DNA from: Saccharicrinis sp.
GTDB lineage: Bacteria; Bacteroidota; Bacteroidia; Bacteroidales; Marinilabiliaceae
Reading direction: 5' to 3'
Assembly: GCA_024635585.1 (NCBI GenBank)
Contig: JAGXIP010000263.1
Span: 1-39,761, forward strand
Length of the DNA stretch: 39,761 nt
In this document: in pieces, positions 1 to 39,761 of the stretch
Layout: every line of letters starts with the position of its first letter
Numbering within the stretch: the first letter of the stretch is position 1
Notes under the pieces: generated by a model
What the model was told of the DNA's origin: nothing
What the model saw: the letters and a program-made list of their open reading frames with translations, nothing else
The model's database searches: none
Translations under genes and position numbers: made by a program

Positions 1-15
1 ACTATAAGCCGGTCA

Positions 16-136
16 GGGGGTCAGTATGCCGGAATGACAATATAAATTACTCCAATAAATTTATTATTGGGGGGGTCAGTATCCCGGAATGGGGGGTCAG
101 CTTCGTCCGGAATGGGGGGTCAGTATGCTCCGGAAT
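16..136 (+). mobile_element. IS21-like transposon end: four direct repeats
   Basis: Four direct copies of a 20-23 bp unit occur at 16-35, 71-90, 91-113 and 114-136. Each begins GGGG(G)TCAG and ends CCGGAAT, with a variable 3-6 bp centre. Arrays of this GGGTCA..CCGGAAT kind are, from memory, typical of the multiple terminal repeats of IS21-family elements in Bacteroidota. No istA or istB gene is inside the window, so this is a terminus or a remnant. Degenerate copies in the opposite orientation lie at 22581-22623. IS assignment is inference; the repeats themselves are directly visible. Confidence 0.6.
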
Positions 137-195
137 CTACACTTATTATTGCCTCTCTTTGAAACACTGCTTTTTTAACTCACAACGGTAACTAA

Positions 196-939
196 ATGAA
201 TAAGATGACTGGAATTGTATTTATTATTGCGGGCTTGATCTCGCTTATTATTGGCACCATTATTTACTTCTCCGGCAAGGAAAATCAGAGTGATGACACC
301 CTCAAAACAATTGAGCATGCTGTTGATATAGCAATATCCGATGGTGTTCTTACAAACAATGAGAAAGACACTTTACCTAGATTGGCAACAGACAAGAAGT
401 TAGATGCTGAATTTGTTATAGATACTGCTCAAAGGCGAATTGTGGAATCAAAAACTAAAGCGGAGACTGTCATCATAGACATCAATAAAAAGAATGGTGA
501 TGATTTCGAAGCTTATATTGTAGAAAAGCTGAATCCTAAATATTTCAAAATCAAACAGTGGCAAGGTGATAAATATGCTAATGGACGTTATGCTGAATCA
601 AATCTTAACCCTGATATTATAATTGAATTCTCACTTGGAAGGAATACATCAACTTTTGCAATAGAGTGTAAATGGCGTAAAGATCTTTATAAGGGAGGTC
701 TGGAAATTACAGATGATGACCAACTTGACAGATATCGTAAATTTGAACGGGAGTCAGGTAATAAGGTTTTCGTCGCAGTAGGCCTGGGTAACGAAGGCTC
801 ATCACCGGCAAGATTGTTTATTATTCCTCTTTCCAAGGTTAAAGGTAGCTTCATGGCTATAGATTATTTAGCAACTTTTGAAAAGAATGAGATTAAGAAG
901 AATCTGTATTACGATGAGGAGGCTGGGACATTGAGGTAA
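196..939 (+). CDS. Membrane-anchored restriction endonuclease-like protein
   Basis: A 247-residue protein starting at ATG. Residues 5-27 form one hydrophobic N-terminal segment. Residues about 30-80 (AISDGVLTNNEKDTL) resemble the acidic helical TerB-type fold. Residues about 95-235 look like a PD-(D/E)XK nuclease core: an aspartate in NPDIIIEF is followed by the strand motif AIECKW, giving D...ExK. Proteins of this plan are usually annotated as restriction endonuclease-like membrane proteins; the substrate is unknown. It stands alone on the plus strand, just inside the IS-like end, and converges on the minus-strand restriction operon. The nuclease call is moderately secure, the TerB-like call weak. 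Confidence 0.6.
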   Translation: MNKMTGIVFIIAGLISLIIGTIIYFSGKENQSDDTLKTIEHAVDIAISDGVLTNNEKDTLPRLATDKKLDAEFVIDTAQRRIVESKTKAETVIIDINKKNGDDFEAYIVEKLNPKYFKIKQWQGDKYANGRYAESNLNPDIIIEFSLGRNTSTFAIECKWRKDLYKGGLEITDDDQLDRYRKFERESGNKVFVAVGLGNEGSSPARLFIIPLSKVKGSFMAIDYLATFEKNEIKKNLYYDEEAGTLR

Positions 940-958
940 GTTAATTAGCTGAGATATA

Positions 959-1160
959 TCAACTCTTCAAAAACACATTCTCCTGATGGTATTCAAGGAA
1001 TTCCTTTGATGGATAGTACTTACTTGGGGTTGACTGTTCGCACTCTATGGAATGATGTGGCTTGCTACCAGCATATCAATAAGATCTATGCCTGTTAGAG
1101 CACATTTGTTGTTATAATTGATAAAATCACGAGCGACGAAAGTTTGCAGCATTCCCATCA
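959..1160 (-). pseudogene. Decayed HNH endonuclease remnant
   Basis: This otherwise empty stretch translates on the minus strand into pieces of an HNH restriction-type nuclease. From about 1160 down one frame reads RDFINYNNKCALTGIDL and then LVASHIIP before a stop, which matches the xCALTGI...ASHIIPW region of such proteins. A second frame ending at TGA 959-961 reads YYPSKEFLEYHQENVF, the usual C-terminal end of the same family. The middle, including most of the catalytic domain after the first histidine, is missing. It follows the DUF4420 gene and was probably the last gene of that operon. The reading is by recognition only. Confidence 0.65.
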
Positions 1161-1168
1161 TTAAAGTA

Positions 1169-2149
1169 TTAAAAAGCAGCAAATAGCTGTTGTTTATTTT
1201 TTATAACTTTTACATCAATAGGTTTTATAAGTGTTAAATCTGATTTATACTTTACTTCAGTTACATTGTTCGGAATGTAGAACTCCTCAATTTTGGAAAT
1301 TTCTTGGTGTAGATAAAATTGTAAAGATTGTTTTGCAATCTCATAGTCGAATTTAATCCCGATTGATTGCTCTATTGAACTTCCAAGTGTTCTGCAAACT
1401 ATAAAATTTAACTTTTCAATTATTTCAAAATCATTATTGACTTTTTCGCTTATCCTCTCAATTAGATTCTTGATGCTTGCACCAGAGTTATGTTGTTTTA
1501 AAAAGATTGAAGCTATTAGGACCTGTGTGTTTGATGGGGGATTTAATTGTTCTGCTGAAAAAATGTGTTTTCTTTCGAAGTTAGCACTACTTTTCACTTC
1601 TATTCTTTCCAATCCAGCATTAAAGTCGAACTTTTCTTCCGGGATATTATGCCAATAATTTATTAATGTGCTTGCATTGCGGGAATAATCAATCAAAAAA
1701 AGTTCTGCCCATAATCCATTTACTGTTTTAGTGGGAGTATCTATAAGTGATTTAAATACTTCCACAAACTTTTTTAGCGAATCAATTACTACATCATGTG
1801 TTGGGTCTTGTCCAATTGATTTAATTAGCGTTTCTGAAATTCTTAAAAAATATTCTTTAAGATTTCTATCGCTACAACTGAATGTAATTACAGTTATGGT
1901 TTGAAGCCTTATAAGCCCATTTTCATAAATCTTACATTCGAGATTTTGTTCTAGCTGTAAGTATTTTAATCGAAAGTTTTTTAAGCTTGTATCTTTGAAT
2001 CGCTTAGCTATTGTAAGCAATAAAACTGCATTTCCTTGAAAGTCTATTGCTATCCGGAAGTTAGGATATTCTGGAATAGGGATAGCATTAAAGACTCTAC
2101 TATCATTTTCAGGAAGGCTTAAAGTATCATATTGTTCAATTAAATTCAT
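1169..2149 (-). CDS. DUF4420 family PD-(D/E)XK nuclease
   Basis: A 326-residue protein of the DUF4420 (PD-(D/E)XK motif protein) family. The catalytic signature is visible: E149 in GLWAELFL, D175 in KFDFN, then E184 and K186 in RIEVKSS. Such proteins are predicted DNA nucleases that accompany Z1 ATPases and MutL/MORC-like ATPases in restriction-type operons. The start codon overlaps the Z1 stop by 4 bp (ATGA), so the two are almost certainly translationally coupled. It is the last intact gene of the minus-strand operon. A role as the cutting subunit is inference from family and context. Confidence 0.82.
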   Translation of the reverse strand: MNLIEQYDTLSLPENDSRVFNAIPIPEYPNFRIAIDFQGNAVLLLTIAKRFKDTSLKNFRLKYLQLEQNLECKIYENGLIRLQTITVITFSCSDRNLKEYFLRISETLIKSIGQDPTHDVVIDSLKKFVEVFKSLIDTPTKTVNGLWAELFLIDYSRNASTLINYWHNIPEEKFDFNAGLERIEVKSSANFERKHIFSAEQLNPPSNTQVLIASIFLKQHNSGASIKNLIERISEKVNNDFEIIEKLNFIVCRTLGSSIEQSIGIKFDYEIAKQSLQFYLHQEISKIEEFYIPNNVTEVKYKSDLTLIKPIDVKVIKNKQQLFAAF

Positions 2150-4383
2150 ACCTGCCTAATTATATCAACCCCCATATGCTCAGGAACCCAAATTGCCAAT
2201 GTTGGTACATTCATAAATTCAGTATCTCTCAAATTCAATAGGTGAATTTGAATAGTTAATAGGTTTTCATCTTTAATCTCTGAATCTCCTGGGTATACAA
2301 CATTACCTGTTCTTGGGTTTCTCCCTTGGAATAATTGCTGAATTTCATCATTTCTGTTTAATCTACGTGTTCTAGGTGTCCAATTGTCTATTGAAGTTGT
2401 ACTCATTAAATAAACCAAACATTCATCATTTAAATGCTCCTCAATATATCCTTTTAAAATGCCTCTAAGGCTTGAATATGTTGCAGAATCGCTTTCACGT
2501 GTATAACGAAGTTTATTGAGAAGGTGTTCCAAACATTCCTGAATGCTTATTCTTGCTACCAAATGTTTCTGGTCTTCTGTTCTGTTCACATGCCCCTCAT
2601 CTTGATTGAAAGTTCTAGATCTTGATTGTAGAAAAGTAAAAACTGCATTTCGATTGAGTTCAATTAACTCATCTGTATCATGTGGAGCATTGATTCTAAA
2701 CCAGTCATTCCCAAAAGTATCTCTATCCAAATCATCATAAATAATATTATTTCTAGTCAAATTAAGCATTTGATTAAGTACTGCTTCTCTGTCCCAATTA
2801 TTTAAGTGACTATCATTCAAGTGGAATTCTATAAGTCTGTTCCTTACATCTTCTTCATGTTCCACTATGAAGTTGTATGAGTCAATGGTGACTTGATCTA
2901 AAAACACTCTACAGTATCCTAAATAGCTTCTTTTATATCCAAAAAACCTTGCTCTTTGTTGAATTGTATCAACGTTACCCGTTCCAATATTTCTCGGCAT
3001 ATATGTAACTGTAAGTCCTTCTACTGTGAAACCTCGATCCATTGATTGGCCACCAACCAAAATCCAAGAATAAAAATCATTCCATGGAATTTGTGGTGTA
3101 GCACCGTTTCTGGAGTTCACTTCAACAATTTGGGTGTATCGCAAAGCATGAATTAAACTTATTCCTGTAAGAGTCTCAAAACATGGCAAGTCAGAAAGTG
3201 TCATTTGAAGTTGATCGTATGAAGTCCTAAACTCATTTAAAAGTTCTCTTTTATCATCTTCATCGTTTCCTGAGAGTAGCCTTTGCCAGCTGTTGCAAGT
3301 GTTCCTAATCCAATTAGTAAATTCATTATGGTCCCCCTGTAACCTTGAAGGATGCACTAACATTGTTCTATTTCTATGATTGTTTTGCATTTCTCCTGCA
3401 ACAACTCCCAGAAAGAAAATGCGTAAGGCGCTTTTTAAGCTTTCAGGAATCTCATAAAGTGAATTGTTTTGTGAAGGAATTTCGTTCGGAGGTATTTCTA
3501 CAATTAGATTATGGTTGCCTCTAAAAAAATCAATACCCCCCGTGTAATCGGGACCTGGAGTTAGTAACTTAATAAAATTTGGTGATAATCTATCCATTAT
3601 ATTTATAAATAGATTAGCTTGTGGTGTTGCCGTATATTGTAAAAATGTATGATGAGGAAAAATACTTCGAAGTGCAGTTATTCTTCTATATATTGATGAA
3701 ACCTGATTTTCAGTCAAACTTTCAATGTCTATGTTTTGACGTGCAGCCCATCTTGCTCTTGTGTTTAAACTTGCCTGATCACCCTCGTCATCTATGATCA
3801 AGGTTGGCACTCCTAAAAGATTTTGGCCAGTAAGGACATTCACAACATTATTCAAATGTGAAGTGTTCTTCATCACTGTAATAAGTAAAGTTCTACACCT
3901 TTCTTTTGGGAATGATAAATCAACCCACTGAGCAAGAGTTGTTTCAATTGTTTCCGCTTCTTGCCTGGTGCTTGGATTTTGAAGCAATGTCCATTTCCTA
4001 TCAAATCGAGTATTGAGTCTCAAATCATTGACTAATCTTTGTGTTGATTGATTAACAAGATTTGTTGAGACCCCTGCTATGACTATAACAATCTGATAGT
4101 TATTATCCCGAGCTAAAGCTGTAAGTGTAGTAAATGAAAGTGTTTTACCGCTTTGGACGTAGCCTATAACAATTCCAGTTTCATTGTTGGTCTGGCCATT
4201 CGGATTGCCACATACTTGCATTATCCGATGAGTTTCATCTAATATTCTCTCTCCGCTTTCATCTAAAGAACCGGATGAGTTGCTGAAACCTTTGCTTTTT
4301 AATAATTCAGTTGTTTCGTCACCAACAAATGGATGCCACTGTCCACTTAAAATGTTATCCTGAATTTCAATAATCTCTGTCAT
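2146..4383 (-). CDS. Z1 domain superfamily 2 helicase-like ATPase
   Basis: A 745-residue protein with the Z1 domain architecture. Walker A is GYVQSGKT (residues 74-81), Walker B IIDDEGD (about 196-202), motif III-like QYTATPQANLF (249-259), and motif VI-like QQRARFFGYK (475-484) follows GGQSMDRGFTVEGL (444-457). Z1 proteins are predicted nucleic-acid-dependent ATPases found with MutL-like ATPases and nucleases in defence operons. The next gene, DUF4420, overlaps it by 4 bp. A gap of 135 bp with no gene separates its start from the upstream gene, so a secondary promoter there is possible. Family assignment is strong; the mechanism is inferred. Confidence 0.88.
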   Translation of the reverse strand: MTEIIEIQDNILSGQWHPFVGDETTELLKSKGFSNSSGSLDESGERILDETHRIMQVCGNPNGQTNNETGIVIGYVQSGKTLSFTTLTALARDNNYQIVIVIAGVSTNLVNQSTQRLVNDLRLNTRFDRKWTLLQNPSTRQEAETIETTLAQWVDLSFPKERCRTLLITVMKNTSHLNNVVNVLTGQNLLGVPTLIIDDEGDQASLNTRARWAARQNIDIESLTENQVSSIYRRITALRSIFPHHTFLQYTATPQANLFINIMDRLSPNFIKLLTPGPDYTGGIDFFRGNHNLIVEIPPNEIPSQNNSLYEIPESLKSALRIFFLGVVAGEMQNNHRNRTMLVHPSRLQGDHNEFTNWIRNTCNSWQRLLSGNDEDDKRELLNEFRTSYDQLQMTLSDLPCFETLTGISLIHALRYTQIVEVNSRNGATPQIPWNDFYSWILVGGQSMDRGFTVEGLTVTYMPRNIGTGNVDTIQQRARFFGYKRSYLGYCRVFLDQVTIDSYNFIVEHEEDVRNRLIEFHLNDSHLNNWDREAVLNQMLNLTRNNIIYDDLDRDTFGNDWFRINAPHDTDELIELNRNAVFTFLQSRSRTFNQDEGHVNRTEDQKHLVARISIQECLEHLLNKLRYTRESDSATYSSLRGILKGYIEEHLNDECLVYLMSTTSIDNWTPRTRRLNRNDEIQQLFQGRNPRTGNVVYPGDSEIKDENLLTIQIHLLNLRDTEFMNVPTLAIWVPEHMGVDIIRQV

Positions 4384-4518
4384 ATTGGTATCTCATTCAA
4401 ATGCATAAGTGTCATAATTTACTATAGGCTAAATACTCATATAGTATCTACCACTGGTTCAGTTGGAATTGTAAAGATCCTCTAAAGTCTTGGAGAAATG
4501 CAGTCATAATATAATTTG

Positions 4519-5361
4519 CTAAGCAATGAGTTTAGATTCGATCCACTGGATAATTTTATCATTCAGTGCTTGAGTTAGTATTTTTCGATTGCTTGAGAAC
4601 AATCTAAATAATCTTGCTCTATCTATTATTAATCCATAATCACTACAAGCATTTTGCCAATCATTTATATCAACCACTTGGGTTATGGCTAAACTTGATA
4701 ATACTGATTTTTGATTGAATGAAAAGTAACGTCTATATGAATCGATTGGGACAGTTTTTTTGTCATTCCAATTCTTACCAGCAGCACATTGCACGAAAAG
4801 TAAGATGCAGTTACCTCTAATTTCATCAAATTGCTTATAAACAATTATATCGACCCCTCTATCTTTGTCATCAGGATTTGGGTCATCATACCGCTTTTCA
4901 TTAATTCTACTTGCAAAACTATCTAATTGTTTTTTAAAGGAAAAACTACTTGGGAATCCAAATGCATGTCCATAAGATAATAAGTATTTTTCTAAGCAAC
5001 ATTTGGTTATATCTTCAAAATACTTTGTGCCACTGTCTCTTTTAGATCCTTTAGTAGTTATTCCCACCCCATATGCAGAATAATAAAGACAAAGGGCATA
5101 TTCGGGATATTTTTTCCAACCTATTTTTGGCCTAATATTACTTCCAATAACTTGAAAGGGTTTTATACGCCCATAGAGTAATAGTCTTCTTTCTAGTTCA
5201 GAAATTACACTATCAATATCCTCTTCCTCAATAGATATTGCTTCCTTTTGAAGAATGGATAGAATCTTTGACTTTGAAAGTGTGGCTTTGTATACAAGTA
5301 TGTATAACTCAACCCAATCAGCTATTCTACTTATATTGTTTGAATGTGGTACACTTATCAT
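4519..5361 (-). CDS. Putative nuclease with variant PD-(D/E)XK site
   Basis: A 280-residue protein. Residues 1-100 look like a helical, possibly winged-helix, region. The C-terminal part carries a PD-(D/E)XK-like pattern: a conserved-looking helix around E116, then RGVDIIVY with D171, then LLFVQCAAGKNW with Q191 and K195. The usual glutamate of ExK is replaced by glutamine (QxxxGK), a variant I recall from restriction-associated hypothetical proteins. Its start overlaps the stop of the ParB-like gene by 4 bp, so they are coupled. It may cut DNA or may be an inactive recognition subunit; the sequence cannot decide. The fold call is moderate. Confidence 0.6.
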   Translation of the reverse strand: MISVPHSNNISRIADWVELYILVYKATLSKSKILSILQKEAISIEEEDIDSVISELERRLLLYGRIKPFQVIGSNIRPKIGWKKYPEYALCLYYSAYGVGITTKGSKRDSGTKYFEDITKCCLEKYLLSYGHAFGFPSSFSFKKQLDSFASRINEKRYDDPNPDDKDRGVDIIVYKQFDEIRGNCILLFVQCAAGKNWNDKKTVPIDSYRRYFSFNQKSVLSSLAITQVVDINDWQNACSDYGLIIDRARLFRLFSSNRKILTQALNDKIIQWIESKLIA

Positions 5362-6533
5362 CTAAGCATTTTCTTAAGTTCTTCCCCTGCCTTAATACAC
5401 TCGTCAACCAAATGCTCAATTTCATTTGTTTTATATTTGTATGCTACACTCAAAGCTGTTTGCATATTCTTAATCGCTTCATTTAGTTTCTTAGTCAAAA
5501 ATATTTTTTCACCACCACTTCTTTCATATGCATCTTCTAATACACCGTATTTGATTAAGTATTCTGTCGCATCTTCGTCTGAGAGTATTGGAGCTAATCT
5601 TGAAGTGATTTTTCTAGAATCTGTTAATAATGGCTGCTGATCAGTTCCATTGCCGAAAATCCATGTTAACACCTTCCCTAAACTTTCTATTTTTTTAATT
5701 TGAACAACTCTTTTTGAAAAATCGATTTCTTTATGTGATTGAATTCCAATAAATTCTCGAATGCTTGGTGAATTTAATGCAACTGTAATTAATGAAAATT
5801 TATTTTTGATATTGCTTGTATCAAAGTTTAAGTCATTTTCTGCCTCATTAAGCACCTTATAACAAAGATATTGCTTTTTGATAACATCAGTTCGATCAGC
5901 TGTTTGACGTTGCACCTCTTTAATGCTTTCTTCTATTGTTTTATTTTTGGCTATTCCTTCCTCTATCCTGCTTGCAAGGAATACAGCTTTAGCATATGCT
6001 TCCCATTTTAAAAGTCCTGCTATATGACGCACGCCTAGATATGCTGATATATTCTCTCTATTTAGATAAAAAATGGCAGGAATTACCTTTAAATCTGATA
6101 CAACTTTTTCAGAAGTTGGCATTGGAAAGTCTTTAGCAACTTTGATTTTTTTTCTTAATTCACTATCTAGAAGTAATTTTAAGGTTGCTGTTCTTCTGTT
6201 ACCTTCTACTACGGTAAACCTTAATTTATTCTTTTGAATTAGATCTTGAAGATATAATTGTTGTTTTTCAACGTCTAATCTTGGATTATAATCAAGCGGC
6301 ATTTTTTGTGGCACCACAACAATTGGCTCTTCATCAAAATAGCCGTTTTCTGCCATTGAATAGGCTAATTCTTCAACATCAAATTGCTCATACAGTATTT
6401 GAATCAAATCAATTTGAGAATTAGTTATACTCTTTTTTGCTAACCTAGGATTTTCATTATCTAAATCCAGAAGTTCTATAGGAATATTTAGTTGTGGTCT
6501 TTTCCGACCTATTCCGGCTATATCTTCACTCAC
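5358..6533 (-). CDS. ParB/Srx-fold domain protein
   Basis: A 391-residue protein. The N-terminal half resembles the ParB/sulfiredoxin domain: a segment YSMAENGYFDEEPIVVV (residues 59-74) is followed by VVEGNRRTATLKLL (108-121), the equivalent of the ParB G-E-x-R-R nucleotide-binding motif. Related domains bind CTP or ATP and occur in chromosome partition, DNA modification and defence proteins. The C-terminal half (about 170-391) is helical and not recognised. The start is GTG: no ATG occurs in frame until residue 60, which would remove the domain edge. It lies 6 bp after the GHKL ATPase gene and overlaps the following gene by 4 bp. It may act as a DNA-loading or recognition factor, by inference. 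Confidence 0.72.
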   Translation of the reverse strand: MSEDIAGIGRKRPQLNIPIELLDLDNENPRLAKKSITNSQIDLIQILYEQFDVEELAYSMAENGYFDEEPIVVVPQKMPLDYNPRLDVEKQQLYLQDLIQKNKLRFTVVEGNRRTATLKLLLDSELRKKIKVAKDFPMPTSEKVVSDLKVIPAIFYLNRENISAYLGVRHIAGLLKWEAYAKAVFLASRIEEGIAKNKTIEESIKEVQRQTADRTDVIKKQYLCYKVLNEAENDLNFDTSNIKNKFSLITVALNSPSIREFIGIQSHKEIDFSKRVVQIKKIESLGKVLTWIFGNGTDQQPLLTDSRKITSRLAPILSDEDATEYLIKYGVLEDAYERSGGEKIFLTKKLNEAIKNMQTALSVAYKYKTNEIEHLVDECIKAGEELKKMLR

Positions 6534-6539
6534 TTTGAT

Positions 6540-8072
6540 TTATTTTGATAGTTTATCAATTAGTTCGTTAAAATTTCTGCGAACTTCACCTTGATTCTTG
6601 TAACTATCTTTTGCGATAATTTCTGAAAGACCAAAAGCTGCAGCAATCCTAAGTATCGGTTCTATCTTGGTGGTGTCAGCACCTGCAAACTCTACCATAA
6701 AAGGATGAGTCAATGAAAGTCTTATTCCTATTTGTCTAATAGATGGGTTATTAACTTTATCTTTAATGAAACTATCCCCAACCTCAATTAGCTCTGTCAA
6801 TGAGGGATCATATGAAAGTTCAATTGAGATTTTCCAATCAATCTTATTAAATCGTATATTAAATTCTTTATGAAGGGTTTTTTCAGTAGGTATTAAATTT
6901 AATCGTTCAGACTCTGGTTCATTTATCGTATTTACAACATCATTAATTGCTTTTGGTGCGTTCTTCTCAAAATAATTAACAGTCGCATCAAGAGCTTTTT
7001 TTGCAGCCTTGTACTCCTTTTCTGTTGCTCTGACTCTGTATTGTTCAGCTTGTTGAAGTAGAGGGAAAGATTTATTACTAATATCGTCTTTTAGAAGCCT
7101 TAAAAATGCATCAAGATTCTCGTCCCATTTGATTCCTTTTTTAGTAAAAGAAACTTCAAATCCTTCTAGATGTAATTCTCCAAATACTCTTTGATATCTG
7201 TAACTATTCGGAGCACCGAAAATAAAATCAGGCCGAAATCCATTGTCATAACTACCTTCGATTACTCTGCCTCTTCGAAATAATGCAAAACCAGCTTCAG
7301 ATGTCGAAGCTTTATCTCTGATAGCAACAAAGCCATGAACACTCATCCCATCTTCGATATTAAATGATATTTCCTTTTTCCAAAGGATGTTTCCTCCTTT
7401 AGGCTCATCATATCTTGGAACATTTAAAATTTTGGGTTCATGATATTTTAATTCTTCTCCATCAAGAGTTAAAACTAATATTCCTTTGCGAATAAAATCT
7501 CGATAAATGCTTTGTAAATGCTCTTTGACCTTACCAATGCCCCTTCTTCTAGGCATTCGATTTACATTAAATAATTCTATGATTGTATAGTGGTAATTTT
7601 TTTCACTCGGTTTTACTTCAACATCAAGTTCCTCGATTTTGTCCAAATAAATCCTTTTCATTTCAAAAAAGACTCTTTTTTCTTTAGTTTCTCCAATAGC
7701 AGTTGAAGTTACACACCATTCATCAGCAAACCAGCAAGCTGCAGATTTCATTCCCATTCCAAATTCAGAAAGTCCAGTATTGTCAGGTGGGACGTCGGCA
7801 GCTCTAAAAGCCCTTGGATAGTCAACATCATTAATGCCAGCAGCATTATCCCGGATTGTAATCCTATTCTCTGGTTCATTAATCTCAATTGATACTCGAA
7901 GTTTATAGTCTTTGCCTTCAATTAATTTTAGTTGCCTTTCGTTTTTCTGGTAGCTAGCAAGAGCATTATCAACAAATTCAGCAAGAGCAAACCATGTTTC
8001 ATATTCTAAAAACTTCAGAACAGAAAGCATTGTAACTTCAGGGCGAATACTTACTTTATCTGGCTGATTCAT
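6540..8072 (-). CDS. MutL/MORC-like GHKL ATPase
   Basis: A 510-residue protein with the GHKL ATP-binding fold at the N-terminus. The N box is AEFVDNAL (residues 31-38, with E32, D35 and N36), the G1 box is RDNAAGI (74-80), and the G2 box is EFGMGMKSA (103-111). This is the arrangement of MutL, Hsp90 and MORC proteins. Bacterial MORC-like ATPases encoded with methylases, Z1 proteins and nucleases are predicted to act as ATP-driven DNA clamps or switches. The rest of the protein (about 200-510) gives no further domain I can name. Its start overlaps the end of the methyltransferase gene by 17 bp, fixing it in the same operon. Confidence 0.85.
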   Translation of the reverse strand: MNQPDKVSIRPEVTMLSVLKFLEYETWFALAEFVDNALASYQKNERQLKLIEGKDYKLRVSIEINEPENRITIRDNAAGINDVDYPRAFRAADVPPDNTGLSEFGMGMKSAACWFADEWCVTSTAIGETKEKRVFFEMKRIYLDKIEELDVEVKPSEKNYHYTIIELFNVNRMPRRRGIGKVKEHLQSIYRDFIRKGILVLTLDGEELKYHEPKILNVPRYDEPKGGNILWKKEISFNIEDGMSVHGFVAIRDKASTSEAGFALFRRGRVIEGSYDNGFRPDFIFGAPNSYRYQRVFGELHLEGFEVSFTKKGIKWDENLDAFLRLLKDDISNKSFPLLQQAEQYRVRATEKEYKAAKKALDATVNYFEKNAPKAINDVVNTINEPESERLNLIPTEKTLHKEFNIRFNKIDWKISIELSYDPSLTELIEVGDSFIKDKVNNPSIRQIGIRLSLTHPFMVEFAGADTTKIEPILRIAAAFGLSEIIAKDSYKNQGEVRRNFNELIDKLSK

Positions 8073-9414
8073 GTTGAAGTAAGATATTATAGTGATCTTT
8101 ATTCTTTACTATGCTTTTAATTTTGTTTTGGTGATCTAAAAATAGCTTCTCCGCAATTAATCCCACAATCTTTGAATTTACAGCATTACCTAAAGCTTTA
8201 AAAGCAGCATTTTCATTATGTGGAAGTTTTATACCTTCAAGTGATTGAAGTTTCAAGCCTTCTTCTTTAGAAAGATAGCGTTCTTGCCATGCTACAATAG
8301 GAATTTGAGTGTTCGTACAAACAAGTGAGGGGAAAAAATCAACCTTCTTTACTCTGATTCCTGAAGCTCTAAATTGAAGTATGTAATCATTAATTTTTCT
8401 ATCGCCGTTTCCAACATTCCATTCAAGTTTTTGCCAACTTTGAGATGGAAGTTGACTTATAAGTTTAACTACATCCTCAATATATTTTTTGTTTTCTTTA
8501 TAGAATTGTCTGTTATACCGTATATACCTCTGTTTCCAAGCAGGAAATGGTTTATCAACTCTTGCATAACTTGGAAGATTAGCAAGTTGCTGTTCTTTTG
8601 ATAAGCCTTTAAGGCTCTTACCAAAATTACCCTTAAATTTTGAAAGTTCTGTTTCTATGAGAATTTGTGGGTAATCATCTTCAAATGGATATGTTGCTCC
8701 AAACTCCATCCCCCAAATCGGAAACCCTGGAAGTTTTACTTCTCTTGGGATATTGGTGATGAACTCCTGCCAAAGTTTCAAACACTCAACATTAGCCCTA
8801 GGCAGTCGCTTTGCGTTTGCAGGGTTTATCTCTATATATTTATGAATTTCACTGCTTTCAGTTTTTAGTTTATCTATTTCGTCAAAACTAAAATGGTCCA
8901 ATCCATTCAACGAACCTACAATGAATATTCTAAGTCGATGTTGTGGTATCCCAAAATCTTGTGGAGAATATATCCCATGATCGACTGTATAACCTAAGAA
9001 CTCAAGGTTATTTTTCATTACACGCCATGTCTCTTCATTATCATGCTTTGCAATAAAAGGCACATTTTCAAGTATAAAATACGCTGGTTTTCTAAAACTA
9101 AGTATCTTAACAATTTCGTCAAATAAAGTCCCTCTATCGTCTTCCCGTCCAAGTTGTTTTCCAGCTTTTGAGAATGGTTGGCAAGGAAACCCTGCACATA
9201 AAATATCGTGTTTTGGAATTATGGAGATTTCTTTTTCCACAATTTTCTTAATATCACCATGGACTTCAATTCCCCAATTTTCTTGATATACTTGTCTTAG
9301 TGTTGGATCAAGTTCACTAGCAAAGACACATTCATGGCCAAGTTCATGCAGAGCTTTATGAAATCCACCTAATCCTGCAAATAAATCAATAAATTTAAGT
9401 TTTCTCATTTCCAT
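8056..9414 (-). CDS. dcm: C5 DNA cytosine methyltransferase
   Basis: A 452-residue DNA (cytosine-5) methyltransferase. Motif I is DLFAGLGGF (residues 10-18), motif IV AGFPCQPFS with catalytic C78, motif VI FILENVP (113-119), motif VIII PQHRLRIFIVG (157-167), and motif X GNAV (409-412). The variable region between about 185 and 365 is the expected target recognition domain; the target sequence cannot be read from it. It is the first gene of the coupled block that runs through the GHKL ATPase and would mark self DNA. A second start, ATG, lies two codons in. A 183-bp gap upstream separates it from the DUF2075 gene and may hold its own promoter. The symbol is generic. Confidence 0.93.
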   Translation of the reverse strand: MEMRKLKFIDLFAGLGGFHKALHELGHECVFASELDPTLRQVYQENWGIEVHGDIKKIVEKEISIIPKHDILCAGFPCQPFSKAGKQLGREDDRGTLFDEIVKILSFRKPAYFILENVPFIAKHDNEETWRVMKNNLEFLGYTVDHGIYSPQDFGIPQHRLRIFIVGSLNGLDHFSFDEIDKLKTESSEIHKYIEINPANAKRLPRANVECLKLWQEFITNIPREVKLPGFPIWGMEFGATYPFEDDYPQILIETELSKFKGNFGKSLKGLSKEQQLANLPSYARVDKPFPAWKQRYIRYNRQFYKENKKYIEDVVKLISQLPSQSWQKLEWNVGNGDRKINDYILQFRASGIRVKKVDFFPSLVCTNTQIPIVAWQERYLSKEEGLKLQSLEGIKLPHNENAAFKALGNAVNSKIVGLIAEKLFLDHQNKIKSIVKNKDHYNILLQHESAR

Positions 9415-9597
9415 TTACAAAGTGCCAAAAACTAACATTATACCAGGTAATTCTGACGATTAATCTACAATGAAATTTACAAATCAGCCATCTTAGCAAA
9501 GTTCATGATTTAAAGAATGCAAATTCTAAATTTCTTTTCCTTAGAACAAATATTTTATGAGTAGATATTATATCATTAAGATATAAAAATTTGCAGA

Positions 9598-11622
9598 CTA
9601 TAGAATCTTAATACCACATGAAACCAAGTATTCAAAAGTTTCATCATAAAATTTTGGAAGTCTTGTCTGATCATTAAGATCTCCTTTAGGAACCCAGATA
9701 ATCAGTCCTTCTCTTGCTCTAGTTAAAAGTACTCTGTACTTGTTAATGATAAACTGCATCTTTTGGTTGTTTTCAACTGATTCGCCAGTTTTGCCAACCC
9801 TAATCCAACGAGTGCCCCTAAACTGCTTAAACTCCCATTGGTCGTTGGTCCTCCTTAAGTCTGCATCCCAGAATAATCCAGTCCAATCAAGTTCTAAACC
9901 CTGAATTGCAAATTCTGTAGCAATAATTTCAAGAAAATTTGAAGAACGTACATCATTTGAAGGATTTAGAAACCATGCACCCAACTCATCCTGATTTGAA
10001 TTACCCCTTAACCCGTAATATGGGTCATAACCATATGCCCTTAACCTTCTACCACCAGAACTAGCTACAATGCCAATACGCCTAGTTCCTCTTGCCTTTT
10101 TTTGTAGCCAAATCTTAACAGTATTTAAATCTCTTGTAATAAAAATTGGATAATGAATGAGGTTTTCATTAAACAAACGACGGGATTCCTCAACTCTTCC
10201 ATCAAGTAATAATGATACCCATTCGGAAAGATCTTTTGCTTTATAAGAACGTATTGTTACATTTAAATGCAAATCATTTGATTCAAATATTTCCACATTT
10301 GGTGGCATTATCTCAAATAACTTCATATTACCTGTACTATGATCACCGTAAATTAATTGCGGCGAAATATAGACTTTCCAATCACTAAATTTTGCTTCTA
10401 TCGTTTTACCCCATTCACGCAGTCCCGCTTCTCCTGTATTAATTTCCTGCCCCCCACCAATTAGCGCAATAATTACACTCCAGTCTTTAGATCGGTTCAT
10501 AATTGATAGCAAAATCTCTGGCTCAGATTCAGTAATTGCTCCACTAGACTTTTTGGTTTTATGTTCTTTAGTCCAAGCTCTTTGAGCCTCATCATAGACT
10601 AAAACCTTATCTATAGGTATTTTTGCATTTCCATGATAGAGGTCAATATACTCATGTACATTTTGAATAAATGTATTGACTTTCCGTCTCGCTTCTTTCT
10701 TATTTGCATCCTGCCTTTTCGAGAAATCTCTAGAAAGAGCTTCTGATAATACTTTAACTAAAGGACCATTGCCAGAAAGAAAGACACCAATTTCATTATC
10801 ATCATTCTGGAATTCTCTATTATGAACAATGTTCAAACCTGCAAGTGTTTTTCCTGCTCCTGGGACACCAGTAATAAAGCAAATGATTTTTGAATTTGTG
10901 ATTTGTGCTTCTTTAATAGCATTCAAAACGCATGTAGTAGTAGCACTTAGGTTTTCCGCTCCAGCATGATTTCTAGAAATTTCAGTAACACTTTGTCCTG
11001 AATATAAAGATTGAGCTGCTTCAATTATAGTAGGTGTAGGTAAATATTCACTCAAATTCCAATTTTGCAAATCGTATTCTTTACCGAAATCAAATTCACA
11101 GATTGACTTAGAAATTACATCAGAAAGATTTTTCGCATTAGCAAATCGAACCTCCTGTACACAGTCATCTATTTTAATTAATTGATCATTTAAAACTGTT
11201 GGTGCTTCAGTTGAGAGTAGTATTGGAATAATTATTTGATTCCTTGACTCAGAATGGAAATCACGTAAGTCAAGACAATAATCCTCAAGTTGAGCTATAT
11301 CTGCTGTATTATAACAAGTACTGTTGTATTTAACTTCTATTATAAATATAAGGCCATTACCAAGAATAACGATATCAATTCGTTTAGTTCTTCTAGGAAT
11401 CCAATATTCATATAGAATCCCCCATTTGGATATATCGATTCTTTTTAATGCAAGGTCATCAATTAAATCCTTGATGATTTTAATTGTTTCTTCCCAGCTC
11501 TTAGTTAATTGTTTTTTTAAATCTAGATGATTTTTACCATAAGCTATAGTCAACGCCCCTATAATTTCGCTATTTGGTATTTTGTTGTGTTCCCTAAATT
11601 TACTGTAGTAGAAAGCTGTCAA
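9598..11622 (-). CDS. DUF2075 helicase-like ATPase with N-terminal nuclease domain
   Basis: A 674-residue protein. Residues about 60-130 hold a PD-(D/E)XK-like pattern, D83 in KRIDIVIL and E96-V-K98 in FIIEVKYN. A DUF2075 (schlafen-like helicase) P-loop domain follows: Walker A GVPGAGKT (252-259), Walker B VYDEAQRAW (342-350), and near the C-terminus the helicase motif VI-like NKYRVLLTRAREG. The start is TTG; a stop codon lies directly upstream in frame, and the first residues MTAFYY match how this family usually begins. It lies 32 bp after the controller gene and precedes the methyltransferase gene. It may be an effector or translocase of the adjoining restriction system, by inference. Confidence 0.8.
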   Translation of the reverse strand: MTAFYYSKFREHNKIPNSEIIGALTIAYGKNHLDLKKQLTKSWEETIKIIKDLIDDLALKRIDISKWGILYEYWIPRRTKRIDIVILGNGLIFIIEVKYNSTCYNTADIAQLEDYCLDLRDFHSESRNQIIIPILLSTEAPTVLNDQLIKIDDCVQEVRFANAKNLSDVISKSICEFDFGKEYDLQNWNLSEYLPTPTIIEAAQSLYSGQSVTEISRNHAGAENLSATTTCVLNAIKEAQITNSKIICFITGVPGAGKTLAGLNIVHNREFQNDDNEIGVFLSGNGPLVKVLSEALSRDFSKRQDANKKEARRKVNTFIQNVHEYIDLYHGNAKIPIDKVLVYDEAQRAWTKEHKTKKSSGAITESEPEILLSIMNRSKDWSVIIALIGGGQEINTGEAGLREWGKTIEAKFSDWKVYISPQLIYGDHSTGNMKLFEIMPPNVEIFESNDLHLNVTIRSYKAKDLSEWVSLLLDGRVEESRRLFNENLIHYPIFITRDLNTVKIWLQKKARGTRRIGIVASSGGRRLRAYGYDPYYGLRGNSNQDELGAWFLNPSNDVRSSNFLEIIATEFAIQGLELDWTGLFWDADLRRTNDQWEFKQFRGTRWIRVGKTGESVENNQKMQFIINKYRVLLTRAREGLIIWVPKGDLNDQTRLPKFYDETFEYLVSCGIKIL

Positions 11623-11654
11623 TATTTATAATTTGAGATTTTGAAAAGAATAAG

Positions 11655-11873
11655 TTATGACTTTACTAATACTTCAATTTTTATTCCTAGAGCATTAGCT
11701 ATTTTCTCAATATTCAAGAGAGTGATATTTTTCTCTCCTCTTTCAATCATTCCAATATAAGTACGGTGTAAACCAGCTCGGTATGCGAGTTCCTCTTGAG
11801 ATATGTTTAATTTACTGCGATAAAATCGAACATTTTGTCCGAAAATATTGATAATAGTATGTTTAGGATCCAT
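11655..11873 (-). CDS. XRE-type HTH controller protein
   Basis: A 72-residue single-domain regulator. The helix-turn-helix is clear: SQEELAYRAGLHRTYIGMIE, followed by the usual KNITLLNIEKIANALGI helix. In length and sequence it matches the C (controller) proteins of restriction-modification systems, which delay nuclease expression until methylation is complete. I chose the ATG at 11873 rather than the in-frame TTG two codons upstream. Two dyads lie just before it and overlap a candidate promoter, which fits autoregulation. It begins the minus-strand defence operon. The HTH call is certain; the controller role is inferred from size and position. Confidence 0.87.
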   Translation of the reverse strand: MDPKHTIINIFGQNVRFYRSKLNISQEELAYRAGLHRTYIGMIERGEKNITLLNIEKIANALGIKIEVLVKS

Positions 11874-11879
11874 TGTCAA

Positions 11880-11928
11880 CTAAAGTTAGCACAAAGCTAA
11901 TTTTAGTATACAAGTATGGCAACATACT
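11880..11928 (-). promoter_or_regulatory. Controller gene promoter with two operator dyads
   Basis: Dyad 1 (11880-11906) is CTAAAGTTAGC, five bases, then GCTAATTTTAG: 10 of 11 positions pair. Dyad 2 (11913-11928) is AGTATG, GCAA, CATACT and is perfect. Read on the minus strand, TAGCTTTG (11892-11899) fits the Bacteroidota TAnnTTTG box, and a TTG 20 bases upstream fits the -33 element. The -33 element falls in dyad 2 and the -7 box in dyad 1. A regulator bound at either dyad would block this promoter. Confidence 0.65.
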
Positions 11929-12013
11929 ATAAATAGCATATTTAGTTAAAAGGCTGTAATGGTTTATAATGACTCATTCTAACCATTGCAAAAAGGCATT
12001 CCAATGGCAGTCC

Positions 12014-12440
12014 CTAATCTGCTGCGTGGGAAACTATATATTGGCGATTAAAAGCAATTGGATTTACTGTAAAACAACCTGCAGAATTACAAATGTGATA
12101 GGCGGTACGCTCAGGTACACAACTATGCGCATGAAGTACGATGTTTCTTATGAAGATATTATTGTTGGTGGCGTCTAGACCTTTCAGTTTATAAGCCTTT
12201 CCAAGGTGCCCACATACGGATAAAGAATTTCAACCTTACCCAGTGCAATAGAAATTGGGCACATTGCTAAAATAGGTTTGTTCTTATTATCAGTTCTTCC
12301 TAAGCAAACCAGCATGCTTATCGATAACAATACCATCAATTTTGATAAACATTCTTTTTGTAGAGGATGGTAAGTTGTAATCTACCAAGATGCAATTGTC
12401 ATACTCGATGTAATTATATACACTTCTTTTATTTTGATTG
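12014..12440 (-). pseudogene. Decayed L,D-transpeptidase catalytic domain (YkuD_2-like)
   Basis: The roughly 600 bp between the controller and macro genes hold no intact gene, but one minus-strand frame carries a recognisable relic. From the N-side it reads YDNCILVDYNLPSSTKRMF, then FSNVPNFYCTG, GHLGKAYKLKGLDATNNN, IVLHAHSCVPE and CNSAGCFTVNP, ending at TAG 12014-12016. These are the successive blocks of the murein L,D-transpeptidase catalytic domain, including the histidine block and the SxGC cysteine motif. At least five in-frame stops interrupt it (three in a row after LLRKN, two after FYCTG), so it is dead. The N-terminal signal region is not recognisable. Confidence 0.72.
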
Positions 12441-12481
12441 CAACTGATCATAGGACATGGAAGTCAAATACGATGGATGTT

Positions 12482-13492
12482 TCAGTGTTCGGTAATGCTA
12501 AGGTTTAATTTAGACTCATAAAAATCAATGATTCGAACGATTGCAATTATTATCGCTGCAGCATCCTGGTTATTCAATTCGAAAGGGTTATAATGTGCTG
12601 TTTGATTACCATATGACTGTAGTAATCTCAGATATGAAAATACATATGGGCGATCATTCCTAATATGCATATTAAGTTCTTTTATTTTTAACTCTAAAGT
12701 TGAGTTAGGCAAAAATTCTAATCCATAGATGCACGCAAAGTCTGAACTTATTTTCTCTGCAAAACGTCTACCTGTAATTCCTAAGATATTAAGTGAAGCA
12801 TTATTAGATGTAGAAATTGAAATAAGATCATTTAAAACTTTCAATGAAGCTATTGAATACGCGCACTTTGCCATTTCTTTTGCCTCTTCGATAGATGCGC
12901 TTAATAGATTGTTATTAATTATTGAATGCCTGCTTAGCATCTGATTAATTTTTCTGTTTAGAATACCAATTGATTCAAAACTGTAAGCAAATATTCTAAT
13001 TGTTTTAATTTTTGTCTTATTCAGGCTTAGACACATATTAAGAATTCCTTCGATGGCTGACTCATATGACAAGCCTTGTTTGCCAGTACCTAACAATGGA
13101 ATGGAAATGCTCTCATCATTATTATTATAAGTCTCAATAAAATTTGCCAGCTCCTTATATCTCATGAGCATTGTGGCATCAGTAAAAGCAGATCTCTTTC
13201 GTATAGTTGTAAGATCAATTGAAAAAAGTTGGTCAAAATAATCGTTTCGTCTTGTTGAGAAATAAATAATGTTTTCCGAAATATATTTCCCAATATCATC
13301 TCCAACATTAATACCTGTTCTGTTATAAAGTTCACCCCAAGTTGTGTTCGGTGTGGGATAGTGTGAATTTTTAAATGCAGAAAGCAGCAAAATGTCAGTA
13401 TATATATCAAATATATTCCCTGCATAAAACTCAATGATAAGGCCACCAGATTGAGTGGGAATCTCATGTAGATTAAAAAGTGTTGTTTTCAT
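12482..13492 (-). CDS. Macro-like domain protein with DUF4145/HEPN-like C-terminus
   Basis: A 336-residue protein. Residues 15-180 resemble a macro domain: GGLIIEFYAGNIFD at the start, then SIPLLGTGKQGLS (130-142) as the ribose-binding glycine loop, then KTIRIFAYSFES as the closing strand. Macro domains bind or hydrolyse ADP-ribose derivatives. Residues about 200-330 are helical and end in SYLRLLQSYGNQTAHYNP, like the GN.xAH element of DUF4145/HEPN-like domains. It lies 14 bp after the WYL regulator gene and is very likely cotranscribed. A defence or toxin-antitoxin role tied to ADP-ribose signals is plausible but inferred. Confidence 0.62.
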   Translation of the reverse strand: MKTTLFNLHEIPTQSGGLIIEFYAGNIFDIYTDILLLSAFKNSHYPTPNTTWGELYNRTGINVGDDIGKYISENIIYFSTRRNDYFDQLFSIDLTTIRKRSAFTDATMLMRYKELANFIETYNNNDESISIPLLGTGKQGLSYESAIEGILNMCLSLNKTKIKTIRIFAYSFESIGILNRKINQMLSRHSIINNNLLSASIEEAKEMAKCAYSIASLKVLNDLISISTSNNASLNILGITGRRFAEKISSDFACIYGLEFLPNSTLELKIKELNMHIRNDRPYVFSYLRLLQSYGNQTAHYNPFELNNQDAAAIIIAIVRIIDFYESKLNLSITEH

Positions 13493-13506
13493 TTTCTACT
13501 TTTTAG

Positions 13507-14532
13507 TTAGCTTTCATACAACCCCATAGCTAACCTAATTCTTGTTTGAATTCTGTCAGCAAGATCTGACGGGCTCAATACCTTCATCCTCTCTCCAAAC
13601 ATTAAAATGATCTGCTCCAATTCAAAATTCGGAACTAATTGAAGTGAAAAGACACCGCCTTCTGATTGAGTGTCAATTAATTTTTGACTAGCATGCAATG
13701 GTCTTGATAGAATATAAGGAACCTGGCTGGCACTTACCCAAAATTGAATTTCTATTGGTGCATGTCCTTCAGTAATTGATACTCCTATTATATTCTTTTC
13801 AAGCTCAATTAATTCTTTTTTAAGACCACTATCTGAATAGTAGTATCCCGTCTCCTCAAATGACATTATCCGGTCAAGTCCTAAAACACGATATTTGCAT
13901 TCAACTGGAAGCCAGCCTAGCAAAAACCATCTATTATTATATTCTTTAATTAAAAATGGATAGAAAATAAATTCAATTGACGTAATATGTGTAAAGGGTT
14001 GATACTGTAGTAAAATTTCTTTACACTCCTTTATCGATGAATAAAGCCTTTCAATATGAAATAATCCTCTTGCATTAGGATTGTGTTCGAGTTCAATAAT
14101 CTGATCGCCTGTATTCTGGCTGAGTGAACCACGTACTTTGCCAAGGATTATTTCTAATTCTCTAAGATGGGGCAATGACTGAAAAGGTTTAATTAACCTG
14201 AGCACTTCTTTAAGTGTTTCTGTGTCAGTATCATTTAATGGGTTATCATTAATTGAAAAATCAGGATCCTCATAATAAATGAAACCATCTTTTCTCACAA
14301 TTGGAGCGCTATAACCCTGTGGCGGATCTTTGCGCATAACATGGATGTCTTCAGCCAGCTGTCGAAGACTTAAGGCATTACTCTTATTGCCATTTAAGTT
14401 GACATCGAATTCTTCTTCCAACTTATCACAAAGATGCTGAAGAAGATCTTCAAAAACCCATCGTCGTCCCTTGTTCCTAAGTGCTAAGTCAATTAGCCGG
14501 TACCTGTAACTGGCATTTTTTCCTGCTGGCAT
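13507..14532 (-). CDS. WYL domain transcriptional regulator
   Basis: A 341-residue protein. Residues 1-90 form a winged-helix region (YRLIDLALRNKGRRWVFEDLL at its start). The WYL domain lies about 185-245 and includes IEFIFYPFLIKEYNNRW and KYRVLGLDRI. A WCX-type C-terminal extension follows to the end. WYL regulators such as BrxR and CapW repress defence operons and are thought to sense nucleic-acid or nucleotide ligands. It is divergent from the HNH/DUF4407/helicase block on the plus strand, and the 158-bp region between them holds a perfect dyad. It could therefore control both directions. Family assignment is strong. Confidence 0.87.
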   Translation of the reverse strand: MPAGKNASYRYRLIDLALRNKGRRWVFEDLLQHLCDKLEEEFDVNLNGNKSNALSLRQLAEDIHVMRKDPPQGYSAPIVRKDGFIYYEDPDFSINDNPLNDTDTETLKEVLRLIKPFQSLPHLRELEIILGKVRGSLSQNTGDQIIELEHNPNARGLFHIERLYSSIKECKEILLQYQPFTHITSIEFIFYPFLIKEYNNRWFLLGWLPVECKYRVLGLDRIMSFEETGYYYSDSGLKKELIELEKNIIGVSITEGHAPIEIQFWVSASQVPYILSRPLHASQKLIDTQSEGGVFSLQLVPNFELEQIILMFGERMKVLSPSDLADRIQTRIRLAMGLYES

Positions 14533-14627
14533 AATATCATTTTTTTATGCATTGGAACTGTATTGGGTAAAAGTACGAGTTTTCATCAAAAATCGATTCT
14601 GAAATTATTTTCAAAGAAAAAAAATCG

Positions 14628-14646
14628 AATGCAGTAAGGCTGCATT
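14628..14646. promoter_or_regulatory. Perfect dyad between WYL gene and plus-strand block
   Basis: AATGCAG, five bases (TAAGG), CTGCATT: a perfect 7-bp inverted repeat in the divergent intergenic region. AAAATCGA occurs twice nearby, at about 14590 and 14621. It is a candidate operator for the WYL regulator. Binding is inference. Confidence 0.4.
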
Positions 14647-14690
14647 ATGAGGTTGCAAATTTGTAGCATCAAAGATTAAAATAAATAACC

Positions 14691-14972
14691 ATGAGAACCG
14701 AACTGAATTCATCTACAAAATATGCAGAACTGCTGCGATCCAATCAATGGCTCGAAAAGAGAAAACAAATTCTTATCCGGGATAATTACAGATGTTTAAG
14801 TTGTGGTTCTTCTTACGGGCTTGAAGTTCATCATCGTCAATATATTTTAGCTTCAAAAAATGGCGATTTTCTCAAACCTTGGAAATATGCTAATTTGAAC
14901 CTTATTACGCTTTGCTCACGATGTCACCAGGTAGGTCATAAAAAATTTAAGGTTCCTGTTTTTAATGTTTAA
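14691..14972 (+). CDS. Small HNH endonuclease-like protein
   Basis: A 93-residue protein with a compact HNH fold and zinc site. The motif order is C35-LS-C38, LEVHH (H47, H48), NLITLC (N70, C75), then C78-H79, with H83 beyond. The spacing matches stand-alone zinc-ribbon HNH nucleases, which nick or cut DNA. No recognition domain is attached. It opens a plus-strand run, with the next gene 17 bp downstream. Divergence from the WYL regulator suggests shared regulation. The HNH call is strong; target and role are unknown. Confidence 0.75.
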   Translation: MRTELNSSTKYAELLRSNQWLEKRKQILIRDNYRCLSCGSSYGLEVHHRQYILASKNGDFLKPWKYANLNLITLCSRCHQVGHKKFKVPVFNV

Positions 14973-14989
14973 TTTAAAAAATATACAAA

Positions 14990-15550
14990 ATGAACTGGTT
15001 AACTAAACTATTCAACAGATCAGGAAATAACCATAATCAAGTTACTGATCACAGAAATGCAGATGACATAAACGTCCTCGAAGATTTATTTATCAATAAT
15101 AAAGCTCCTGAAGCGGATTCCTTACTGACTACAACAAGTGAAGGTAGTCTTAAAGCCTATCTTGAACAGGATTTCTGTCGCAAAGGATATGAAGATGGTT
15201 ATAATGGTCATTCCTTTGAATTGCTTAAGAACAAAATCCTTAGCATTAAAGCGGATTTCAGATATAATCTTGGGCTAAAAATCGATTTAGCAAGGCAAGA
15301 TATACTTAAACTCCAGAACCATCGTACCAATATGGAAGGTATGTCAGAAAGACTGGTTATGCAGATCGACAATCAGGTAACTGCTATCAATTTTAACATT
15401 ACTGAGCTAGAAGCTGAGATTGCTCTTTCAACAATTGATTCAGGCCATGTCATGATTGCGATTCATCAATATCGTGATGGCTACTTAAGAGGCGCTGAAG
15501 CATATCAGGAAGAAAAACTTATTGCCGGAAGCACCGGCTTGTTTAACTAA
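14990..15550 (+). CDS. Hypothetical helical protein next to DUF4407 gene
   Basis: A 186-residue soluble protein that I do not recognise. Residues about 75-150 are predicted by eye to form long helices or a coiled coil (NLGLKIDLARQDILKLQNH and following). A Y-x-DGY-x-x-G signature occurs on each side of this helical part, GYEDGYNG (61-68) and QYRDGYLRG (about 163-171), which may mark an internal symmetry. No signal peptide or membrane segment is seen. It lies 15 bp before the DUF4407 membrane protein gene, so the two products probably interact. No function is proposed. Confidence 0.6.
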   Translation: MNWLTKLFNRSGNNHNQVTDHRNADDINVLEDLFINNKAPEADSLLTTTSEGSLKAYLEQDFCRKGYEDGYNGHSFELLKNKILSIKADFRYNLGLKIDLARQDILKLQNHRTNMEGMSERLVMQIDNQVTAINFNITELEAEIALSTIDSGHVMIAIHQYRDGYLRGAEAYQEEKLIAGSTGLFN

Positions 15551-15565
15551 TCAAAAATAATTATC

Positions 15566-16555
15566 ATGTTGAAATTTAACTGTTTTATTACCGGCGATGA
15601 TTATAATTTATTAAAAACAGATACACCTGAAAGCCGTAAAAAGGTTTCAGCACTTGCTTCGGTTATCTTCATTCCTGTTATTATCTGGTTTGCGAATGGC
15701 TATCTGATGGTATCACACGTATTACAAGGAACTTTTGGGAATTCAATCATTGTTGCTATTATACTTGGTTCTCTAATTTTCCTTATTGAAAAGAATATAA
15801 TTATGGCGCATAGCACTCGGTCAATTAAAATTTTTCGTTATTCGCTCGGAATTGTAATTGCATTACTAGGTGCCGTTTGTCTCGATGAAGTAATTTTCAA
15901 ACAAGATGTTGATCAGCAGTTATTTGTGATTAATAAGGAGATAATTGCTTCAAACATGAAACTAGTTGATGATTTACATAAAGATGAATTAACAAAAGCA
16001 CAAGCAGATGCAGATATCAGGTATGCCACATGGCAGGCATCACTTTCAGAAGCTAAAAGTGAAGCAGATGGCACCAGTGGCAGTGGAATCAGAGGAGTAC
16101 ATGCAATTACAAAAATGAAACTTGCTACTGCTGAACTTAATAAACTAGATTATGAAAAATCATTGAACGACCTGAATTTGCACAATCAAAAAATTGAGAA
16201 AGAAAAGAATGACAGACAGGTCGAAGTGGAAAAATCTCTTGAAAATGGAGCTTTACTAAACCGTATTAAAGCACTCTTCCGTCTAGTCTTCAGCGATGGG
16301 TTTATGGCTGTCATCTATATCTTATTTACTTTATTTCTCTTTGCGATGGAATTCCTTGTTGTTTTCCTTAAGAACGCGTGGCCATTAACAAATTACGAAC
16401 GCAGATTGGAGCTGATTGAAGAAATCGGCCGCAAGAGGATGGAGAAAGTCAGTCATCATGATCTCGCCAATTATGAAACTGGGAGAGCATACCATACATA
16501 TAAATTAGCCAAGTCTGATATTCAAAATAATAGATCCAATTCCATTTATAATTAA
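15566..16555 (+). CDS. DUF4407 family membrane protein
   Basis: A 329-residue integral membrane protein of the DUF4407 family. Hydrophobic segments lie at about 30-50, 56-76, 88-108 and 237-262. Between the third and fourth is a long charged coiled-coil region (about 115-230, e.g. KMKLATAELNKLDYEKS). A short hydrophilic tail follows. The family is uncharacterised and often sits near conflict or secretion genes. The upstream helical-protein gene is 15 bp away. A membrane effector or sensor is possible but not shown by the sequence. Confidence 0.8.
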   Translation: MLKFNCFITGDDYNLLKTDTPESRKKVSALASVIFIPVIIWFANGYLMVSHVLQGTFGNSIIVAIILGSLIFLIEKNIIMAHSTRSIKIFRYSLGIVIALLGAVCLDEVIFKQDVDQQLFVINKEIIASNMKLVDDLHKDELTKAQADADIRYATWQASLSEAKSEADGTSGSGIRGVHAITKMKLATAELNKLDYEKSLNDLNLHNQKIEKEKNDRQVEVEKSLENGALLNRIKALFRLVFSDGFMAVIYILFTLFLFAMEFLVVFLKNAWPLTNYERRLELIEEIGRKRMEKVSHHDLANYETGRAYHTYKLAKSDIQNNRSNSIYN

Positions 16556-16592
16556 TGTTTCTGCAATATTCATATATTGAACGCAATTTTCA

Positions 16593-16600
16593 TAAATTTG
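16593..16600 (+). promoter_or_regulatory. Candidate promoter box for exported HNH gene
   Basis: TAAATTTG fits the Bacteroidota TAnnTTTG -7 consensus and lies 87 bp before the start of the exported HNH gene, within a 131-bp gap. A clear -33 element was not found, so confidence is low. Confidence 0.35.
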
Positions 16601-16686
16601 AGGGATTATCAGAATCATTTTGAAATAATCTCTATTGATAAGTAACCAAATCTCAAATTCTAAATTAAATTAAACACTTATTCGAT

Positions 16687-17295
16687 ATGAAAACACTACA
16701 AACAATCCTAATTTCCATTTTTATAATGAGTGCTTCTGTTTTGTATGCCCAAACAAAGAGTACATATACAGTTGGGGGTACTAAGTACAATTATAACGAA
16801 ACTTACAAAACCACAGGCCTGCCAAAAGTTGAACGAAGTAGTACGTCCAGAAAGGAATTCCTTAACAGCCGGGGCTATGATAAAGTACCTTCCGGATATC
16901 AGGTAGATCATATAGTTCCACTCCACAAAGGTGGTGCTGACAGGCCATACAATATGCAGATTATCTCAAATGAACAGCATAAAGCTAAAACAGCAGCCGA
17001 ACGAAGTTCCACAAGTATTCCAAAGTATACCACACCTACTACTACATACAAATCGTATAATACACCACCATATAATTCCTCGCCATCATACAAATCATCG
17101 CCATCCTATAATTCCTCCTCATCATATAAAACAACACCTTCTTATAATTCATCGTCATCATATAAATCAGTACCTTCATATAATTCAACCCCATCGTATA
17201 ATTCAGGTGGTAGTAAAACAATCCATACAGGTTCCAGAGGTGGTCAATATTATTATAATAGTAGCGGCAATAAGACATATATAAAGCGCAAGTAG
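16687..17295 (+). CDS. Exported HNH endonuclease with Tyr/Ser/Pro-rich repeats
   Basis: A 202-residue protein with a signal peptide (cleavage likely after YAQ, about residue 22). An HNH motif follows: YQVDHIVPLHKGGADRPYNM with D74, H75, H80 and N89, then H98 in NEQHKAKT. Residues about 110-175 are a low-complexity tract of PSYNSS and SSYKS units. The C-terminus, GSRGGQYYYNSSGNKTYI, resembles a small basic domain seen in viral and bacterial proteins (PBCV basic adaptor-like). It would act outside the cytoplasm, for example in DNA scavenging or competition. The nuclease call is good; the role is unknown. Confidence 0.72.
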   Translation: MKTLQTILISIFIMSASVLYAQTKSTYTVGGTKYNYNETYKTTGLPKVERSSTSRKEFLNSRGYDKVPSGYQVDHIVPLHKGGADRPYNMQIISNEQHKAKTAAERSSTSIPKYTTPTTTYKSYNTPPYNSSPSYKSSPSYNSSSSYKTTPSYNSSSSYKSVPSYNSTPSYNSGGSKTIHTGSRGGQYYYNSSGNKTYIKRK

Positions 17296-17385
17296 TGGTT
17301 TAATCCTCTTAGAGTAAAATATATTACGATATTTGGAATAAGATTATTACAAATCGTTTAACATTAATTAATACAGAGAATTATT

Positions 17386-20300
17386 ATGATATCAGAAGGA
17401 ATAGAGTTTCTGGAAATTTTAATAGAGGTTCATAAAGGACAACTTGCTCACGAAGATAAATATCCTAAGATGCGTTCATTGCTTGAAAGGGTTTGTAAAG
17501 ATTTGACATCTAAGGAAAATATTCAGTTTTCTAATCTTTTTTCCCGACTTAATTACGTCTGTGATAACACCAAACTTGATAAGCGTAAAACATATCAGAT
17601 TAATTCTTTTAGGATTAATGCAAATAAGGTGCTCCATAATGATTACTCCCCATCCGTAGATGAATATCTTCAAGATCTAAAGGCTTTATCTAATGCAATA
17701 AGCCACTTTTATAGTGTACCTATACCTGATGAATTAAAAGCTGAATTGCCAAAAGTGGATTATTTTAAACCTAAAGAGAGACAAGGCAGGAAGCATGATA
17801 GGATAAGAGTGGAAGTGACCGCAACCGACTCTGAGTATATATATGCTTATGATGAGGATAACTCAACAGAGGAACCAATTAAAATAAAACATCACATAGC
17901 TGGTATTAACGAAGAATTTAACCAAACAGTTGCTGAACTATGGAAAGGCTGTCAGCTAAATCTTCTTGATGTCACAATAGATGAACTTGGCGTGTATTTA
18001 CCGGATTTAATTGTATTAGAACCCGATTATTTAATAGATATTAGTTCACTATCAGAGTGTTTTAAAGAATACAGTAAACATCCACTAAATTATGTCCAAA
18101 ATAAATTTGAGGCACTTGCAAATACTAAACACATCTTATTGGGGAATGCTGCCAATTTATTCCTGGACGAATTCGTGAACGAAAAACCTACCAATCCTGT
18201 GACATATGCGGAAGCAATGAAGAAATCCTTCAAATCAGCACCTTTCGAATTTTCAACTTGTGCAGAATTAGATACGAACTTTTTTCAAAATGCTCAAAAT
18301 CAATTTTTAAACATAAAAAATGTTGTAAATAATGTCTTCCCAGCTAAAGAGATTGATAGAGAAAATGGAATCATAGAGCCAAGTTTTATATGTGAGCAGT
18401 TAGGTTTACAAGGCAGACTCGACTTTTTGCAAGTAAAAACAAATTCAGGTAAACAATTTGTAATTGAGCTAAAATCAGGTAGAGCCCCAAATCCAGAAGA
18501 AAATTTCGGATTAGTAGGAATCAATCATGAGACACAAGCATTCCTATATCAAATTGTAATTCAAAAAGTTTTGGGAGTTAAATTTAGCAATGAATTTCAA
18601 ACCTTTATTCTTTATTCAAAGTATTCAGATCCTTCAGCAAATTTACGTCTCTCAAAAGCCTATATGGCAGCTATTAAAGAAATAATAAACATACGAAATT
18701 TAATCGTTGCTAATGAAAAGCGCATTGCAAGCGATAAGACAAATTCTCAGACAAGAACCATCATTAACAATATTGAACCAACTACCTTGATAAATAGAAG
18801 AATTAACAATCAATATTTTATAGACACATACATAATTCCGCAAATAAACTATTTCAAGTCATTTTTTCACTTTTCAAGTGAACTTGAACTTGAGTACTTC
18901 CATAGTTTTTATAATTTTATTTCAAAAGAACACTTTATTTCTAAGCTGGGTGACACCGAACATGACAGCGGCAGAGGAATTTCATCTCTGTGGTTATCCT
19001 CACTTGAAGAGAAGATTGATGCCGGTGAAATTTTAACCAACTTGACTATTATTGAGAACCTGACTGAAAAAGAAAATCCAACACTAACATTTGCAATTCC
19101 TGAGAATAAGCATGCCTTTTTACATAATTTCAGGCAGGGTGATATTATTATTTTACACGAGTGCAACAATCCCGAAGACAATGTAACCAACAAACAAATT
19201 TTTAAAGGCTCCATTGAAACTATTTCTCCTAAAGAAATTAAAGTTCGTATTCGTTATAAACAGCGAAATCAAGATGTTTTGCCCCTTGCAAGTAAGTATG
19301 TCATTCAGCATGATTTTTTGGATTCTTCCTATAACTCCATGTATAGGGGTTTATATGCTTTTCTACAAGCCAATCAAAATCGAAAAGATCTTCTACTAAA
19401 TCAGCGTCAGCCAACACAAGACCCTTCAAATTATATGGAGAATATATACGATTCTGTAGAAATACAGCAAATTGTATATAAAGCAAAAATAGCCAATGAT
19501 TATTTTCTTCTAGTCGGTCCTCCTGGTACTGGTAAAACTTCAATTGCTTTGAAATCAATGGTGGAAGAATTTTATTGTGAACCTGCGAATAATATTTTAT
19601 TGCTGTCATATACAAACAGGGCGGTGGATGAAATTTGCGATACACTAAATAAGCTCAGAGGTAATCCAAAATTTATAAGAATTGGTTCCGAACTCTCATG
19701 TGACCATGTTCATCGTAGTAAATTATTGGAGGAGGTTATAAAAAACTGCGATAACAGGGAACAAGTTAGAGCCAAAATTGAAGAGCACCGTATATTTGTT
19801 GGTACAGTCTCGTCCATCTCATCTAAAACAGAATTGTTCAAGTTAAAGTCCTTTCAAGTTGCTATAATTGATGAAGCTTCCCAAATCCTTGAGCCAAGTT
19901 TACTGGGAATACTATCTGCAAAAAACTCATATGGTGGCAATGCAATAGCCAAATTCATTTTAATTGGAGATCATAAGCAATTACCCGCAGTTGTTCTTCA
20001 AAAAGAGATAGACTCGAAAGTTAGCATTCCTGTTTTAAATAAAATTGGACTATATGACAAAAGAAATTCTTTATTTGAAAGACTATATAATCTGCATAAG
20101 TCAGATAAAAATTCTTTAGTTTGGTCTATGTTATATAAGCAAGGTAGGATGCATCCTGCAATTGCTTTATTTCCTAATTATTCATTCTATAACAGTCAAT
20201 TACAGATTGTTCCAACTAATCACCAACTGTCTGCCTTGGAGTATACAAAATTTGATGATAAAAATGCAATACAAAAGTTAATTTTTACTAAGCGTATTGC

Positions 20301-21705
20301 ATTTATGCCTTCTGAAAAACATAAGTCAGACAAGTCAAATAAGACAAACACTCACGAAGCCAGAATGGTTAGGGAGCTTTTGAAGAATATTTTTGAGTTA
20401 TACACTACTAATTCCTTGAATTTCAAAGCTGAAGAAACTGTTGGTATAATTACCCCTTTCAGAAACCAAATTGCTTTAATTAAAAAGGAAATATTCAGCC
20501 TTGAAATTCCCGAGTTGAATAACGTTACAGTTGATACTGTTGAACGTTTCCAAGGTTCCCAAAGGGACATTATTATATATTCTTTCAGTATTAATGAATT
20601 CTATCAATTAGACTTTCTGGCTGGTAGTAGCATTATGGATGAAGGTCAGATAATTGATCGTAAATTGAATGTTGCAATAACAAGAGCAAAAAAGCAGTTA
20701 TTTGTCGTCGGAAATCCTATAATTCTTTCAAATAATTTAACTTACTATCGTTTAATCGAATTTATTCGGTCAAAATCAGGTTATATCAAAACAACACCTG
20801 ACGATTTTATTAGCAGGAATTTCGATATCCAGGAACATGAAGCAGAAACTGCTATTGGTATTCATACACATGAACCGTCTCAGGCATTTGTAAACAATTT
20901 TGAGCGTATAGTCATACAAACAATCAGGGAAAACCCTAAAACAAATTTTCCTAACCAAATTTGCGGATTCGATCATGATTACAATCGTATGAATGTAATT
21001 CAATATGGAAGAGCAAATTTCGATCAAGGCACATTAGATCATTCTCCTTTAGAAAAAGTTTACCTCTATTGTTACTACAATATGCGGAAGCACTATTTTA
21101 GTTCACTAGCGATCTTCAAAAGCTTTAGCGAATATTTCAAAAAAGCATTTGATGATTGTAATAATAGAATAATGTTTATAGATTTTGGCTGTGGACCATT
21201 AACTGCTGGTCTGGCATTTAACCAAGAGTTCTCGAATGAAACTAACTTTCATCTCAGTTATGCTGGTATTGATATTTCATCTGCAATGTTAACAGTGGCA
21301 GAATCATTCTCAAAAACAAATTTATTTAGTGATGATGCAAGGTTTCTTTTTGTTAGAAATCTAAACGAAATCCCTGATGATTATTGGGATAGTTTATTTG
21401 TTTTATCCAATACCGTGATTTTGAATTTCTCATACATTTTTGGCAATCTCTCGAAAGATGATGTAGAAAGATTGGCGGTTCAAATCAATAGAATGCTAGA
21501 CAAATTTCCGTTAAATAAATATATTGCAATATACCAAAATTCTGCAATCGAAAAAAGGAATAGAACGTATTGTATTTTTAAGAAACTAGTTCCTAGATTG
21601 GTAAGTATTACACAGCCCAAAATCGAAACTGTGGGATATCGCAATTCTATTGCAAGTAATTACGATAAGAGTGAAGACGTTTTCTTTGAATTATTGGAAG
21701 TGTAA
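17386..21705 (+). CDS. Nuclease-SF1 helicase-methyltransferase fusion protein
   Basis: A 1439-residue protein. Residues 1-120 are a helical N-terminal domain. Residues about 290-400 form a RecB/Cas4-type nuclease: QGRLDFL (D346), FVIELKSG (E361, K363) and the ETQAFLYQ helix (Q384, Y388). An SF1 (Dna2/Upf1-like) helicase follows: GPPGTGKT (711-718), SYTNRAVDE (741-749), IIDEASQ (827-833), GDHKQLPAVV (861-870), ITPFRNQ (1022-1028), ERFQGSQRD (1053-1061) and NVAITRAKKQ (1095-1104). The C-terminal 190 residues hold a class I SAM-binding site, FIDFGCGPLTAG (1264-1275) and YAGIDISSAML (1292-1302). No NPPY-type DNA methylase motif is seen. The stop overlaps the DUF1848 start by one base. Confidence 0.85.
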   Translation: MISEGIEFLEILIEVHKGQLAHEDKYPKMRSLLERVCKDLTSKENIQFSNLFSRLNYVCDNTKLDKRKTYQINSFRINANKVLHNDYSPSVDEYLQDLKALSNAISHFYSVPIPDELKAELPKVDYFKPKERQGRKHDRIRVEVTATDSEYIYAYDEDNSTEEPIKIKHHIAGINEEFNQTVAELWKGCQLNLLDVTIDELGVYLPDLIVLEPDYLIDISSLSECFKEYSKHPLNYVQNKFEALANTKHILLGNAANLFLDEFVNEKPTNPVTYAEAMKKSFKSAPFEFSTCAELDTNFFQNAQNQFLNIKNVVNNVFPAKEIDRENGIIEPSFICEQLGLQGRLDFLQVKTNSGKQFVIELKSGRAPNPEENFGLVGINHETQAFLYQIVIQKVLGVKFSNEFQTFILYSKYSDPSANLRLSKAYMAAIKEIINIRNLIVANEKRIASDKTNSQTRTIINNIEPTTLINRRINNQYFIDTYIIPQINYFKSFFHFSSELELEYFHSFYNFISKEHFISKLGDTEHDSGRGISSLWLSSLEEKIDAGEILTNLTIIENLTEKENPTLTFAIPENKHAFLHNFRQGDIIILHECNNPEDNVTNKQIFKGSIETISPKEIKVRIRYKQRNQDVLPLASKYVIQHDFLDSSYNSMYRGLYAFLQANQNRKDLLLNQRQPTQDPSNYMENIYDSVEIQQIVYKAKIANDYFLLVGPPGTGKTSIALKSMVEEFYCEPANNILLLSYTNRAVDEICDTLNKLRGNPKFIRIGSELSCDHVHRSKLLEEVIKNCDNREQVRAKIEEHRIFVGTVSSISSKTELFKLKSFQVAIIDEASQILEPSLLGILSAKNSYGGNAIAKFILIGDHKQLPAVVLQKEIDSKVSIPVLNKIGLYDKRNSLFERLYNLHKSDKNSLVWSMLYKQGRMHPAIALFPNYSFYNSQLQIVPTNHQLSALEYTKFDDKNAIQKLIFTKRIAFMPSEKHKSDKSNKTNTHEARMVRELLKNIFELYTTNSLNFKAEETVGIITPFRNQIALIKKEIFSLEIPELNNVTVDTVERFQGSQRDIIIYSFSINEFYQLDFLAGSSIMDEGQIIDRKLNVAITRAKKQLFVVGNPIILSNNLTYYRLIEFIRSKSGYIKTTPDDFISRNFDIQEHEAETAIGIHTHEPSQAFVNNFERIVIQTIRENPKTNFPNQICGFDHDYNRMNVIQYGRANFDQGTLDHSPLEKVYLYCYYNMRKHYFSSLAIFKSFSEYFKKAFDDCNNRIMFIDFGCGPLTAGLAFNQEFSNETNFHLSYAGIDISSAMLTVAESFSKTNLFSDDARFLFVRNLNEIPDDYWDSLFVLSNTVILNFSYIFGNLSKDDVERLAVQINRMLDKFPLNKYIAIYQNSAIEKRNRTYCIFKKLVPRLVSITQPKIETVGYRNSIASNYDKSEDVFFELLEV

Positions 21706-22574
21706 TGACAACCTTATTCCCAGCTGAGGATTATGAGCAATTTGTCATTCTAAGTGCATCCAGAATGACAGATATGCCTAAGTATTATCCAATCGGTCTA
21801 ATTAAAGAGGTAAGAAGGAGATTAGAAAATGGGCAGAAAATACACACCTTAGTGTTATGGACTAAACATCCCATGTCATTACTAACACAACCGTTAATGG
21901 ACTTTTTGATTGAGTTAAAGTCAATAGGAATCCAAATATATCTTCAATTAACTATTACAGGTTTAGGAGGGATACCTTTGGGTTTTGGAAAGAATAATTT
22001 TCAGAATTTCTTTGAGCCAAACTCGCCCAAATACGAAGATTCTTTAACGCTCATCCCCGACATTATAAACCTGCTAGGTAAGCCGGAAAGAATTAGAATT
22101 CGTATTGATCCAATTATCAGAATAATAGATTCAGAGCGGAATATCTTATCAAATTTAAATTATTTGCCGATCATTATCGAAAAAGCTAATCAATTTGGAG
22201 TATCAACTTTTAGTTTCAGTTTTCTTGAAAGATCTGCCCATAAAAAAGTGGATAAGCGTTTCGCAGATATAAGTATTACGATATTCCCGCCAGATGATTT
22301 TGAAAGAAATAGGTTTATTAAATGGGTAGCGGAAATTGAAAAAAAGCATGATGTTCAAATTTTCTCATGCTGTGTTCCTGGCATGAAAATTTCTAAATGT
22401 ATCGATGGTTCTTTTTTAGAAAGCATTCATGATCATCAGATTCCAACTGAACATAAACAACCCTACAAGAGAAAATTGTGCGGTTGCACTGAATCAATCG
22501 ACATAGGAGGTTGGCCACCTAAAAGATGTTTTACTGGATGCTTATATTGTTATTCAAATCCAGTTATTTCCTAA
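21705..22574 (+). CDS. DUF1848 protein, C-terminal radical-SAM-like Cys cluster
   Basis: A 289-residue DUF1848 protein. Family blocks are visible: ILSASRMTD (15-23), LVLWTKHP (49-56), LTITGLG (82-88) and RIDPIIR (133-139). The C-terminus has C259, C261, a DIGGW segment, then C275-x3-C279-x2-C282-Y. CxxxCxxC is the 4Fe-4S motif that radical SAM enzymes carry at the N-terminus. Its C-terminal position suggests a circularly permuted radical SAM-like barrel, as the Pfam description of this family also hints (from memory). The start overlaps the upstream stop (TAATG), so the two proteins are coupled. The reaction is unknown. Confidence 0.8.
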   Translation: MTTLFPAEDYEQFVILSASRMTDMPKYYPIGLIKEVRRRLENGQKIHTLVLWTKHPMSLLTQPLMDFLIELKSIGIQIYLQLTITGLGGIPLGFGKNNFQNFFEPNSPKYEDSLTLIPDIINLLGKPERIRIRIDPIIRIIDSERNILSNLNYLPIIIEKANQFGVSTFSFSFLERSAHKKVDKRFADISITIFPPDDFERNRFIKWVAEIEKKHDVQIFSCCVPGMKISKCIDGSFLESIHDHQIPTEHKQPYKRKLCGCTESIDIGGWPPKRCFTGCLYCYSNPVIS

Positions 22575-22580
22575 CTGTAA

Positions 22581-22623
22581 ATTCTGATGATACTGATCCC
22601 TCATTCCGGTGATATTGACCCCC
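22581..22623 (-). mobile_element. IS21-like transposon end, inverted relative to 16-136
   Basis: Two adjacent copies of the same repeat unit found at the window start appear here on the minus strand. The one at 22603-22623 reads GGGGGTCAATATCACCGGAAT. The one at 22581-22601 reads AGGGATCAGTATCATCAGAAT and has drifted. They lie 6 bp after the DUF1848 gene and point toward the array at 16-136. No transposase is nearby. Confidence 0.55.
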
Positions 22624-22670
22624 TAGGTTATGGTTCAAAAAACAAAAATAGACTGACAATAGTACCGATT

Positions 22671-24899
22671 TTACGTTTTTAAAATTTCCATTATTTTTTG
22701 CTCAACTTTCAAAAAATTAATATTTCCTTCTATTTTACAAGTGCAAGATTTTATGACTTCTACGTTTTCGTTATTTTTTTCAACGTTTGAAATAAATTCT
22801 TTTTGATTAAGTTTTAGAATTATTTCATCAGGTAAAACTTTCGAATTCATGTCATAGAATTTCAATGAGAATTTATTGTCTGAATAACGAATATCTAATG
22901 CAAAACTGTATTTGCTTTGGTAATTCCATAGGTCAATTACGGCACAAGGTATATAATCGGAAGAATCATAATACCAAGCTCGTTTGAAAGGATAAAATAA
23001 AGATTCTTTGCCTTCTAGTTTTGTTTTATTAAATACATATGACCTCAATTCCGCTCTTTTTCTCCATCCTGATGCAGAACTTCTGGCTAAATCAATGTGA
23101 TTATTCCATTTGTTGATTTGATAATTATTGCAATATTCAATAATTCCATCGTTTTTGATAAATAATGACATCCAATCATTTTCATTTTCTTGAAAACTGT
23201 TGACAATCGTTCGTAAATCGCCCTGTATTGAGTCAATTTTTATTGCATCTAAAAGTTGTTTTAAATAATTGCTTTTTACATCATCATTAAAAACTTTTCG
23301 CCAATTATCCATTTTGGCTCTTAAACTGTTTTCAAATTTACAGAAAGTATAATGACCTGAGATATAAACTAAATAATCGCCAAACGTAAGTAATGCTCTT
23401 TGAAACAGGCAATCATATTTGTCTTGAAATTCCGAACTAAACAACCTGTTTATTTTTTCAGAATAATTTAAGAATTTAACAATATCATAGGCAGTATTGG
23501 TTTTTGCAAAATTCAAAATAAAACCAATTTGCCCATTGAAATAAGAATGCTGTTCTATTTTCACTATTGCTTCATTCCATTGATTTGACTTATCATCAAG
23601 TATTAATTTTGCCTTGATTTTTTCTTCTTCGCTCTGTTCTTTCTCAAATAAATCTATTTTAGTATCCGTTTTTGAAAGATAATCATACAAGTCACCAATA
23701 TGACCGCTTAATTCTTTTATAGAACGAACGGCTTTATAAAATAATTCAGGGTCTTCAATACGAGTATTATTTATCAAGTTTGTGCAAACTCGCATCCATT
23801 TATCAAATAAGTTCTGATTTGAAACATCTAATCTGCCGTTTTGAATAAAAAATTGCGAAAGAGCATAGAAGCGTGTCCGTTCCCAATAATTTGGATTGTC
23901 AGTTAATATGCTTTCAAAATATTTATCATCATCATGAAATGAAGTAAGACAATCCAGTATTTTTGAAAGTTGTTGTAATGTGTTGAAATTCTTAGAATAT
24001 ACATTTTTATACTCAACGAATATATTGAATTTGTCTTTAAATAATCGGTCAATATCATTCTTCTCAGCGATAAAGTTCAATGTGGAATTTTTTAGAAAAT
24101 TCAAATATCTTCTATCAACCTCCTTCAGATTGATAGTATCATTGTCTTTTTCATACTTCCAAAAAATATCCAACCATTCATTGTCCAACTTTGACTTATT
24201 GTCGTAGTCAAGCAGAACTGAAAAGTTTGCTTTGAAATTTTCAAAATCAGTAAGTGGTTTTCCGCGGGAGTTCATTTTAACGTAAATTTCATCATCTAAC
24301 TTGAATTGCTTTAACGGTAAAAAATGAAAAATAACAGGACAATTTTTATCGCAAAACAAATTAAACAAATCTTCATTTGGCTGTATAAATTTCCTTTGAA
24401 TAACATCAAGCATATTTAACATTGCCTGTATAGTCGGGTCGTTTCTCCACGATAGAAAAAACCATTTTGAATTAACAATTTGTTGGCTGATTTTTATATC
24501 ATTTTGATAGACAATGCTTTCTGTTACTAATTTCATGCAAAAATCTTCTGAACTCGGACGAGTTTCGTAAGTGAATTTTGATAAAATATTTTTTTTATCG
24601 TCTGTCAAACTGCGAAGTGACAAGAACCAATGTGTCAAAAATAAAGTCGTTAGCCGTTGCTGTCCGTCCAAAGGGATTAATTGTTGGTTATCGACCTTGC
24701 CATAAACGAAATGCAGATTAATTTTTATTTTATTTGTTAATGAATTGGCAATATCACCTACAATATCACATTCCTCTTTCTTTAAGTCAGAATATAATCT
24801 ATCTTGCACATAATCCCTTTGAATAGCAGGAATTTCTATTGTGTATTTGGAAATCAAATTCCAAAAAGTAAACTCTTTATTTTCCGGTTCCATCATCAT
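22671..24899 (-). CDS. DUF262 protein, second subunit of GmrSD-like pair
   Basis: A 742-residue DUF262 (ParB-like/GmrS) protein. IPAIQRDYVQ (23-32), DGQQRLTT (78-85) and KMNSRGKPLTDFE (208-220) are the conserved nucleotide-binding blocks. DUF262 domains bind and hydrolyse NTPs in type IV restriction of modified phage DNA. I see no DUF1524/HNH motif in its long C-terminal region (about 260-742), so it may depend on its partner for cutting. Its start (ATGATGATG) overlaps the end of the upstream DUF262-DUF1524 gene by 23 bp. Family call is firm; the two-subunit idea is inference. Confidence 0.8.
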   Translation of the reverse strand: MMMEPENKEFTFWNLISKYTIEIPAIQRDYVQDRLYSDLKKEECDIVGDIANSLTNKIKINLHFVYGKVDNQQLIPLDGQQRLTTLFLTHWFLSLRSLTDDKKNILSKFTYETRPSSEDFCMKLVTESIVYQNDIKISQQIVNSKWFFLSWRNDPTIQAMLNMLDVIQRKFIQPNEDLFNLFCDKNCPVIFHFLPLKQFKLDDEIYVKMNSRGKPLTDFENFKANFSVLLDYDNKSKLDNEWLDIFWKYEKDNDTINLKEVDRRYLNFLKNSTLNFIAEKNDIDRLFKDKFNIFVEYKNVYSKNFNTLQQLSKILDCLTSFHDDDKYFESILTDNPNYWERTRFYALSQFFIQNGRLDVSNQNLFDKWMRVCTNLINNTRIEDPELFYKAVRSIKELSGHIGDLYDYLSKTDTKIDLFEKEQSEEEKIKAKLILDDKSNQWNEAIVKIEQHSYFNGQIGFILNFAKTNTAYDIVKFLNYSEKINRLFSSEFQDKYDCLFQRALLTFGDYLVYISGHYTFCKFENSLRAKMDNWRKVFNDDVKSNYLKQLLDAIKIDSIQGDLRTIVNSFQENENDWMSLFIKNDGIIEYCNNYQINKWNNHIDLARSSASGWRKRAELRSYVFNKTKLEGKESLFYPFKRAWYYDSSDYIPCAVIDLWNYQSKYSFALDIRYSDNKFSLKFYDMNSKVLPDEIILKLNQKEFISNVEKNNENVEVIKSCTCKIEGNINFLKVEQKIMEILKT

Positions 24900-26697
24900 T
24901 AATTATAAGATAATCATTTAATATTGTTTTCATTTCTACAAGATACGAATCCATATCTTTTTTGTCCCATTTTAAATTCTGTTCTACATTTTTAGAGTAG
25001 TATTTCAGAAAAACATTTTTGGTGCAAATTGGGATAAACGAACCTTTTTCGTCTAGTTCTTTTATTTTATCCCGTTTCCTGTGAAATGGTGCATTGTTCA
25101 AACTTGAATTGTCTGATGGTGTAAGCAATGCAAGATTTTTAATAGAATGAATGGTTGAACCTGCATCTGACGATAAATCAAATATTTCCTGCTGTAAATT
25201 AACAAACCGATGTTGATCAATTTCAGATTGTGCTAATAGTGCAGTTATTTCATCTAATAATCCCTTGTGTTTACAAATGAAAGAATCTTGTTTTTGATCT
25301 TCTAATAATTGTCTTTTGTCTTTCTCTTTTGTGAGTTCTTCGGATTGTTGGGCGTGAATATGCTCTAAACTCCAACATGAAATTCTATCAAAAGAAAATT
25401 TGACGAACCCGCTATTCTTTGTTACAATAACATTGAAAAGCAACAGAATATTCTTTGCTTTATCTTTATTGTCATCATAACCAATTTCATTGAAATCGAC
25501 TTTCCCAAAATGGGATTTTATTTTTTCTTTTAGTTTCTCAATAAATTGAGGTTTTGAGTTTGTTTCGGCTAGTTTTTTTATATTTTCAATGCTATTTTCA
25601 ACACCGCCAACTTGTAATAGAAATCCAATGAGATGAAAATAGGTGTATTTATTTTCTTCGTCTTTACTACTATACCATTCTACAAAAGTTCGATAATAAG
25701 TTTTGATTTCGTCCCAAAGGAAATCTCGCGTATTATTGAATTTGCTATCATCATAAATCTTTGTATTTTTTGTAATTAATTCGTTAAAAATATAAAATGC
25801 CCGCAACCTATTTTCTTTTTTGATTTTAAATTGAATATTGCTTTCGTATTTTGTAGCAACCAAATCAAAAATAAATTCAATATGGTTTTGATACAATTTG
25901 GGAGGGTTGATAAAACGCCAAAAACCGGTCTTCCTTAATGTGTTTTCAATATCGTCCCATTCGTAACCGATTTTGATTTGGTGTTTCTTTTTGTCTTTAT
26001 CACTGTCAGTCAAATAGAAAATTGCTTTAATAAGTTCAGCATTTGTTAAGTCAATTTTGCCCTGATTATATTTTGCAAATGTTACATTTGGCTTCTCGTC
26101 AGTGTCATTGTTAGAATTAATTGGATACCAAATAAAACGGATATTGTTTGCTTCATCATCGCCTTTTTCATTGGGTTCGTAAGAGATTAAAGTATCTACA
26201 AATTTACCAATCGTAGGTTTATTCTCTTCAAACCACTTTTTTATGGTTAAAAAAGCATCACTCATTCGGTAAAAATCAACATTTGATTTAATGATTTCAG
26301 TTGTTGAAGTAATATCTTGTAAGAATTCCTTACTACTGCAATCTTCTTTTTCTCTTGTTTCGTATTCGATAGAAAATAAATCAGGAGGGATTCCATAATC
26401 ACCCTTTGTTGATAGATACGATAAAAGAATTAAAATGGAAGTGAGTCGTTGTTGACCATCAACAACCTCCCATTTGTCAACAGTTCTTTTTCGTGTTACT
26501 ATCAAAGGTTGCATGCAATAAAATTCACCTACACCTATTTTTCTGCTGTTTACCTTCTTTTGAAATTCGAGAATATCATTTAATAAATCGAGGATTTGCT
26601 GTTCTTCCCATCGATACCCACGCTGATAACTTGGAATATAAAAATGCTTTCCGAATAATTCTTTGATAGACTTTAATTCTATTTTATTTTCAGGCAT
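24877..26697 (-). CDS. DUF262-DUF1524 type IV restriction protein (GmrSD-like)
   Basis: A 606-residue protein with both halves of GmrSD. The DUF262 part has YIPSYQRGYRW (20-30) and EVVDGQQRLTS (77-87), then NQGKIDLTNAELIKA (211-225). The C-terminal DUF1524 His-Me nuclease part has WSLEHIHAQ (442-450) and the later NLALLTPSDNSSLNN and FHRKRDKI segments typical of this fold. GmrSD enzymes cut glucosylated or other modified phage DNA. It is the first gene of a two-gene minus-strand unit. An AT-rich leader of about 57 bp precedes it and probably carries the promoter. Assignment is strong; the target modification is unknown. Confidence 0.85.
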   Translation of the reverse strand: MPENKIELKSIKELFGKHFYIPSYQRGYRWEEQQILDLLNDILEFQKKVNSRKIGVGEFYCMQPLIVTRKRTVDKWEVVDGQQRLTSILILLSYLSTKGDYGIPPDLFSIEYETREKEDCSSKEFLQDITSTTEIIKSNVDFYRMSDAFLTIKKWFEENKPTIGKFVDTLISYEPNEKGDDEANNIRFIWYPINSNNDTDEKPNVTFAKYNQGKIDLTNAELIKAIFYLTDSDKDKKKHQIKIGYEWDDIENTLRKTGFWRFINPPKLYQNHIEFIFDLVATKYESNIQFKIKKENRLRAFYIFNELITKNTKIYDDSKFNNTRDFLWDEIKTYYRTFVEWYSSKDEENKYTYFHLIGFLLQVGGVENSIENIKKLAETNSKPQFIEKLKEKIKSHFGKVDFNEIGYDDNKDKAKNILLLFNVIVTKNSGFVKFSFDRISCWSLEHIHAQQSEELTKEKDKRQLLEDQKQDSFICKHKGLLDEITALLAQSEIDQHRFVNLQQEIFDLSSDAGSTIHSIKNLALLTPSDNSSLNNAPFHRKRDKIKELDEKGSFIPICTKNVFLKYYSKNVEQNLKWDKKDMDSYLVEMKTILNDYLIINDDGTGK

Positions 26698-26754
26698 AAT
26701 TATGTTTTTAAATTGAAAAATATAACACTCTTTACTGAATATAACTTTTTAATC

Positions 26755-27135
26755 CTACCACAAAACATAGGTCGCCAGCACCTTATGCACATCATACACA
26801 TTCACTCCTTTGCTGAATTGCTTAACAATGGATGGTTGTTGCTCACTTGATACCCATATCTTTAACTCAGCATCCAGTTCGAAGGTGCCAGCAGTTTCTA
26901 TGCTGAACCGCGATATGCTTTTGTAGGTGATGGACTTGTACTCAACCTTACTGCCGGTAAGGCCCTGTTTATCGATCAGGATTAACCGTTTATCTGTAAA
27001 AAGGAAAGTATCCCTGATGAGTTTAAACCCCATCTGGATCTCTTCAGTGTCAGTTAATAATCTGCCATAATCATGTTTCAGTTGCTGCAGGTCAACAGCA
27101 CCTGCGTTGCCTATTAATGCGGAGAATAATCCCAT
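26755..27135 (-). CDS. PH domain protein (bPH family)
   Basis: A 126-residue protein matching the bacterial pleckstrin-homology family formerly DUF1696. Typical elements are a helical start (GRLLTDTEEIQMGFKLIRD), the strands FLFTDKRLILIDKQG, then YKSITYKSISRFSIET and the closing helix NVYDVHKVLATYVL. Such proteins are small, cytosolic, form oligomers and have no agreed function. It stands 20 bp from the next upstream small gene. Nothing ties it to the DUF262 genes except strand. Its GC content is higher than that of the DUF262 genes. Confidence 0.8.
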   Translation of the reverse strand: MGLFSALIGNAGAVDLQQLKHDYGRLLTDTEEIQMGFKLIRDTFLFTDKRLILIDKQGLTGSKVEYKSITYKSISRFSIETAGTFELDAELKIWVSSEQQPSIVKQFSKGVNVYDVHKVLATYVLW

Positions 27136-27154
27136 AGTTTGGTGGTTATTTTGG

Positions 27155-27517
27155 TCAAATGTAGTGAATTATTTGTCTGAGTCTGTAGTGCGTATCTGTA
27201 GGACTTTCGCTGTGTTGTAATTCAATAAAGTGCGCTTTCTCCCGAAATCTTGTATGTCGATATGGACTCCACCGATTCAGAAGTGTGCCGAGTATGTCTA
27301 TGACTTCTTGCTCCGTCATTCCAATTTCAATGAGATTAAATCCTTTGTCTGAATACCCGTCGGCATATTTGGTGTCTGTCGTGAATATTAAGTTCCAAAC
27401 CTCGCCTGAAAATCCATCTATCTTCAATCTATGGGATGTTGCACTCCTAAATATCCCGACCAGTAAAAGAATTGATATCGCTTGTAGTGTAGTATTTTCA
27501 TTCTCAACTTGATACAA
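27155..27517 (-). CDS. Small hypothetical protein with SmpA/OmlA-like motif
   Basis: A 120-residue reading frame that uses TTG as its first possible start. It contains IEIGMTEQEVIDILG, the pattern of the small SmpA/OmlA-like repeat, then WSPYRHTRFREKAHFIELQ. The hydrophobic stretch LQAISILLLVGIF near the N-terminus could be a signal or membrane segment. The C-terminus stops soon after YRLRQI, where I would expect more residues, so it may be truncated. Coding potential is moderate and the start uncertain. About 127 bp without a gene lie upstream. Confidence 0.45.
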   Translation of the reverse strand: MYQVENENTTLQAISILLLVGIFRSATSHRLKIDGFSGEVWNLIFTTDTKYADGYSDKGFNLIEIGMTEQEVIDILGTLLNRWSPYRHTRFREKAHFIELQHSESPTDTHYRLRQIIHYI

Positions 27518-27644
27518 GGGTAGTGTAGCATTACTGGTGGTTTGCGGGCGAATCTCCTTTCAAACCTTTAGATTGTTGATGCGGGGAACTAACCTTGCGG
27601 CACGTGCATCACCTGCAATTAATGCTTCACAATGTTATGCCTTT

Positions 27645-28433
27645 TTATTCGTTCTCTGCAATTATATTGTCTAATTCTTTTTGTAATAATTGATCAGACG
27701 AATCTTCTTCAATCTTTATTTTAAATTTATTGTCAAATGCTGAAATTGATTTAGCTAAATATTTAGCAGCTAATTCAAGATAAAATATATCAGGTTCAAA
27801 TTCTATAATATTTGGTTTATACATGAATCTGTGTAATGGATTATCACTGACAATTACATTATATCTTGAAATATGTCCCCAAGTACTATGAACACATGAA
27901 CTAAACGGTTGATATACATAATTATAAAAATCTATGCAATTTGCTTCAAGTGCCATTGCTCTCATAGATTTCCCAGACCAGCTTCCCAAGTTAACTTCAG
28001 TCAAGAATGTGTATCTCTGAGAATTAATAAACTCTTCTTCAAACTCAATCAATTTATCTTTATTTGCATCTTTTCCTTCAGATTCAATCTGGTTTCTCCT
28101 ATGTTCCAAATTTAATTTCATTTGACCTAGTCCATGCAAAATAAATTCTTTAGACCTTTCCTTTGGAGAAATAAGAATCCAAGCCAAATTAATATAATTA
28201 TCAGCCATGCTTCTTAGAAATATTGGAGCAATTTCTCCATTCCAAATACTTGGACTCTTCACAAATTGTATTGTCAGTGCAGTTTGCCTTGAAATAATAC
28301 CACCAATTACATCATAAATTTCTTTGTCAGCTAGATCCTTTTCCCAAATATTCCAACGCTTTTTTAGGTCCTTATTGATGTTTTCAATATATCTATTAAT
28401 TAATGCTGATATATTAATTACGGTCATTTCCAT
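27645..28433 (-). CDS. DUF5677 family protein
   Basis: A 262-residue, mostly helical protein resembling DUF5677: SPSIWNGEIAPIFLRSMADNYINLAWIL near the N-terminal third and FSSCVHSTWGHISRY around residue 185. The ...VHS.WGH element is a conserved histidine block in this family. Its fold may be HEPN-like, which would make it a candidate RNase, but no R-x4-6-H motif is certain. It lies 3 bp after the upstream hypothetical gene, so the two form a coupled pair. Role unknown. Confidence 0.68.
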   Translation of the reverse strand: MEMTVINISALINRYIENINKDLKKRWNIWEKDLADKEIYDVIGGIISRQTALTIQFVKSPSIWNGEIAPIFLRSMADNYINLAWILISPKERSKEFILHGLGQMKLNLEHRRNQIESEGKDANKDKLIEFEEEFINSQRYTFLTEVNLGSWSGKSMRAMALEANCIDFYNYVYQPFSSCVHSTWGHISRYNVIVSDNPLHRFMYKPNIIEFEPDIFYLELAAKYLAKSISAFDNKFKIKIEEDSSDQLLQKELDNIIAENE

Positions 28434-28436
28434 TTG

Positions 28437-29141
28437 TTAAATTTTACACGGTTCAAGTTGGAAACCAGTATTCCAAAAATGATTAATCCATTTCTCATCT
28501 GGCTCAATGAATGGTTTATTAATAATCACATTCGAACTTGCCCTAATTCCACTTGCTATAAGTTTTGAAAGTTCTGTATTAGGGTAATCTACAAGTTTCG
28601 GTAACTCAGATAGCGGGGAACCTTTTACGAGCTTCAATTTACCAAGAGCCCCCAAGAAAAACATAACATTCCCCAAAGTAAATGTAGCTTCCCTACTTCG
28701 TTTGTCATATAATCTGATTAGGGTACTTTTAATATGGTCTACGTCTGATTGAGAGTGTTTTTCTGATATAAACACCCTATTTAATGGACACAAACGATAT
28801 AGATTTAGCAAAGGAGAAATAGAGCTATTAATAACATCATAAATACCTTGTTTCTTTAATTCAATTGTCGCTTTTGAGAGATTATCTTGACTTACTTTTG
28901 AGAAATAGCTAATGTAAAAAGGAATTTCTTCAGTACCTGTTATTTCTCGAACTATCTTAACGAATTGTAAACCCAATTCTGTTCCAAACCACAATCCCAG
29001 TTTTTCATTTAATAAAGAAATCCATATAAGCTCAGGAATTGCGTTCTCAATATAACTTGAATCCTGAAAGTTCCCCAACGTCAATAGTGGAGGAGTTAAT
29101 ACTTTACCTTTTTTTGTATGGTCTTCAAAAATCTTACCCAT
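28437..29141 (-). CDS. Hypothetical partner of DUF5677 protein
   Basis: A 234-residue soluble protein. I recall similar proteins as companions of DUF5677 genes, with a shared plan: KGKVLTPPLLTLGNF near the start, then ENAIPELIWISLLNEKLG (32-49). No catalytic motif is apparent, and no membrane segment or signal is seen. The downstream DUF5677 gene starts 3 bp after its stop. An attC-like hairpin lies upstream, between this gene and the next. Function is not proposed. Confidence 0.6.
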   Translation of the reverse strand: MGKIFEDHTKKGKVLTPPLLTLGNFQDSSYIENAIPELIWISLLNEKLGLWFGTELGLQFVKIVREITGTEEIPFYISYFSKVSQDNLSKATIELKKQGIYDVINSSISPLLNLYRLCPLNRVFISEKHSQSDVDHIKSTLIRLYDKRSREATFTLGNVMFFLGALGKLKLVKGSPLSELPKLVDYPNTELSKLIASGIRASSNVIINKPFIEPDEKWINHFWNTGFQLEPCKI

Positions 29142-29172
29142 AGTTGGTATAGTTTCTTTTTTCTAAAATTAG

Positions 29173-29298
29173 GCCCAACGTTTTGGCGCTTGGCGAAGTG
29201 GCAGATTTCGAAGCAGTAAGCTGTCAACCCTGCACAAAAGTTGATATGAGGCAGAGTGTAACCACGCCACCCGCCATGGAGCCAAACGCCTGTTAGCG
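29173..29298 (-). other. attC-like recombination hairpin
   Basis: Read on the minus strand this 126-bp intergenic segment starts CGCTAAC (R''-like), then GGCGTTTGGC, an imperfect centre, GCCAAGCGCC, and ends GTTGGGC, a perfect fit to the integron R' box GTTRRRY. The two 10-base arms (29185-29194 and 29281-29290) pair at nine Watson-Crick positions plus one G-T. Size and plan fit integron attC sites. The R'' box matches its consensus only partly. It lies 3' of the 235-residue membrane protein gene, as expected for a cassette. Confidence 0.45.
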
Positions 29299-29336
29299 GT
29301 TCGTGCTACTTTCATTCAAAGAGACGCAGAATAATT

Positions 29337-30044
29337 TTAGTGTACATGGTCTTGGTTTGGTGCAGCATTTTCAGTTTTTGTAATATCATCCTTCATAAGC
29401 TCGTCATTGTAAACACGCCATCTTTCAAGTAAAGCGTAAAATTTAAATCCAGTTTGAGATGTTTCAAAGATGTCAAGCTTCAACGTATCTCGTTTACTTC
29501 TGTCAGAAGTGCGTTTTACCAATCCATATGTCATAAGTGTAGGTGCAAGCACATAATACAAAAATGTTCCTTGGTCGCCCCCATGGTTCCAATTCACTCC
29601 TGTATTTAGTTGTCTTTGATAGAGCATGAACAAAGTCAGAAGGTCGCTTTGGTTACCAAACTCGTGACTATGCAATGAATTAGGAAGTTTGACTTTATGT
29701 GTCAGTAATGCGTTATAAAGTTCCCTGAAATTAAAATCTCCAACATTTCGCTCAACATCAAATTTGCCGACACGTTTTTTTTGCCTCTGTCTCCATTTGT
29801 AGCTAAGGATATAAATAACAATTACAATTGTCAGTAGTATAAAAACCTTGTAAAGTTCAAGTTGATAAGTAAATGTTTGCTTTAAAGCAGTCCAAAATGA
29901 AATTTCTTGAAAGAGAGTTTGTCCAAATGAATACAGTAGTGTCAGCAATGCCAAAATACCAGCTGCTAATAGTTGGCTAAGAACTGGGTCTGACCATGCT
30001 CGCTTAATAAACCCATTGTATTTTATTTTCTCCTTGTCCATCAT
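29337..30044 (-). CDS. Hypothetical two-helix membrane protein
   Basis: A 235-residue protein with membrane segments at about 23-45 and 67-88 and a cytosolic C-terminal part. Residues about 110-210 look like a winged-helix unit (FLYYVLAPTLMTYGLVKRTS, then FETSQTGFKFYALLERW). I do not recognise the family. A candidate TAnnTTTG promoter box lies at 30103-30110 upstream. An attC-like hairpin follows its stop, so it could be a captured cassette. It starts ATGATG; either codon may be used. Confidence 0.6.
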   Translation of the reverse strand: MMDKEKIKYNGFIKRAWSDPVLSQLLAAGILALLTLLYSFGQTLFQEISFWTALKQTFTYQLELYKVFILLTIVIVIYILSYKWRQRQKKRVGKFDVERNVGDFNFRELYNALLTHKVKLPNSLHSHEFGNQSDLLTLFMLYQRQLNTGVNWNHGGDQGTFLYYVLAPTLMTYGLVKRTSDRSKRDTLKLDIFETSQTGFKFYALLERWRVYNDELMKDDITKTENAAPNQDHVH

Positions 30045-30049
30045 GGTTC

Positions 30050-30155
30050 TGATGTTTACCAGGTATTTATATTTCTCAAGGGAAAACTAACTTCCCCTAT
30101 AGCAAATATATTATGAAATATCGGATATAAAAAACTGAAATAGCAAAGTATAAAA
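30050..30155 (-). promoter_or_regulatory. Promoter-like module, first copy of a twin intergenic repeat
   Basis: The minus strand has CAGTTTTTTA followed after 17 bases by TATATTTG (30103-30110), a TAnnTTTG box. About 60 bp of this module closely resembles the DNA upstream of the PQQ-like gene (34490-34600). It lies just before the 235-residue membrane protein gene. Confidence 0.45.
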
Positions 30156-30239
30156 GTGAAAGAAAATATTCACCGCTCAATGCTCCCCTTAAATACTAAT
30201 TCTTAGCAGTTTACAAATCAGACCTTTGAGAAGTAAGAG

Positions 30240-30390
30240 AAGTTTGAGAGGGGTGTAGAGTCATCATCATTCCCCCAGGTTAAAACCAGGGGTTACTGAT
30301 TAAGTATTTTTGACGCTCCTCTTGAACCATTCTGAACTACCTTTGAACGAAGCGACCTATCCCGGGAATTCGGGAGTGATTCAAAGCTTC
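30240..30390. repeat. Hairpin plus TTGAAC repeats with palindrome
   Basis: Part of the gene-free stretch 30045-30408. It holds a near-perfect hairpin CCCCAGGT/ACCAGGGG (about 30273-30292), three spaced copies of a TTGAAC-like unit (about 30320-30350), then the palindrome-like CCCGGGAATTCGGGAG (about 30361-30376). It lies 3' of the SDR gene. A similar arrangement is at 36082-36139. Confidence 0.45.
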
Positions 30391-30408
30391 ATTTAACCAC
30401 TGAAATAT

Positions 30409-31308
30409 TTAGCTCAAATAAAAAACACTTGTCATTTTCTCGCTTTCAGTCCACAGACGTTTAGCAATTTCTTTATTATTAGAATATTCGTCAGCTTCTA
30501 CTTTTGTTGGATAACCTCTCATTTGTTGGAATCCGTCGGGACCAATAAACTCTCCGCCTTTCAAGTCATTGTCTAACAAAGCAAACAAAATTGGTAATGC
30601 ACCTTTTGCAGCAGGTTGTAAAAAAAGACTACCAAGTGGTCTTATGAGAGCAGGATAATATCGGTCAAGGTTAGTTTTAGAAAGTCCTGGATGTGCTGCT
30701 ATGGAAAGTGTGTCATAACCAGCAGCGGATAATCTTCTTTGAAGTTCAAAGGCAAACATCAGGCAGGCACGTTTACTTTGTCCATAAGCTTTAGTTTTGC
30801 TGTAGCCTTTTTTGAAGTGAAAATCATCAAATTTAATCTCTGACCATTTGTATGACAAGCTAGTCAGACTAATTATTCGAGAACCAGAAGTGCTTGTAAG
30901 AATTGGTAATAACAAACCTGTAAGGGCAAAATGTCCAATATAGTTGGTAGCAAATTGGTTTTCGAATCCGTCATCTGTAACTCTATGCGGTGACATCATG
31001 ATACCTGCATTATTAATGAGCAGGTGCAGCTTTTTATATTGTGTCTGAAACTGGTCGGCAAATTTTTTCACTTCTTTAAGGCTGCTTGTGTCAATCATTA
31101 TAATGTTGATTTTGGCTTTAGGGTATTGAAGAAGTATTTTCGATTTTGCTTCAACTGCTTTTTGCATATCTCGGCAAGCCATAACCACTTCAAAACCCTT
31201 TTTTATCAGACCAAGGGTAACTTCATATCCTATGCCACTATTGGCACCTGTAACAATTGCAACTTTTTCAGATTGCGAAGGCACTTCATTTAAATTCCAA
31301 TTACTCAT
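30409..31308 (-). CDS. Short-chain dehydrogenase/reductase
   Basis: A 299-residue classical SDR, closest in plan to the retinol dehydrogenase-like group. The cofactor site is AIVTGANSGIGYEV (18-31), the structural motif LLINNAGIM (about 96-104), and the active site S in ISLTSLS followed by AYGQSKRACL with the Y-x3-K pair. R40s residues MACRDMQKA suggest NADP preference. It reduces or oxidises an unknown carbonyl or alcohol substrate in the cytosol. It lies 29 bp after the DUF2231-like gene, so cotranscription is possible. No link to defence is seen. Confidence 0.88.
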   Translation of the reverse strand: MSNWNLNEVPSQSEKVAIVTGANSGIGYEVTLGLIKKGFEVVMACRDMQKAVEAKSKILLQYPKAKINIIMIDTSSLKEVKKFADQFQTQYKKLHLLINNAGIMMSPHRVTDDGFENQFATNYIGHFALTGLLLPILTSTSGSRIISLTSLSYKWSEIKFDDFHFKKGYSKTKAYGQSKRACLMFAFELQRRLSAAGYDTLSIAAHPGLSKTNLDRYYPALIRPLGSLFLQPAAKGALPILFALLDNDLKGGEFIGPDGFQQMRGYPTKVEADEYSNNKEIAKRLWTESEKMTSVFYLS

Positions 31309-31337
31309 ATTTCTTGCATGCTTTGATCCTATTTGCC

Positions 31338-31835
31338 CTAATCGTGATCTTCGTTTTCATGATGGTTGTCTGTACGTGTAGCCTGGTAATCCGGTCTTAT
31401 TTCAGTGTGACGTATTTCACCGCCAGTTGTTCCAGTCTCTTTACCGAAATAGAGAACTACAAACGCGAAGATCAAAATTGCAATATTGGTGGTGTTTGAA
31501 AATGTTTTTTGTTTAATGCTTGCCCAAAGTCCAAACAAGGAAAGTGCACCTAGAATGTAAGTCAGAATTGAATAAAGTTCTGCACTCTCTTCGTGTCTTT
31601 CAATGTAGTTTTCAGTAACACCGCTGATTTTTTCAACAACATCTTCAGCACCTTCACCGCTTATCATTGCTGCAACAGCAGTTATAGAACCAATTATGAA
31701 AATCAGGAATGCTGTTCGTTTTACAGCATCTGATTTGAATATCAAACCTGTAATCATGACGATTACGCCCACAATAGGGAAAATGATTGGCAGATGATTT
31801 ACCAATAAATGAAAATATGCTTCGTTCATATTCAA
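31338..31835 (-). CDS. DUF2231-like four-helix membrane protein
   Basis: A 165-residue protein with four hydrophobic segments (about 12-32, 39-58, 87-106, 114-130). The opening YFHLLVNHLPIIFPIVG is the conserved histidine-bearing first helix of the DUF2231 family, some members of which are linked to heme or redox metabolism. The C-terminal tail is short and histidine/aspartate rich (DNHHENEDHD), which may bind metal. It lies 50 bp after the upstream membrane gene and 29 bp before the SDR gene. The family call is moderate. Confidence 0.7.
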   Translation of the reverse strand: MNMNEAYFHLLVNHLPIIFPIVGVIVMITGLIFKSDAVKRTAFLIFIIGSITAVAAMISGEGAEDVVEKISGVTENYIERHEESAELYSILTYILGALSLFGLWASIKQKTFSNTTNIAILIFAFVVLYFGKETGTTGGEIRHTEIRPDYQATRTDNHHENEDHD

Positions 31836-31885
31836 TTGGTTTTAGGTAATTGTGAAAATGTTTCAAATGTTTGATCTTATTCTTA

Positions 31886-32830
31886 TTAAATGCATTCGTT
31901 TCTTACTGTTACTCCTTTTGATTCAAACCGCTCTTTCATTTCCAACCAGGTTTTATCTCTCAACGTCCCTGCCGGATATAGTTTGTTTCTAAAATCTATC
32001 GTAATAACCCTCATACAGTTTGGTTGTTGGCCCTGTGTTTCAAATACGATTTCTTTAATGTCTGTCAACCGGTAGATTTTTACTTTCCAAATAAAATTAT
32101 GATTTCTAACAACCAAATAGTCTTTTGTCAGACCAAAGTAGTGCATAAACCATGAATGTAATATGAACCAAAATGTAGCATAAGCAAAAAAGAAAATTAG
32201 TAAGCCTGAAGGTGGACTTGGAAGTTTGCTGAATAACAAATATATAAAAAAGCCAATCAGTCCCCAAAGTGTAATGCCTCTCAGACTAGTGAATTGGTTA
32301 CCTTTAAATGTTTCTTCACTTTCAAATCGAATTTCGTTTCTACTGATTTCGTTTGTCAAGACAGGTTTAAACTCTTGCTTATTAAGGATAACTTGCTCGA
32401 AAAACAGCTTAAGTTCGTAGCTATTCGCATACATATCATCAAACAGAATTTTTTCTGTTCCGTCATTAAATAGAATAGTAGTCCCTTCCATTGGAAATCT
32501 AACAATGCAGCGAAATGGCATTTTCCCAGTCAATGTAATGTCTTTTATATCTTTTAAATATAATGTCTGGTTGCCTATTACAATGTTATGCTTGTCAATT
32601 GTGATTTTGGGCGAATTTTTCCAATAGGCGTTAACCAAAGAAAGTGCTAAAAAGTATATTGCAAGACTGAAAACAGGCATAAAATAGTCTTTAGTCGCAT
32701 GCTGTCCATTCTTTAAAATGTCAAAGCTTGCAAATAGCACTATAGACCCCAATGCAAAAAGAATAAGAAAGCTAAAAGTCAAGACTCCATAAAATTTTAA
32801 TGGGTGTCTTCTTGTAGTAATAATTGTCAT
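31886..32830 (-). CDS. Membrane protein with PH-like regions
   Basis: A 314-residue protein with two pairs of membrane segments (about 14-35 and 48-66, then 185-203 and 207-230). Each pair is followed by a soluble beta-rich region with similar signals: ITIDKHNIVIGNQTLYLKDIKDITL (start of the first) and DYLVVRNHNFIWKVKIYRLTDIKEI (start of the second). That pattern suggests two YdbS/PH-like units in tandem. No catalytic motif is visible. It belongs to the minus-strand run and has no recognised partner. Confidence 0.62.
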   Translation of the reverse strand: MTIITTRRHPLKFYGVLTFSFLILFALGSIVLFASFDILKNGQHATKDYFMPVFSLAIYFLALSLVNAYWKNSPKITIDKHNIVIGNQTLYLKDIKDITLTGKMPFRCIVRFPMEGTTILFNDGTEKILFDDMYANSYELKLFFEQVILNKQEFKPVLTNEISRNEIRFESEETFKGNQFTSLRGITLWGLIGFFIYLLFSKLPSPPSGLLIFFFAYATFWFILHSWFMHYFGLTKDYLVVRNHNFIWKVKIYRLTDIKEIVFETQGQQPNCMRVITIDFRNKLYPAGTLRDKTWLEMKERFESKGVTVRNECI

Positions 32831-32905
32831 TTGCTGTCTATCGTTTTAAAATAATGCACAAATTTGTATAGGAACCACTTTGAAATCCAGCACATTCTGA
32901 TTTAA

Positions 32906-34471
32906 TTATTCTTTCTTAATCATCTTGTTCAAATCTATTGCTATAAAACTCGTGCCTTGAGTGTCATATAAAGTATTTCCAATCATATAAGCATTTGAAG
33001 TCGCATCAATTTCAGCAATTCTTTGTCCTGTATTATTAATAACCAAAGTCTTTTTATCTTTTGCAATGAACTTAAGATCGTTTGTTCTTAGATAATAAAT
33101 ACTTAAATCAGCGTATTCTATTGTTTTTGTAACAATTAATTCGCCGTCAATCGATAATATTTTACCTTGACCGGTATAAACAAAAACCTTGGTGGAATCG
33201 GATTGAGGAAGGCTGATTAAATCTCCATTTTGATCGGTAATAAATACCTGATTACCTACAAAATATTTTAGTTCTTCGACATTCTCTTTTGGAAAATCCT
33301 TTTCAGCGATCAAATCTCCCGTATCCATTGAATACTTCGCAATTCTGTTTTTAAATACCAGGAATATTTCTCTGTTTTGTATCTGAAAACTCAGAATCGG
33401 GTCATCTTTGACGAATATTAATGATAAGAATATCTGATTACCTGACTGTCTGTCAAATGCAGCAAAGAACGGCTTGCCAAAATCTAATTGCCTGTATCCC
33501 ATAAATGCCATTCCTTTATTAATCATGAATATGACGCTGTCATTCATGAAGATTGCGGATTTACTTGCTAAATCATTTGGGAATGGATATTTCCATAGTA
33601 TAGCGCCTGATTGTTTATCAATTTTTACAAGTTGTTCTTTTGAAGCAAAATAAATATTGGAACTGTCGGTTAGCGTATTCGATACCAGATCTCTTACCAG
33701 ATTGTGACCTGTGGTCATCATAAAAGTCCCTGTTAGTAATCCCGCAGCAACTCCAAGCGCATTTGCAGCAGCCGTTCCTGTATAATCCTTTTTTCCTGTG
33801 ATTGCATGATAATCCCAGCCTTTTCCTGTATTTATGTTTATTGCATGTAATCCGGCAGCAACCACAATCATAGTTGAATCATTCGTGTAAAACACATCAT
33901 TCCAACCATAGTCCCTATTTAAATCCCTTTTCCAAATTACATTACCATTTTTCAGATCAATTCCTTCAAGTTCATTCGAATAGCCGGTTGAGCTTTTATA
34001 TTTATATCCAATGCCTATATTATCAATTGGATCAACGAAGTAAATGTTATTTTTTACTTCCCAAAGTTCATTTCCAGTATTAATATCAAGACAATAACTC
34101 TTATTGGCAACGGAATAAATAATTGTTTTACTGAATTGCTGTAAATTGCTCGATTCGTATGCAATCTTTTTACTCCATAAAGGCTTTTGATTTTTTAGAT
34201 CATATTGGACAATATGTCCGGCATGGTCTAGCCATTTCCCGTTTTTGCTTACCCCTCTAAGTTGAGCAGTTAAAAATCCTGTTGTTGTGTCGAGGAATGT
34301 TTCATGAATTCTATCAGAAAATACATATTCAGTTCCATCAATAGAGGAGCTATCAACAAGACTTTTTCCTAAAGTTCTCTCATTACTCAACACTTGAATC
34401 TGACTCTTTTGGCTAAATCCGGTTAGCGTAATTAAAAGTGAAAGTCCAAATAATATTTTTCTCATGTTCAT
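32906..34471 (-). CDS. Secreted PQQ-like beta-propeller protein
   Basis: A 521-residue protein with a signal peptide (about residues 1-20, ending GFSQ). Repeats of the PQQ/WD40-like propeller are visible: DLKNQKPLWSKKI, LDINTGNELWEVK, IDLKNGNVIWKRD and KIDKQSGAILWKYPF, each with the D..G...W core. A glycine-rich hydrophobic insert (ANALGVAAGLLTGTFMMTTG, about 235-255) interrupts the blades. No partner enzyme is encoded nearby, so it may be a structural or binding protein outside the inner membrane. An alternative ATG lies two codons in. A promoter-like module precedes it. Confidence 0.8.
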   Translation of the reverse strand: MNMRKILFGLSLLITLTGFSQKSQIQVLSNERTLGKSLVDSSSIDGTEYVFSDRIHETFLDTTTGFLTAQLRGVSKNGKWLDHAGHIVQYDLKNQKPLWSKKIAYESSNLQQFSKTIIYSVANKSYCLDINTGNELWEVKNNIYFVDPIDNIGIGYKYKSSTGYSNELEGIDLKNGNVIWKRDLNRDYGWNDVFYTNDSTMIVVAAGLHAININTGKGWDYHAITGKKDYTGTAAANALGVAAGLLTGTFMMTTGHNLVRDLVSNTLTDSSNIYFASKEQLVKIDKQSGAILWKYPFPNDLASKSAIFMNDSVIFMINKGMAFMGYRQLDFGKPFFAAFDRQSGNQIFLSLIFVKDDPILSFQIQNREIFLVFKNRIAKYSMDTGDLIAEKDFPKENVEELKYFVGNQVFITDQNGDLISLPQSDSTKVFVYTGQGKILSIDGELIVTKTIEYADLSIYYLRTNDLKFIAKDKKTLVINNTGQRIAEIDATSNAYMIGNTLYDTQGTSFIAIDLNKMIKKE

Positions 34472-34489
34472 TTACTTAATGGCTATCGG

Positions 34490-34620
34490 TGTATGATGTT
34501 TAACCTGGTAATCCTCTCAGCAATTCCATCTTCCCCCCAAGCAAATATATAAAGAAGTATTTGATGTAAAAAACTGTATTAAGTAAAGTGAAATTATGAA
34601 TGAGCGCAATGTTTACACCA
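34490..34620 (-). promoter_or_regulatory. Promoter-like module, second copy of a twin intergenic repeat
   Basis: The minus strand has CAGTTTTTTA, 17 bases, then TATATTTG (34542-34549), as in the module at 30050-30155. It precedes the PQQ-like gene. The gene-free stretch continues to 34726 and includes GAGAAG-type repeats near 34630, also similar to those near 30228. Confidence 0.45.
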
Positions 34621-34726
34621 TCATTGCAAAACGAGAAGCCTGAGAAGGAGGGGAGTAGTGAGTAAAGGGTCGTGACCTGTCCATCAATGATGCTGAGTCA
34701 AACGTTTTTTCTTTCCATTCTGTGTA

Positions 34727-36010
34727 TTAGTTGAAAATGTCATAAAATCTCCAATACACAAATAGTCCGATTAGTATAATACAAATAAGATTGTTTAAGG
34801 TAAATAGCCACTTGGCAAGTAAACTCCAACTTTTCTCTTTTATTAGGCTGTAATTAATTATAGAAAAAGGCATTATAAGCAGTAGCAGTAGAAAAGGAAT
34901 GTATGAGGTTAAACTTATAAAAACATTTGTGGGGTCTTTATATGGTGCAGAAAAGTAGAAAACGTTAACAGAGCCGCTTAACACATACATATAATAGAAC
35001 AAAATTAGTCCAATTGGAAACAGCAATAGTTGAACATAAGAATACTTTTTACTCTCCCTTTTTCTGAAATACTGAATTAGAAAGTATATCGAAGTCAGTA
35101 AAAAAAATCCGGCAGAAGCAACTATATATACCCCTATTAAAATGCTGTCTTTTGGGGTTTTGAAATTCCGTAATTGTTCAAATTCAGGGTTATGTGGAAA
35201 TAGTGTTTCTATCGCAATAATATGGTCACCTTTTTTTAATTCTTCGCTTAGGTTGAATTGCACAGTTGTCTTATAGTCGTGATAAAAATACAAATTCACA
35301 GTCCCTCTATTTAAGTCCCATATAGAAGAAAGCAAAGTTCCATCTCCAATTTTTTTTCTACAAACGTGCATCGTATCTGACAAGGCGGTGCAGAACTCTA
35401 ATGTAGTGTCAATGCCGTTCTTTAGAAATTCTACTCCGTTTCTGTATCTGTCCTGTTTATTAGCATTTTGTTCTGGAGTTATGGAAGGACAAAAGTTTGA
35501 CATAACGTATGTTGGTTCATTACCGATTGTCAATTTGTATGGCTCTACAATTAAATATTTACCTGATTTGTCAACGTAAATAAAAACATCTTCGATAAAA
35601 TAGCTGTAGTCGTATTTGCTGATATATTCCTGAACTTCTTCAACTGTTTTGCAATTGTGTAAAATGTCTTTCAAATATTTAGTTGGATTGGCTATGGTTT
35701 TTCTGTTTGCAAAGCTTTCTTGTTTCGGGTGGTATGAAACAAGTCTTTCAAATGCGAGACCCATCTCATTCATTCCTGATTGCGGTGCGTATCCGTTTTT
35801 TCCGTCAAATCTTGCTCCTGTATATGCTGCACCGTATTTATCAATAGTTGCAGTTTCAAACCAAATATGAGGTGTTGTAAACCAAGCATCGTGGTTACTT
35901 CCGAAAAATGTTCTGTTGTCAATTGTAATTTTATATCCACTGCACGCAATACTGTTTTGTATAGCGGTAAAAGTTATAATCGTGAATAAAATAAGTCTCA
36001 CAAGTTGCAT
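34727..36010 (-). CDS. Ntn-hydrolase-like protein with C-terminal membrane domain
   Basis: A 427-residue protein. A signal peptide (1-22) is followed directly by C23 in ACSGYKITIDNRTFFGSNHD. A cysteine exposed by cleavage is the catalytic nucleophile in choloylglycine hydrolase/penicillin V acylase-like enzymes, and FGSNHDAW plus YTGARFDGKNGYAP and GMNEMGLAFE fit that fold. They cleave linear C-N amide bonds. From about 290 to 427 there are four or so membrane helices, an unusual addition for this group. It would act in the periplasm. The substrate is unknown. Confidence 0.72.
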   Translation of the reverse strand: MQLVRLILFTIITFTAIQNSIACSGYKITIDNRTFFGSNHDAWFTTPHIWFETATIDKYGAAYTGARFDGKNGYAPQSGMNEMGLAFERLVSYHPKQESFANRKTIANPTKYLKDILHNCKTVEEVQEYISKYDYSYFIEDVFIYVDKSGKYLIVEPYKLTIGNEPTYVMSNFCPSITPEQNANKQDRYRNGVEFLKNGIDTTLEFCTALSDTMHVCRKKIGDGTLLSSIWDLNRGTVNLYFYHDYKTTVQFNLSEELKKGDHIIAIETLFPHNPEFEQLRNFKTPKDSILIGVYIVASAGFFLLTSIYFLIQYFRKRESKKYSYVQLLLFPIGLILFYYMYVLSGSVNVFYFSAPYKDPTNVFISLTSYIPFLLLLLIMPFSIINYSLIKEKSWSLLAKWLFTLNNLICIILIGLFVYWRFYDIFN

Positions 36011-36081
36011 TTTTTTATTTTGGTTAGCATAATTTGGCTAACGTGTCATTTGATTTTTAATTGTTGGTTACTGCGGGAACC

Positions 36082-36139
36082 ACTTGAACTATTTGAACAC
36101 CTTGAACTATTTGAACACCTTGAATCCCGCACGTGCGGG
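36082..36139. repeat. TTGAAC tandem repeats ending in a perfect palindrome
   Basis: An 18-bp unit, CTTGAACTATTTGAACAC, occurs twice in tandem (36083-36100, 36101-36118) and starts a third copy, then runs into the perfect palindrome CCCGCACGTGCGGG (36126-36139). Another TTGAAC lies just beyond at about 36148. It sits 3' of the DUF6266 gene and may serve as a terminator or recombination element. A degenerate version is at 30320-30376. Confidence 0.55.
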
Positions 36140-36152
36140 AAACAACCTTGAA

Positions 36153-36803
36153 CTAATAAGTGCCTAAGTACACGCTGTCCGATACATTATCCAGGCTGGC
36201 GCTCATTCCCTTCTCCCCATTCCAATAAAACGCCCAAAGATGTACAGGATCAGCATACTGCTTTGGTAATGTTACTTTTGAAGCACCCTGTCGGCGTAGA
36301 CCGGCATGAAACTCTGCGTACACTAAGTTACCTTCGGAGTAGGCTATAAGGGCAAGAGAATCGGTATGGCGGTTGGGGACGGGCCCTATTTCAGGATTCC
36401 AGGACAGGTCAATTTCCTGGCCGATGCGCTGGCAACTGTCTATTTGGGGCGAATGAATATTGCCTTCTGCCAGCACCACCTTTTCAGGGACCACCCTGAA
36501 GGAGTATTTGGCTTTGCCCACAGGCGCTGTTTCCTCCATTGCATTGGCCAGATGATACTTCACCACCTGGTTGAATATGCGCAGGGGAGGGCCGTAGCTT
36601 TGATACCCAAGCTTGATCACTTTGTCAAATTGCTTGAAGAACTTGCCACTATCACGCACCTTCGCACGGTGCCGCAGTTGCTTTTCTGTTTTTGGATCGT
36701 TGGGCGCCTTGGCAATCCTAACATACTGCTTGCCATCACGCACATAATAGATGAGATTTCCCACCCTGCCACTTATCAACCCATTGCTTAAAACCCTTGC
36801 CAT
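36153..36803 (-). CDS. DUF6266 family protein
   Basis: A 216-residue protein of the Bacteroidota-specific DUF6266 group. It opens MARVLSNGLISGRVGNLIYYVRDGKQYVR, the usual N-terminal pattern of a short basic glycine-rich stretch. I chose the ATG at 36803; an ATG 24 codons further up adds residues unlike the family. The C-terminal half has WAFYWNGEKGMSASLDNVSDSVYLGTY, also typical. Function is unknown; the family is often linked to mobile or phage-like genes. Codon usage and GC content are higher than in the island to the left. Confidence 0.75.
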   Translation of the reverse strand: MARVLSNGLISGRVGNLIYYVRDGKQYVRIAKAPNDPKTEKQLRHRAKVRDSGKFFKQFDKVIKLGYQSYGPPLRIFNQVVKYHLANAMEETAPVGKAKYSFRVVPEKVVLAEGNIHSPQIDSCQRIGQEIDLSWNPEIGPVPNRHTDSLALIAYSEGNLVYAEFHAGLRRQGASKVTLPKQYADPVHLWAFYWNGEKGMSASLDNVSDSVYLGTY

Positions 36804-36910
36804 AAAAAAATGATTTTTGAAATTTTTAATGCATAAAGGTATGAAATCCATTTTATTCCACCAAGTTATATGCAAGTATTAACTAAATACTAACCATGTA
36901 TAATGTACAT

Positions 36911-36964
36911 AGGTTATACTAGGTTGATACTAGGTTAGTACAAGGTTGTAACAAGGTTGAATTC
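36911..36964. repeat. Five tandem AGGTT repeats with 10-11 bp period
   Basis: Five consecutive units begin AGGTT at 36911, 36921, 36932, 36943 and 36954: AGGTTATACT, AGGTTGATACT, AGGTTAGTACA, AGGTTGTAACA, AGGTTGAATTC. A period of 10-11 bp puts each unit on the same face of the helix. The array lies between the divergent DUF6266 and thioredoxin-fold genes, in a gene-free stretch of 424 bp (36804-37227). Confidence 0.7.
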
Positions 36965-36983
36965 ATTGGATCTGAAATGGCAG

Positions 36984-37165
36984 TCAGCAATTGCCATCAA
37001 GCACTTTCACAAAATTGGATGGCAGAAACAGCCAGTCGAAACATGCTTTCCAATCGAGGTTGTTGCATCCGGCAAGGAAATCGGAGGCGGCAGCCATCTG
37101 CAGCATTTTTTGCACATCGGCAGCGCCATGTTCCCGCAGCCGGGCCCTAACATGCCATAACCAGG
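36984..37165 (-). pseudogene. 3' remnant of a phage-type replication protein gene
   Basis: An open minus-strand frame reads VRARLREHGAADVQKMLQMAA and then SDFLAGCNNLDWKACFDWLF, PSNFVKVLDGN, ending at TGA 36984-36986. This is the C-terminal signature (..FL.G....W.A.FDWL..P.NF.KVLEGNY) of phage replisome-organiser/HTH proteins. Upstream nothing matching remains, only AT-rich sequence, so it is a 3' fragment. Confidence 0.6.
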
Positions 37166-37227
37166 TTAGCTGATATAAAATATTTGAATAAAGTCCATAT
37201 ATTTACATCTACATTTTTGAACATGTG

Positions 37228-38364
37228 ATGAAACACATAAGACTATGCTACTTTATTATTCTCCTGGCATTTCAGCCATGGCAATGCCTTGCTCAGAAGG
37301 ATAGTATAAATTTGGAAAACAAGGCCTTTGAATCTTTTTCGAGTGATATTCTTACTGAAAAGGAGTATCTCATGATGTTGGAACAGTTCCTCATGTACTA
37401 TGATGATACTACCTCGGCCTTTTACATTCAGGGTGTTGAAGAATATCATACCCGAAGGGGTAAATTTAATGAACTGGTGAGGGTTCGCCGGAAGCAGGAT
37501 AAAAATCTTTCTATCAGCAGCATTTATGCTTTCCACTATGTACCTGAAATTCCGTGGTCCAGATCTCCTCAGCAAATGATTAAAAATATCATCAGGCACT
37601 ATTTCGACTCAATTGATTTTACTGACCTGAACATCGCAAAAAGCGTCCATTCCATTGAATGGATGAACCATTATGTGAACCTGCACATGCAACTTGCAAA
37701 AAGCCATGCGCAAACTGATTCTCTTGCAACAGCGGCAGCTGTTCATGCCATAGAATCAGCAAAAAATGGTGATCCTGTAATATACGGCTGGATGGTGGAT
37801 TACTTCTATAATGGGTTTGAGTCAAATAACCTGCCTGCCGGTATGAAAGCACTTACCCCATATCTGGCTGATCCGCGTTGCCTCACTTCAAAGCGGATGG
37901 AGATTGAACGACGACTCCAGGGCACTGAAACCCTTAAACCAGGTATAAAGGCCCCCGATTTCACCCTGCAAATGAGCGATGGCAAAGTATTCACTTTTTA
38001 CGATTACCAAACCACTGCATCGGAAATACTACTACTTTTCTGGTCGGCCGACTGCGCCCATTGTTTGGAAGAGGTGGAGAAACTCTATCCTTTTTCACAG
38101 CAACCTGCAGTAAAGGACAAGATGGATATCATTGCCATTAGCCTTGATGAAACTGATACTGAAATAATCCAATGGCAGCAGAAGATTACGAAGCTTAAAA
38201 ATTGGAAACATCTCAGGGCCCCTGAAGGTATCAACAGTAAAATTGCCAATGATTATTTCATCCTGGCCACACCGGTGATGATTCTTGTAGATGCATCTAC
38301 CCATCAGATCATTGCCCTGCCTGAAGGTTTTTCAGAGTTGCAGAGAATAAGCCTTCAGCAGTAA
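37228..38364 (+). CDS. Secreted thioredoxin-fold (TlpA/AhpC-like) protein
   Basis: A 378-residue protein with a signal peptide (1-22, ending CLAQ). I chose ATG at 37228 over the GTG one codon upstream. Residues about 30-235 are a helical region of the kind found in Bacteroidota thiol-disulfide proteins. The thioredoxin domain starts GIKAPDFTLQMSDGK (about 237) and contains LLFWSADCAHCLEEVEKL, a redox-active CAHC site, and later ATPVMILVDA with the cis-proline. It likely reduces or isomerises disulfides in the periplasm. It is monocistronic here. Assignment is strong. Confidence 0.85.
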   Translation: MKHIRLCYFIILLAFQPWQCLAQKDSINLENKAFESFSSDILTEKEYLMMLEQFLMYYDDTTSAFYIQGVEEYHTRRGKFNELVRVRRKQDKNLSISSIYAFHYVPEIPWSRSPQQMIKNIIRHYFDSIDFTDLNIAKSVHSIEWMNHYVNLHMQLAKSHAQTDSLATAAAVHAIESAKNGDPVIYGWMVDYFYNGFESNNLPAGMKALTPYLADPRCLTSKRMEIERRLQGTETLKPGIKAPDFTLQMSDGKVFTFYDYQTTASEILLLFWSADCAHCLEEVEKLYPFSQQPAVKDKMDIIAISLDETDTEIIQWQQKITKLKNWKHLRAPEGINSKIANDYFILATPVMILVDASTHQIIALPEGFSELQRISLQQ

Positions 38365-38467
38365 GTTATTCCTACAATAAACACCTTCGTTCATACATAA
38401 TCTTCCGCATTTCGTCGCTAAAGCGCAAATTGAACATATTTTAACACCATGTTTTAAAAGCCATGCC

Positions 38468-39544
38468 ATGAAAACATTAAGATTTACGTTTATTTATTCG
38501 ATCCTGATTGCAGGATTGGTGGCCTTGCCATTTTCATCATGTAAAAAAGACAAGGATGAACCACCGCCAGTTACAGTTAGTAAAGGAGAGTTTAAGGCCC
38601 CGCGCCCGAAGTTACCTTCAGTGGTTACATCAGATGTTACTGAAAATACAACAGGTACGTCAGTAAGATGCGGAGGAACCGTTTCATTGTACGCAGGAGC
38701 TTCACCTGTAACTGACCGTGGTCTCGTTTGGGGTACTGATCATAATCCAACCATTGAGAATAGTCCGCATGTCCATTGTGGTGCAGGAACAGGTACTTTC
38801 TCTGCTTTAATAGAGGGTTTGATCGAGGACCAGATTTATTTTATCCATGCTTTTGCCGAAAATGCGGATGGTATCAGATATGCTGGCTATGAAGTTGTGT
38901 CGGTAACAAATGGATCAATCTCAAGTTTGCCCTGCGAAAGCTTCACTGATGTGAGGGATAGCCAAACCTATAATGCAGTTCTGATTGGCGACCAATGCTG
39001 GATGGCTGAGAATCTGAATTTCGGCTCAATGAATCCTACCGGTGATGAAATTCAGAAATATTGCTACAATAACGATGAAGCCAATTGCGATGAATATGGT
39101 GCTTTATACACCTGGGATATGGCAATGGGTGGTGATGCCCAGTCAGTTACAAATCCCAGTGGGGTAGATGGAATTTGCCCCGAAGGATGGCACCTGCCAA
39201 GCTTCAGTGAAATATGCCAGTTGACAGAGGAGATTGGAGGTACGAGTCATGGTGGCGGAGCATTGAAAGAAACGAAATTCCTTCACTGGGTAAAGCCAAA
39301 TGAAGGAGCAACTGACTTGTATAATTTCAAGTCTTTAGGTAGTGGAGGATATAATACTGCATCCTTAACTTTTGGAGGATTAAAAACAATCACTTATTAT
39401 TGGACTACAACTGGATTTACCTACTACGGTGATCCTGATAGACAATTCAGGTGGACAATGAAACACTGGAGCAAATTTGACTGGCAATCGCAAAGTTATG
39501 AAGATGACTATATTGCCAGGTCGGTCAGGTGTATTAAAGACTAG
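38468..39544 (+). CDS. FISUMP-domain lipoprotein
   Basis: A 358-residue lipoprotein. The signal peptide ends in a lipobox (LPFSSC, C25), followed by a charged KKDKDE stretch. Residues about 45-145 look like a fibronectin-type beta domain (RCGGTVSLYAGA, TDRGLVWGT). Residues about 155-357 match the Fibrobacter succinogenes major paralogous domain (FISUMP): FTDVRDSQTYNAVLIGDQCWMAENLN, CPEGWHLPSFSE, YWTTTGF and ARSVRCIKD as landmarks. It would sit on the cell surface. Function is unknown. A strong terminator follows. Confidence 0.88.
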   Translation: MKTLRFTFIYSILIAGLVALPFSSCKKDKDEPPPVTVSKGEFKAPRPKLPSVVTSDVTENTTGTSVRCGGTVSLYAGASPVTDRGLVWGTDHNPTIENSPHVHCGAGTGTFSALIEGLIEDQIYFIHAFAENADGIRYAGYEVVSVTNGSISSLPCESFTDVRDSQTYNAVLIGDQCWMAENLNFGSMNPTGDEIQKYCYNNDEANCDEYGALYTWDMAMGGDAQSVTNPSGVDGICPEGWHLPSFSEICQLTEEIGGTSHGGGALKETKFLHWVKPNEGATDLYNFKSLGSGGYNTASLTFGGLKTITYYWTTTGFTYYGDPDRQFRWTMKHWSKFDWQSQSYEDDYIARSVRCIKD

Positions 39545-39566
39545 TTAAATTTTATCAATAAGTGAA

Positions 39567-39606
39567 GCAGGTATCTGGGGGCAGTTACCTGCTTTTTCTG
39601 TTTTTG
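39567..39606 (+). terminator. Intrinsic terminator after FISUMP gene
   Basis: GCAGGTA (39567-39573) and TACCTGC (39586-39592) form a perfect 7-bp stem around a G-rich loop, followed at once by a T-rich run (TTTTTCTGTTTTT). It begins 23 bp after the FISUMP stop. Confidence 0.85.
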
Positions 39607-39613
39607 CCCATGC

Positions 39614-39712
39614 TTGTCCCCCCTCTGTCAGGTGTTTTGTCCCCTGTTGTCCCCCCTGTGGCAGTGTTCGTGTCATGTTTTTTTCTGCCAAAAACTGACA
39701 AGGGGGGGACAA
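39614..39712. repeat. Nested G/C-tract palindrome at right edge
   Basis: TTGTCCCCCCTCTGTCAG (39614-39631) pairs with CTGACAAGGGGGGGACAA (39695-39712) at 16 of 18 positions. Inside, TGGCAG (39659-39664) pairs with CTGCCA (39685-39690). Two further TTGTCCCC copies lie between them (about 39638 and 39648). No credible gene is seen from 39545 to the end. Confidence 0.6.
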
Positions 39713-39761
39713 CGACGGACAATTTCAAAAATGTGGCACAATTGTATCAAAATTGATAGGA

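Follow-up and report, generated by a model that had tools for sequence, protein, structure and literature searches.

A nuclease-helicase-methyltransferase fusion in Saccharicrinis sp. and its DUF1848 partner, which relatives replace with AlkB

The window analyzed here is a 39,761-nucleotide stretch of Saccharicrinis sp. DNA (contig JAGXIP010000263.1) in which one open reading frame joins a nuclease, a Dna2-like SF1 helicase and a class I S-adenosylmethionine (SAM) methyltransferase (MTase) and is followed directly by a DUF1848 gene (Table 1). Profile matches in Pfam, PADLOC and the Protein Data Bank (PDB) bear out the three-part polypeptide named in a preliminary description of the locus. The nuclease region matches PDDEXK_1 (Pfam, 1.3e-4; residues 338 through 395) and a Cas4-like family (PADLOC, 5.5e-6), and the helicase region matches AAA_12 (1e-36) and AAA_11 (8.3e-25; both Pfam); a three-ortholog profile retrieves solved DNA2 structures from the PDB (2.3e-34), spanning nuclease and helicase. 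Two further features of that description were read directly: the TAA of the fused gene shares one base with the ATG of the DUF1848 gene (TAATG), and a cysteine motif, C275-x3-C279-x2-C282, lies at the DUF1848 C terminus.

Table 1. Features of the fused gene and its DUF1848 partner in the window
Feature	Position	Strand	Details
Fused nuclease-helicase-MTase gene	17386..21705	+	1439 aa; orthologs L050, L051, L130
PD-(D/E)XK nuclease, RecB/Cas4-like	18394..18717	+	aa 337-444
SF1 helicase, Dna2/Upf1-like	19453..20784	+	aa 690-1133
Class I SAM MTase domain	20881..21702	+	aa 1166-1439; PADLOC C3a159 family
MTase motif I, DFGCGP	21181..21198	+	aa 1266-1271
NFSY, possible motif IV	21424..21435	+	aa 1347-1350
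TAATG junction, one-base stop/start overlap	21703..21707	+	stop 21703-21705, start 21705-21707
DUF1848 gene, MTase partner	21705..22574	+	289 aa
C-terminal CxxxCxxC (C275, C279, C282)	22527..22550	+	invariant in 15/15 diverse DUF1848

The catalytic D346, E361 and K363 of the nuclease, and K717, D829, E830, R1054 and R1100 of the helicase, are identical in all 32 nuclease-helicase cores aligned. Fe-S nucleases of the Dna2/Cas4 type hold their cluster with four conserved cysteines; no such set was found in the alignment of the 32 cores, where only two columns (residues 225 and 751; 27/32 each) have cysteine in at least half of the sequences. The MTase domain is matched weakly in Pfam (Methyltransf_31, 0.0026, below cut-off) and clearly in PADLOC (C3a159 "methyl transferase," 1.9e-16). 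Its predicted structure is a Rossmann MTase with a mean pLDDT of only 65; the 50 Foldseek matches listed for this model are nearly all methyltransferases (probability 0.99 to 1, query TM 0.29 to 0.45), consistent with the SAM-type fold proposed earlier. Motif I (D-x-GCGP) is present in 12 of the 13 MTase family members aligned and lost in L051, and N-x-(S/C)-Y, which we take to be a possible motif IV, is found in 11 of the 13, being altered in L051 and in L159, which keeps motif I. No target-recognition domain appears among the Pfam matches. These features point to a DNA-processing nuclease-helicase with an added MTase, probably acting on nucleic acid.

The N-terminal 680 residues were searched against 395 genomes of the window's class (taken to be Bacteroidia) and matched 27; together with three records from a plasmid collection and two orthologs found through the MTase (G602/L050 and G218/L130), these make up the 32 cores. 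Four carry the MTase (the window, L050, L051 and L130), and the nuclease-helicase without it is the usual form (28 of the 32 sampled). Profile searches of the fetched sequence flanking the 28 MTase-less cores (at least 3.8 kb upstream and at least 2.1 kb downstream) found neither DUF1848 (0/28) nor AlkB (0/28); we therefore rejected nuclease-helicase plus DUF1848 as the unit. At least one MTase-less core adjoins ordinary genes (tatC). The fused label changes three times on a first core tree and four times on a second, from which eight distant cores were left out, yet the MTase domains of the fusions group as a single clade (support 84/91, with long branches); the history is thus either a single gain with several losses or domain transfer.

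In all three cores with an intact MTase motif I, a partner gene lies directly downstream. In keeping with the preliminary description, the pairing with DUF1848 recurs outside the window, in L050 (1645 residues), where DUF1848 starts 9 bp downstream and is 22% identical to the window protein; in L130 (1472 residues) an ALKBH8-type AlkB occupies the slot, joined to the MTase by the same one-base overlap. L051, the remaining fused core, has a degenerate MTase in which motif I and NFSY are both lost; searches of its genome (99% complete) gave no AlkB and no DUF1848. A partner thus stands behind the intact fused MTase in 3/3 cases vs. 0/29 other cores (Fisher p 2e-4, rows counted regardless of relatedness).

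Beyond the fusions, 15 rows were kept as strong MTase members; the weak matches G626, G021, G210, G343, G200, G212, G353 and G1013 were dropped as other MTases or noise. Motif I is intact in 14 rows (3 fused, 11 alone), and AlkB and/or DUF1848 lies directly downstream in 13 of them; the count is 7 of 8 when the window, L035 (found via its DUF1848) and near copies (among L154/L155/L156 and among L057/L058/L059) are left out. Since both adjacencies, MTase-DUF1848 and MTase-AlkB, recur in other genomes, they go beyond chance. L158 is the exception, with an intact motif I but no AlkB or DUF1848 found anywhere in its genome; the DUF1848 search matched no control genome, which makes that absence the weaker of the two. 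The MTase and AlkB frames of L157 are both broken, which may reflect decay or sequencing error. As a control, the AlkB profile recovered 7/7 loci with a Pfam-found AlkB and the DUF1848 profile 27/29 DUF1848 loci, such that two would be missed. Scans of viral contigs with the MTase gave no relative. Trm9-type structures exist in the PDB; none was among the five matches of the MTase profile (to E 5).

The standalone MTases mostly pair with AlkB and lie near retron-type reverse transcriptase (RT), type III-B CRISPR or ADP-ribosylation genes. An RT matching PADLOC retron-type models is found on pAQ5 (L057) and in L035, and type III-B Cmr genes stand beside the MTase-AlkB pair in L058/L059. L035, L131, L154 and L155/L156 share the order UvrD-like helicase, ADP-ribosyltransferase protein, MTase (∼490 residues), AlkB; a glycohydrolase domain was detected in L035 and L131 only. 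The L035 run (1666-9876), several genes of which overlap or nearly so, comprises a retron-type RT, a VWA-like protein (by eye), a UvrD-like helicase, an ADP-ribosyltransferase/glycohydrolase fusion, the MTase, AlkB and DUF1848. On this comparative evidence, the working unit is the MTase with an interchangeable AlkB or DUF1848, set on different platforms. A strict aerobe/anaerobe swap of the partners was rejected: the window genome, with DUF1848, has four COX1 matches. COX1 is also present in the AlkB genomes G218 and G012, and none was found in the DUF1848 genome G602 (86% complete).

The AlkB partners retrieve ALKBH8 as the top PDB match (3thp, 6e-39; best chain named plain AlkB, 1.4e-8). The metal ligands and, with them, the H, D, H and both R residues of the HxD...H...R pattern are kept in all 11 AlkB sequences aligned (eight MTase partners, two from viral contigs, and L060), and the RRVQHYGY region in 10, being absent in L060. 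The two viral-contig proteins, of the same subfamily, lie at L161:7007-7603 and L162:7007-7546, the latter near genes that by eye seem to serve replication; the fetched stretches of both gave no MTase of this family, and a counter-defence role is possible. According to PMC4051686, bacterial ALKBH8 enzymes remove DNA lesions in vitro; the Roseobacter enzyme removes m3C and etheno adducts and not m1A in vitro and had little effect in vivo, and MMS-treated RNA phage was rescued by none of the ALKBH8s. That paper also describes an unchanged tRNA wobble site in an Agrobacterium mutant, mentions the eukaryotic ALKBH8 fusion of MTase and AlkB, favors RNA modification for the canonical bacterial enzymes and calls their physiological substrate yet to be revealed. 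Our hit H20 comes from the same species as its Roseobacter ALKBH8, a correspondence at species level.

The window DUF1848 protein matches its family in Pfam (3.4e-31) and RTasDUF1848 in PADLOC (3.7e-78). All 15 of the diverse DUF1848 sequences aligned share seven invariant cysteines, the three of CxxxCxxC and those at residues 222, 232, 259 and 261; the latter four could form a second cluster. Radical SAM enzymes have a three-cysteine CxxxCxxC site on the loop that follows strand 1 of a partial TIM barrel; in DUF1848 this motif is C-terminal. Foldseek comparison of the predicted structure (pLDDT 88, pTM 0.88) returns TIM-barrel proteins, including the radical SAM enzymes HydE, PqqE and NifB (TM 0.35 to 0.40). 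Radical_SAM matches in Pfam stay below cut-off (E 0.025 to 0.06). When the cysteine segment was moved to the front of the sequence, the weak Radical_SAM match lengthened in two of seven proteins (L045 and L050) and did not in five (window, L044, L052, L053 and L061); PDB searches with one rearranged sequence and with the natural DUF1848 profile returned nothing relevant. A permuted radical SAM enzyme is plausible, and the comparison of predicted folds is compatible with it. Spore photoproduct lyase is a precedent for radical SAM chemistry on DNA (PMC8307549).

DUF1848 is common without this MTase. Because the window protein matches 58/395 genomes of the phylum vs. 10/395 for the MTase profile, DUF1848 is, on this distribution, a general enzyme recruited here, like AlkB. 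At 10 DUF1848 loci (L036, L038 through L041, L043 through L045, L053 and L061) this MTase family was not found in the stretches fetched, some of them short; DUF1848 therefore has other settings. Scans of viral contigs with DUF1848 found only L005, which has the same DUF1848 and MTase sequences as L042; this Heliophilum locus lies near recombinase-like and restriction-modification (R-M)-like genes (by eye) and is possibly mobile, occurring also in a viral collection. In a Clostridia metagenome-assembled genome (L037:520-4251), DUF1848 comes directly after a UG25-type RT whose N-terminal region is weakly MTase-like; among the matches listed from a plasmid search with this UG25-like RT, only the RT part matched. 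DUF1848 also occurs near a small UvrD-like helicase (L054:4084-8573, L056:824-5413, L055:7476-13453). L054 and L056 share a 307-residue protein that is MTase-like only by eye, and L055 has a 268-residue protein with a weak Methyltransf_31 match (5.9e-4). DUF1848 operons hold a further MTase-like family (307 residues in L054/L056, 292 in L060), which was not counted, its GGGxxPE-type pattern being seen by eye only; its one PDB match is an uncharacterized protein, and scanning viral contigs with it gave no match. In L052 (6421-11234) a gene for a 1250-residue Sel1/LRR protein overlaps the DUF1848 gene by 4 bp; its MTase similarity is weak (4.5e-4), and it was not counted.

Comparison with known systems drew on Pfam scans of 17 of the 38 listed window ORFs, both flanks included. 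PADLOC C3a159, presumably a type III CRISPR accessory from its model name, is the family matched by the window MTase. Picosynechococcus plasmid MTases are 32 to 33% identical to it and have AlkB directly downstream, where the window has DUF1848; they are standalone, beside Cmr genes or a retron-type RT, whereas the window MTase is a nuclease-helicase fusion, and no Cas/Cmr gene was found among the 17 scanned ORFs. The RTasDUF1848 model, associated with UG25/UG35 RTs (DRT), is common to the window; of the loci compared, L037 has its UG25-like RT with DUF1848 behind it and L042 has DUF1848 and an MTase, but their MTases resemble that of the window mainly in the SAM motif region, and no RT (RVT) match was found among the 17 ORFs. 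Mokosh type I has a partner kinase and type II a fused PLD nuclease. The window shares the SF1 helicase region with Mokosh MkoA (1.7e-55; MkoA and MkoC compared) and PLuB (PLuB_AAA, 2.5e-57) but has a PD-(D/E)XK nuclease and an MTase instead; Pfam matched neither a kinase nor a PLD nuclease in any scanned ORF, the fused one included. DNA2 aligns over nuclease and helicase (profile 336 through 1101), but the window protein lacks its conserved four-cysteine set and has an MTase and a partner gene. Eukaryotic ALKBH8 holds MTase and AlkB within one protein. The AlkB partners are ALKBH8-like and likewise paired with an MTase; here, however, the genes are separate, have defence-type neighbors and an MTase that does not retrieve Trm9-type structures, and in the window DUF1848 fills the AlkB slot. 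DarTG combines a base writer with an eraser, acting by ADP-ribosylation; it is likened here by this proposed logic alone, with methylation in place of ADP-ribosylation. Elsewhere in the window (22671-26697, minus strand) lie two overlapping GmrSD_N genes, one alone with a GmrSD_C match, and an N-terminal extension at L050:3453-4100 matches PADLOC PDC-M16A N termini (1.7e-28).

Two unrelated enzymes alternate in the overlapping slot that follows this MTase, which suggests a shared outcome for the MTase product; methyl removal would be the simplest, a view we hold at somewhat under an even chance. Our best reading, tentative and likewise a little short of even, is that the partner removes a base lesion or mark which the MTase has written. 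The helicase-nuclease would load onto foreign or damaged DNA (or RNA) and unwind it; the tethered MTase would methylate exposed bases, creating a replication-blocking lesion or mark, and the downstream partner would take this methyl group off the nucleic acid of the host, making the activity survivable. In most relatives this partner is an ALKBH8-type Fe(II)/2-oxoglutarate dioxygenase; the window DUF1848, probably an Fe-S or radical-type enzyme, would have an equivalent effect. Here we infer the substrate, methyl removal by DUF1848 and the antiphage role. The marking or repair combined with degradation first suggested for the locus fits this scheme; its unit does not, being MTase plus DUF1848 or AlkB, with the nuclease-helicase one of several platforms. 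Against our best reading stand the partnerless L158, the broken frames of L157, the RNA modification favored in PMC4051686 for canonical bacterial ALKBH8s, the narrow lesion range, small in vivo effect and lack of phage rescue that it describes, DUF1848 in the fetched stretches of 10 loci with no MTase of this family, and the imperfect aerobe/anaerobe swap. Evidence that the MTase would be toxic without its partner, as writer/eraser logic implies, is only indirect, with L051 for and L158 against.

In the pathway of eukaryotic ALKBH8, Elp3 performs an earlier radical step. A similar two-step hypermodification, in which AlkB hydroxylates the MTase product and DUF1848 supplies an alternative second or an earlier radical step, would leave a new RNA or DNA mark instead of a clean base. 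The far stronger match of the AlkB partners to ALKBH8 than to plain AlkB, the RNA substrate preferred in PMC4051686 and the presence of MTase, AlkB and DUF1848 together in L035 would suit it, and it would tolerate the partnerless L158; however, the MTase profile retrieved no Trm9-type structure, viral-contig AlkB without this MTase fits less well, and one shared outcome explains two unrelated enzymes at one slot more easily. We consider hypermodification doubtful, though the main rival.

Housekeeping repair, with the nuclease-helicase as a repair enzyme and MTase, DUF1848 and AlkB as clustered alkylation-damage genes, would account for the 28 MTase-less cores, the tatC neighborhood and the membership of AlkB in a repair family, but it sits poorly with the patchy core (27/395), the retron-type RT or type III-B CRISPR genes beside the same MTase-AlkB pair and the further defence-type genes of the window; we judge it improbable. 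Single-chain R-M enzymes combine nuclease, helicase and MTase domains, and the fused chain resembles them. An R-M scheme, in which the MTase labels self DNA, unmarked DNA falls to the nuclease-helicase and DUF1848 elaborates the label, is nevertheless very improbable, given the 28 cores without MTase, the replacement of DUF1848 by AlkB, a dealkylase family, and the Pfam matches, which include no target-recognition domain.

The writer-and-eraser reading can be extended, in a form we regard as unlikely, to a methylation-lesion immunity module: a dedicated MTase would place alkylation-type lesions on the nucleic acid of the invader, and a cognate eraser, O2-dependent (ALKBH8-type dioxygenase) or O2-independent (Fe-S DUF1848), would protect the host; the cassette would ride on nuclease-helicases, retrons, type III CRISPR and perhaps UG-type RTs, with the eraser alone carried by some phages as counter-defence. 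The term DUF1848 was not found in the literature searched, a search that most subscription papers lie outside. Judged by title or abstract, the papers listed on type III CRISPR, retrons, phage defence and toxins, radical SAM demethylases and DarT do not describe an MTase with AlkB or DUF1848, a module that could have been published elsewhere. Their alternation in a single slot after one MTase gives DUF1848 and bacterial ALKBH8 a testable partner, a shared candidate substrate in the MTase product and a likely setting in antiphage defence. The fused MTase with its exchangeable partner hints at a new chemical antiviral mode. Should the eraser idea hold, alkylation would stand beside ADP-ribosylation among immune strategies that damage bases and bring their own antidote, and, if the methylation-lesion module is true, DUF1848 would be a radical-type nucleic-acid demethylase.
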